Positions 1 to 64,000 of a stretch of 64,000 nt of DNA are shown here, one piece after another. Origin of the DNA: Tubulanus polymorphus. Lineage: Eukaryota; Nemertea; Palaeonemertea; Tubulaniformes; Tubulanidae. Where the stretch lies: positions 10,597,414 through 10,661,413 of the forward strand of contig NC_134034.1 of assembly GCF_964204645.1 (NCBI RefSeq), read 5' to 3'. The translations under genes were made by a program, and so were the position numbers. A model generated the notes under the pieces. The model was not told the origin of the DNA and did not search any database. It saw only the letters and a list, made by a program, of their open reading frames with translations. Position 1 is the first letter of the stretch. Every line of letters begins with the position of its first letter.

Positions 1-136
1 TTGAAATGTTCCCAGCGTTCTTTATCACCGAATTCAAAACGCAATAATGCTTAGTTTTTTTTAAGGAGATTTTATGATCATTTTATGATCGTTTTTTAAT
101 CCATTCGTCAAATATTTCAACTTTCTGACATTTCAG

Positions 137-261
137 AACCTTGCGATAAAAAGCCCTGTAAAAACGGCGGAACTTGTTCGAATTTGAGTTCGCGACGATA
201 CAAATGCAAATGTAAAACCGGGTTCAGAGGAAGTCGATGTCAATTTAAAAGAAAGAAATAA
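137..261 (+). CDS. EGF-like domain, terminal exon of an upstream gene (partial)
   Basis: A pyrimidine-rich acceptor ending in AG at 135-136 precedes an open stretch that encodes one complete EGF-like module, C-D-K-K-P-C-K-N-G-G-T-C then C-K-C-K-T-G-F-R-G-S-R-C, followed by a basic tail (QFKRKK) and a TAA stop at 259-261. The exon starts with two bases that complete a split codon (phase 1), as is usual for EGF exons. The rest of the gene lies left of the window, so the protein cannot be named. It is not the same gene as the EGF array at 12-23 kb: it ends in a stop, lacks that array's EDW signature, and a minus-strand gene lies between. A secreted or membrane extracellular protein is the likely product. 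Confidence 0.7.
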
Positions 262-2291
262 AAACTAAAGGTGAGTAATTCGCGGAATATCCGATGGTGT
301 TCATGTAGATTCTGGGAAGATTTGAATGACAAAACAAATTTTTCCAATTCAATCTTTTCTGAATCAGGTTAAAACGGGCGCCAACATTTCGAAAATCGAA
401 AAGGAGTGGTCGGAGACTAGGGTCAAGACCGATCTCAACTCAAATAGCGTCTTTTCAAAACTTCTACCGGCGACGGGCATGGAATTTTCAAACTTTAATT
501 TCAAGATCAATCATTTAGATATCTATCATAGAACGTTAATAAATATCGCACATTCCTGTGAAATCATTTGTTGAGTTTTATCAGTCAGTGTCTGTTTCGT
601 CCTACTAATAGTATTCGATCTATCTGCTGTCTCGAAAGGAGATCTGCTAGTCAGACTAAACCAATAGTCATCTGGTTGAGGTTTACATCGTCGTCCAACC
701 GTCTATAAGACAGTCGAGGCGTGTTTCGCGTTACTTTCTGGCATAGGAGAAAAGCACGAGAAGCTATAGTCGTCCACAACAGCAAGACAAACTTATCGGA
801 GTTAGTCGTCTATTTTAGACCGATTGTTTAAGTTAGGGCGAAACTATGCTTTCGTAGTTAGTAGTTGGAACTAATAACCGAGCACAATTCAATCGGGTCA
901 ACGCTGAGGTATATAGGGGACTGTAGTTCCTAATGCCTCGGATTTATACCGCGCGATGAGTGATTCGGTCACTCAACATTCGACAGTCGAACGTTCATTC
1001 GACATTTCGACGGCTCGACAATTCTGACACATTTCAAAATGGGGGCCATATTGGAACTAGGTCCAGACTACAGCGACCGTGCCAATCCTGTAGTCGACCA
1101 TTTCCGGACCATAGTTCCGACAAACTGACATTCGGTTTCACTTAGTTCGACTAACTCCCTAACTAACTAACTTAGTTCCCCCCGGCTGTCCGTGATGGCA
1201 AGGGAAACGGTTGTCCCGAACAGGCTTATCTAAACGTTTTTAATCAAAGTATTATTTATTTCGTTTGTACGATCCGACACAAGTGTCTTCTCGAACTAAA
1301 ATGGCCGCGACGCCGCACCAGAAACGAGTGAGAGTGTGAGGTGCAGCTGAGTGAAGCCTTAATATCACAAATCAATCAATCAGTGTGGAAACCGTAGAAC
1401 ATCACACCGTCGAGCCGTCGATGAGTGAATGAACGAATTTGAATGAATGAATCTGATATCGAATTGTGTCGTTTTCAAGGATTCTTATTCCGGGTTAGAA
1501 TCCGGAGAACGCTTGAAAACGCATAATCATCCAATGATCACGTTGATTACCTAATGTCTATTTCAATTTTTGCTTGAGAGACTTTTCGTGGCCATCCTTT
1601 AATAGAGTTTAAAATGGATTAAAAATTGATGTTTTATATCTTTGCCGAGTCCTCCTTCTAAGACCTTTATCGGGTCTGACTTAGTTCAGGCACTTGACGT
1701 TCTCTCAAATTAGCAATTGATTGACATCGATTGGATAACCCTCGCACAACCACGACAACAAATTCATTCTAAGAAATGTTCAGGACCCAGTTCCACAGTT
1801 GTGAGTTAGAGTTAACTCTGAGTTGAAATCAGTTCATTTCCGATGTTTTAACTCAGAGTCAAATCTTAACTCATGACTGTGGAACTGGGTCCAGTGTTCT
1901 GAGAAGAAAGTCAGGATTCTATATTCACAAACCGATTTGCCTCAGGAGAATTCAAAATAACAACGTTCAAGATTTATTCGCGGACGGGTTTCATTGCTAT
2001 ATACAATGAAGTTTCTATTGTCTTACTTTCGACAGGAAAACACCGCACAACAGACAATCAAAAGAATCGGATGGTCTCTTTCCGGAGCCAATTAGAAGTG
2101 ACCGATGATGTCGCAAATAGTTTCTGAATGACGGTTATTATTATTACGTTAGATGAAAATCAATTCTCGAATATTCAACAAAACGTGACATAAATATAAC
2201 GGTTAAAAGTCAAATTCGATTCTAATCTGAATCTTGAAAAATATGCCATTTCTACGGTAAATATCAACCTCTTCTCTCGACGTTTTTAGAA
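262..2291. other. Intergenic, no gene recognised
   Basis: I see no convincing coding exon in this 2 kb. The short open frames at 326-574 and 960-1145 lack domain features and good splice context. The stretch holds unique AT-rich sequence and one compact foldback element at 1783-1892. Confidence 0.5.
1783..1892. repeat. Foldback (MITE-like) element, 'GGACCCAGTTCCACAGTT' family
   Basis: The ends are inverted copies: GGACCCAGTTCCACAGTT on the left and its near complement ending GGAACTGGGTCC on the right, around a core that is itself largely palindromic (GAGTTAACTC). Related elements lie at 26086-26195, and related end motifs occur in the tandem repeats at 20.1-20.5 kb and 54.9-55.2 kb. No coding capacity. 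Confidence 0.6.
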
Positions 2292-4132
2292 TTAAGTCTT
2301 GGCGTCGGTGAGGAGTCGTTCGATGTCTTCGATTTGAAGACCGGAATTCAAGTGGAAACATGGCCGACACGAGCAACTCAACGGAAAACGCACCGGACGT
2401 CTGATCATTTTGCCGCGTTTACACCGCATCGACACCAACTGTATACCCATCTGCAACGGCTCGCAACAACTGCAAAATAAAGCAGTAAAATCAATCGATG
2501 ATTTTATGATAAACCTAGCGCCCGGAGCCTCGAGATACCAACGGTATCCAAGAGGCAGGGCGGATTAAAGGGGGTCTGAGGGACTCCGGACCCCTCCTCC
2601 CAGATTTGAAGGTCTCAAAAAGAAACCCTAAGCGACGTTTTTTCAATGAAAGTGAATACAAAACAAACAGAAGTGGTATTTTCTCATGATGAATATACAA
2701 TGTTATTGTGGTTGTGGTATTGTGCATTTTATGATTAATTCCATGGATTTCGTCTTTCAACTTCGTGGATATCCCATCAAAACATTTCTATTGTCGAGTA
2801 CCCCTCACTGTCGTTGGGCATTAGGGCTATGCCGTTATGCGTCTTGCATCGTCATAACAGTAATATTTCATATCGTCCCCTTTTACTTCCCTGGGCCCCA
2901 CCCCTACTAATATCCTAGAACCGCTCCTGAGAGATGGATGTAGCCTAGGTTTCTGAGTACTGCGCAACTGTGAAATGGTACATGTTGGCCCAATCGGGGG
3001 CCGGATAATTTTGAATATAAGATACAATCTTAGTGCATTTCGGGCATCAAATTCATCCTTCTATCCATCTACAAAATATGCCGGTAAATTGGCGCCTAGA
3101 AACTGGGAATATGTTTAGCTTCGATAGCTTACCTGCACGTTCGTCCGATTTGGTATGGATGATCGGTGACCAGATTCGAGTAAGAATGACACGTTCCCTT
3201 ACAGCCTAGCGTGGTCAGTTTAACAGTTTCGCATTCGTGCCGATATTTCGGCGGCGGACTGACGCTCAGAATGGCCGGCATCAGCGCACACGTTTCCTCG
3301 CGAGAAAGGACCATCCTTCGAGTCCGGTTCGTGGTCCGTGTCGTCTGCCATAGCGGTCCCGTGCGGTCCTCGTCACCAGTCTGAGCGCCTATCGCGCGGA
3401 CACAGCAAGTGCTGACGGTGACGACTAGTAGAATTTGCCACACTCCTAAAAAATGACGAAAAATCTACTTTTGAAATCTTTACGGCATTCATGATATTAT
3501 CATATTTGTCATAAAATAATCATCGTTGTTTTCAGTTTTTGAAAGTGTGCTGATAAAATGTATGATGTCTGGTTTTTGTAGTTCATGTTCAGTTAAAAAT
3601 GTCTCAGGTGAAGTACTGAACACATGTGAAGTGTGGACGATCAGTTTTTGAATGTACGTGCTGAAAAATGTCTAATATCTGGTGTTTGTAGTTCTTTTGA
3701 TAATAAATGTCGCAGGTGAAGTTCTGAACACATGTGAAGTCATATGATAATACAGAACCACGCATATGATGTCAATATGACGCTTTTTGTGGTTTGTTTA
3801 GTCTGTCAATTTTCCTTGTTTTTTTTTCTTGTAAAATAAACTCATTTTGGTTTTTAAAAAAAAAAACATGTGAAGTGTGGGCGATCAGAAAATAGAAGAA
3901 ACGGTGACAAAATATATATAAGATATACCTAGCGATGGGCCCAGACGAGACCCGTATAAGTGTACACAATGGAAATATTTTACGGTGAAAGATCTTAACC
4001 CCCAACAACCGGCTTGGAGAGATATCGATTGAGCAGAACCGAACGAAAATGAATGAAACCGAAGCATTAACGAAATGAATGAGATCACTGAGAAAGACTA
4101 CAAAACATTTTCTTACCTGCAATTGTAATCAT
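2292..4132 (-). CDS. burs: Bursicon alpha-like cystine-knot neurohormone
   Basis: Three minus-strand exons join in frame: 4117-4132, 3133-3445 and 2292-2469 (507 nt, 168 aa, stop TAA at 2294-2292). The first exon has only the ATG and five codons; with the start of exon 2 it gives a hydrophobic signal peptide (VWQILLVVTV core, ending about ...RAIGA). An in-frame ATG 16 codons upstream, at 4180, is an alternative start. The mature part carries 11 cysteines in the bursicon-alpha order: ETC, HEC, LGCKGTC, then RTCSCC split across the exon 2/3 junction, MRC, and the terminal LSCSCRPC. Bursicon alpha pairs with a beta subunit to activate an LGR-type receptor; in arthropods this controls cuticle tanning and wing expansion, and its role in lophotrochozoans is less clear. 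The CxCC and CxCRPC motifs favour bursicon alpha over DAN/gremlin or GPA2. No beta subunit is seen in the window. Confidence 0.75.
3530..3890. repeat. Minisatellite, ~110-bp units (copy A), in intron 1 of the bursicon-like gene
   Basis: About three degenerate copies of a unit containing CAGTTTTTGAAAGTGTGCTG and GAACACATGTGAAGTGTGG. The same unit recurs at 30240-30590, inside the intron of the CapA-like gene, and a fragment lies near 51950. It is therefore a dispersed tandem-repeat family. Confidence 0.6.
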
Positions 4133-5764
4133 GATGCTCGTGACCGAAACTGCGCGCGAGTCCAGCGCCGATGAATACATATATTATATATATACCGATA
4201 CATGAAAGTGTCGATTTTCGGTTTCTGACTGCTGCGGCGTCACCGCGCGAAACCTTACTAGTTTTAATTGCTTTTGTTCCCCTGCAGTCGTCGAGATTAA
4301 ATCGCTGACCCTTCCCTACATCGATTTCGCGAACGACGATCGACACCCGATCCTCGCTCGACGCCGTCTACCCGATGTATACAAGAATTCTAACTCTGCG
4401 AGTTGTATCAGTTTTCTGGTAATGATTTGATTTTAAAAACGGGGGTCTAACAAATTCTCATCGAAGTCTATATGTGTATACAACGGATCGAAGTCGATAT
4501 TGAGATAAGTCGCTATTTGCGTAGATTAAAGAAAAAGCAATAATATTTTGACGATCCACCGCGAAAAATCTGTTACAATGCAGACGACACTTTTTAAAAC
4601 CTGATCGTCTGCAACATTTTGTTCTCTGAAAAAAGTTGGATCTCGTAATAACTTTGACTCTAATAACCAAAATTTGCTAATCTTGAATTTGAATGACCAT
4701 TATTCAAATCTGAGATTAGAAAACGTAGACGATGGTCTTTAGTGAGTAAGACCGAAACCACGATTAGCGGCAACTAGCGGCCTACGAGAGGCCGCCAGTT
4801 GCTGCTCTATCGGTTCGACATAAGCCGGCTTGCGACGGCAACCCGACGCCTACCGAGACGCCTACAGACTCGTCGCAAGCCGTATCCAGCTAGTTACCCG
4901 TGTTCTACTCCAGCCTACGGTAGGCGGACAGTTGCTTTCGATCGCAACCGACATATGGTCATCTGCGACGCGACGGAACTGAGCGCAGGAGTTCCAGCCA
5001 ATAAGAGACCGCATATTCATAGTACAAACTATGACCGCTAGTTAGCGTCATTCGTAATTAGTCACAAACTTTCAAATTTAAGTGGTTCAAAACGTAAACC
5101 AAACCTTCAACACGGCAGATGACTGGACCGAAGATCTAGAAACGAAATTGGTAGAATTATGGTGACAGCGGCCATCTTAATATGATGTCGCTAGCACATT
5201 GTATTCAAAACAGAATCAGAAAGATAAAGATCTTAAATAAATAGCTATAGTAAAAGAAATATATTTCCCAATAATTCAAATTTATTCTCAAAATGTTTAT
5301 CACGTGACCATCTGAGCCGGTGCAGTTGCTAGTAATCGTAACCGACATAAGCAGGGAAGCAATTGGGAGGATGTCGGCCTCTGTTGCTGGGAATCGGAGC
5401 ACAGTCGACATAAGCGTGGCTGCGATCGCAGTTGCTCTCGGTTGCGTCGGTAGGAGTCGGTAGGCGTCGCGTTGCTTGTCGACATAAGCCAGCCTTTAAA
5501 GGCTTTCACTATCTAGCATGGCTACTGAATTTGAAATTGATATCTTTACAGTAAACTGCGCGTTGACGATCAGTATATAATAAACGATTCTTTATCGAAT
5601 TGACAAAATCTATCGGATAGAACTTAATGAAACGCGAATTATGCCTTTGAAGGACCCCTACGCATCTGTGATTAGACGGCATTGTTCCATCACTGCTCCG
5701 CCATATGCCGCCATTTTGTCGATTCATGCAAATGAGGGTGCACGTTTGTTACATTCGTGACATT

Positions 5765-6150
5765 CAGACGTGTTCAGAAGCCATTTTAAGAATATTCATT
5801 CAGACATATTCAGAAGCCATTTTAAGAATATTCATTCAGAATTTTAAGAATATTCATTCAGACGTATTCAGACGCCATTTTAAGAATATTCATTCAGATA
5901 TATTCCCAGAAGCCATTTTAAGAATATTCATTCGGACATATTCAGAAGCCATTTCAAGAATATTCATTCACACATATTCAGAGGCCATTTTAAGAATATT
6001 CATTCAGACATATTAAGAAGCCATTTTATGAATATTCATTCAGAAGCCATTTCAAGATTATTCATTCAGACATATTCAGAAGCTATTTTAAGATTATTCA
6101 TTCAGAGCTATTCGGAAGCCATTTTAAGATTATTCATTTAGGCATATTTA
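5765..6150. repeat. Tandem repeat with GAAGCCATTTTAAGAATATT core
   Basis: Roughly ten degenerate units of about 30-40 bp built from ATTCAGACATATTCAGAAG and CCATTTTAAGAATATTC. A short open frame across it (5705-6016) is a by-product of the repeat. Confidence 0.7.
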
Positions 6151-6226
6151 GAAGCCATGATGTTAAAAAATGAATACAATCTTCCTCGATTATTTTATCT
6201 ATGCGCAATTCAACCTCAATCTTTGT

Positions 6227-6363
6227 ACAGTTAAACCTCGTTGATACGACAAACCCCTTTATTTCCAGCATGTTCCAGCTAACATATTCATATCAATGAA
6301 GGTTTGGATAACACGATTATTTCACTTTTGCCCGACAAGATTCGTATGAACGACGTTCCACTG
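6227..6363. mobile_element. pogo/Tc1-like MITE
   Basis: Ends are imperfect inverted repeats, CAGTTAAACCTCGTTGATACG on the left and the complement of CAGTGGAACGTCGTTCATACG on the right. TA flanks both sides. CAGT(G)GAACCTCGTT-type ends are typical of pogo/Tigger-related elements. No transposase is encoded. Confidence 0.55.
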
Positions 6364-6889
6364 TATTGAATCCGTGGCCAGAAACCAATTCATTTCAAGA
6401 TTCTTACGACATAATTACTCATGATTAGTTCATATGGTATGAAAATCATGTCAACTCACTTATATCGAATAACATATGCAAAGCAACTTCAAATTCATAC
6501 GCATTGATTGACATCATATTTACGCAAATCATCCGATGCTTGCTCCCCCTGTCGGCTGATACCTGAAACAAACACCTACACCTCCTGAATTCATAATTGC
6601 CAGAGCGACAGCCGTCACGAACAGCCAACGTGGCATCGGGACCCAAATTCAACATCAACTTAGTTCAGGACACAAACTCACCTACAATATTGTTCAGGAC
6701 ACAAACTCATAAACAACGTCAAAAGTGTCCGGTTTATTTGCTTGCTTGGTAAGTTTATTTTTAAGTTAAAAAAAATGAGAACTGTGGCACCTTTTCGCAT
6801 ATTTTCGAATTTCTAGTGGCGAGAATTTAGGTAAGTTTTTCTGAGTATATATACGTACGTAGGCATTCGTCACATTTCGATGCTATCCT

Positions 6890-7029
6890 GGGCCCAGTTG
6901 CATAGTCGTGACTTAAGTCCAATAGTGGTCTTAAATCTTAAGACTGGTCTTAAGTTGTTAGATTAGCTATCGAACAAAGTTGGTCTTAGACTGGTCTTAG
7001 GTCTAAGTCATGACTATGCAACCGGTCCC
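6890..7029. repeat. Foldback element, 'CAGTTGCATAGTCGTGACTTAAG' family
   Basis: The left end GGGCCCAGTTGCATAGTC is matched by an inverted right end GACTATGCAACCGGTCCC. The interior repeats TGGTCTTAAGTTGTTAGAT-type words. Relatives lie at about 8416-8642, 26369-26512 and 56655-56918, which makes this an abundant noncoding family. Confidence 0.6.
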
Positions 7030-8201
7030 TGAAGGTTTAAATTAAACACTGCAATATCCATGGTTACAGTAAACGATTATCCATCGGGTTAGATTAACGC
7101 AGTCCAGTTGCTCAAAGGTCGGTTAAAGCCTCGTCGCATATGAAATAAACTAATTTCTACATCATTGGCTGATGTTCACCAGTGAATAAGTGATTATAAG
7201 AATTGCGTAGATTGTTATCTTTATCCGGCGGTCAGATTTAATCATCTTTGAGCATGTTTTGAGAACTGAGGGTTTATGACGCCACATTTCAGCCGCTTCC
7301 TAACGGCCATCAGGGGTCAGTTGTTCGAAAATTGGTTAGAGTTAACCAGTGGATAAACGCCTTAGTGACAATTAAATTTGCATTGTTTCCATCGCAAAAA
7401 GTCCACTAATAGTTAACTAAAGCCGGCCCCAACATCGGTAGGCGCGCAATGACACGGTTTAACTGATTTCTTTCATTTTGTATCTTTGTTACATTTATTG
7501 TATGAATATTGAAATTGTAAAACGGTGTCCCTTATGTATAGAAAAGTGTGGAGAAAATGTATTGTTGTCGATTGCAATTAGTCTCCGTACAAAAAAAAAA
7601 TCAGAATTCTAGACTAATCGTAGAGGAGACGTGAATGTCAAATCGGTAAACGCGAAAAAAATAAGTAGTGTTAAAATACAAGACAAAATTTAACTAAATT
7701 CTTAAGCATATACGAGATTTTTCTGCTAGTGCACAAAAGCTTCTCCAGGAAGATTAGTAAAATTGAGTTTTCGGATGTCGAGAGGTTCTTTCCGCCTATT
7801 TGTCGGTTTTAGAAAAAACCGGAAATTCTATTTCCGCCATTTTTTCTCGAATCCTATTGACGAATATTTCAAAACGGAAGTCCGACGAGTATATATTACA
7901 GGGCTCGAACAAAGCAGGGGTCTTTGGGGCAATTTCAAATTGTACATAACATTTAAACAAATACGTTTATCGATATCATAACCAACCATATAAACGATGG
8001 ATTTACTTTGACACATTCAGATTGACGTCATTGACGACAGCTTTGCTGCTCGCTGACTCGGAAATAATTTTTGGATAATCATCCATCCGATTTGACAAGG
8101 TGGGACCCGGGCAGCTGCGTGAAAAATCTATATCTATATTAGTCATTGTATAATATATATGAATTTCATCAAAATGCGTCTTATTTGTTTTCACTCAGGA
8201 G

Positions 8202-11200
8202 ATGATGAAGTTTCTACCAGTGGTGTTTGTCGCCATAGCTCTGTTCAGAATCGGTCAGTATCACATTCGAACAATGCTACGCCATCGGACTTAAGACTTA
8301 AGATAGCAGGGCCCTGTTTTATAGACTGGCATCAATTCTAAGCCTCGGACTAATTCAATTCAATTTCCGGGTTCAGGTTGATACAAGTCTATAAAACCAA
8401 CCCCACGTCTACTGGGGCCAGTTACATAATCGTAGCTTTGACAGTAGTCTAAGACTAACTTAGTTCTATAGCTGATAAAACAACTTTAGACCAGTCCAAG
8501 ACCATCTTAGTTCTATAGCTACTCTAACAACTTTAGACTAGTCCAAGACCATCCAAGTTCCATAGTCAATGTTACAACTTAAGACCACTTCTGGGATTTA
8601 AGACCACTTTTGTACTTACGTCTCGACTACGGAACGGCCCCAGACTCGCTTCATTGCCTTTGAAAGGAGTCATAACGCAATAAATTAGTTGATATCCCCA
8701 GCAATGAATATTTTAAGATCTAAGTAACTAAAAGCATTTTTCTTCTTTTCAGGTTTAGTGACTGGTCAAACCGATAGTGGTACAGAAAGCTCAGGTGCTC
8801 TTTTAGATGCATCTGGAGGAGAAGACGGGTTTGATGGAACTGTAGGATCTGGAAATTTTGCATCTGGAGAAAAGTCTGAGACGGTTGCATCTGGAGGAGA
8901 AACTGAAACTGTTACATCTGGAGAAGAATCCGAGACAGCTGCATCTGGAGGAGAATCTGCGACTGTAGCATCTGGAGAAGAATCTGGAACGATTTCATCT
9001 GGAGAAGAATCCGAGACTGTTGCATCTGGAGAAGAATCCGAGACTGTGGCATCCGGAGAAGAATCTGGAACGATTTCATCTGGAGAAGAATCCGAGACTG
9101 TTGCATCTGGAGAAGAATCCGAGACTGTGGCATCTGGAGAAGAATCCGAGACTGTGGCATCTGGAGAAGAATCTGGAACGATTTCATCTGGAGAAGAATC
9201 CGAGACTGTTGCATCTGGAGAAGAATCCGAGACTGTGGCATCTGGAGGAGAATCTGCGACTGTTGCATCTGGAGAAGAATCTGGAACGATTTCATCTGGA
9301 GAAGAATCCGAGACTGTTGCATCTGGAGAAGAATCCGAGACTGTGGCATCTAGAGGAGAATCTGAGACTGTTGCATCTGGAGAAGAATCCGAGACTGTTG
9401 CATCTGGAGAAGAATCTGGAACGATTTCATCTGGAGAAGAATCTGAGACTGTTGCATCTGGAGAAGAATCTGAGACTGTTGCATCTGGAGAAGAATCTGA
9501 GACTGTTGCATCTGGAGAAGAATCTGGAACGATTTCATCTGGAGAAGAATCCGAGAATGTTGCATCTGGAGAAGAATCCGAGACTGTGGCATCTGGAGAA
9601 GAATCCGAGATCGTTGCATCTGGAGAAGAATCTGGAACGATTTCATCTGGAGAAGAATCTGAGACTGTTGCATATGGAGGAGAATCCGAGACTGTGGCAT
9701 CTGGAGAAGAATCTGAGACCGTTTCATCTGGAGAAGAATCTGAGACAGTTGCATCTGGAGAAGAATCCGAGACTGTGGCATCTGGAGGAGAATCTGAGAC
9801 TGTTGCATCTGGAGGAGAATCTGAGGCCGTTGCATCTGGAGGAGAATCCGAGACTGTGGCATCTGCAGAAGAATCCGAGACTGTGGCATCTGGAGAAGAA
9901 TCTGAGACCGTTGCATCTGGAGGAGAATCTGAGACCGCTGCATCTGGAGAAGAATCTGAGACTGTTGCATCTGGAGAAGAATCCGAGACTGTGGCATCTG
10001 GAGAAGAATCTGAGACCGTTGCATCTGGAGGAGAATCTGAAAGTGAAGAGGATGAATCTACCGAATCTGGATTACTGGACGGAACTGATGGTTCGGGTGA
10101 AATCGATGAAGATACAGTTGGATCGGGATTATTGGGTAAACTTGAAAAAGATCCAAATGGTATTGAATCTGGATCTGGAGAAGACAAAGTGTCTGAAACT
10201 GGAGAAGATGGCGATAATGTAGAAACTAATCGATCTGGAGAAGTTTCTGAATCTGAAGAAGATGATGAGAATGTAGAAACTGCTGGATCCGGAGAAGAGT
10301 CTGAGACTCCAGCATCTGAATCGCTGGATGAACAAGTGGGGAGCGGAGGAACCTATCTAACCGACAATGACGCAAACTCTGACTCGACGGGCGACGAACT
10401 GACGGAGGTTGAAATCGACGAGAACGGAAAAGGAATGTTGGAAGATCGAGAGGACAGCGACAACTCGGGTTTGCAACAAACAGTCGATACAAACGACCAC
10501 GACGGCGACGACTCGCAACAGGGTGAAAAAAACGCCGTTCAAAATTCGACTGTCACTCCCAAACATCACATGACAGTGGATGGACAAGCTTGTATGTTCC
10601 CGTACACATTCGAGGGAGTCGAATACAACGAATGCATCGATTTCCACACTCCTAGTTTTCGCTGGTGCATGACCGACCACGCGCATAACTGGGGATTCTG
10701 CGGTATGTTACAATAGATAGAATTATTCATCGATATATATTCTTAACGGTTTACAGGTATATTGGTGAGATCAGCTTTGGCTTAAACCAAAGACAATACT
10801 GACTCAATTCAATGGGCCATTTTCAAAACAGTTTTGAAAAATGACCATACAATTTGAGTCGAAACGGCATATAGGATTTTAATGTTTTTAATGATGTTTT
10901 ATTGAGTTTTGCTTATACTAATAGGCCTTTATTACGTTTTATTGAAATTGTTTTATATACTGGATTTGGAGATATTCTTGTTGTTTGGTAACTGTTTTTT
11001 TTTTGTCGTTGTTCACAGATCCGGTCGGAGCGGCGAGAGAAACAGTCGACGGAGAGCAATGTCATTTTCCTTTCCTCTATCACGGCGTAATTCATACTGA
11101 CTGTACTACCGAGTTCGGCGAGAATGGCCGCGCCTGGTGTCAATACAAATCAAATAACGTCCCCGACAACTGGAAATATTGCAGTAAGAATGTTCGCCAG

Positions 11201-14200
11201 TTCATCTGGGTTAATATAATCCGAATACGGTTTAGACTGAACGTCGGAATACAAGGGAATACTGGCACCACCAGATGGCGCAACAACCGGAGCTTGGTTT
11301 TATAGACTATTATTAACTTAAACCTGGAGGCTAACTTGATTCATTTTCAATTGAGTTAACCTCTGGGTTAAAGGTAATACCAGTCTACAAAACCGGGCCT
11401 GGGTTATTCGAGGTGAAAACCAGTTCATTTTCAATGAAACTTAATTTTTTGGCTTCCAAATCCGAAAACTATCAAACGAGTTATCGGATAGATTTAAGAT
11501 ACCCTTTCTCATTCAGTTTGTTCATGGTAAGGATTTCACTGAAAATTGATTTCACTAATCAGAAAAGTTGACTCGAATTTAATTGAAATATAGAAGAAAT
11601 TGAACCCAGTACCACTAGCGATCCTGGCGGATTATCACCGAATCATCAGTGAGCATCCCTCAGTAGCCTTCCCATTATTCCATTAGTACATCAAACATGG
11701 GCCGTTTCGAACGGTATTTTTTGCTTAGGCTGGTCGTACCGTGGACGTATAAATCGATCTAGCTTATACGTTCATGGTTTGTATCCGTAGCACATTGTCC
11801 CAAACACTTTTCCCCATGTTTCGGACAGTGTTTGGGATGAGTACCGGTAGTGGGGTACACATTCACATATTGAGGGTATAATACTTTGTTATAAGGTTCA
11901 AAGAAGTTACGTTTGAATTCAGTTCCAAGGTGTGTGGATGAACTTGTTTTTAATTGATAAAAAAACATATACAATTTCAGAGGTAAATCTGTGCGGTGTT
12001 GTGGATTGCGGTCACGGAACCTGCGTCGAGGACCGCGCATCGATGACCCATTCTTGTGTTTGCGATGACGGTTGGCTCGGAGAAAGTTGCGATCAAAGTA
12101 AGTGTCGTGTTCCCAATGACCCCTGGCGCCATCTACTCCACCCGCCAATATGGCGTGCCTAAAACATTACAGGACATTAACTCGTCGTTATATAACACCA
12201 TCCTTCTCAATGTCACTGCTGCCTAAATGCCGCTATTTTTTTAGCAAATTTGCTCAATCCAAATTAAATTCAATGATAATACAAATTTTTACCATACAAC
12301 CAAATTCGTTATGATGCCACGTTTTTCATTGGTCCCAAATTGGACCTTTACTGCCGTAAATCCCAAGTGAACTGCGGCATGGTTGTACTATTGTACTCAT
12401 CCTCGCTTGCCAGGGGTCCGGTATCACTCCCGAACTCGCTTCCACCAGCCCCCTGGCCTCACGAAGCGTGATTTCATTACTGACGCTGTTGCGCATGACG
12501 TCATATATCGATTTGCGAAATACTTCCTTGTTCAGTAAAACGTTCGCTGATTGGTCCATTTAACGGGAAAACCAATAGAAGCCTAAAGTCGTTTGTTACA
12601 AGCGCTGTGATTGGTACGACCGGATTCTGGTCGGCTAGTAACGACTCCAACGACTCGTGAGGTCAAGGGGTTCGGCGAACAGCTTTAGCGTAGTGGTTTC
12701 GAATCCCTTGACGGGTGAAGATGTATTGTACTCTGTTGCTCCCTAGAGGATCCTCGCTTACCATCCTCGATTGCCACAGTCGCGCGCGGAGTCCTCATCT
12801 CTCAAAGGAGGTATCCCGCCTCCCTGTAAATTTATTCATAAGGCAAAGGTTAAAAACTAACGTATTCTATCGGTCAATGTTCACAAATTCTATTTCAGTC
12901 ACCTTGTACTGCCCGTCTGCTGACTGCGGAAACGGAACATGCGAGGAGAAATTCGAACGGAAAAGTCACTCGTGTATTTGTGATATCGGCTTCGAAGGGG
13001 AAAACTGCAAAACACGTACGTTATCTTATACTATTGTATTGTGTAAATCATCTGAAAATCTGAATCGTTTTTACTATATAGCCTAACGCATACGGCAATG
13101 AAAAACGTCTCTCCCTCGCAAAAACTTTTACTGAAATGGTTTTGTGAGAAACGTGTTATTTTCTGTTGTGATGAGCCAAACGTTTTGCCGTGTGTGCGTT
13201 TTACCGCGTGTGTGTTTTGCCGCGTGTGCGTTTTGCCGCGTGTTCGTTTTGCCGCGTGTACGTTTTTCAGTGTATGCGTTGGGCTAATGAGACATCGACG
13301 ACGTTTTGTACTACCGTACAGTCGAAGGTAATCACTCATCCGGTAACGGTTGGTCTCTTACGCGAGTCCGTGGGTTCAAAATTCAAATATCGACATTGAA
13401 TTGTCTTTGAAACTAAATCGGGTCTTCATTTCTTATAAAATCACGGTGTTTTTTCTACGGTTAGTGACTAAATACTGTTCCGGAGTTGTGTGTGGACACG
13501 GTAAATGTGTGGAAGATTGGGAGAACAGACGCCATCAGTGTTCATGTGAGGAGGGCTACAGAGGCCATAACTGTACAGAACGTAAGTCACCCTCACACCC
13601 AGCCCCCAACCCCCAAGTTTAAGCTTTTTCATTTGCGATATTTTCTTTAAAATCCCGCACCTTCAATTTTGCGATTTTCAACTTTCCAAAATTCAAATAT
13701 TGCCATCAACAGTGCTTGGGCATTGAAACGACTGTAAGGCAGTTCTAGAGCACGCTCGTGCAGTCTGAGCAATATGTGAAACCGAATGTCAGAAAGTCGG
13801 AACTGTAGTCCGAAAATAGTGAACCAGTGGATTGATCACGGTCGCTGTAGTCCGCGCTTAGTTCGAAGATGGCCACCAGTGTGAAGTGCGTAAGACAGAA
13901 CTATAGGGCGTGCGGTTATTATCTCCGGCCACTAGTCGAAACTAACTACGAAAACCGAAGTTTGTCCTGGCTGAATATGTTTTCATTGTTTTATTTTTTT
14001 TTCTTAATTTCAGAGACTTTGTATTGCGATACTGCTCATTGCGAACATGGCGTCTGCGTTGAAGACTGGCACCACCGCAAACATATCTGTAACTGTGACA
14101 ACGGTTACGACGGTGAAGATTGTTCCACCAGTACGTCTCAATTTTCCAAATCTCCTTATACAGGCTTTTCAATCTTCCCGGCCAGAGGTTAACAAAGTCC

Positions 14201-17200
14201 CAGATTGAATGGGCTTTTCCGAGCTATCAAAACCTTTAATGAATCTCAGCTTGACCCGCAGTGATGCTATATTGCGCAGTTCTATACAGATTCTCTACTT
14301 ACTGCGTTCGTTGTTTTTTTTTTCTTGCAGAACACCTTTACTGCAAGAATGCCACTTGCGTCCACGGAACTTGTGAAGAACATTGGGATCGATCTACTCA
14401 CGAATGTTTATGTGACGAGGGCTACACCGGAGACGAATGTGGATCTAGTAGGTTTCTTATCGAATATGAAAATACTCTCAAAAATGGCATCATCACTACC
14501 GAGTAACCCGATTCCAAACTCGGTATACCGAAAAGCTAATAAGTTGTAGTGAAGGTTGAACACGAATTTTAAAATGTCTAATTTCAGGAAGATTGTATTG
14601 TCAGGATAACGAATGCGGTGCTAATGGTGACTGCGTGGAAGCGTGGGAGAATAGAGGTTACAACTGCTCCTGTCACGATGGATATCACGGCGAACGTTGT
14701 ACTACAAGTAAGTGTTGGGGGGAGGTGAAGGAATGACAACCAGGCCCCAGTTTCCCATTGTCTGAATTATGATTGATCTCAATGAAATGAACTGATAACA
14801 AAACTCACAACTGCGGAACTCGATCCAGAGTTACGTACATCTCAGGCGAACACAATTTCTACGATTGCCGAGCCATGTATGCTTTTAAAAAGAATATTAC
14901 AGGACCGAGGGGTTTCACCGTCGGGTTTAGAGATTTTTGAAGAAATCCCAACTCAATTTCTGAGAGAATTAAATTCATCTGTTTCAACGATCTCTGTCTT
15001 TACAGAAAGTGCGACTTCGATTGGAAAGCAGGCCGGGGTTCGGGCCCCCAAACTACCCGGCCTAGATTTACCCCTGTATTTTACATTCGATGATAAAAAC
15101 GGTGTTTTTGTTTCTATTTCGTAGCCGTCGAGTTTTGCCACCAGGAGGGTGTTGACTGCGGACACGGTTATTGCGAAGAAGATTGGGATAATTTAGGTTT
15201 TAAATGCGTCTGTGACGAGGGCTATGACGGAGTTTACTGCGCAAAAAGTACGTGGTTTCCTACATTCACAGCCCGATCTGAACAAGCACCACTTGAAAAG
15301 TTTATGGACATGTTACATTGAATTTTCCAAACGCATATATATATATATATATAGTTTCGAGTTGGCATGTTACTTTTTATTTGACACCAGCTGCTCTGTA
15401 CTGTCCGAAGGCGAACTGTGGCAATGGAACCTGTCACGAAGACTGGGAAAACCGAGGACACACGTGCATCTGTACCGAAGGTTTCGAGGGACCGTCTTGT
15501 CACAATCGTAAGTTTTATTTCAGCCTACTGATCACTAGGGGTTTGGGGGGCTTGTTACGAATTCATTCTATGATCAAACTTACAAACACCATGGGTTACA
15601 TATTAAACCGTAAATTGACCAGTCGCCCTACTGAATCTGTTCTTCGATTTCCGATTTCAAAATCAAATCCTTTGTTTCGTTCGTGGGCTTTTATCCCATA
15701 TCATTCTCAAAATGATGGATAACAAATGTCGAGAGATAATATAAAATCCCATAACGATAATGAAAATGTTTCCTATATTCATTGATACAGATACGCGGTA
15801 TTGTAGAGATGCGGAGTGTAAGAACGGCTATTGCGAGGAAGACTGGGAGAACCGCGGATTCATTTGCGCTTGTTACGACGGCTATACCGGACAGGACTGC
15901 GAAAACCGTAATTACATACACACATATTCCATTTCTTGATATTTCCATATGTATACCGAACTACTTTGTCTGAATACCAGACGATGTACGGGTTCTCCGG
16001 TCTTGTTTGGGAAAAACGGCTAAGTACTAGACTAGCGAACTACGAGAACGCATTCTTTGCCGTGAAGAATATCCAACTGAATATTGTAGAAAATCTAAGC
16101 TACAAGCAGTTCTCACAAAATGTTAAGTTAAGATTTATTCTATGAAAATATATAACATGTATTCATTGTGAAAAATGAGCTACATTTCATCTTAGCGCAC
16201 GAGAAGTTCGATTCTCTTACTGGCAAAAATCTACTCGATAGAAATCAGTGTAAATGGTATAAGTAGATTTTTTAAATGATGTAAGTACATTGTATAGTAC
16301 ATTAGAATTGATAAATTTGGGAAATATTTCAAATCGATGTTCGATCTTTATGCATAACATTTTGAGATTATCCATGTATGCTGCTATGCCATTCGTACCT
16401 GTAAACATCTTACTTTTTATCATCCATGTATGCTATGCCATCTTACTACTTTTTGTCGCTTTGTACGTGTATATTGTTTGCTGCTGTTACTCTTTATTTC
16501 ATTGACATTCATGGCACCTTCGTAATGGCGAATGCACGTACAATATACATGTGATAGTAAGATATACAGTATACAGTGTACAGTAACTATTTTGACAGAG
16601 GTCAACTACTGTTCGGACGATGTATTCTGTGGTAATGGAGACTGTCAAGAAGATTGGGACAACAAAAGTTTTCAATGCGTTTGCGACAGCGGTTTCACCG
16701 GCGACAACTGCACCGAAAGTAAGTTCATCGCCTATTTTTTCTAAATTCAGTAATTTGCATATGCAAATCATTTACGAGCACGTGACCGCGATGCGCTTAT
16801 AGTAATGAAAACAATTTCATTATTATGCAACAGCTCTTTTCTGACCTTAAGATTTTCTCAAAGGTACAGGTTTAAGTTTAAAGCTGATAGACACTGAGTA
16901 AGGCGCTTATGTACGTATGCAAGGGTTCTCGCAGGTCGGGCAATGCCAGAAAAATTCCCTGCAAGAAAAATCATGAATTCCGACAACTTTCTTGAAAATC
17001 AGGGAATGTTATGTTTGGTCTCTTGTTTTTCTTGCTGGTGACGAGTGGCGCAAGGAACCTCTTGATAAGAAACAACCCCCACTGAGGATGTCTTATAATT
17101 TAATCGGGGAATTTCGGTCAAGGTTCGAGGAAAATCTCGGGGAATAACGGAAAAGTTTAGATTATCCGATCTCTAAAAGCTCTTGTCATGTCTTGAAAAT

Positions 17201-20200
17201 CAATGATGTCGCTTGTCTATCTTTATTCAGAGAGGAACTATTGCGAGAACGTTAACTGCGGTCACGGCAGGTGCGAGGACGACTGGCCTGGCAGACGACA
17301 CAAGTGCGTGTGTCAAGACGGTTACAACATCGCTGATAACTGCACCACCAGTAAGCTAGACTAATCCTTTACACTACTGGGCCCATTCTTAATCGCCCAA
17401 AAAGATGTTGGTCCAAATACATGCAGTAATGATATTAATATTCATCGATAAACCGCTCTCCACTCGCCTTGCAGTTGTTGGGTTATAACATTTACTGCCA
17501 TTTTGAATTATGATAATTGTTCAAAATCAATACAAATACAAAAATTCAAGATTGACAGACGTATGGAGAAACGTATAAAGGTTTAGAAAATGTTCATACG
17601 ACCCGTCCAATATCCAATCCTGAGTGACTAGTGTAGCTGAACCCAAGTGTCTCTTTCTAGAAATTATGTTTTGTAACGGTATCGACTGTGGTAACGGAAC
17701 CTGTATTGAGAACTGGGACAACAGGACTCATCACTGTCTGTGCAACGAAGGATACGAAGGCACTAATTGCAAAATGGGTAAGCATAAAGTCGGCTAGAAC
17801 ATTCTAGAAAAATGACAATGTTAAGGATAATTATGATAGTAATTGTAACGATAATAGTAATAATGATAGTGATCTATTTGCATAAATGGCGTAGAACTAT
17901 AATGATAATCTCCGCGCGTTTTACGTCACATGAGCAAAAAGACATTTTGAAACAAACCACACAATCAGCAAAAACTAGATCAGAAATAGTTTTACTGGCT
18001 GCAAGGCCATCTACACAAAATATCTCACAATGCGGAAAACAGTTTTTTAAATGATTCTCACTTTTTGAATGATATCTGCGTATGCCGTTAAAAAGTATAA
18101 GAGCAAGCCATGGTCCATCTTGCAAAATAACATACATTCTTTAAAACGTTATTGTTTTAGTATATTTGTGGATTTCTGTGAATTTATCTAAAGAATAGTT
18201 GAAGTTGGGATACGTAATTTCTTTCAAATCATTTATTTCCTTATTTTTTTCAGTGAAACGTTACTGTTCGGAAGCCGACTGCGGCAATGGAACGTGCGCG
18301 GAGGATTGGCACAATCGAAAGCATATTTGCACGTGCCCAGAGGCGATGGGAGGCTCCGACTGTAGAACAAGTGATTGTTATTATATGAATACATATGATT
18401 GATACGAAGATAGAATATTTTCGAATTTATTGGCACGATAAGACGCACGTTATCGCTCTCCCACACGCTGAGCAGGGTCCTATACACACACACACGTAGC
18501 ACTGCATACCTTTATTAATGGTAAATTCATCGAGAATCAGCATCGGGAAGTTTTCAAAGTTACAAAGTATTGTTATTGTTTAAGTGGGTAAAATGGTACA
18601 ACTGCAATGTGATTACGAAATCAACAGTATTTGTTCAATGTCGTTTATAGGAAGTAAATTCTGTCCCGGAATCGACTGTGGTAATGGTGTATGTAAAGAA
18701 GACTGGGAACATCGAAGTCACGTGTGCCAGTGTGAAGAGGGTTTCGACGGAATGGATTGTAAATCCAGTAAGTGACTAGAATAACCGCGAGTGGAGGGCT
18801 TCACCATCAAGAATTCATATCCAAGTGTCAATGTGTCTGTTCTACTCATTTTCCCACCTAGTGATGGACTAAGAGGGACTTGCAGAAGTCCATCATTTTG
18901 AATGCCCTTTATCATTCTTTCAACAAACAAAAAGTTGGGGTGGGAGTACTCTTGATTTGGCCTCAACGTCAAAGTGCTTTTTTGGGATGTGACCTGCCAC
19001 CACAGCTGTCTGTGGAGGTTGTTGACCAAAATTTCATCAAATTTAGTGTTCACTACGAATGTCTGGCCGTTCTACCCGCTGCCCTCCCACCTCAGAGCTG
19101 TGAGGAGAGGGGCTCTCTAAGAACCTATGGTTCAGTTCTATTCAATGTGTCTCTACCACAGTGTCCTGTGAGGGGTTCCTCAAATGATTGTTGCTTTCAT
19201 ACAGTTTAAAACATGGATTTTCTTTTTAATCTACATGTGTTCCTCTCTTTCTCTCTCTTTCCCTCTCGCTCTATTTAAGTCATGAAATACTGTACGAACG
19301 ACACCGACTGCGGATTCGGATTTTGCGAGGAGAATTGGGAAAAACGAGGACATATCTGTATCTGTAATCACGGTTACACCGGCACCAAATGCCTCCAAAG
19401 TAAGTAATAATAGTGAAGAATTCGTCTTTTTGGTGTAACAGAATTGTAGTAGATGAATTAATCAAAAGTATTATTTCTAGAGGGGCCTTTATCGAAAACC
19501 GACCACCCCCCCCCCCCCCCAAACCACCATAACTATGATGTGGTTTGCCTGGAACGCTACTACAAGAATTCGTATCTCCCCATCATGAGAGCCGATACCC
19601 CATATACAACCACCACAACTATGAGACTCTCCACCAAGAAACACACTCCGACAAAGCTTTTAAAGTGCCCGTCTTTCAATACAAAATTAATCAAAGGTAT
19701 TCATTATAGTTTCCTAAACATTATGTTCAGCTGAATAATTTGTCGGTGTTTTTGTCTCTGTAGCTATCGGCCACTGTTCAGAGGACACTTGTAAACACGG
19801 CAAATGTAACGCGGGAACTTGCGTCTGCGATCTCGGGTATGCCGGGAAAAGTTGTGACCTGCGTAAGTGATGTATATATATATCAGTGTGCGACAACACG
19901 AAAAAAATCTTCACATTTTACGAATGTTTTCAGTTTTGATCGCGTATTCTATCTGTAGTCGAAAGTCAAGCCGGTGCCTGCTCGGATGCTACTTGTCTGA
20001 ACGGTCACTGCGAGGAAGATCTGGAAAAAGACGGCCATAAGTGCGTGTGCGAAGATGGATACGAAGGCGATTATTGTCAATACAGTACGTTTTTATATAT
20101 GGATATCCTTAGCCTATACTGGACAGTTGTGTGGGTTTCATTTGATACTAAAATCAGTTCCACAGTTGTGTGGGTTTCCATTTGACACTGAACTCAGTTC

Positions 20201-23200
20201 CACAGTTGTGTGGGTTTCCATTTGACACTGAACACAGTTCCACGTGTGCGTTTGATTTGACTCTGAACCCAGTCCCACATTTTTGTGGGTTTGATTCGAC
20301 TCCAGTTTAATCGGAGGTTTAATTTGACTTTGGAGCCAGTTCCACAGTTGTACGGGTTCCATATGTCACTGAAGTTAGTTCCACCGTTGTAATGGATTTA
20401 GTTGACTCTGAAATCAGTTCCACGGTTGTGTTGGTTTAATTTGACTCTGAACCCAGTTTAACAGTTGACTGTATGGGTTTAATATGTCACTGAAATCAGT
20501 TCCACAGTTGTAATGGATTTATTTGACTCTGAACCCGGTTTCACAGAATTCTATTCATCATCTGAATGAATCATTGTAGAGACTCGATACTGCGTAGACG
20601 CCGACTGTGGTGACGGTATTTGTGAAGAAGATTGGGAGAACAGAGGACATAACTGTATATGCGAAGGCGGACTCGAGGGATGCGCGGCTAGTAAGTGCAA
20701 AATCACGATCATAACGTCGTTTTAATTCCGCCGAAACGAACGATAGTTCGAATTGTTTTTTCCGCAGATATTCACGAATACCTGGAGAATGAGAGGGAAA
20801 GATGTAACGTGGATAAATGCGGCCACGGACGCTGCATCGAGGATCCGGATCACAACCGTTATATCTGCGTCTGCAACGACGGCTATTCCGTCGCGTCTAA
20901 CTGCGAGGACAGTAAGTAATGACTAATAGAATTAACGATGATTTGAATATGCAAATTGGAATTAGATTATGCTAATGGTTTCTCCTTTCATTTACAAACA
21001 CTTTCTTTCAATAGTCAAAGAAGAAAATTTTCAGTAAAAGTATCCAGCCCTTTACTTTGGAATAACATCAGTGAAAATCTTAAAAAAACATGGAAAATTC
21101 TAAACTGTTCCTAAGAAATTATAGAAAGCAACTTTGTGCTTGATTTTATCATACAGTTATTCGAACTAAAATTATTGTTTTTGGAATATTACAGAAAATA
21201 ACTGGCTTATTAAATGATTATATCTTAATCAAGCTGTTATCATAGTTTACTTTGATTGCATTTTGTGTGTTAAGGGTTGACTGTGAGCATATTATTTTCT
21301 TTATTGCATTTCTCTTTTTTTCTTTTCTCTTTTGAGGGACCTGTTTTATAAAAACTATTCCTTAGTTTCTACAGACCCCCCCTCCAGGTCCAATTTACTG
21401 TATTTTGTATTATGCTTTGTACACTATGCTGTAAATTATATTTGAAAAATAAAGTGTTCAAATCAAATCAAATCAAATCATACCGATTATTTCAGGTAAT
21501 GCACATTCTACGGTCATGCAACTTAACTTACGTTGATGGAAATATGCAATTTGAATATGCAAATTAACTCTCGAGTTATGTATATATTTCAGAGATTGTT
21601 TACTGTAAGAATGACACTTACTGTGGTCACGGAACTTGTCAAGAGGACTGGGAACACTATCGCCATAGATGTAATTGTACGCGAGGATATGCTGGCGTTA
21701 ACTGCACCGGTAAAGATATACATGCTGGTTTGATTGATGTAGCTGCCTAGGTTCATCTTTGCGACAGCGCCGCTGGTCTTGGCTACCACGATCACCACCA
21801 CCACCACCACCACCACCACCACCACCACCACCACCACCACCACCACCACCACCACGATCACCACCACCATCACCACCACCACCACTAACATCAGAGCTCA
21901 GACCACTATTCCAAAATCTTCTATATCCTATAGTAAAAACAAGAAATTCGAGAGTTTAGTTCATATATAAGCGCGTAAATTCAGGGGAAATCCTGCTTAT
22001 GGCTCATAGGCCAGCATCTTAGCTACGCATGGAAGTGGTTTTCGACCCACATACCCAACCTAACTTTTGAAATAATCAAACCTTTACAAAGGAGGGGTAT
22101 CCCAGTACAGGTATGCCAGTACATCTGAGCCCAATATCTAAGGGAATCCCCCAACGTGTTTGGTACCCTTACTCCAAGCAAAAAAAGTCCAGGGAATCCC
22201 TTATTTCATCATCAATCATCTGTCTCTCAGAATCAATGGATTTCATACATTCGTTACCTATCCCATTTGCAGAAATTATGGCAACATTTATCGGGGACCT
22301 GTTCTTCACTCTAGGTACTATTTTTGGGGTCCGGCCCTACGCATCTTCGAGCTACTAACCTAATTGTGGTCTGATGCCATCACCACCACCACCATCACCA
22401 CCACCTGGCGGGTTAACTGACTGAAAAGGGAATCTATTGCTGAAACTACCATTCAGATCTGAAAATACCAGATTCTAGATCTTTATTTTGCAAAGCATTT
22501 AAAAACAAAAACGTAGAACTGTATATTTATATGAAACTTAACGTTGTATTTGAGAAAGTATTCGAAAGCAAATCGAAATCTGCAACGAAGGGAATTTCTT
22601 TCACTAGTTCTTATTGCAATGTTGTTTCGCAGATACGGACCACTGTTTGGACTACGATTGCGGTCACGGTCATTGCGTCTATCACAAACACGAAGAGACG
22701 AAAAATTGTAGCTGCTACCCGGGATACAAAGGAGAAAGATGCGGCGAAAGTGAGTACAATAACAGACATTTCATGTTAACGTCGAAATATCGTCAGGATT
22801 CAGGATGGCCGCTTTACCTGAAAATCAGGGAAAGTCGGAGAATTATTTTTTTTTCTTTAAAAAAGTGAAGGTATTTTATAAAGAAAAAGCTAAAAATCAG
22901 GGGAAATTCAGGGCATTTATTTCCCGTCAATGTCTTACGTATTTGACTGTGTTAATTGATTGCATTCTGAGCAGGTGACGAAAAAGCTAAAGAAAATAAC
23001 TTACATGCCAGGGAAGCAAGTCAAATAAAAACAGCCAAACCCTGACATTTTTCCGATTTTTCAATTTTTCCAGGAATCGACTATTGTAACGAACTGAGCG
23101 TCGAATGCGGTGACCACGGCACATGTCACGAATTCTGGAACGAGCAGACGGCTGGCTGTTTCTGCGAGACCAACTACTACGGTGACCATTGTCAATTCAG

Positions 23201-26200
23201 TAAGAACATAACAGCCGTTTGATGAGTTTAAAACCCATTATATACAAAGTCTTAAAGATTAAAAACGGATTTTCAAGGCTGTAGCAGTGGGGAAGGGCAC
23301 AATCGTATATTCTCTTTTTATGCATCTAATTACTAATTGATTGTTTGTGTCTGCGTACGTTTCATGACTCATTCACTCATTTAAGAAAAAATGACCGGCT
23401 GTCAGAATCTGAGGCATTTCAAGAACAAGACGCAAGACGGAGAGTATGAGATATTCTTCGGACCCCATAACAATTATAAAGCGTTGATCTACTGTAAACA
23501 CATGCACACAGACTGGCCGGAAGAGTTTCTTACGCTCGTCAACGTGCCCGGAAATTACGTCAAAAACGGAAGCGGAATTGTCTACTTCCACCGCATCCGA
23601 ATCGATATACACGTACGTATTTCTGTTGTATATACAAAGATGGCGACCTGCATCGAATCACCCAATGACATCAACGATGTATCTATTTGAGCCTCCTGTT
23701 AAACAAAGCTACATTCAATATGTGATTTAATAATCGTCTCATCGATGAACCGATCCTTAGACCCATCCCCGAAAAAATGGCTGCCTATATAAATCCCATA
23801 TGACGTCATCAAATTGCCTATTGAAATGATATACATCCGAAAAAATGGCTGCCTACATAAGTCCCCCTATGATGTCATCAAATTGCCTATTGAAATGATA
23901 TACATACTCACATCCAAAAAAAATGGTTGCCTACATAAATCCCCCCATGACGTCATCAAATTGCCTATTGAAATGATATACATACTCACATCCGAAAAAA
24001 TGGCTGCCTACATAAATCCCCCTATGACGTCATCAAATTGCCTATTGAAATGATATACATACTCACATCCGACAAAAAATGGCTGCCTACATAAATCCCC
24101 CATAAGTCCCCTCGTGAGATCATCGAAATAACTAATGATTAGTACATGAAAATAATGTCGGTTTTCTAGAATATGCGCTTGATCACAAATGTATTCTACT
24201 ACACAAGCGACTCAACTATGGCGACAGCGATGGCTCAGGTCGGTAAAACTAATATTCAATATTCGATAATTACTTACAAGCGTTCTTTATTGATAATTAA
24301 TTGGACGCACATTTCCTTTATCGTTAAAGAACGTGAACTATGGCGAAGTAGCGGAATGTGCCGGACCGTATATTACGAAGGGTGAATTCAGCATCGATCT
24401 AACCGGTACGCCATTCCACGTGAAAAAGGTAGGTACATACAGCCCCGAAGAATCGATGAAACCGCCGCCTGCTTTTTGTCACCATGTCATATTGGCGACC
24501 GAACGCCATTAGCGATTAACATGAAAAAAAATCCCGTTAGTTTCTAAATCACCTGCTAAACTGCGGTAATCGAGGATTCCATTCCTATGGCAGGCGAGGA
24601 TCCGCTAGGTTCTTTAGTAGTTATTCGGTCTTCAGGCCTCACTTTCCTTGCATTTCAGTCAAAATCGAATAAATCATTGATGACAACTATACTAATTACT
24701 GATTAGAAAATGAATTTAATGTGTATTAAGTGCGAGTCCTCAAATATGAAGTGTTGCCTAAGACGTTACAAGTTGGACATAATCTATCGATTGTTGGTGA
24801 ATGGAGATTTGACAATTTATTTACGACGTAACAATTACGATTACGATTACGATTACGATTTTATTCACACTCCAACCATTTCCATGGTATATGGAGGAAA
24901 ACTATTACGCAAGGCGAGTGATCATCACGCCATCTGGTGGGATAGCGGTGTTGCAGTTCCGCTATTAGTTTTAAAATCTAATGAAGTGTTGGATGAACTC
25001 TGAAAGTTCCAACCTTAAACCTCACCCAGTAGAAATAAATACATTCGGAAAATCTATTTTCTTTATTGAAGTAATTATAAAACATTTCATATTTCAGGTC
25101 GATTCGCTCGAAGATCGGGTTATTTGGAAGCTATTCGGTAACGAGTCGGCACAGCTGCTTAGTCCGTCCTATCCGCAAGGTCAAACCGTCAGCGGATTTT
25201 GCGGAGGCAATTGCGGCGGTTGCTGGCCGATGAACCATCAAATACCGCTCAGATACATGTGGGGCAACGCGATCAAGCATCTCGTACCGTCGCATCCACG
25301 CAGCTGCTCCGAGTTAAAGGACGACTCCGGTTTAATCGAAGACGGCACGTTCCAGTTGTATTTCGGCGACAAAATGCAGTATAACGCCACGTTCTATTGT
25401 AACAATATGAAGTACACGCCGGAGGAGTATTTGATTTTGTACAGTAGAAATAATTTCGCGCACGCCGACAGCACCGGCGTCGACGGTAAAGAGTTCACTT
25501 TCCACTACGCCGGTAACATCACGTACAATAAAGTGCGCGTCAATCTCGAGGTACGGCGCTCATTTGAGCATAGAAAAATTTACGTTCAGGGGCGCATTGG
25601 TTTGATACCTAAAGACGAAAAATTGCCCAGAATAGAACACACATTTTGTAGCCATATAATTTTTCGACTAGCCTCTCCATATTTGGGGTCGAATGCAATA
25701 ACAGACCCTCGAAGTTTGTCAACTCCCTAATAACCGTGGTTTGTGGTTACGTACAGTGGAACCTCGTTACAGCGAACTTCACGGCCCAGAAGTGATTTCG
25801 TTATAACCCGATAGTTCTTTATATCCAGAGTATGAAATTTACTAGGTTCTCCACGTTGGGACGAAATTCTATATTTGTTATACGCGGAATCGTTGTTTCC
25901 GAGCTTCCACTGTTTGGAGTAAAATCATTTGAATGAACTGATATCTTTAAGGCATAAGCTAGTACTGAACAGCACTGAAACGACGTCACTCGCAAGCCCG
26001 TTTTAACTTAATACCAGATCCAGTTCTGCTCCGGATCAGTTTCGTTCACCCATAGCCTTGTCTGATGTTACCACTTAGTATCCGGGACCTAGTTCCACAG
26101 TTGTGAGTTAAGATGTTACTCATCGAAAATTAACTGATTTCATTCACCTCAGGGTTAACTATACCTCACGAAACTGCGGAACTGGATCCGGGCGGGTGGC

Positions 26201-28149
26201 TACACTAGGATCGTAGAGCGACGGAGATCAATGTGGGAAAAGCCATTTCCAGGACCGATTGAACAGTTTAGCGACTTCGGGTTTCAGTTTGAACCCATTA
26301 CCACAGTTTTACTAAAACTTTATTTCTTTTTTCAATCGTCCCGGCCTCAGATACAATATTCGACATCAGGGGCCGGTTCCATAGTCATGGCTTAGACTTA
26401 AGCCCAGTCTAAGACCATGTTAGTTCTATAGCTAATCTAACAACTTAAGACCAGTCTAAAGACTTGAGCCCACTTTTGGACTTAAGTCTCGACTGTAGAA
26501 CTGGCCCCTGTTCATTACCAAAGATCTCCAGTGAAATTGACCTAGCCCCACAATCGTGACTGATTCTTGTATTGTAAATCTACTGGATCTTACAGGAGAT
26601 GTTTATAGATACTTACGACGGAACGTTCGCTGCTAAGGTCGGACCGAGACCGCCGTATATGGGTGTCGGCTACGGCTGTAGGAAGAACGGCACTTTCGCG
26701 GTGGATTTGAAGCATACCGTATTCCAAATCGACATGACGGTAAGAGAAAATTAATGATCAGATGAAATTGGGGGTTTTATTTGTGATGCCGTCGATATTT
26801 AGAGAATCAGGGAACTCGGTAGTGTTGAGACTGCTATAAATATTTTACTGAGTTCAGAATCAGGGAACTCGGTAGCGCGTTGAGACTGCTGTAAATATTT
26901 CACCGATTTGAGAATCAGGGAACTCGGTAGCGTGTTGAGACTGCTGTAAATATTTCACTGAGTTGAGAATCAGGGAACTCGGTAGCGCGTTGAGACTGCT
27001 GTAAATATTTCACCGAGTTGAGAATCAGGGAACTCGGTAGCGCGTTGAGACTGCTGTAAATATTTCACTGAGTTCAGAATCAGGGAACTCGGTAGCGTTG
27101 AGACTGCTGTAAATATTTCACCGATTTGAGAATCAGGGAACTAGGTAGCGCGTTGAGACTGCTGTAAATATTTCACTGAGTTGAGAATCAGGGAACTCGG
27201 TAGCGCGTTGAGACTGCTGTAAATATTTCACTGAGTTGAGAATCAGGGAACTCGGTAGCGTGTTGAGACTGCTGTAAATATTTCACCGAGTTGAGAATCA
27301 GGGAACTCGGTAGCGCGTTGAGACTGCTGTAAATATTTCACTGAGTTCAGAATCAGGGAACTCGGTAGCGTTGAGACTGCTGTAAATATTTCACCGATTT
27401 GAGAATCAGGGAACTAGGTAGCGCGTTGAGACTGCTGTAAATATTTCACCGAGTTGAGAATCAGGGAACTCGGTAGCGTTGAGACTGCTGTAAATATTTC
27501 AACGATTTGAGAATCAGGGAACTAGGTAGCGCGTTGAGACTGCTGTAAATATTTCACCGAGTTGAGAATCAGGGAACTCGGTAGCGTGTTGGGACTGCTG
27601 TAAATATTTCACCGAGTTGAGAATCAGGGAACTCGGTAGCGCGTTGAGACTGCTGTAAATATTTCACTGAGTTCAGAATCAGGGAACTCGGTAGCGTTGA
27701 GACTGCTGTAAATATTTCACCGATTTGAGAATCAGGGAACTAGGTAGCGCGTTGAGACTGCTGTAAATATTTCACCGAGTTGAGAATCAGGGAACTCGGT
27801 AGCGTTGAGACTGCTGTAAATATTTCAACGATTTGAGAATCAGGAAACTCGGTATTAAGGGGGTATTTTAATATTTGTGTAGTCTCTAATCTGGCGATTC
27901 GTTTCTACTCCACAGAGAACCGAATGGGAACCGTTCCAGATCGAGGACAGTGAACCGTATCGGAATATATTCTCACAAGAGAAACAAGACGTCACCGGTT
28001 TCTGCAGAAATATGGCTGGAAATGGAAAGTGTGGAGGATGTCGACCAAAAAACGGCCGCATCTATATCAAATGTGCGTATAAGGACTTCAGCGATGAAAA
28101 CTTTGGGTGGGACTGTGGCAAGCGAGGGTTCCGCGGCAATCCGCCATAA
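8202..28149 (+). CDS. Secreted acidic SG-repeat / FN2 / 22x EGF / 2x GON matrix protein
   Basis: Thirty-one exons join in one frame (6006 nt, 2001 aa). Signal-peptide exon 8202-8253; acidic repeat plus FN2-1, 8753-10702; FN2-2, 11019-11183; EGF exons starting 11981, 12899, 13465, 14014, 14331, 14588, 15125, 15391, 15791, 16599, 17231, 17661, 18254, 18651, 19280, 19764, 19959, 20580, 20768, 21593, 22633 and 23074; GON exons 23386-23612, 24170-24238, 24330-24428, 25098-25550, 26596-26739 and 27916-28149 (stop TAA). Every FN2 and EGF exon is phase 1-1; the GON introns are phase 0. The exon 1 start (ATGATG at 8202) gives a clean signal peptide ending near LVTG. GON domains are best known from ADAMTS9/20 and worm GON-1, but no protease, thrombospondin or disintegrin module is present here. 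Role inferred: extracellular matrix or cell-surface proteoglycan-like protein. The exact function is unknown. Confidence 0.8.
8300..8642. repeat. Two adjacent foldback elements in intron 1
   Basis: About 8300-8405 has inverted ends built on GTTTTATAGACT / AGTCTATAAAAC (a relative lies at 11283-11402). About 8416-8642 has ends GGGGCCAGTTACATAATCG and the near complement CGACTACGGAACGGCCCC, with internal copies of the TTAGTTCTATAGCT word. Confidence 0.5.
8753..10702 (+). CDS. Exon 2: acidic 9-residue Ser-Gly repeats and first FN2 domain
   Basis: One 1950-bp exon. From about 8862 to 10035 it has about 43 copies of a 27-bp unit coding A-S-G-E-E-S-E-T-V, with variants such as SGEESGTIS that recur every three to five units as a higher-order pattern. 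A further acidic Ser/Glu/Asp-rich region follows, with GSGE and ESGSGED motifs, then a complete FN2 domain (ACMFPYTFEG, NEC, RWC, GFC) at about 10561-10701. Each repeat offers an SG next to acid residues, as in glycosaminoglycan attachment sites, and S-x-E sites for Golgi Fam20-type kinases; both are inferences. Because the unit is a multiple of three without stops, other frames and the antisense strand also stay open, but only this frame has a signal peptide and a downstream domain. Confidence 0.85.
11019..11183 (+). CDS. Exon 3: second FN2 domain
   Basis: A 165-bp phase 1-1 exon between a GTTCACAG acceptor and a GTAAGA donor. It encodes a complete fibronectin type II module with the usual four cysteines (EQCHFPFLYHG, TDC, AWC, KYC). 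FN2 domains are known to bind gelatin/collagen or, in mannose receptors, sulphated ligands. Two in tandem next to an acidic repeat suggest a matrix-binding role, which is inference. Confidence 0.85.
11283..11402. repeat. Foldback element, TTGGTTTTATAGACT family
   Basis: Inverted ends GCTTGGTTTTATAGACT and AGTCTACAAAACCGGGCC, with an internal inverted AGTTAACC/GGTTAA core. It lies in the intron after FN2-2. Noncoding. Confidence 0.5.
11981..23199 (+). CDS. Array of 22 single-exon EGF-like modules with EDW signature
   Basis: Each module is one exon of 99-144 bp (twelve are exactly 117 bp) flanked by phase 1 introns, so modules can be duplicated or skipped without frame loss. The consensus is C-x4-C-G-x-G-x-C-x-E-D-W-x5-H-x-C-x-C-x2-G-Y-x-G-x2-C. 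The EDW then His in the C3-C4 loop is shared by most modules, which marks them as a lineage-specific expansion from one ancestor. Module 16 (19764-19862) is shortened in the C3-C4 loop, module 18 (20580-20690) is short near its end, and module 19 (20768-20911) has an N-terminal extension. The calcium-binding D/N-x-D/N-E signature before C1 is not evident. Introns carry minisatellites, a LINE tail and a (CAC)n tract. Confidence 0.85.
12399..12719 (-). mobile_element. Dispersed ~320-bp element (copy A), SINE/MITE-like
   Basis: This stretch is a near-complete reverse complement of 34067-34390. One end reads TCATCCTCGCTTGCCAGGGG; the other carries TTAGCGTAGTGGTTTCGAATCCC, which resembles adjacent tRNA A-box and B-box words. 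No reading frame. It sits in the intron before EGF module 2. A tRNA-derived SINE or a MITE are both possible. Confidence 0.6.
13180..13275. repeat. 18-bp minisatellite (GTGTGCGTTTTGCCGC)
   Basis: Five or six copies of an approximately 18-bp unit GCGTTTTGCCGCGTGT in the intron before EGF module 3. It leaves several frames open, which explains the spurious small open frames here. Confidence 0.75.
20100..20560. repeat. Minisatellite of CAGTTCCACAGTTGTGTGGG units
   Basis: About eight degenerate units of 45-65 bp, each with AGTTCCACAGTTGTGTGGGT then TTTGACTCTGAACCC. A second array of the same word lies at 54935-55205, in an intron of the mucin-like gene. Confidence 0.7.
20985..21482 (+). mobile_element. 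5'-truncated non-LTR retrotransposon (LINE) 3' end
   Basis: A degenerate reverse-transcriptase C-terminal stretch (SSPLLWNNISENLKKTWK, then a stop or frameshift) is followed by a 3' UTR with AATAAA near 21447 and a (CAAAT)n tail ending at about 21482. This layout is typical of a dead LINE copy inserted in an intron, here between EGF modules 19 and 20. Confidence 0.65.
21787..21888. repeat. (CAC)n microsatellite
   Basis: About 30 nearly perfect CAC/ACC trinucleotides interrupted by a few CGAT/CAT units; a short related tract lies at 22376-22404. It is in the intron after EGF module 20. Confidence 0.9.
23386..25225 (+). CDS. GON domain 1
   Basis: Encoded by exons 23386-23612, 24170-24238, 24330-24428 and the start of 25098-25550. 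GON signatures in order: GCQNLRHF, DGEYEIFF, ALIYCKHM, EEFLTL, IRIDI, then GEFSIDLTGTPF, and the closing GFCGGNCGGCWP (the C-G-x2-C-G-x-C motif seen in ADAMTS9-type GON domains). Internal junctions are phase 0. The central cysteine-rich hairpin of vertebrate GON domains appears reduced. Confidence 0.75.
23755..24115. repeat. Tandem repeat, ~77-bp units (ATGGCTGCCTACATAAATCC)
   Basis: Four to five copies containing AAAAATGGCTGCCTACATAA, CCCCCTATGACGTCATCAAA and TTGCCTATTGAAATGATATA, in the intron after the first GON exon. The reverse complement of the same core forms the 46-bp arrays at 54430-54615 and 57240-57545. Confidence 0.75.
25250..28149 (+). CDS. GON domain 2 and C-terminus
   Basis: Starts in exon 25098-25550 (RSCSELKDD, EDGTFQLYFG, ATFYCNNM, EEYLILY, VRVNLE), continues in exon 26596-26739 (GTFAVDLKHTVFQI) and ends in exon 27916-28149 with TGFCRNMAGNGKCGGCRP and a Cys-containing tail that ends GFRGNPP before TAA at 28147-28149. 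Two exons of GON 1 are represented by one exon here, so the duplicated domains differ in intron content. The last intron holds a 1-kb minisatellite. Confidence 0.75.
25754..25912. mobile_element. pogo-like MITE
   Basis: Left end CAGTGGAACCTCGTTAC is preceded by TA; the right end reads CTTCCACTG, an inverted match to the first bases. It lies in a GON intron and has no coding capacity. Same class as 6227-6363. Confidence 0.5.
26086..26195. repeat. Foldback element, CAGTTCCACAGTT family
   Basis: GGGACCTAGTTCCACAGTTGTGAG on the left and GAAACTGCGGAACTGGATCC on the right are inverted matches. Same family as 1783-1892. Confidence 0.5.
26369..26512. repeat. Foldback element, CCATAGTCATGGCTTAGAC family
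   Basis: GGGGCCGGTTCCATAGTC on the left pairs with GACTGTAGAACTGGCCCC on the right. The interior carries the TAAGACCAGTCTAA word of the 6890-7029 family. Confidence 0.55.
26795..27855. repeat. 55-bp minisatellite in last intron of the GON gene
   Basis: About 19 copies of a 53-55 bp unit with AATCAGGGAACTCGGTAGCG and TTGAGACTGCTGTAAATATT. Variants (GCG present or absent, CTCGG/CTAGG, ACCGA/ACTGA) recur in the same order in blocks, so the array grew by multi-unit duplication. No splice-site-like ends are seen in the unit. Confidence 0.9.
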
Positions 28150-28522
28150 AAAAAAAATAATTCAATTTTATCTTTAATTCGAATTAACTTTTCTCCTAAG
28201 GTCATCCTTGCTTGCCGGGGTTTGGTTGCCGCCCGCCGAATATCATTGTGGCATAAACCCTCGCCGCAAACCCTTCATTGGTCCAAGATTTTTTGGGCGG
28301 ACGGGTTGCCGCTAAGTGACCACCAGTCTACGTATTAAGCTAAACAGACTTCCCCTGCAGCAAGAATCGCACCGCGTCTGATTGGATAGATATACCTGAC
28401 TGTGATAGCTTATTCCGAAAATATATTTTGGATTTTCTTTTTTTCAGACCTAGGTCCGGACTTCAATTAAAAGGAAAAGCATCACACCGACACGCGGAAA
28501 CCGTTAAAAGCCTGCATAGGCC

Positions 28523-28637
<115 letters not shown>

Positions 28638-29703
28638 TTAATTTTGGAACTGTTTAGACGAAAGCTGTAACTGTAATAAGGTTTTCGTATTCTTGTGTCT
28701 ATCTCCAAGTAGAATTGTTTAAATTTAACAGAATAGAAATATCTCCCTGGTAGAAAACGATTTGTTGCTTTGTTGATATATGAATGAACCCCCCCCCCCC
28801 CGTCTCCGCAGTATTGTGTTAGTATGCCCCCCCCCCCCAGAAAAATTAAGGGTCCAGCTAGCTTTCAAGTGATAGAGAGTAAGAGATTGGAAAATGTACT
28901 GATCGCATAAGCCTAGCGACCTACCGTAGATAGTATTATAGCCACATCGAGAAACTCACCACAGAAAGCGTCTCCCAAAAGCTGAATTCAAAAGAAATAT
29001 TCTGCAATTCGAATAAGTATCAAACTGCCCTAGTAAAATTCCACCGTACTGCATTCGACTGGAAGAGAACGATTCGTTATCCATGTTTTATTCTCCTCGG
29101 TAACGATGAAACCCCTGCGCCCCCAGCAGTGGAACTTATATTACAATTCCCAGATCTTCCCACTCAACTCAAGTTAAACAATCCCAATCGTACACCGATA
29201 TAGTGATGTCATTCAAAAGCACGGGTAAATATCCCTACACTCCTGACATCGACCTCTAGAGAGACTTCTAAACGTCTTGTCCTCCGTTTTTAATTTTTGA
29301 TTTTTTTTTGAATAATGCGTATTCGTTTAAGACCTTTGAAATTTGTTCACCCAGTGAGTTTAAATCGTACCATATCGATACCATTATCGTCCTAGTATAC
29401 CGGTTTATTGCTTTGACTTGTTAGTACGTCACCGGATTTTGTACCAGCATCAGTTCATTCGTACATGATCTATCTACGACAGCTGTAAACTAATGTCCCG
29501 AATTTGACTGTGTCCCAACCGAACCGATGGTCGTTTAAAGCGCAATTGGATTAGAAAATTAAGCGACAGATTTTAGTAGCGGGCGGGATTCGATAGTTTA
29601 CATTCGGGTCAGAAGGATACAAACCACGTTGAACGATAAGCAAGCAACGAAAAGGTAAGCGAAACAAAAACGCGATGATCGTCTGCCAATCCGCATGTGC
29701 CAT

Positions 29704-29853
29704 CACAGGGGCTCGTATCAGAGTTGTAGGTAATGTAAAAACGATAATCTGTTAATCCTATGTCTATAGTATATATATATGTATAAACTATAGACACACG
29801 ATTAACTGATTATCGTTTTTACATTACCTACAACTCTGATACGAGCCCCTGTG
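29704..29853. repeat. 150-bp near-perfect hairpin / MITE
   Basis: Arms of about 65 nt start CACAGGGGCTCGTATCAGAG and end with the exact complement, closed by a short TATATATATGTATAA loop. GTGCC flanks both sides and may be a target-site duplication. It lies 150 bp upstream of the CapA-like start codon. It could be a MITE, a microRNA-like precursor or both. Confidence 0.7.
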
Positions 29854-30001
29854 GGTGCCCTGTTTAATCAATTTTGAACCAAGTCGAATCGATAAATTAT
29901 TAGCTTTATGGAAACTTTTCTGACTCGCGTATTCTTTCTCGTTTTAACAGTTTTATCAGTGAGGGTTGTTTCTATTTGATTGATTAGAGATTTTCTTCAG
30001 A

Positions 30002-31743
30002 ATGCCTCCTCATCGCTATCAGCAGTTGTTCGTCGCCTGTGCCTTTTTGGCGTTCGTTTATTACGTCATAGTCCACCGTGGATCTCCGGCGATGGTTTCC
30101 GATGATGCCCGAACACCGCCGAAGACGATATCGATGGTATTTACGGGTGACATCATGGCGCACCGGAACATAACGCGATCGGTGTTCGACGAGAAAACTC
30201 AAACTTACGATTACAACCCAATATTCAGGTAACTTTATTTCAATGTAACTGAATGTGAAGTGTGGACGATCGGTTTTTGAAAGTTTGCTAATAAAATGTA
30301 TAATTTCTGGTGTTTCTGGTTTCAATCAAAAATATCTCAGGTAAAGTTCGGAACACATGTGAAGTGTTGATGAACAGCTTTTGAAAGCACGCTGATAAAA
30401 TATCTAAAGTCTAGCGTTTTTAGTTCATTTTCAATCAAAAATATCTCAGGTAAAGTTCGGAACACATTTGAAGTATGGGCGATCAGTTTTTGAAAGTGAG
30501 CTGATAAAATGTCTATTGTCTGATGTGTGTAGTTAATTTTCAATAAACAATGTCTCAGGTGAAGTACTGAACACATGACCCCGAGTGTGGTCTATCAAAA
30601 ATTGACAGACACAAGTACCAAAAGCCCGAGAGGGAGCGGGTCCATTCTACTTCATTTCAATAAATCAATCTTTATTCTCCGTTTAGGTTTGTTAAGCCAA
30701 AATTAGCAGAAACTGATTTTGCGATCGGCAATCTTGAATGTGCAGTCGGTTCTTCTCCGGATGCGGACTTGGCGAACGGCCATTTTACGATAGTCGTACC
30801 GCCGTCGTTCGTCGAAGCTTTACGTAACGCCGGATTTGACGTTCTGGTTACGGCAAACAATCACGCAAACGATGGAGGAAAAGCGGGTGTCGTCAAAACG
30901 AGCGAAACTCTGGACGAATTCGGCATCAGGCACACGGGAGCGTTCGTCGACGGTGACGCGCGTCGGAGACTCTCACCGTTATTACTCGAGAAGGACGGGT
31001 TCCGTATCGCGCTGCTGGCGTTCACCAGACACACGCCGTCAGAACTCGATATGGAACCGCCGACCGAAATGAACTATCTCGAAGAAACGACTATTCGTCG
31101 CGAGGTGGAACGCGCTAAAAACATGAACGTCGACCAGATCATCGCCTTCGTGCACTGGGGTCTAGAATACCAGGAACACCCCGATTACTACTTCCAGAAA
31201 TTGTGGTTTAAATTCTTCAAAGAACTCGGCGTGAATATAGTGATCGGGGCTCATTCTCACGTGCTACAACCGATGGTTTGGGATAAAAAGGACGACTCCT
31301 TGGTCGTGTATTCGTTGGGTAATTTCCTAGCCGATATGACCTATAAACTTCCATCGCTGAAAGGAGCGGCCATTTTTCGCCTGGTTTTGGAAAAGCGCGC
31401 AGACGGCAAAGTATCGATTAAAACAGCCGACTACGAGTTGACCTACATTCAAAATCGCGCAGCTGGGAATATGAGCCAATCGTCGTTCGCCATTCTACCG
31501 GTGAAAGAGTTCGAAAATAATGCTAGGTATTTCGACGATTTGGAATTCAAGGATGAAGCCATGCGAGTTTCGGCGACGGATATGAGACGGTTGATGGCCG
31601 TCGAAACAGTCGGTATACGCGAGCGCCACGCTGAGAATTTCGATCAGCAAAGCCTAGAGTTCCAGTCGAAATTCCTGCGCATGAAATCGAATACCCCTCC
31701 ATTTAGAATATGCCCGTCTTTGGAATCGATGGAGAGAAACTAG
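30002..31743 (+). CDS. CapA / PGA_cap family protein, membrane-anchored, two exons
   Basis: Exons 30002-30228 and 30687-31743 join in phase 2 to give 427 aa, with TAG at 31741. An N-terminal hydrophobic segment (residues ~9-25, LFVACAFLAFVYYVIV) makes it a probable type II membrane protein. The remainder shows the PGA_cap metallophosphoesterase-like signatures in order: FTGDIMAHRN, GNLECAVG, VTANNHANDGG, FVHWGLEYQEHP, IGAHSHVLQP, VYSLGNF. In bacteria CapA/PgsA belongs to the poly-gamma-glutamate synthesis complex. A pgsAA-type gene was reported in cnidarians and linked to nematocyst poly-gamma-glutamate and horizontal transfer. Here the spliceosomal intron and flanking animal genes show it is resident, not contamination. 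Substrate and role in this animal are unknown. A polyadenylation signal AATAAA lies at 31929-31934. Confidence 0.85.
30240..30590. repeat. Minisatellite, ~110-bp units (copy B), in the CapA-like intron
   Basis: Three copies with GTGAAGTGTGGACGATC, TTTTTGAAAGT and AATATCTCAGGTAAAGTTCG. Homologous to 3530-3890. Confidence 0.7.
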
Positions 31744-31928
31744 GCCGACTGCCACGACCATTCGGAGACGTGGCACGGATCATGCACCGGCCACTCGGGA
31801 TAACGCTGAAACACGAATTCATATTTGAAAGTAAAAAAAACCGGTCAATTTCCTCACATACCCTAATGTAGAAAATATTACCAAATCGTAAAATAGATTT
31901 TGTGAAGTGTAATATTGTTGAATGATAA

Positions 31929-31934
31929 AATAAA
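31929..31934 (+). terminator. Polyadenylation signal of the CapA-like gene
   Basis: AATAAA about 186 bases after the stop codon, in an AT-rich 3' flank before the next gene (start 32046). It is the best candidate; the site is not proven. Confidence 0.45.
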
Positions 31935-32045
31935 TAGATTTGTTTGATGAAAAATTAAACATTGATAGGATCGGTTTCGGTTCGTCGGCGAGATGGATTA
32001 CAGTAACAGATTTCGATAACGTTTGTTGCATTATATTTCGCCATC

Positions 32046-33978
32046 ATGGTCCGCACCGGAGCTCATTATGGATTTCGGTTCATTTTCTTGTGGATAACGA
32101 CCGTTATGACGTCATTAGAAGGTAGGACCAGTTGCACGGCTGGAACTGAAAAAGACAATATTCTAAGCTAAATGGTCTCATGTGTTATTTGAGCTACGTG
32201 AAGGAGGTCAAACCTGAAAATTGTGGTCGTGGCACCTCTCTAGTTGTGTGGTTATCATTGTATGTGACCACAGTCTGTGAGATCGAGTTCAGGTCGAGAC
32301 AGCAAACCGACCCTCCACAGACCACTCATGCGCAATCTATAGATTGATCAAATAGGTCGGATTTCGATTGTTCTGGTACAAACCAGTATGTGGCGTGTAC
32401 GACAAAAGGTCTCCGCGTTATTGTGTTGACGGCTCTGTGGGCTCAACTCTCTACACGAGAACTTCGCAATGAAACGGCGGCTAGAATGCATTTTTCTTGT
32501 TGAGCCGGACTCACACGAGGGTCATGGCTGGGTCCAGAGAAACTGGCGAAACTTCTGTGGCAATCGAGGATTCCAGTGATTATGGTTTTGCGTGAACCAT
32601 AACTCAATTTCATATGTTTGACTCCTGAGTTAAATTACGTCAAATTTTCAAATAAGAGATAGAGTCGAATTTAAGTTCTAAGACTGTGGAACTGGTTGTG
32701 TATTTATTCATTTAACGCATTTTTTCAGCGAATGGTTTGAAGCCGTCTGGTATGTACGGTAGAAGATACGGCGATTGTAACGGGTATGATATTGGACCGG
32801 TTAGAAGCGATAATTTCACCAAGTGCATTGACGCGTGTGACGCCTCGTCCAGATGTACCGGTCTAGCTGTATTTAAACATAAACGGCCGTTCGAATGCTG
32901 GTTGAAATATCGTAATTGCCCGGATTTGAACGCGCAAATGTCGGTGTATTTCTTCGAGAAGCTGTACCGCAACGACGGTAAGTCGCACGATACGGAAAAA
33001 TATCGGTGGCAAGGTGAAGGTTACTGCAATACCGAGTACTAGCAGATGAGATTTATTTTCGATGGAGCGACTCTCGTTTGAAACGTATATAGCGTTTAGA
33101 AAATGATACTTTAGAATTTCAAACCTATTGTGTCGATTTAATGAATAAGCAGTCTAATTATTGTATTTAGAACGACTGTATTTTCTTCTCAAGTTCCCAA
33201 ATATTCCAGGCGAGAGCGTTAAACCTTCCTTGTCGTGTTTTTTTAGCTGTGAATAAATTTTCAAATCTCCGTTTACCCAAAACCGATAGATCCATGCCTC
33301 GCCTGCGATGTGTAAGGCAACGAACTACATTTTATTTTTGATTGTAACTTATCATCGAAAACTGCTCGAATTTGGACACCTTTAAGAACTCGATGTTGTA
33401 AAAGATCCAACATTGCAACTGGTTTAATTCGTCTCGGTCTAGATGTATATAGATCCTTCAATAGTGTGTATTTTGAAAAATAGTTCGTTTTAAATGGCGT
33501 GTTTTATATTCTAAATGCTTTTATTTTTGCGTTTTCAACTGCGAATGCCTTTTTCCTTCACATATTATGGAAATTGGTTTGAGTGTAATAGATATTTGTA
33601 TGCGGTGGCTTATGGTCGTGGTAAGGTCTTCCGATAGGCAGGGGGGGGGGTTCCTGACCTAATACACGTCCAGTTTCCATAGATTTGTTAATATTCAGCA
33701 TAATTTTTCTTTTCGTAGACGCGGGTAGAATCTTCAAATATGGCGTGAACGCAGCGATGCCGGGGGTTATTTCACAGCCGCTGAAACCCGGAGTGACGTA
33801 CACGCGTTTTAACGACGCTGTCAGTTGTTTATTGAGTTGCAGTCACGATTCGAATTGTTACTCGTCGAATTATCGATCGACAACGAAAGAATGTTACACG
33901 TACAGTTTGCAACATTTCTACGACGTGCGCCCGATAACAGCGACCGGTTGGACTTTATACTACGTGTACTTGTGGTAG
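32046..33978 (+). CDS. Secreted PAN/apple-like protein, paralogue 1
   Basis: Three exons, 32046-32121, 32729-32977 and 33719-33978, all phase 1 junctions, give 194 aa. Exon 1 is a signal peptide (FRFIFLWITTVMTSL). Exon 2 encodes a PAN/apple-like module: YGRRYGDCNGYDI, KCIDACDASSRCTGLAVFK, ECWLKYRNC. Exon 3 encodes a second Cys-rich PAN-like module: RIFKYGVNAAMPGV, AVSCLLSCSHDSNCYSS, ECYTYSLQHFYDV, ending YYVYLW. PAN/apple domains bind proteins or carbohydrates and occur in plasma, adhesive and immune-type secreted proteins. The function here is unknown. Retaining intron 2 would stop the protein soon after exon 2, at 33042. Confidence 0.75.
32190..32475. repeat. Conserved intron-1 block of the PAN paralogues
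   Basis: About 280 bp (starting near GTGTTATTTGAGCTACGTG) recurs in intron 1 of paralogue 2 (about 34855-35165) and paralogue 3 (about 40565-40865) with very few differences. It includes TGTGGTCGTGGCACCTCTCT and the palindromic word TTCTGGTACAAACCAG. It is better conserved than the neighbouring coding exon 2. It could be a regulatory element or a gene-conversion tract. Confidence 0.6.
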
Positions 33979-34734
33979 ACGGTGAGATACACTTTCCGGC
34001 CATCCTGAATGCTTCACGAAATTCTCAAACATATCTAAGAAAAGGATAAGTCTGGTTAAGGCCATGTTCACCCGTCAAGGGATTCGAACCCACTACGCTA
34101 AAGCTGTTCTCCGAACCCCTTGACCTCACGAGTCGTTGGAGTCGTTACTAGCCGACCAGAATCCGGTCGTACCAATCACAGCGCTTGTTACAAACGACTT
34201 TAGGCTTCTATTGGTTTTCCCGTTAAATAGACCAATCAGCGAACGTTTTACTGAACAAGGAAGTATTTCGCAAATCGATATATGACGTCATGCGCAACAG
34301 CGCCAGTAATGAAACCACGCTTCGTGAGGCCAGGGGGCTGGTGGAAGCGAGTTCGGGAGTGATACCTGACCCCTGGCAAGCGAGGATGGGTTAAAGCTTC
34401 AAAAAATTTTCAAAATCCGAATAATCATCTTAGCCAAATATGGCTGTGCGCTCTGGTTGGGATATATTATAAATCGGTGAACGGTCTTTTCTATCAGCTG
34501 AAAAAATAATTGACACTTTCCTTGATTAATAAAAAAATATGCGCGCGTGCGCAGACTACGAATTCACTGTCGATGATGGAAATTTAATCGAACATTTGAT
34601 TTCAAAACAAAATGATTTTAATGAGAAATTAAATATTCATAGCATCGGCTTCGACAATAAACATTGAGAATTAATATCATTCATACATCATTTTGGTCAA
34701 CTTGTGTTGAGTTTGATTTGCAATTTGTGTCATT
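33979..34734. other. Spacer between PAN paralogues 1 and 2
   Basis: Contains a short 3' flank that is also found downstream of paralogue 3 (AATTCTCAAACATATCTAAG), the dispersed element at 34067-34390 and AT-rich sequence with AATAAA at 34528-34533. No further gene seen. Confidence 0.55.
34067..34390 (+). mobile_element. Dispersed ~320-bp element (copy B), SINE/MITE-like
   Basis: Reverse-complement homologue of 12399-12719, high identity along the whole length. It starts TTCACCCGTCAAGGGATTCG and ends CAAGCGAGGATGGG. Its insertion downstream of PAN paralogue 1 replaces the array-related 3' flank seen at paralogues 2 and 3. Confidence 0.65.
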
Positions 34735-36341
34735 ATGTTCCGCGGCGGAATTTGTTTAGGAGGATTTCAACACTTATTGTGGATAACGGTCGTTATGACG
34801 TCATTAACAGGTAGTATACACGGACCAGTTGCAAAAAACGGCCGTCTTAGCTATATTGTTTCATGCAGCAGTGTTTGAGCTACGTGAAAGAGGTGAAACC
34901 CAGAATTGTGGTCGTGGCACCTCTCTAGTTGTGTGGTTATCATTGTATGTGACCACAGTCTGTGAGATCGAGTTCAGCTCGAGACGGCAAACAGACCTTC
35001 CACAGACCGCTCATGCGCAATCTATAGATTGACCAAATAGGTCGGATTTCGATTGTTCTGGTACAAACCAGTTTGTGGCGTGTACGACAAAAGGTCTCCG
35101 CGTTATTGTGTCGACGGCTCTGTGGCCTCAGCTCTCTACACGAGAACTTCACAATGAAACGGCGGCAAGAATAAATTGTTCTTGTTGAGCTGGACTCATA
35201 TAGGTGCAACTGGGCCCAATGAAAAAAAGAGTGGTTAATGTTAACACAACATGTGGCAAATCCACCCGAAGATTCTAGGATTCTACTTTTGGTATGTGGA
35301 TCCACCAGGTGCACCAGTAGTAATTCCGTTTCCCATACTTAAATTTCTGTTAGCTTTCAATGGGGACCGGCCAATGTTACTTCGGCAAGCGAGTATTCAC
35401 TAGGTGCACGAGTAGTTTAGTCGGCATTCGGGATTTTGACTTCTTCAATATTTCAATCGATGAAAAATCGAATCGACTTTTTTTAAAATTTCAGCTAATG
35501 TTTTGAAGCTGTCGGGTAGGTACGGTAGAAAAGACGGCGATTGTTATCATCATGATATAAGTCTGGTGAACGCCGATGATTTATCGAAGTGCGAAGACTC
35601 GTGTGACGCCTCGTCTAGGTGCCGCGGTTTTGTGGCGCTTAAAGGTAGTCCGCCGTACCGATGTTGGTTGAAAGATTACAAATGTACGAATTTGACGAAG
35701 AAATCGGTGGCAAATTTCTACGAGAAACTCGATAGTAATGACGGTGAGTCACGTGATAGGAGAAGGGGGGTTAGCAGCCGAGACATGCAAAGATTCTGTG
35801 AGAGGAATTTTAACAATTGCAGCGAAATCCAAATAGGATTTGAAAAGGGAAAGTTTATTGAGACCATACCGTTTCGTCATCAGCTGCTGGAATATAACTT
35901 TTTCATCTTTTTCAGCACTAAAATCTTGTTTTTTAATTTTGGTTTTATTTGACTAATATTTAACGTTTGACTTGTCGCATATCGGTGTATTTTGAGGCCG
36001 TCGGGGTTTACCTGACCCGATATACGCCTTCTTTCTGTAGATTTCATCGTTAAAAACTATCATATTTTTTTCTTTTCGTAGACGCGGGTAGAATCTTCAA
36101 ATATGGCGTGAACGCGGCGATGCCGGGGGTTATTTCACAGCCGCTGAAACCCGGAGTGACGTACACGCGTTTTAACGACGCTGTCAGTTGTTTATTGAGT
36201 TGCAGTCACGATTCGAATTGTTACTCGTCGAATTATCGATCGACAACGAAAGAATGTTACACGTACAGTTTGCAACATTTCTACGACGTGCGCCCGATAA
36301 CAGCGACCGGTTGGACTTTATACTACGTGTACTTGTGGTAG
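34735..36341 (+). CDS. Secreted PAN/apple-like protein, paralogue 2
   Basis: Exons 34735-34810, 35495-35743 and 36082-36341, with the same phases as paralogue 1, give 194 aa. The signal peptide (GGFQHLLWITVVMTSLT) and the exon 3 product are almost the same as in the other copies; exon 3 differs from paralogue 1 by about one base in 260. Exon 2 has diverged strongly (SGRYGRKDGDCYHHDI, KCEDSCDASSRCRGFVALK, RCWLKDYKC) while keeping all cysteines. A candidate polyadenylation signal AATAAA is at 36855-36860, after a 3' region homologous to the arms of the 42-50 kb array. Confidence 0.75.
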
Positions 36342-37472
36342 ACAGTGAGAAACACTTTCCGGTCATCTCATAAAGGCTTCAGAAAATTTGCGTGTGCTCC
36401 CTTGAGAAACAACCGATGCGAAATATGCAATTTCCTGCTATGAAACCTGTCGTTTCTCTATAAGTTCAAATTCGTTAGACAAAAAATTACGTAGCCTAAT
36501 TAACTAATTTACGAGTAATTTCAACTGGTTTAGAATTCAAGGCCCAATTTTGAGAGCTGTTTATTTTCATTTCGGGAGGTTTTGTATCTTACTCGGGTGT
36601 CGTTTTTTTTTATTTGTTTACAAGAGCATATTGATATTTTACACCCTCCACAGGATTTTAAGGGAACTAAAATTCACAAAATATCTATTTTGTTTGAATC
36701 GGGCGATATTTGCAGCAGTACGAGCTGAGAAAGTTACTGTGGCAGTCGATGATTGCGTGTCTGAGATTAGGTTTATATTAATATGATACTGTAAATTGTA
36801 CCTTCATTTAACATGTTATCATGAATCGGTCAAGACTTTCTCAATAATTTCAAAAATAAATTGTTTACTTATTAAACGATATTCTTTTTAATCTGTTGAA
36901 GTCGAAATATTATCATTTTGACATTAAAGGAGATTATTGGCCGCCACTGTTGGAATATATGAATATGGGATGATCGATCTTTTCTAACAGTCATTTCCAT
37001 GTTGTCAAAAATAAAATGGCAGCTTTTTAGCCGCGGGGGATTAGAATCTAGGGTCCAGGGTGATAACAACATCGTTTAGATTATGCCCTCCCTGGAGTTG
37101 ATGGATAGAAAGAAGGTCGACAATAGATCCCAATACTCCATTGCCGGTGCCGTCATTGATACTACGCCTAGGGCTAAAACTTTAATGTTGGTCTTGCGCA
37201 ATATACAAACAAAAAAGATAACGGACTTGAAACCAAAGATAAATGAAGAAATCCCACACTTCGGCTGTTGACTAACAGTCATCATTCCACCTAATGATGG
37301 CTGTTAGTCAACAGCCGAAACGTTGTGGTTTCAATAAATTTGATCGTATAATTTCAAATTCGAAGTGTGGGATTTCTTCATTTATCTACAGTTTACACGA
37401 ATTATAGTGTTAATTCGACAACTAACTCGAAACCAAAGCTTGGTTCGATTTTCAGCGCAACTGGCCCCCACT
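36342..37472. other. 3' flank of PAN paralogue 2 and Penelope-like inverted repeat
   Basis: 36440-36780 resembles one arm of the inverted repeat in the 42-50 kb units (TTACGTAGCCTAATTAACTA, TTTCGGGAGGTTTTGTA, CCTCCACAGGATTTTAAGGG). AATAAA lies at 36855-36860. The inverted repeat at 37238-37386 follows. No further gene recognised. Confidence 0.55.
37238..37386 (+). mobile_element. Penelope-like terminal inverted repeat with hammerhead-like core
   Basis: Outer arms GATAAATGAAGAAATCCCAC and its exact complement enclose an inner inverted pair around CGGCTGTTGACTAACAGTCA. Within it, 37293-37325 reads CTAATGA, a GGCTGTT-AGTC-AACAGCC hairpin and then GAAAC. That is the order of a hammerhead ribozyme core (CUGANGA, stem II, GAAA) with one substitution in the first box. 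Such motifs are known from Penelope-like elements. No coding sequence remains. Confidence 0.5.
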
Positions 37473-38471
37473 TCAAATAAAGCGCCACCAACAACACATT
37501 TTCGAATACCAAGTTTTGAGCGCGTGATAGCGTTGCCTCAGAGAGGCTCGGATTTCCCTCCCGGTTACAACATAGATATAGAAATTAATGGCGTAATTCC
37601 AGCCGTAAATCATGTACGAAATCCGAAACGCTAAACCTGACGGAGCGACGTTCGGGTTGATCCACGCCGTCATCCAGATAACGCTGGTCGGGAAACTGAG
37701 CAGCAGGAACAGAACGCACGTCGCGGCCACCGTAACCGACACCGATGACGTAGTAGCTCGGGTTTTAGCGTTCACGCGTTGATTACGCGTCAACGTCAAA
37801 ACGATCAACGTCGTCGAGACGACTATAATCGTGCACGGTACGAGCAAGGTGCACGTGATGTCCAACGATTTCATGAAAGTGGAATCGGTCGTATGAACGC
37901 AGCCGACTCCTTCCACGTAGCGAATGAACAACGCTTCCGAACTGACCACCGACAACCCGACTTGCACCAGAACGTACGTCGTCGAAATCAGTTTCGCCGC
38001 CGTCGAATTCCAAAATCGCGGCGCTCCGAACGGAAATCGCACGATACACATCCGTTCCAGCGACACGACGCAAAGCACGTTCGGACTCAGCGCCGTGAAC
38101 ACCATCAACATCGATTCCGCCAGTATACAACTGATACTGCTGCGGCGAATTTCTATAAGAACGTCAAGAGTGACGTGGCGATACAGCGCGTTCAGATACA
38201 TCAGTAAAAAGAAGAACAACATCCCGCTATCGGACACGGCAAGTGCGAGAAACATTTGGCCGTAAAGTTGTCGGCGGAATTTGGCCGTCGACATCAAAGC
38301 GACGACGAACGCGTTACCAATCAACCCGAGTACGGCGATCGCGAGCGTGTTTAAGCCATACATAACTACGTAAATGGTCGCGTCGTGTTTAGAACCAACG
38401 AACATCGTATCCGTGATGGATAAGGCGTAAATCGGTGACGTCTTATTGGTGGCTTCAGTCCTTTTTGACAT
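37473..38471 (-). CDS. Orphan class A (rhodopsin-like) GPCR, intronless
   Basis: One exon encodes 332 aa with seven hydrophobic segments (about residues 31-57, 66-92, 107-133, 150-172, 200-226, 243-267 and 280-303). Family marks: GLIGNAFVVAL in TM1, LALAVSD in TM2, a Cys at the top of TM3 and one in ECL2 (VEGVGC), LERMCIVRF at the TM3 end replacing DRY, FLLLSFPTSVIW in TM6, and NYAINFYIY in TM7 replacing NPxxY. The N-terminus has an NKT glycosylation site and there is a short basic Cys-rich tail. The NxxNFxIY form of TM7 is common among invertebrate neuropeptide (FMRFamide-receptor-like) GPCRs, so a peptide receptor is likely; the ligand is unknown. It lies between PAN paralogues 2 and 3 on the opposite strand. 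Confidence 0.85.
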   Translation of the reverse strand: MSKRTEATNKTSPIYALSITDTMFVGSKHDATIYVVMYGLNTLAIAVLGLIGNAFVVALMSTAKFRRQLYGQMFLALAVSDSGMLFFFLLMYLNALYRHVTLDVLIEIRRSSISCILAESMLMVFTALSPNVLCVVSLERMCIVRFPFGAPRFWNSTAAKLISTTYVLVQVGLSVVSSEALFIRYVEGVGCVHTTDSTFMKSLDITCTLLVPCTIIVVSTTLIVLTLTRNQRVNAKTRATTSSVSVTVAATCVLFLLLSFPTSVIWMTAWINPNVAPSGLAFRISYMIYGWNYAINFYIYVVTGREIRASLRQRYHALKTWYSKMCCWWRFI

Positions 38472-38859
38472 CTCAACCAGTCATCGTCCTCGAGAACCGA
38501 TTTCATTGGCTGTCGCGTCGCGGAAGTTCTCGATGACCTCTCGTATTTGTCTGATAGTCAAATTAGAAAATGCCCTGCGGGAAATAAATCGAAAAGTCGA
38601 ATCAAATAATGTAACGCCTCGAGGAGGTGAATAATGTCACGCCTCTGGGGTCGAATCGAAATCATTGCAATCATTTCGATACTGAATTGATCCTTAATGT
38701 GATGTTTCTTTTTTTCTGTACGAGCTGTAAACGCTTGTAACTGATTGGACAGACGGATGTCAATCAGTAAAAAGCGTCGCAGCAGCTTCGACCATCAACC
38801 TTCAGCTCTTTAGTAACGTCATTCAAATTGATTGCGTGTGAAACTGGGCTCCTCTGTCT

Positions 38860-39250
38860 CGGAATCTGCCCTCACCTCCTTTCTCTCATCTTCATTCTCA
38901 TAATTTGTCTTCGCCTCATTTGTCTTCTCGGTTATAGGACCTTTTCACCTCCTCTGTTTCCTCCTCAGGCTCTGAATCAGTTTTCACCTCCTCTGTTTCC
39001 CCCTCCAGTCTCTGAATCAGTCTTCAACTCCTCTGTTTCCCCCTCCAGTCTCTGAATCAGTCTTCAACTCCTCTGTTTCCCCCTCCAGTCTCTGAATCAG
39101 TTTTCGCCTCCTCTGTTTCCTCCTCATTCTCTGAATCAGTATTCACCTCCTCTGCGTCCTCCTCAGTCTCTGAATCAGTTTTCACCTCCTTCGCCTCCTC
39201 CGCAGTGTCAGAGTCCGTCTTCATCTCCTTTGCCTCCTCCTCACTATCAC
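38860..39250 (-). repeat. 42-bp minisatellite with acidic coding potential on the minus strand
   Basis: Eight to nine copies of a 42-bp unit (on the plus strand TCTGAATCAGTTTTCACCTC, CTCTGTTTCCTCCTC). Read on the minus strand, units upstream of 39066 stay open as TDSETEEDAEEV-type repeats of 14 residues, then a stop appears and stops flank it upstream. No start, splice sites or domain are seen, so a degraded exon or chance openness are both possible. Confidence 0.6.
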
Positions 39251-39461
39251 ACTAAGGCGCATTCGAGCCATTGTCAATTAGCTTTCACGGACGATAGATT
39301 CTATACATAAAAAAATTAGACATTGAAAAGCCTTCAAATTGAAATTTGGTCGTGAAATAAATCATTTCGATTAGAAATTAAACATTTATAGGATCGGCTT
39401 GGTCGATGCGATGACAACGGTAACAATATTGATTACATTTGTTGCATGATATTTCGCTGTC

Positions 39462-42312
39462 ATGTTCCTCACTGGAGCTCAGTTTGGATTTCGGCACTCG
39501 TTGTGGATAACGGTTATTATGACGTCATTAACAGGTATTTATTTATTCATTTATTTGTTTATTTCATTTACACTCAAACCCATTACAGGTATTAGAGGGA
39601 CAACACAAAATTTACAAATTCAAATAACACAATATACTTGTTTAAATGAACAAACAGAAAATATCATAGTAATTAATTAGAACTATCCATGCATTGAAAT
39701 ATAACATTATAGAAAAATACAAAATGAGAACAGTCATTCCGTAGACAAATTCAATTTTTTAATACGTTTCTTGCGAAAAGCTGCAAGTTCTTTAGGTGAT
39801 TGAGCAAAATGATTAATCAGGATATTTTCAAAATTACAATCATTCGGGACTTCAGCAAAAAATTGTCTTTCAAATACAAGGGACGGACAATGAATGATAT
39901 AGTGTGACTGATTAGAAATGACCCTTCCTCAACACGGAGGGCACGTGTCATCAACGATGTTCACAGGAAGGTTGAAAATACGTTTTCTATAGTCGCAGTA
40001 GCATTAAGATTGGAGGTTCTAAATTTACACAAGACAATTGCGAGATCAAGAGGTAAATATGAAAGTACTTTTGTAACATAAAACTGGGTTTGAATAGTTT
40101 ATAGAAACAACACCCAGGGTCATTTTAAATTTGATCATTAGAATAATTAGTACAGTATTGACTATGATATCGTTTCACTCTTGATTTAACAAATGTTTCT
40201 GAAATACTTAAACAACAACCAAGATGGCCTAACAACTCGCAGTGTCTAAAAATATATTTCAATTTAACATACCAGCATAAATCTACATAAACCTTGTCCG
40301 ACAATTCCATTTATTTTTACGAGGCTCATTCTTTAATTTACACCAGTAAGAACAAATCCAATTAAAAATAACACAACTGATAGGCAATTCCCCTGATTCA
40401 CCTGGAACCATTGCAGTTGGAGTGGTACGATGGAGCTAACAAATATTTATAAATCTGGTCAAGATCATGTTCGCATCGTACAACCAGAGTATTGGTTAGA
40501 GTATACACGTACCAGTGGCGCGGTATGGATTTAAAAAGGATTAGTCTAAGCTAAATAGTCTCATTTGGTATTTGAGCTACGCGAAAGAGGATAAACCCAG
40601 AGTTGTGGTCGTGGCACCTCTCTAGTTGTGTGGTTATCATTGTATGTGACCACACTCTGTGAGATCGATTTCAGGTCGAGACGGCAAACAGACCTTCCAC
40701 AGACCGCTCATGCGCTATCTATAGATTGACCAAATAGGTCGGATTTCGATTGTTCTGGTACAAACCAGTTTGTGGCATGTACGGCAAAGGTCACGTTATT
40801 GTCACGTGTTGACGGCTGTGGACTCAGCTATTTACACGAGAATTTCACAATGAAACGACGGATAGAATGCCGTTTTTCTTTGTTTCGCCGGACTCGCTAT
40901 GTCACGAGGGGTGCAACTGGCCCAAGGGAAAACTCGCGAAACTACTGACGCAATCAACGATTTCCCTTCATGGCTACAGTTTTCCATCGCCCCCAGTTCT
41001 ATATTCTGACTCTAAGTGTTGAAGAATTTCATTTTAAAATACGAGATATATTCTTAAGCTCTAAGACTATGGAACTGATTGTGTATTCAGGGGCGGATCT
41101 AGGATTTTCCACGGGGGGGGGGAGGGGTGTCCAATGAGAAAAAGGGGCACTTTTTACGAAACACCACGTACTCCGGATACTTCTACACAATTTTAGGGGG
41201 TGGTTTCGGTCATTTCATGCGTTGAAAAAATATTATCGGTGGAAAACCTTGGTCAAAAAAATTTTGTGAGTGACATTTTGAGGGCACTTCAAAGTTGAGG
41301 GGGGGGGTCCGGACAACCCGACATCCCCCTAGATCCGCCCCTGGTATTTATTAAACGCATTTTTTCAGCGAATGGTTCGAAGCCGTCTGGTATGTACGGT
41401 AGAAGAGACGGCGACTGTTACGGACACGATATTCGCTCGATGGAAGTCGATGATTTATCGCGATGCACCGACGCGTGTGACGCCTTGTCTCAATGTGTCG
41501 CTCTGGCTGTATTCAAGGATGGACCGCCGCACTATTGCTATCTGAAACCTGAAAAATGTGCAAATTTGAATTTACAACGGCCGGTGTACACCTTAGAGAA
41601 ACTGTACGGTAATGACGGTAAGTCGCGTGGTATACGCCGGGAACGAAGGGTGAAGGTCACCGCAACAGAGGCTTCGAAAAATCTCCCGAAGCGGAAATAA
41701 ATAACTACAAAAACTCACGAAATGAAAACCTTTTCAAATTACTTGCTACTCTTGAATTCACTTAATTAGGCAAAGTAATCATTTGTTTGTCCATCGTTTT
41801 TGAGCTTTTATAGAGCTCTTTCATTTTTGTCTTTATTTCGGAGAAATTCCACATGGGGCGCTAAAACTCTTTATCCTAGTCATGACAAATGATACCATGT
41901 GCCTAACGACCTAACTAAGGGGTTATTTGAACGGATTCCGAATTCATGGGCGTATCTTAAGACCATCGGGAATAACTGTTCTCAAACACGTCTACTTTCC
42001 GTAGATATTACATTGACCCATTAATGGCATTTTCTTATTTTTTTTTTCGTAGACGCGGGTAGAATCTTCAAATATGGCGTGAACGCGGCGATGCCGGGGG
42101 TTATTGCACAGCCGCTGAAACCCGGAGTGACGTACACGCGTTTTAACGACGCTGTCAGTTGTTTATTGAGTTGCAGTCACGATTCGAATTGTTACTCGTC
42201 GAATTATCGATCGACAACGAATGAATGTTACACTTACAGTTTGCAACATTTCTACGACGTGCGCCCGATAACAGCGACCGGTTGGACTTTATACTACGTG
42301 TACCTGTGGTAG
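39462..42312 (+). CDS. Secreted PAN/apple-like protein, paralogue 3
   Basis: Exons 39462-39534, 41369-41617 and 42053-42312 give 193 aa. The signal peptide is one codon shorter (FRHSLWITVIMTSLT). Exon 2 reads SGMYGRRDGDCYGHDI, RCTDACDALSQCVALAVFK, YCYLKPEKC, again divergent around fixed cysteines. Exon 3 differs from paralogue 2 at only about four sites (for example S to A and K to N). Intron 1 is enlarged by a minus-strand LINE remnant (39535 to about 40490) and a MITE (41088-41343) that are absent from the other two copies. Confidence 0.75.
39535..40490 (-). mobile_element. LINE remnant with C-terminal zinc-knuckle region
   Basis: On the minus strand this reads towards a 3' tail of AATAAATAAATAAATA type at 39535-39560. 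Upstream of it a degenerate C-terminal region reads CPPC, stop, then GRVISNQSHYIIHCPSLVF, followed by a basic end KKRIKKLNL: the CxxC-x-H-x-C knuckle typical of LINE reverse transcriptase C-termini. The in-frame stop shows it is dead. It is inserted right after the donor site of exon 1 of PAN paralogue 3. The 5' boundary is uncertain. Confidence 0.65.
41088..41343. mobile_element. 256-bp MITE with CAGGGGCGGATCTAGG termini
   Basis: Starts CAGGGGCGGATCTAGGATTT and ends CCCTAGATCCGCCCCTG, perfect inverted ends of about 16 bp. GTATT is present on both flanks. The homologous intron of PAN paralogue 1 (32690-32728) is the empty site, reading straight through GTGTATTTATTC. So both boundaries and the 5-bp duplication can be read directly. 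It is noncoding, G-run-rich inside, and 25 bp upstream of an exon. A partial relative starts near 58142. Confidence 0.8.
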
Positions 42313-42399
42313 ACGGTGAGAAACACTTTCATGTCATCCTGAAGGCTTCACGAAATTCTCAAACATATCTAAGAAAAGGATAAGTGTGGTTACTGTTTT

Positions 42400-45300
42400 T
42401 AGACAGCTCGTAGTTAGATAAGTGTTAGATGTTGCAGGACGACTAGAGAAACAACCGTAATAACAAGCTAATTAAGTTCAAATAATTACGTTGCCTAATT
42501 AACTTATTTACAAGTTATTTGAACTGGTGCTGAATTCATAGACATTTTGTAAACACTATATTGTGTCATTTCGGGAGGTTTTTGTAACTTTCTGTGGCAA
42601 CAAAAGGGTATTTCAAAGTTGTGCGCCCTCTGTGGGATTTGCAGTGAACTAAAATCTTGAAAGATCTTTGTGTTTGAAACTCCCTTGTACATGTAGTAGT
42701 AATGGGATGGGTCAACCAGTCCGCTGAGATTGTTACTGTGGCAATTGAGGGTCAAGCGCTGTACCTATGTATATTGGATGAGTTGTTGTTTATGAAATGT
42801 TAAAATTCTCTTACATTTTTCTTCAATTGTGAATTTGATTCGTTAACCGAATTAGTGACTATAATATAAAATATCAAAACGAAGTTTGTCTTCTTTTAAA
42901 CGAATAATTTAGTTTCTTATTGTAATTGGTCTTGTGCTGAATAAAGGATAAACAGGGGTGTTGCAGGTTCGATCCTGGTCTATTCTGAGTGGTCTGAATG
43001 CTGAATAGATGATCACGATCAACACAGGTGTCGCAGGTTCGAATCCGGCCTATTCCTACTTATTCATAGTGACCTTTAATACGAGGATGGGTGCCCCGCG
43101 TGGAAATCCTCTGATAGCCTCGATGTTGAATAAATGATGAATAGGGGTGTAACAGGTTCGAATCCGTTATATTGACATTGAACCAGATTTTACTGGATGC
43201 TGAATAGATGATAGGGACGTTATAAACTGAATCCAGTTATTACTGATTGGTATGATGACTCGAATCGAGACCAGCAATCCGTTAAACATGTTGTAAACTT
43301 TCTTTACTGTTATATATCCCTTTATATAAAATGTATTGAAAACTCTATCGAAATCTTTACAATAGATCGATTGTCACTTTAGTTCAGTGAAAACCCGATA
43401 GAGGGCGTATAACCTTGAAATACCCTTTAGACCTCAGAGAAAGTTACAAAAACCTCCCGAAATCCCTATAGATAGTTCGTTAAACACATCTATGAATTCA
43501 AAATCAATTCAATTTTTTCGCAAATTAGTTAATTAGGCAACGTAATTATTTGTCTAACGTATTTGAGCTTTTGTAGAAACGACTGAATTTTCCCTGTTTA
43601 GTTCCCAGAAATTCCGCATGATGGCGCCACCTTCTTTATCTGGTGGTTATAATTGTTCCTTCCCCAAAATATCAGTCGTTTCTAAATAAGCTCAAATACG
43701 TAAGACAAATAATTACGTTGCCTAATTAACTAATTTACGAGTAATTTGAACGGGTTTTGAATTCATAGATATATTTCAAACACTTTAAAGCCTCATTTCG
43801 GGAAGTTGTTATAACTTTCTCTGGGGTCTAAAGGGTATTTCTCAATTGTACGCCCTCTGTGGGATTTTCAGGGAACTAAAATCACAATAGATCTATTGTG
43901 TCTGAATTGATGGAAATGTTCGTGTAATAGTATGTGGTAGTGATAAGAGGTCAATCAGTGCACTGAGAATGTTATTGTGGCAATCGAGGGTCCAGCGATA
44001 TAGTTCTATATATAAACGTATACTGAATATATATGAATTGTAATTTATGAGAGAAAGTAAAACAATGGGTTTTTCGTCTTTATTTGAAGTGAAATGTTAA
44101 AATTCTCTTACATTTTTCTTAAATTGTGAGTTTTATTCGTTAACTGAATCAGAAAGTGGCTTGTCCATAAAATACCGAGATGAGTTTTGTCTTCTTTATC
44201 AATAAATCGTTTTATTATGAATAAATTAGTTTCTCATTGTGAGTGGTCTTAGTGCTGAATAGAGGATAAACAGGGGTGTTGCAGGTTCGATCCTGGTCTA
44301 TTCTGAGTGGTCTGAATGCTGAATAGATGATCACGATCAACACAGATGTCACAGGTTCGAATCCGGCCTATCCTGAGTGTCTAATGCTGAATAGATGATC
44401 AAGATCAACACATGTGTCACAGGTTCGAATCCGGCCTATTCTGAGTGTCTAATGCTGAATAGATAATCACGATCAACACAGGTGTCACAGGTTCGAATCT
44501 GGCCTATTCTGAGTGGTCTGAATACTGAATAGATGATCACGATCAACACAGATGTCGCAGGTTCGAATCCGGCCTATTCCTACTTATTCATAGTGACCTT
44601 TAATACGAGGATGGGTGCCCCGCGTGGAAATCCTCTGATAGCCTCGATGTTGAATAAAGGATGAATAGGGATGTAACAGGTTCGAATCCGTTATATTGAC
44701 ATTGATTCAGATTTTACTAAATGCTGAATAGATGATAGGGACGTTATAAACTGAATCATGTTATTACTGATTGGTATGATGACTCGAATGTATTGAAAAC
44801 TCTATCGAAATCTTTACAATAGATCGATTGTCACTTTAGTTCAGTGAAAACCCGATAGAGGGCGTATAACCTTGAAATACCCTTTAGACCTAAGAGAAAG
44901 TTACAAAAACCTCCCGAAATCCCTATAGATAGTTCGTTAAACACATCTATGAATTCAAAATCAATTCAATTTTTTCGTAAAGTAGTTAATTAGGCAACGT
45001 AATTATTTGTCTAACGTATTTGAGCTTTTGTAGAAACGACTGAATTTTCCCTGTTTAGTTCCCAGATATTCCGCATGATGGCGCCACCTTCTTTATCTGG
45101 TGGTTATAATTGTTCCTTTCCCAAAATATCAGTCGTTTCTAAATAAGCTCAAATACGTAAGACAAATAATTACGTTGCCTAATTAACTAATTTACGAGTA
45201 ATTTGAACAGGTTTCGAATTCATAGATATATTTCAAACACTTTAAAGCCTCATTTCGGGAAGTTGTTATAACTTTCTCTGGGGTCTAAAGGGTATTTCTC

Positions 45301-48300
45301 AATTGTACGCCCTCTGTGGGATTTTCAGGGAACTAAAATCACAATAGATCTATTGTGTCTGAATTGATGGAAATGTTCGTGTAATAGTATGTGGTAGTGA
45401 TAAGAGGTCAATCAGTGCACTGAGAATGTTACTGTGGCAATCGAGGGTCCAGCGATGTATCAACGTATACTGAATATATATGAATCGTAATTTATGAGAG
45501 AAATTAAAACAATGGGTTTTTCGTCTTTATTTGAAATGAAATGTTAAAATTCTCTTACATTTTTCTTAAATTGTGAGTTTTATTCGTTAACTGAATCAGA
45601 AAGTGGCTTGTCCATAAAATACCGAGATGAGTTTTGTCTTCTTTATCAATAAATCGTTTTATTATGAATAAATTAGTTTCTCATTGTGGGTGGTCTTAGT
45701 GCTGAATAGAGGATAAACAGGGGTGTTGCAGGTTCGATCCTGGTCTATTCTGAGTGGTCTGAATGCTGAATAGATGATCACGATCAACACAGATGTCACA
45801 GTTCGAATCCGGCCTATCCTGAGTGTCTAATGCTGAATAGATAATCACGATCAACACAGGTGTCACAGGTTCGAATCTGGCCTATTCTGAGTGGTCTGAA
45901 TATTGAATAGATGATCACGATCAACACAGATGTCGCAGGTTCGAATCCGGCCTATTCCTACTTATTCATAGTGACCTTTAATACGAGGATGGGTGCCCCG
46001 CGTGGAAATCCTCTGATAGCCTCGATGTTGAATAAAGGATGAATAGGGATGTAACAGGTTCGAATCCGTTATATTGACATTGATTCAGATTTTACTAAAT
46101 GCTGAATAGATGATAGGGACGTTATAAACTGAATCATGTTATTACTGATTGGTATGATGACTCGAATGTATTGAAAACTCTATCGAAATCTTTACAATAG
46201 ATCGATTGTCACTTTAGTTCAGTGAAAACCCGATAGAGGGCGTATAACCTTGAAATACCCTTTAGACCTAAGAGAAAGTTACAAAAACCTCCCGAAATCC
46301 CTATAGATAGTTCGTTAAACACATCTATGAATTCAAAATCAATTCAATTTTTTTGTAAAGTAGTTAATTAGGCAACGTAATTATTTGTCTAACGTATTTG
46401 AGCTTTTGTAGAAACGACTGAATTTTCCCTGTTTAGTTCCCAGATATTCCGCATGATGGCGCCACCTTCTTTATCTGGTGGTTATAATTGTTCCTTCCCC
46501 AAAATATCAGTCGTTTCTAAATAAGCTCAAATACGTAAGACAAATAATTACGTTGCCTAATTAACTAATTTACGAGTAATTTGAACAGGTTTCGAATTCA
46601 TAGATATATTTCAAACACTTTAAAGCCTCATTTCGGGAAGTTGTTATAACTTTCTCTGGGGTCTAAAGGGTATTTCTCAATTGTACGCCCTCTGTGGGAT
46701 TTTCAGGGAACTAAAATCACAATAGATCTATTGTGTCTGAATTGATGGAAATGTTCGTGTAATAGTATGTGGTAGTGATAAGAGGTCAATCAGTGCACTG
46801 AGAATGTTACTGTGGCAATCGAGGGTCCAGCGATGTATCAACGTATACTGAATATATATGAATCGTAATTTATGAGAGAAATTAAAACAATGGGTTTTTC
46901 GTCTTTATTTGAAATGAAATGTTAAAATTCTCTTACATTTTTCTTAAATTGTGAGTTTAATTCGTTAACTGAATCAGTGGCATGTCCATAAAATACCAGA
47001 ATGAGTTTTGTCTTCTTCATCAATAAATCGTTTTATTATGAATAAATAAGTTTCTTATTGTGAGTGGTCTTAGTGCTGAATAGAGGATAAACAGGGGTGT
47101 TGCAGGTTCGATCCTGGCTTATTCTGAGTGGTCTGAATGCTGAATAGATGATCACGATCAACACAGGTGTCGCGGGTTCGAATCCGGCCTATTCCGACTT
47201 ATTCATAGTGACCTTTAATACGAGGATGGGAGCCCCGCGTGGAAATCCTCTGATAGCCTCGATGTTGAATAAAGGATGAATAGGGGTGTAACAGGTTCGA
47301 ATCCGTTATATTGACATTGATTCAGATTTTACTGGATGCTGAATAGATGACAGGGACGTTATAAACTGAATCCAGTTATTACTGATTGGTATGATGACTC
47401 GAATCGAGACCAGCAATCCGTTAAACATGTTGTAAACTGTTTTTACTGTTATATATCCCTTTATATAAAATGTATTGAAAACTCTATCGTAATCTTTACA
47501 ATAGATCGATTGTCACTTTAGTTCAGTGAAAACCCGATAGAGGGCATATAACCTTGAAATACCCTTTAGACCTCAGAGAAAGTTACAAAAACCTCCCGAA
47601 ATCCCTATAGATAGTTCGTTAAACACATCTATGAATTCAAAATCAATTCAATTTTTTCGTAAATTAGTTAATTAGGCAACGTAATTATTTGTCTAACGTA
47701 TTTGAGATTTTGTAGAAACGACTGAATTTTCCCTGTTTAGTTCCCAGAAATTCCGCATGATGGCGCCACCTTCTTTATCTGGTGGTTATAATTGTTCCTT
47801 CCCCAAAATATCAGTCGTTTCTAAATAAGCTCAAATACGTTAGACAAATAATTACGTTGCCTAATTAACTAATTTACGAGTAATTTGAACAGGTTTTGAA
47901 TTCATAGATATATTTCCAACACTTTTAAGCCTCATTTCGGGAGGTTGTTATAACTTTCTCTGGGGTCTAAAGGGTATTTCTCAATTGTACAACCTCTGTG
48001 GGATTTTCAGGGAACTAAAATCACAATAGATCTATTGTGTCTGAATTGATGGAAATTTTCGTGTAATAGTATGTGGTCGGAATAAGAGGTCAATCAGAGC
48101 GCTGAGAATGTTACTGTGGCAATCGAGGGTCCAACGATGTATCAACGTATACTGAATATGTATGAATTGTAATTTATGAGAGAAAGTAAAACAATGGGTT
48201 TTTCGCCTTTATTTGAAATGAAATGTTAAAATTCTCTTACATTTTTCTAAAATTGTGAGTTTAATTCGTTAACTGAATCCGACAGTGGCTTGTCCATAAA

Positions 48301-50660
48301 ATACCAAAATGAGTTTTGTCTTCTTTATCAATAAATCGTTTTATTATGAATAAATTAGTTTCTTAGTGTGAGTGGTCTTAGTGCTGAAAAGAGGATAAAC
48401 AGGGGTGTTGCAGGTTCGATCCTGGCCTATTCTGAGTGGTCTGAATGCTGAATAGATGATCACGATCAACACAGGTGTCGCAGGTTCGAATCCGGCACAT
48501 TCCTACTTATTCATAGTGACCTTTAATACGACGATGGGGGCCCCGCGTGGAAATCATCTGATAGCCTCGATGTTAAATAAAGGATGAATAGGGGTGTAAC
48601 AGGTTCGAACCCGTTATATCGACATTGATTCAGATTTTACTGGATGCTGAATAGATGAAAAAGACGTCTTAAACTGAATCCAGTTATTACTGATTGGTAT
48701 GATGACTCGAATCGAGACCAGCAATCCGTTAAACATGTTGTAAACTTTCTTTACTGTTATATATCCTTTTATAAAATGTATTGAAAACTCTATCGTAATC
48801 TTTACAATAGATCGATTGTCATTTTAGTTCAGTGAAAACCCGATAGAGGGCGTATAACCTTGAAATACCCTTTAGACCTCAGAGAAAGTTACAAAAACCT
48901 CCCGAAATCCCTATGGATAGTTCGTTAAACACATCTATGAATTCAAAATCAATTCAATTTTTTCGTAAATTAGTTAATTAGGCAACGTAATTATTTGTCT
49001 AACGTATTTGAGCTCTTTTAGAAACGACTGAATTTTCCCTGTTTAGTTCCCAGAAATTCCGCATGATGGCGCCACCTTCTTTAACTGATCGTTTTTTCCT
49101 TCCCCAAAATGTCAGTCGTTTCTAAATAAGCTCAAATACGTTAGACAAATAATTACGTTGCCTAATTAACTAATTTACGAGTAATTTGAACAGGTTTTGA
49201 ATTCGTAGATATATTTCGAACACTTTAAAGCCTCATTTCGGGAAGTTGTTTAAACTTTCTCTGGGGTCTAAAGGGTATTTCTCAATTGTGCGCCCTCTGT
49301 GGGATTTTCAGGGAACTAAAATCACAATAGATCTATTGTGTCTGAATTGATGGAAATTTTCGTGTAATAGTAACTGGTAGCGATAAGAGGTCAATCAGTG
49401 CGCTGAGAATGTTACTGTGGCAATCGAGGGTCCAACGATACAGTTTTATGTATCCACGTATACTGAATATGTATGAATTGTAATTTATGAGAGAAAATTA
49501 AAACAATGGGTTTTTCGTCTTTATTTGAAGTGAAATGTTAAAATTCTCTTACATTTTTATTAAATTGTGTGTTTAATCCGTTAATTGAATCAGAAAGTGG
49601 CTTGTCCACAAAATACCAAAATGAGTTTTGTCTTCTTTATCAATAAATCGTATTATTATGAATAAATTAGTTTCTTAGTGTGAGTGATCTTAGTGCTGAA
49701 TAGAGGATAAACAGGGGTATGGCAGGTTCGATCCTGGCCTATTCTGAGTGGTCTGAATGCTGAATAGATGATCACGATCAACACAGATGTCGCAGGTTCG
49801 AATCCGGCCCATTCCTACTTATTCATAGTGACCTTTAATACGAGGATGGGGGCCCCGCGTGGAAATCCTCTGATAGCCTCGATGTTGAATAAAGGATGAA
49901 AAGGGGTGTAACAGGTTCGAATCCGTTATATTGACATTGATTCAGATTTTACTGGATGCTGAATAGATGAAAAAGACGTCTTAAACTGAATCCAGTTATT
50001 ACTGATTGGTATGATGACTCGAATCGAGACCAGCAATCCGTTAAACATGTTGTAAACTGTTTTTACTGTTATATATCCTTTTCTACGAAATGTATTGAAA
50101 ACCCTATCGAAATCTTTACAATAGATCTATTGCGATTTTAGTTCAGTGAAAACCCGACAGAGGGCGTATAACCTTGAAATACCCTTTAGACCGCAGAGAA
50201 AGTTACAAAAACCTCCCGAAATCCCTATGGATAGTTCGTTAAACACATCTATGAATTCAAAATCAATTCAATTTTTTGGTAAATTAGTTAATTAGGCAAC
50301 GTAATTATTTGTCTAACGTATTTGAGCTTTTTTAGAAACGACTGAATTTCCCTGTTTAGTTCCCAGAAATTCCGCATAATGGCGCCACCTTCTTAACTGG
50401 TCGTTTTTTCCTTCCCCAAAATGTCAGTCGTTTCTAAATAAGCTCAAATACGTTATCAAATAATTACGTTACCAGATTAGTTAATTTACGAGTTATTTGA
50501 ACTGGTTTTGAATTCATAGATATATTTCAAACTCTCTATTGTTTCATTTCGGGAGGTTTTTCTATTTTTCTCCGGGGTCCAAAGAGTATTTCTCAATTGT
50601 ACGCCCTCTGTTGGATTTTCAATGAACTAAAATCACAATAGATCTATTGTGTTTGAATTG
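42400..50660. repeat. Satellite-like array of ~1.3-1.45 kb units with inverted repeats and B-box motifs
   Basis: Anchors of the word TGCTGAATA(A/G)AGGATAAACAG lie at 42936, 44253, 45700, 47074, 48382 and 49694, giving periods of 1317, 1447, 1374, 1308 and 1312 bp. Each unit has (a) a segment with three to six copies of a 65-70 bp subrepeat containing GGTTCGAATCC or GGTTCGATCC, (b) a large inverted repeat with arms of about 230 nt, and (c) an AT-rich linker. Period changes come from subrepeat number. Units are highly similar. The array starts in the 3' flank of PAN paralogue 3, and its arms resemble 3' sequence of paralogue 2. No protein frame and no full tRNA are present. Confidence 0.85.
43355..43900. 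repeat. Large inverted repeat within array unit 1
   Basis: The left arm runs CAATAGATCGATTGTCACTT, AGAGGGCGTATAACCTTGAA, ... GTAGAAACGACTGA. The right arm returns TCAGTCGTTTCTAAATAAGC, ... TACGCCCTCTGTGGG, ... ACAATAGATCTATTGTG. The spacer of about 90 bp includes CCGCATGATGGCGCCACC. Matching palindromes lie at about 44815-45357, 46195-46736, 47495-48039, 48805-49340 and 50115-50651. Arms are imperfect but pair along their length. Confidence 0.8.
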
Positions 50661-50671
50661 ATAGAAATATT

Positions 50672-50673
50672 AA

Positions 50674-50766
<93 letters not shown>

Positions 50767-50816
50767 CAGCAGCAGCAGTAGTAGCAGCAGCAGCGGCAGC
50801 AGCAGCAGTAGTAGTA
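50672..50816. repeat. (TAG)n/(CAG)n microsatellite
   Basis: About 30 TAG units followed by mixed CAG/TAG units, ending the last array unit abruptly. Poly-Val/Ala open frames here are artefacts. Confidence 0.95.
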
Positions 50817-51991
50817 ACAAGAGGTCATCCAGTTCGCTGAGAATGCTTCTCTGGCAATCGAGGATTAAATGATGTATCAGCGTCTACTAAATGAATATGA
50901 ATTGCAATTGCATATTAAAACATGGGTTTTTCTTTTTATCAATAAATACTTTTCGCAAAAATATTTGTATGTGTTACTTATTCTGAGTGTTCAAAATGTT
51001 GAAAAGTAGGTAAACCAGGTTCGAACTCGGCCTATTTTAACTCGATTCTGTGTTCTGGATAAACCCGGGACATCCCTTATCCTCTGTCGGTGGTGTGATT
51101 ATCGCGGCATCTACCTGGTGATGATCTTTCTCCTTCAAATCAGTCTTATATCATATACACGAATGCAAGAGCGTCTCTTGTCTCTCCTAGATTTACTGTT
51201 TCAAATAGTAGGTATCAATATCCCGGGTTCGAACCTTGTTTATCCGCGATTCGGCATCAGGTCCATTGATAATCAGTAGGTGAATTGATTGCGTACACTG
51301 GTAGTTCTGTGTTTTTTCGATAGATGGCGCACGTGAAATATAGCTCATCGCAAATCTTCGCCATTATTATATGTAAAAATTTGACAGTTCAGCCAAATTC
51401 CAATAGATGGCGCACATGTGGCAAGTAATCTTATTATATAGCTTTGTTATATCGTTAAGAAATTATTCCAACAAAAAAGCTGCATAGTAATTAGTAAATT
51501 TTGAAATATTTGTTTATTTACCATGTTTTAAGAAAAAGAATACAACGAATATATCGATATAGTAAAGTGATAATAATACAAAGTTGTAGGAAGATATCAT
51601 TCGCATTGATTCGAGTCGGGACCCAGTTCTAGGGTTGGTTATTGTTTTATTCAACTTTTGCAGCAAATACATAACAAGAAAAAAAGCTGTCGACTAGAAA
51701 AATTTAGCGATAGATTATGTCGAAATCGATAACAATCATTATACTACGTATCAGATATCACGATGAATAAAGAAAAGAATAAACTATGAAATCAAGATTT
51801 TATCACTCCTTGGAACTTGAAGATTGATGGACAGCTATTTAATAGTTTGTAGCCTGGAACGCCAACCGTTTCATGTTTACAATCAGTTTTTTGGAAAGTT
51901 CCGTTTTATGGTTCAATCATGTTATGGTATTATGGACGGACAATTTAAAATGTCTCAGGTGAAGTACGTCCTGAATGAAGTGCACACGATA

Positions 51992-52157
51992 AGGAGTCAT
52001 TCATTTATTACGTACGTATTAGGGGGAGGGGGAGGGGTCAGTGCAATTGCGTACTGAAATGCTTTATTTATATGAAAAAATGGCTGATTTTGCGTACAGA
52101 GGGGGAGGGGGGTTGAAAATTCAAATTTCATGCGTACGTAATAAATGAATGATCCCT
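51992..52157. mobile_element. MITE with TCATTCATTTATTACGTACG termini
   Basis: TCATTCATTTATTACGTACG at the left end and CGTACGTAATAAATGAATGA at the right end are complementary. The interior has two GGGGGAGGGG runs and no reading frame. Confidence 0.7.
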
Positions 52158-52219
52158 AAAAGATTTGAGGAATGGTGGCGACCTAAAGTTATGAATGTCT
52201 GAGGTGCATGATACCCGCT

Positions 52220-52440
52220 GAAGGGTGAGGAAGTGCAAGGTGGGGGCACAGGCTGTTAGGGTGCAGGGTCCAGGCTGATTGAGTGCAGGTTACAGGTTAA
52301 GCGCAGATTACAGGCTGAGTGTTGAGCACAGGCTGTGGGGCTGCAGGGTAAAGACTGTGGGAGTGCAGGTTATAGACTGAAGGGGTACAGGTTACAGTCT
52401 AGAGTGCAGGACGTTACAGGCTACCAGCTACATTTGACAC
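52220..52440. repeat. Degenerate ~20-bp minisatellite (GTGCAGGTTACAGGCTGA)
   Basis: About ten diverged units of 18-24 bp with GCAGGTTACAGGCTGAG-like sequence. Confidence 0.65.
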
Positions 52441-52450
52441 CTGGATCATA

Positions 52451-52628
52451 CAGCAGAACTTGCTTAATTCAGATGACTAGGGGACTGTTCAGATTTCTCT
52501 GAGTTTTAGGAAAAATCAGAATTATGAATAACAGTTTATACGGTTCCAGGTTAAACGGACCAAATATTTCAACGGAATTAATTGAATCCGGATGGATTGG
52601 AAAAATCCGATTTAAGCAAGTTCTACTG
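52451..52628. mobile_element. Tc1/pogo-like MITE, CAGYAGAACTTGCTTAA termini
   Basis: CAGCAGAACTTGCTTAATTC and the complement of CAGTAGAACTTGCTTAAATC form the ends, with TA on both flanks. No transposase. Confidence 0.65.
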
Positions 52629-52780
52629 TACCAAAAGACTAACAGATATCAGTTTCAGAATAATGCAGCATTCTAATAAGAACCAATAGATTAATAGGTT
52701 TAAATATCGTGTTTGTTGTCTTATATTCTATACGACCGGCTTTCAGCTGTCAAGGCATCGTTTTCGATTTGAATTCACGC

Positions 52781-53151
52781 TTAAAACAAAGGACCGGTTC
52801 GAAGTTCGTTTGACTGTTTACAACTCTGACACGAACAGGCGGACGGAATTCGAATATTTCGTATAATCGCGCCGGTGCTTTTGCCGTCTTTCTCGCAGCT
52901 CAATTTCACCGGTTTCTCGACGAACTTACGCGTCTGGCAACACGTGCACGTCTGCCGCTGCGGCGACATCGACGTCAGCCGGAAGGTGGCGCTGCTCTCG
53001 CAATAGCCGCGGCATTCGCGCAGGTCGTCGATGACCTCTTTGTTGCTGCAGACGCCGCGTTTCGCGTCGGTGACGGTGAAATAGTCGATCGTGTCGCGCG
53101 GACTTCCTTTCACAAGAATCGGACGGCAGTTCTCGCACTTGCTCGCTTCGC
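52781..53151 (-). CDS. Terminal exon: C-terminal cystine-knot (CTCK) domain
   Basis: A 371-nt last exon starting in phase 1. It codes a lead-in with CENC, then a complete CTCK: VCSNKEVIDDLRECRGYC, TCTCCQTRKF, KLSCEKDGK, SACSCQSC, and a short tail ending GPLF. Base composition is noticeably more GC-rich than its surroundings, as in other coding exons here. Confidence 0.85.
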
Positions 53152-56100
53152 CTGAAAAAACATTGAACCCAAAATGAAATTGCAGGAATAGAGTGTGATT
53201 GTTGACCGAGGGGTAAGGACTCTCCTTACTCCTCGCACTATATATAGTTACTCTGAATATAATGTATATTGTGTCGATATTTTTTGTAACAATTTATTTT
53301 GCAAATAAATTCATTCATTCATTCAATATTCTACAAGCATAAACTCTGAATAAATACATTTAAAAGCGACTTTCCTTTTCCTCTTCTGTACTTGTTTCAA
53401 ATAAGTAGTTCAGTTGAAAGTTACTTCCCTTCAACTGTTCAACTTCTTAATAAATACAGTTGAAAGGAACTTCCCCTGTACTTATTTCTAAATGAATAGT
53501 TCAGTTTAACCCTTTCAGTGCGTCTACACCGCAGTGCGGTGTATGAATCTGTGATGGATTTTGCTAGTACACTGCACTGCAGTGTATTGGTGTAATTAGG
53601 TTTTATCTCTATTGAAAGATGGCAGCACCTGTCAAACATAGCGAAACACAAGTAACTAACAATACACCGCACCGCGGTGTAGACGCATTATAGTGGTACG
53701 CCCGTTATTCAACACACTGGGTTTAATTTTTCAAAATTTTCAAATTATCTCCAGCACTAAAGGGTATTGATTAGTCAGCACTGAAAGGGTTAAAGGAAAA
53801 GGTACTTCCCTTCAACTGTTCATATTCCTAAAACGGCCAGACAGCGAGTGTACCGGAATGATATTTACCTGCAGGTTTACACAGACGACAACAACCTTCA
53901 TCATCGAATTCAGGTTCCGTCTGAAAACAGAAAACATAAAATATGTCTAATGTTAATCTGTATAGAACTGATTTTCGAATCACTCCGGAGTCGAGAAGTA
54001 AAATCCAGAAGTCAGTTCTGCGGTTCACGGTTAACAATGACTCAAATGAGTCAAATTCTAACCAACAGCTGTGGAACTGGGTCAAAAGTCTTCTGAAGTC
54101 CGTTCCATCGCAGCCTTGCTGAATTGTGACCAGCTCTATGACCGGACTCAAACAGAAAGACCGAAGTAATGATGATCTCCTTCCGGACACGGGTTTTAAT
54201 GGGCGAATCACGAGTTAAATCAACAACAAAAAAAAACATCAGTCTGATTTACCGCGTTGCATGTTCGTAGCAGCACCGGACAAGTCCTCAACGTTTCTAT
54301 GACGAAAACTTCGGTTTTATTGCGCGTCAAGTAACACGTCGCTTCGTAACACGTTTTATTCGTAGCTATCGATTCCCCAGGCTAAAAAAAATTAAGATGA
54401 AATCGGTTTTTTTTCAATATCAAATTTAGCTTGATGATGTCATAGGGGGATTTTAAGGAAGCAACCATCTTTTTAGTTCGATGATTTCATAGGGGGATTT
54501 TCAGAAGCAGCCATCTTTTTAGTTTGATGATATCATAGGGGGATTTTAAGGAAGCGGCCATCTTTTTAGTTTGATGATGTCATAGGAGTTATCTAGTGGA
54601 AGCAGCCATCGTTCTGGAAGGTTCTTAGATCAGGGGCCAGTTGTTTAAAAGTAGGTTTAGAGTTACCACGCGGATAAACGCCAAACTAACAATGAACATT
54701 GATACAAGAAAAATAATCTTTGAAAATCAACCGGTCGATCGAATCAGGTTCGTTTAAAAGGTTCGTACCTTGTAAATGACTCCGTCGACTACGCAGCACA
54801 TTTCGTGGTACGTATGTATGGTGACGTCATCCTTCGGGTTGTCCCGTTTACACGCGAATAATTTACACGGTTGAGCCGGGTCGACCCAGGTTTCAGTGTC
54901 CTACGAGAAAAAATATAACGGCTTTTAATTAATACTGTGGATCCAGTTCAACAGTTGTGTGGTTTTGATATCACTCTGAACCCAGTTCCAAAGTTGTGTG
55001 TGTTTAATTTGTCTCTAGATCCAGTTCCACAGTTGCGTGGATTTAATTTGAGTCAGGACCCAGTCAGGTTTAATTTAACTCTGGAATCAGTTCCACAGGT
55101 TTAAGACTTAGAACCCAATTCTACAGTTGTGTGGGTTTAATTTGACTTTGGAGCCAATTCCACGATTGAACTCTGGAACCAATTGTGTGGATTTAATACG
55201 GTGATCTTGACGAGTTAAGTTTTCATCGGTAAATAATCAATTTTTTTTAAACTCTGGGTCAAATTTCACTCCAGACTGAACTGCAAAATCGGATCCATTC
55301 AAGTCTATCGTGTGGTTGACTCCAATAAAGAGGTCGGATCTTACTCCGAACTTACGTTAAACATTTTACTTTCGCCGTTAATCTTCGCGATGCATCTGTT
55401 TCTGATCGTCTCCTTACAGCAGACGTCGGTGCCGTCTTCGATGTAGTCCTCGTCGGGCGGTTTCGTCGGACATTTCTCGTCGATGCACTTCGCTTCGGCG
55501 CGTTTGGTCACATCGTCGATGACGACGCATTCGCACTCGCGACAATGTCCCACGTACCAGACGTCACCCGGCTAAACGGAAATAAACCGACAGTAGAGAA
55601 AGCAAGTCAATCTTTTCCACCCATTTATAAATTCCCTGATTCTTACTTGTGATTACACAAAATTCTTTAAGTGAATCAGAGAAATTTCTAGGTTTACTAC
55701 GTTAAAATTCATTCATTTATCATTGAATCACGTATTGATAAAGAAACACATCCGAATTCCATGAGTTTTCTAGGTTTTTAGTAAAATTTGTTAAATCTCT
55801 AATTTTTTCTAGATTTTTCTGATTCCCCGAGTTTTCCAGAATGAACTGGCACAAAATGAATTGGTGCTGCTACTACTGAGATTTGAGCGAAGTCTACTGT
55901 ACCATCCAACTCAGATATCACTCTCGAGTCAAAAGATCAGATTTGAGCGGAGTCTACTGTACCATCCAACTTAGATATCACTGTCAAGTCAAAAGATCCG
56001 ACTTGAGCGGAGTCTACTGTACCATCCAACTCAGATATCACTCTCAAGTCAAAAGATCCGACTTGAGCGGAGTCTACTGTATCATCCAACTCAGATATCA

Positions 56101-59100
56101 CTCTCAAGTCAAAAGATCCGACTTGAGCGGAGTCCACTGTATCATCCAACTCTGATATCACTCTCAAGTCAAAAGATCCGACTTGAGCGGAGTCTACGGT
56201 ATCATCAAACTCAGATATCGTTCTTGAGTCAAAAGATCTAACGGAGTCGACTGTATCTCTACACAAAATACGTACCTGATAAACTTTCTGTTCACTTCTT
56301 TGATAAAGAACTGTCTTGTTTCCGTTCGGAGGGAAAATACAAATACCTGGTATCTTTACTGCAATGAATACCACGTAAAAATTATAACGTCATTATTCCG
56401 TAAGCTGGATAATTTCTTGACTCAAGTTCTACAGTTTGGAGTTTTGACCCGGGAGTTAAAACTGAATTCAACTGAAGAGTTTTGAAGTGTGGAACTGCTG
56501 GAATTTTTAGAATTCTTAGAATTTTGGTTTCATCAAATGAAAACGCGTAAGGGAACTCACCACAATCTTCGTACACAGTACAGCCACAGATGTCCGTTCG
56601 TTTCTCGGCACTAAATCCCTGTCAAATAAACAATTGTACCAGAAATCTGCACCTCGGACCCGGTTCCATAGTCCAGACGTAAATCCAAAAGTGATCTTAA
56701 ATCTTAACGCTGGTATTAGGTTGTTAAACCTAAGTCGGTCTTAGACTGGTCTTAAGTCTAAGCAATGACAATGGAACCGACCCCAGGGCCCAGTTCCATA
56801 GTCATGGCTTAGACTTAAGACCAATCTTAGACCATCTTAGTTCTATAACCAATCCAATAACTCTTAAAATTTAAGACCATTTTTGGACTTAAGTCTCAAC
56901 TGAGGAACCAGCCCCAGGAGTCTTACACTACTTTAAAACACCCTTAAAATATTCTTAGCCAAGTTCATTTTGTAGTCCGATTTATCGTTTCGACTAGGAA
57001 AATTCAACCCCAATGAAAAACCCTTAAGAAACTGAAAGAACTTGGCTTTGATTGAGTAAAAGTCCTAAAATGTTCTTGAGATTTGCTATGTGCGCTTGGT
57101 GTATCTACTTAACTTACCAACGGGCACTCAGGAGGAAAAGCTGTTTTACACAAATCCGGGCATTCTACAAAAAACCGAAATGGAGCATGAAATGAGTTTT
57201 TGATCAACTTGAAGAAGCATAGCTATCTTTTCCATTTCATGGATGTGGACACCCGTTTAGTTTGATGATGTTGGGATTTTGAGGAAACAGCCATCTTTTT
57301 ACTTTGTTGATATCATAGGGGGATTTTAAGGAAGCTGCCATATTTTTAGTTCGATGATGTCATAGGGGGATTTTAAGAAAGCAGCCATCTTTTTAGTTTG
57401 ATGATGTCATAGGGGGATTTTAAGGAAGCAGCCACCTTTTTAGTTTGATGATATCATAGGGGGATTTTAAGGAAGCGGCCATCTTTTGTTTGATGATGTC
57501 ATAGGAGTTATCTAGTGGAAGCAGCCATCTTTCTGGAAGGTTTTGGGATCAGGGGCCAGTTGTTGAAAAGTAGGTTTAGAGTTACCACGCGGATAAATGC
57601 CATAGTAACAATGAACTTTTAAATGTCACTATGTCAACTATCCACTGGTAAACTGTAAACAAATTTTAAGCAACTGGCCCAAGATAAATACCATGATAGT
57701 GACAATAAACTTCTTATTGTCACTATGTCAACTATTGACTGGTTAACTCAAACCTTTGACTCAAACTTTTGAGCAACTTGCCCCCAGTTTAGTCCGTATG
57801 ATAAAACCAGCTCAATCAAAGTTCGAATATCGATTGAATTGTGATACTTACTGCATTCGAACTCGGCGCAACATTCGCCGGGATTTTTCTGCACGAGTTT
57901 CTGCGGTTCGACGCACGACAGCGCCGACACCTCCGGACACCGAGTCGGTTCGCATTTGACCATCGATTCCTTGCAGCAGGCGTCGACGTTGACGAGCACC
58001 TCGACTTCGCCCGGTTTCAAATCGGGAATCTTCAACGGTTTGCACGTGACAAGCGAACACGGATCTGCGAACGAAGATGATGCGGCCGGTTACTTAGCAG
58101 CGGTGCGAACGAGTTCATTCCGGAATCAGGGATAAAATACAAGGGCGGATCTAGGATTCTTTGAATTTGAAAAGGGCAGATAAGGCAATGCGAGCGAAAC
58201 ATTGCTGGTGGGTTCTGTTGAACCTACCATAGAAAATTTGGGACAAAAGGGCCATTTTTGGCCCTTATCATCAACCATTTAGATTTATTTTAGTCTTTTT
58301 AAAATCTTTTTTGCAAAAAACCAAGCCAAGAAATGAAAAGTTTTCATTGGGGACACGAGAAAAAGGTTTCTGGGTTTTTGCCTAACTTTTATCGGGTCCA
58401 ACAAACCATGGACTGTATTTAAATGTAGCTCTGACCCTTTGTTTTATCAATTGCAAGAGTTTCTTTGAATTTTACCTATAGTTGTAGGAGGCTGTGTGGT
58501 TATAGGAGGCTGTGTAGTGGGAGGCTGTGTAGTCGCAGTCTCTGTTGTTGTCGTCGTGGCTGCAAAATACAAGCAATAGCAAATAGCGAATTAGTCTCCT
58601 GACATTGGTCCAAAATCATAGGATCAATCTTAATTTATAATATCAGAACAGTTGTATGACCTTCTGCCTGGCCTATAGCACAGCCATGAATTAAGTCAAA
58701 CGGAGATATGTATCCTAAATTATCCTATACACAGTTTTAAGTATTTACATTAGCTTTAGAACCAAAATGAGCTTAGACTAGTCTTAAGTAATTACACCCG
58801 CTTAAGAAGCAAAACGAGTTAACCTCTTCGCTACCATGCGCGACGTATATTTACGTCGCAAATATATTCATTTACTACAATTGCTGGTGTGGTGAGTCAC
58901 TACGCCGCTGGTGTATAGACGTACTTAATGATCGTCTGCTTCAATTCAGTTACACTATTTGCTCATAGATGGCGAATCAGTGCCTCAAATACTGAACTGA
59001 ATCGAAAATAAATATGAATATGGGAAAATGCTCTTGTGAGGGGCGTAACATTACCTATGGTAGCGAAGAGGTTAAGACTGGTCTAAAGTTGTCAGATAAA

Positions 59101-62100
59101 TCCAAAATGAGCTGCGTTCTACTTACGACAGTCGATTTCGTCGTTGTCGCAATCATTTTTGCCGTCGCAGCGCAGATTTCTGTCGATACACGTGTGATTA
59201 CCGCACAACCACTGTTCCGGCGGACACGTCAAACATGTACACTTACAGTCATTATCAATTAGCTCTCCCAGGTACGACTCCTAGAGTGTTATGAAAAGAA
59301 AATAAAAATCAGTTTTGGTTATAGATAAGCTTACCTAAAATAAACTTAGACTGGTCTTAAGTTGTTAGATAGGATACAAAACCAAGATGAACTTAGACTG
59401 GTCTTAAGTTTTTATTTAGGTTACAAAACCAAAATGAACTTAGGCTGGTCTTAAGTTGTTAGATAGGATACAAAACCAAGATGAACTTAGACTGGTCTTA
59501 AGTTTTTATTTAGGTTACGAAACCAAAATGAACTTGGGCTGGTCTTAAGTTGTTAGATGAGTTTAAACTGGTCTTAAGTTGTTAGATGGGTTTTAGAACC
59601 AAAATGAGCTTAACGCCGGTTTTAATCTAAAACCTGACTATTCAATGATATGTTTCTTTTACCTCGGGGCACGCAGGGCAGACTTTAATATGACAAATCA
59701 GCGACGCATTGAAACACCGACAAGTCTCGCATTTCTCGTTCACCACCAGATCACCAGGCGGCACCACCGTATCGTTATAAACGCAGGGACATTTGAATGG
59801 ATGTACGCAATCTTTGCCGTTACAGAGCGTTCCCGGTACCGGGCAGACTGACGGACATTGCGAGCCGTCGTCTATCCCCGGACACAGAATCGGTGGTGGA
59901 ATCGTCGTAATTTCTGGAGTGGTCACAATCTTTGGAGTGGTCACAATCTCCGGAGTGGTCACAATCTTCGGAGTCGTAGCTGAAAAGGAAAGAAGTTCGA
60001 TAAGTTCAAGGATCCAATTTCGAAGCGTGTCTGAAGTTGTAAGATTGACTTTAGAACTCGGATGTTCTTAGGCTGGTCTTTAGTTAGATACTCTTATTAG
60101 TCCATCCTTAGATGCTTTTAAATCTCAAATGAAGACGCACCTTTTTACCATTTTTTGACGCCTTATAAAACGCTACCATTATGAAATCTAAACAATGTTA
60201 ACCATTCAACGTCATTTTACAAACGACAACCGTAAATCTATGTGCAAAACGTCACAGGTCTATGCGTACACATACAAGCAATTTGGCAAAATATTATTGA
60301 CAAAGATGTAGAATGGCTTCCTGTGATTATATAATGACCTATATTTGAACGACGAAATGTTATATTGCATAGAATATAATTAGAAGACGTATTGAAATGG
60401 TGAAGGATGTATGATTATAGCCGCGTTCACACTAGATTAGGCACTTATGAGGTACCGTACTTCGCTGGCGCCGAATTCACCAAAATACGGCGCTCATTCA
60501 GCCATTTACGTTCACACTACGAGTCGCGATTCAGTGCTTACTAAGCCCAGTATAGTAGTCACCCAGTGTGCCAAAAGAGGGCAGTGTAATTAGTGCTAAG
60601 CGTTTTGTACTACGAGGATGTGAATACGCGGCTAGCTAAGCGCCGTACAGAGATCGGGTTTTCGGCTTAATAAGCCGCGTATTTCAGTACGGAACTGAAT
60701 AAGCCGCGAATAGGCCTCGAATTATTTCCTAGTGTGAACGCTTAGTACCGTACTGAAATCCTAGTGTGAACGCCGCTTATATCAGGCGGCAGGCATAAAT
60801 AGAAATGATAAGTAAATCGGATTATTCGGTTAAATGGCGGATGTATACACGATTAGGAAGTCTGATATAAAAGTCAGACCCTGACATGGGGATGCTGGTG
60901 GAATGACGAAGCTATCTACGATCTGTGTAGGACCGGCGGCGTTAATTTCATCAGCGGCTACAAGCGGTCTATATAAAAATATGTAAATATATAATTTCAA
61001 TATTCAAATATTTTAGAAAATATGTTCAATATTAGGGGTATGCGGGTTTCATGAGATTAGCAATTTATAATAGCATAGTTGTCATATATACGGCTCCGTG
61101 TCCTCTGATGGCATGTGTATTTCAATTCAATTCAATTCTTTATTGATCCTTATAACATTGAAATTCCGCGATAAAATTCCCAAATTCAATAAAGTTACGA
61201 ATTTTAAAATAAGAAAATACAACATACAAGACACACGGGTAATTCATACAGAATAACATAAACAAGTTATCTTAAATGACACTGTCTACTTCAACCCAGA
61301 CTCAAGATAGGATATCGAATGACAGCCAAACCGGGCCCAGGGACCAGGCCGGCTGGCTAGACCACACGATATGCTCGAAGTCATGATGGTGGCAGACATC
61401 AGAAGAGCTCTTTCTTCAACCATGGAGGCAATGATGAAGTTTCAATGACAATTTTCAATAAAAAATTAAACCACTACTCAGTAGTCGAAGACCTGTATCA
61501 TCTACCCAATCGCCAAATCTCATATTTCCCCAAATTTCTTAAAACTTCGATTTCAAATTTGCAATTCCACATTAGATTATCCGAAAAATTCTACATTTTT
61601 TTCGCAGGCGTTGAATAATTTTCTTGTTGTCTCCCATATTCTTTTATATATAACTGTTGTTTTACCATTTCTAAATTCATGCATCAGCCAAAGAGCATAT
61701 TTCATATGGAATCATGGGAATAAACATTAATAATATCAATAATTATTATAATAATTATTACTAGCAACTCGATTAACAGAGAAATCTATAAGCATCTCCT
61801 GTACTGTCATCTGGTTACAGAAGCGAGGATGAGGCAAGAGGTTTAAAATTTACGCGGGCCAACTACTTACAACCGAAAGTGCAGTTCGGTAAAGTCAAAC
61901 TGTTCTGGCAGTAAATACGATCGCCGAGTCGATACGTCGTGTAACCCGGCGGACACTTGCAAAAACTGCACAAAATCGAATAATCTTGTTCGAGGCAATC
62001 GCACGAAACGTCGCATAAACACCGAGCTTCACAAACTGAAATAAAAGTCCAATGGCCCTGTGGCTTACCATCAAGTCATCGAGTGCATATATTGTCAAAA

Positions 62101-63431
62101 ATATTATACTAACTATAAATTAATTTGGATCGCAATCAAATGTAGAATAGATTACCGAATTAAAACCATCAACTGACGATATGCTGAACAAACTCTTCAA
62201 ACAACGATCTTTTATTCTAAATCTAATCACTTCATTAATTCTTAGCCCCTTATTACACGATTAATACATTACAAGATATTATTATACTCGCAATTTCCAG
62301 ATTTTATCATCCTCGAATTAAATCAAAATACGCGCCCAACGCACGATTTCTCTCAGTCTCATCTGTGTTTGTTTTTGACAGCACGCGTGTGATAACTATG
62401 CTGTAATAAGATAAAACCCCACTATCTATAGATTAAAAGAATTTAAAAACAAGAATTGATTTATTTAATCTAAAATATATATAAGACACGACGTTTCGAT
62501 CTCACACTAGAGATCATCGTCAGGTGAGTTTTAAGACGTTGTGTCTTATATATATTTTAGATTGAATAAATAAATTCTTGTTTTTAAATTCTTTTAATCT
62601 GTAAATAGTGGGTTTTTATCTTATTATCCGTTCACCACGTTTGAGTGTGGTTATCGTTCTACTATGCTGTACGTTCTCTATTGATCGCTTCGCACGGATT
62701 TCCGTAGTACGATACCGATATATATATATAAGGGTATATGTGTGTAGACTAGCTCCCACCTCTAAATCAGTTGAAAAAACTGACTGTTGATTAGATGAAA
62801 ATCTGAAAGCATTCCACTGCCCGCTATTGTCTACAGAGGGCCATAAGGGCCTGTAGGTCGAAAAGTAAATTGAGATCAGTCGAACTAAAAACGGTAACAC
62901 TTCCAGGAAGGATTGAACTTTTATATATTTCAATTCCAAGCATGCAAATTGTCATATGTAAAAACGTGCCATTACTTACTGCTGAAAAGCGGGGTTTTTG
63001 CGTGTTTTTCAAGGATAAGTCCCCTAAAAATAACTCGATCACTATGAAATTTTTGTGGGCTCGAGAACTCATTATAAGCCAAACCATGACACCAAAAATC
63101 AACACTATTGGTTCAACAGCGAAATGTTTGTGCCTTGTTGACACACCGGTACTCTATTCATTTTCGATGAAAACTGCTTCATCAGACCGTTGACATAGGC
63201 AAACCTACGGTTCGCCAAAAATAAGAAACGCGAAATAGATACTTTCGTATTTCAGATGAGGCTATTTAGTCACAAGACTTTCAGCCCAACTTCAGTACAA
63301 AATCTACTCCCCTCTGCCTCTGCCTCTCCCTTTCTCACCCTCCCCATCTTTTTTCCTCTCCCTCAACAAGTACTTACCTTGTTTTGTTGTAGTTGGTATT
63401 GTCGTTGAGAGAGAATATTCCTCTTCGCCGC
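52781..63431 (-). CDS. Gel-forming mucin / SCO-spondin-like protein, C-terminal part (partial)
   Basis: Fourteen minus-strand exons keep phase throughout (2075 nt, about 691 codons): 63378-63431, 61871-62035, 59663-59979, 59127-59280, 58476-58559, 57852-58064, 57118-57164, 56561-56618, 56276-56358, 55356-55571, 54769-54900, 54253-54381, 53869-53920 and 52781-53151 (stop TAA). In order: Thr/Glu linker; Cys-rich module; Thr-Pro repeats (TTPEIV) with a TIL/VWC-like module; one LDL-receptor class A domain (CIDRNLRCDGKNDCDNDEID); Thr/Pro linker (TTQPP); VWC-like CC modules (ACCKESMVKC, PGECCAEFEC, ICIFPPNGN, PGDVWYVGHC); and a C-terminal cystine knot (CSNKEV, ECRGYC, TCTCC, SACSCQSC). Cystine knots dimerise mucins and VWF in the ER. 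The LDLa plus TIL mixture also resembles SCO-spondin or hemolectin. The 5' part lies beyond the window. Confidence 0.75.
53200..53325 (+). mobile_element. LINE-type 3' tail with (ATTC)n
   Basis: AT-rich stretch with GTATATTGTGTCGATATTTT, TTTTGCAAATAAATTC and a short ATTC repeat at its end, like the 3' end of a truncated non-LTR retrotransposon. It is in the last intron of the mucin-like gene. Confidence 0.4.
53506..53793. mobile_element. piggyBac-like MITE with TTAA target sites (copy 1)
   Basis: TTAACCCTTTCAGTGCG at one end and GCACTGAAAGGGTTAA at the other, with TTAA duplicated, as expected for piggyBac-type mobilisation. Internal palindromes CACCGCAGTGCGGTG and CACCGCACCGCGGTG are striking. 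A second copy begins at 63768. Confidence 0.75.
54430..54615. repeat. 46-bp tandem repeat (GATGTCATAGGGGGATTTTA), array 1
   Basis: About four units of TTTTTAGTTTGATGATGTCA, TAGGGGGATTTTAAGGAAGC, AGCCATC. It is the reverse complement of the core of 23755-24115. Confidence 0.75.
54935..55205. repeat. Minisatellite of CAGTTCCACAGTTGTGTGG units, second array
   Basis: About five degenerate units related to 20100-20560, in an intron of the mucin-like gene. Confidence 0.65.
55877..56250. repeat. 60-bp minisatellite
   Basis: Six copies of a 60-bp unit containing GAGCGGAGTCTACTGTACCA and CACTCTCAAGTCAAAAGATC. The period is a multiple of three, so long open frames on both strands are artefacts. Confidence 0.9.
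56655..56918. repeat. Two adjacent foldback elements
   Basis: 56663-56783 starts CCCGGTTCCATAGTCCAGAC and ends CAATGGAACCGACCCC. 56786-56918 starts GGGCCCAGTTCCATAGTC and ends GAGGAACCAGCCCC. Both carry the AGTCTAAG/CTTAGACT interior of the 6890-7029 family. Confidence 0.55.
57240..57545. repeat. 46-bp tandem repeat (GATGTCATAGGGGGATTTTA), array 2
   Basis: About six units, homologous to 54430-54615. Both arrays are followed by the same GATCAGGGGCCAGTTG sequence (near 54630 and 57548), so a segment was duplicated between the two introns of the mucin-like gene. Confidence 0.8.
58819..59075. mobile_element. piggyBac-like MITE, second family (TTAACCTCTTCGCTACCAT)
   Basis: Perfect 19-bp inverted termini TTAACCTCTTCGCTACCAT / ATGGTAGCGAAGAGGTTAA that include a TTAA at each edge. 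The interior has the palindrome GCGACGTATATTTACGTCGC. No transposase. It lies 52 bp below the LDLa exon, in the adjacent intron. Confidence 0.8.
59127..59280 (-). CDS. Exon with LDL-receptor class A domain
   Basis: A phase 0-1 exon of 154 nt. After a CKCTC segment it encodes CPPEQWLCGNHTCIDR then NLRCDGKNDCDNDEIDC, with six cysteines and the acidic Ca-binding D-x3-D-x-D-E pattern of LDLa repeats. Its 5' (upper) end lies 205 bp above a MITE. Confidence 0.85.
59330..59610. repeat. ~47-bp tandem repeat (CTTAGACTGGTCTTAAGTTG)
   Basis: Six units of GAACTTAGACTGGTCTTAAG, TTGTTAGATAGGATACAAAA, CCAAGAT in an intron of the mucin-like gene. The word is shared with the 6890-7029 foldback family, so the array may have grown from such an element. 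Confidence 0.75.
60100..60419 (+). mobile_element. LINE C-terminal remnant
   Basis: Reads SPSLDAFKSQMKTHLFTIF on the plus strand, the typical final helix region of LINE reverse transcriptases (..FK..LKTHLF..), followed by stops and AT-rich sequence. Boundaries are uncertain. Confidence 0.5.
60420..60776. mobile_element. MITE with GCCGCGTTCACACTAG termini
   Basis: GCCGCGTTCACACTAG at the left end and CTAGTGTGAACGCCGC at the right end, with TTATA on both sides. It is noncoding and contains further internal CTAGTGTGAACG words. Confidence 0.7.
61116..61450 (-). mobile_element. LINE-type 3' tail with (AATTG)n, minus strand
   Basis: On the minus strand the sequence ends GGATCAATAAAGAATTG followed by AATTGAATTG repeats, the usual end of a truncated LINE copy. 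The upstream limit is not clear. Confidence 0.5.
62461..62571 (-). mobile_element. Inverted repeat with hammerhead ribozyme-like core (Penelope-like)
   Basis: Arms TTTATTTAATCTAAAATATA... at 62461-62495 are repeated inverted at 62537-62571. Between them, on the minus strand (62524 to 62494), the order is CTGACGA, a GATCTC-TAGTGT-GAGATC hairpin, then GAAAC. This is the CUGANGA / stem II / GAAA order of a hammerhead. The arms can form stem III ending in GTC, the usual cleavage triplet, but stem I is not evident. It lies in an intron of the mucin-like gene. Confidence 0.55.
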
Positions 63432-63698
63432 CTTTGAACAAAAAATGGTTAAGCATTCACCTTAACGTTATCACTGAATGAGTGAACTTGGTAAATGAGT
63501 ATGGACTGATAATCTGATGTAGAAGATTAATGAATAATCCCACAATTGATGATATTTCGAAGTTTATCGATCGGAAATTTTCGAGATTCATCTTAAATCT
63601 CATCTTCAGGGAAACAGTGATAAAAAATAGTTTACTGTCACGAGAGAAATCCCACAATATATGCAGCCAAAATTGAAAACTTCCAAACTTCTATAGTA

Positions 63699-63769
63699 AA
63701 ATGATATCTACATTTCGAGCAACATTTCGGCCTAATAGTAAGCCGAAACGTTGCTCGAAATATCATTTT
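63699..63769. repeat. Hairpin related to the Penelope-like repeats
   Basis: AAAATGAT...TTTCGAGCAACATTTCGGC and GCCGAAACGTTGCTCGAAAT...ATCATTTT are inverted copies around CTAATAGTAA. CCGAAACGTTG also occurs at 37315-37325. A full hammerhead core is not present. Confidence 0.5.
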
Positions 63770-64000
63770 AACCCTTTCAGTGCATATACACCGTAGTGTG
63801 GTGTATGAATCGGTGATGGATTTTGCTAGTACACCGCACTGTGGTGTATTGGTGTTATTAGTTTTTATCTCTATTGAAAGATGGCAGCACCTATCAAACA
63901 TAGTGAAATATTAGTAACTAACGATACACCGCGCCGCGGTGTAGACGCACTATAGAGGTATTCCCGTTATTCGACACACTAGGGCGGAATTTTTCAAAAT
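63768..64000. mobile_element. piggyBac-like MITE (copy 2, cut by window end)
   Basis: Starts TTAACCCTTTCAGTGCATA and follows copy 1 (53506-53793) to the end of the window with scattered substitutions, including the palindromic CACCGCGCCGCGGTG. Confidence 0.75.

Follow-up and report, generated by a model that had tools for sequence, protein, structure and literature searches.

The GON domain (PF08685) is known from the C-terminal ends of ADAMTS9, ADAMTS20 and C. elegans GON-1, which are proteases that also have TSP1 repeats. In C. elegans gon-1 mutants, secretion defects are rescued by a signal peptide and the GON domain alone, according to the available text of PMC4517882, so GON can act without the protease. 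PF08685 also appears in a domain table in the accessible part of PMC4224354. The accessible portions of the open-licence literature, including PMC4224354, PMC4517882, PMC4349717 and PMC549037, contained no description of GON without ADAMTS. Another system that is close to the one described here is the tenascins, which have a leader, an N-terminal coiled-coil assembly domain, an EGF array with the spacing xC[x]3C[x]5C[x]4-6CxC[x]5G[x]2C (as given in the available part of PMC11401434), FN3 domains and a C-terminal globe, the fibrinogen-related domain (FReD).

We examined a predicted gene of Tubulanus polymorphus that joins GON to neither a protease nor TSP1 repeats. The window is the whole stretch of 64,000 nucleotides that we analysed (C10:10597414-10661413, in an assembly of 267.8 Mb and 77 contigs). 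The gene lies at window 8202-28149 on the forward strand and has 31 exons with 6006 coding bases, enough for 2001 amino acids (Table 1). It has a leader-like start, a single stop codon at the last codon, and GT-AG borders at 30 out of 30 introns, in agreement with the first-pass annotation, which had claimed 31 exons in frame from a signal peptide to a stop. Exons 2-26 begin in phase 1 and exons 27-31 begin in phase 0. Each of the 22 EGF exons has a length that is a multiple of three bases and has phase-1 ends, which is the usual form of shuffled or duplicated modules. We picked the exon ends by hand to keep the frame open, so the open frame alone is no independent proof of the model. Intron 30 carries a minisatellite with a 55-base unit and 19.4 copies (window 26802-27854).

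Table 1. Exons of the predicted gene (window coordinates) and exons found ahead of GON elsewhere in the T. polymorphus genome (contig and Mb).
Feature	Position	Strand	Basis
Exon 1: start codon and signal-peptide-like leader MMKFLPVVFVAIALFRIG	8202..8253	+	leader judged by eye
Exon 2: acidic region rich in Ser and Gly, 43 units of nine residues (8860-10020), first FN2	8753..10702	+	fn2 31.6 bits, TRF
Exon 3: second FN2 domain	11019..11183	+	fn2 42.2 bits
Exons 4-25: 22 EGF exons, phase-1 start and end, six cysteines each	11981..23199	+	
Exon 26: GON domain 1, first part	23386..23612	+	35.5 bits alone
Exon 27: GON domain 1, middle	24170..24238	+	
Exon 28: GON domain 1, middle	24330..24428	+	
Exon 29: GON domain 1 end and GON domain 2 first part	25098..25550	+	
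Exon 30: GON domain 2, middle	26596..26739	+	
Exon 31: GON domain 2 end and stop codon	27916..28149	+	
PAN-GON loci	C4:26.69, C7:16.20, C3:22.23, C3:4.20, C6:12.39 Mb	same as GON	PAN_1 over cut-off
Kringle ahead of GON	C12:8.65 Mb	same as GON	73.8 bits
Kringle ahead of GON	C12:8.52 Mb	same as GON	by eye
Trypsin exon ahead of GON	C7:19.52 Mb	same as GON	28.3 bits
Further trypsin-like exon ahead of GON	C7:19.54 Mb	same as GON	by eye
Bare leader ahead of GON	C6:10.77 Mb	same as GON	by reading

Pfam called GON twice, at 91.8 and 62.9 bits. Both are above the PF08685 cut-off of 22.6; a score below threshold would have counted against the reading of the first-pass annotation. The two FN2 domains were above the fn2 cut-off of 22.2 and EGF-type families were above theirs. 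The FN2 calls depended on the size of the piece, as fn2 was unlisted when both domains sat inside a 970-residue EGF-rich piece. Because long pieces can hide domains in this way, we rescanned the EGF block as six short pieces. An EGF-type family was above its cut-off in all six, and PF00008 was in five. For the whole block, the top EGF model was Teneurin EGF (PF25024) with 167.6 bits, and PF00008 scored 123.6 bits over 19 stretches. By reading, every one of the 22 EGF exons has exactly six cysteines. The six short pieces listed no protease, TSP1, FN3 or calcium-binding EGF (PF07645) at E up to 10. Pieces spanning the whole protein listed no FN3 at E up to 10, and neither a reprolysin-type metalloprotease nor TSP1 repeats were called in Pfam scans that together covered the protein from end to end. 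The mosaic that had been claimed for this locus, of acidic repeats, two FN2, 22 EGF and two GON domains with no protease or thrombospondin repeats, is borne out, with 43 acidic units, and we consider the observation of an acidic-FN2-EGF-GON gene model confirmed.

The 22 EGF units have a mean pairwise identity of 41%. When we searched the genome with four of them, 18 of the 34 matches were within the gene and the 16 elsewhere had 29-42% identity, which suggests that the array expanded inside the gene at 8202-28149.

GON is also found elsewhere in the genome. The PF08685 profile had 32 exon matches in the 268 Mb, which by our visual grouping make up 24 places, spread over 7 contigs. Searches for reprolysin (PF01421) and TSP1_ADAMTS (PF19030) listed 6 and 46 matches. 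The nearest of these 52 listed matches to any GON place is a TSP1_ADAMTS match 324,320 bases from the GON exons of the window gene, and the nearest listed reprolysin match on the window's contig is about 1.3 Mb from the gene. These genome profile searches score the best candidates only (for PF19030, the best 150 of 229) and could have overlooked a GON tail that has diverged or a protease exon with a weak match. From the other direction, we searched 8-9.5 kb on the 3' side of each of five TSP1 arrays and found no GON first exon at E up to 0.1, although an intron may span more than that. A pattern scan for TSP1 and protease motifs in part of the loci found none, with patterns that lacked a positive control. 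An EGF pattern that did have such a control gave 21 matches in the window gene and missed at least one EGF-like exon that we saw by eye in L015.

Of the 23 other GON places, we read the surroundings of 13 and assigned an upstream context for 10 of them (Table 1). In five of the 13, GON is preceded on its own strand by a leader-like start and PAN_1 above its cut-off. The PAN, kringle and trypsin exons are tied to GON by position and strand, and a common transcript is putative. The family of PAN-GON and kringle-GON loci is spread over C1, C3, C4, C6, C7 and C12. On C7, the GON loci at 19.52 and 19.54 Mb are near-identical tandem copies, and C3 has a cluster of seven GON places at 22.23-22.45 Mb.

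The first part of GON is regular in these copies. We took 15 first-part pieces from 12 places, two of the pieces being from the window. PF08685 matches every one of them at E up to 1, and all 15 have a phase-0 GT donor within three codons of one common point after the first GON exon. A phase-1 entry into GON could be read at four other places (L021, L023, L029, L030), as in exon 26. The combination with FN2 appears particular to the window gene: the genome has 65 FN2 matches, and when we compared the lists by eye, FN2 and GON occurred together only at this locus. The first-pass annotation had proposed GON as an independent matrix module. The first half of this is supported by the genome sequence, with 24 GON places and none less than 324 kb from a listed protease or TSP1_ADAMTS match; the role in the matrix is something that we infer.

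We also looked for relatives of GON among solved structures. A 15-sequence profile of the first GON exon matched 19 sequences in the PDB at E up to 10, and 11 of these are FReDs (four from tenascin, four from angiopoietin-1, two from tenascin-R and one from techylectin-5A). The four best matches are the tenascin FReDs, with E of 0.0016-0.002 and a best-domain E of about 0.02. The other eight, at E of at least 0.25, are peroxygenases, a small archaeal-virus-type protein and fimbrial adhesins, going by their names or our reading of them. A single-sequence PDB search with GON1 gave nothing at E up to 1, and the PDB searches found no solved structure related to GON by sequence beyond the distant FReDs. 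Using hhalign, we compared GON with an alignment of eight of the 15 FReD matches in the T. polymorphus genome. The score was 29.7 (P 1.5e-4, 61 columns). None of 100 column shuffles scored above 17.9, and the reversed alignment and an EGF alignment reached 9.8 and 10.0. In the reverse search with an FReD profile no single GON was significant, and a shuffled sequence (E 0.038) outranked the best one (E 0.15), although 11 of the 15 GON sequences were among the top 20 of 337 test sequences. Fibrinogen_C was not called by Pfam on either window GON, and the fold prediction for two window GON pieces had a pLDDT of 43, too low to be informative.

Taken at the level of sequence profiles, GON and FReD are likely to be kin, but only over roughly the first 60 residues of GON. 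For the rest of the domain we found no relative. If GON is a relative of FReD, it gains a structural and ligand-binding framework. A broader idea, which we hold tentatively and at somewhat less than even odds, is that GON represents an old, diverged offshoot of the FReD superfamily and lives as a free module in this lineage. Here it would cap an EGF rod, giving a bridging protein that came to resemble a tenascin by its own evolutionary route, and the version in ADAMTS9 and GON-1 would be only one of its uses.

Our main reading, to which we assign a probability of roughly 0.6, is that the window holds a single gene for a non-enzymatic, modular protein that is secreted and works outside the cell, where it would bridge a matrix polymer to a partner. 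The predicted transcript would run through all 31 exons. The N-terminal acidic arm would be extended and highly negative and could bind calcium and basic partners, and its Ser-Gly sites possibly carry phosphate or glycosaminoglycan. The two FN2 domains may bind a matrix polymer such as collagen, as FN2 domains do in other proteins. The 22 EGF domains would then form a long rod, and the two GON domains, with their putatively FReD-related first parts, would be binding globes at the C-terminal end. Such a protein could hold the polymer at one end and the partner at the other, in the manner of a tenascin.

The acidic arm leaves the most room for other readings of what the protein does. It covers residues 23-624 and has 173 D/E, 13 K/R/H and zero cysteines; its content includes 144 Glu, 121 Ser and 91 Gly, and its pI is about 4.05. 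TRF reported a 27-base period with 43.8 copies at 8858-10040. In the 43 in-register units there are 101 differences from the consensus, with 20, 24 and 57 at codon positions 1, 2 and 3, and 57 of the differences are silent while 44 are not. This excess of silent, third-position changes points to selection on the codon register of the repeat. One antisense frame in register yields identical counts, so the codon-position test cannot pick the strand.

It is possible, if rather unlikely, that the arm makes the protein a proteoglycan core of the chondroitin or heparan type, with carrying sugar chains as its main job. The arm has 61 SG pairs in its 602 residues, where 1000 shuffles gave a mean of 18.3 and a maximum of 30, and 50 of the 61 have an acid at -1 to -4, as SG sites of chondroitin proteoglycans do; the tandem repeat inflates this. 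However, the stringent C. elegans chondroitin motif [E/D][G/A]SG, as taken from the accessible part of PMC8418075, is present at just 2 of the 61 sites. SGxG also occurs only once, which is below the shuffle mean of 2.7. We think it improbable that the arm is instead a phosphorylated segment that binds calcium or mineral, in a protein of a mineral or adhesive matrix. S-x-E is the motif of the secretory kinase FAM20C, and the 41 S-x-E sites and the low pI fit such a segment, but shuffles average 29.0 such sites and reach 43, which makes the excess a modest one. As additions to a bridging protein, sugar chains or phosphate on the arm are possible. A motif scan for RGD, LDV and KGD found none.

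The locus might also be split between adjacent genes, with exon 25 as the last exon of an FN2-EGF gene and the two GON domains in another gene. We drew the join between exons 25 and 26 from the DNA alone, the open frame runs into a stop no more than about nine codons past exon 25, and the upstream neighbour gene terminates after its EGFs and has no GON. Still, we consider two genes quite improbable. Exons 25 and 26 are only 186 bases apart, exon 25 has the donor GTAAGA, and the phase-1 entry of exon 26 agrees with the EGF exons and with the four other GON places where it could be read. In addition, a stop codon immediately before exon 26 shuts the GON frame (ORF 23385-23690), so a GON gene starting there would be leaderless, and a separate gene would have to draw its leader from an exon that we have not seen. 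Although the 31-exon model was made by hand from sequence, an artefact or a decaying gene is very hard to square with 6006 coding bases without an internal stop, repeat changes that are more often silent than not, and cysteines that are kept in all of the EGFs.

The upstream neighbour runs from L009 7182-10000 to window 261 on the forward strand and has a leader-like start, two FN2 and four EGF domains, with the last EGF exon closing at a stop at window 259-261. One of its FN2 domains was above the cut-off, at 29.4 bits, in the genome profile search, and neither was listed in a later domain scan. It shares the FN2-FN2-EGF order and the strand with the window gene and is about 8 kb away, but its EGFs are of another subtype and we saw no acidic arm or GON. 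The window FN2 pair had 41 matches in the genome at E up to 1, and the neighbour's FN2s were not among them; the best match outside the gene is on C5, with 43% identity. Downstream in the window, a gene at 29984-31743 (+) resembles bacterial PGA_cap (CapA), with its first exon alone scoring 14.4 bits, below the cut-off of 27. By eye, there are two alike PAN/apple-like cysteine patterns in separate ORFs at 35464-35952 and 41299-41700 (+), and a single seven-helix-receptor-like ORF at 37473-38480 (-).

Also close, within the same genome, are the PAN-GON genes, which share a leader-like start and the matching end of the first GON exon with the window gene. They have PAN in place of FN2 and EGF and are apparently short, going by partial gene models.

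With the tenascins, the window protein has in common a leader, an EGF array and a C-terminal globe, and the first part of GON is distantly like the tenascin FReD. In contrast to them it has FN2 and the acidic arm, no called FN3, and GON in place of a true FReD, as Pfam calls only GON at the C-terminal end. The first gap in its EGFs, read by eye, is at least 4 residues in 22 of 22, against three in the spacing given in the available part of PMC11401434, and the Tenascin EGF model (PF18720) scored 16.2 bits on the EGF block against a cut-off of 25. The protein may thus be organised like a tenascin, but as it lacks FN3, the EGF spacing of tenascins and an FReD that Pfam would call, it is not a tenascin by membership.

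ADAMTS9, ADAMTS20 and GON-1 share the C-terminal GON with the window protein. Where they have a metalloprotease and TSP1 repeats, it has FN2, EGF and two GONs, and because no protease or TSP1 was called, it is not an ADAMTS by membership. GON apart from ADAMTS is supported within the T. polymorphus genome by the 24 places. In the available text of PMC4517882, protease-free action of GON was shown with a made construct; the T. polymorphus genome appears to hold many protease-free GON genes, which could open GON's own function to direct study.
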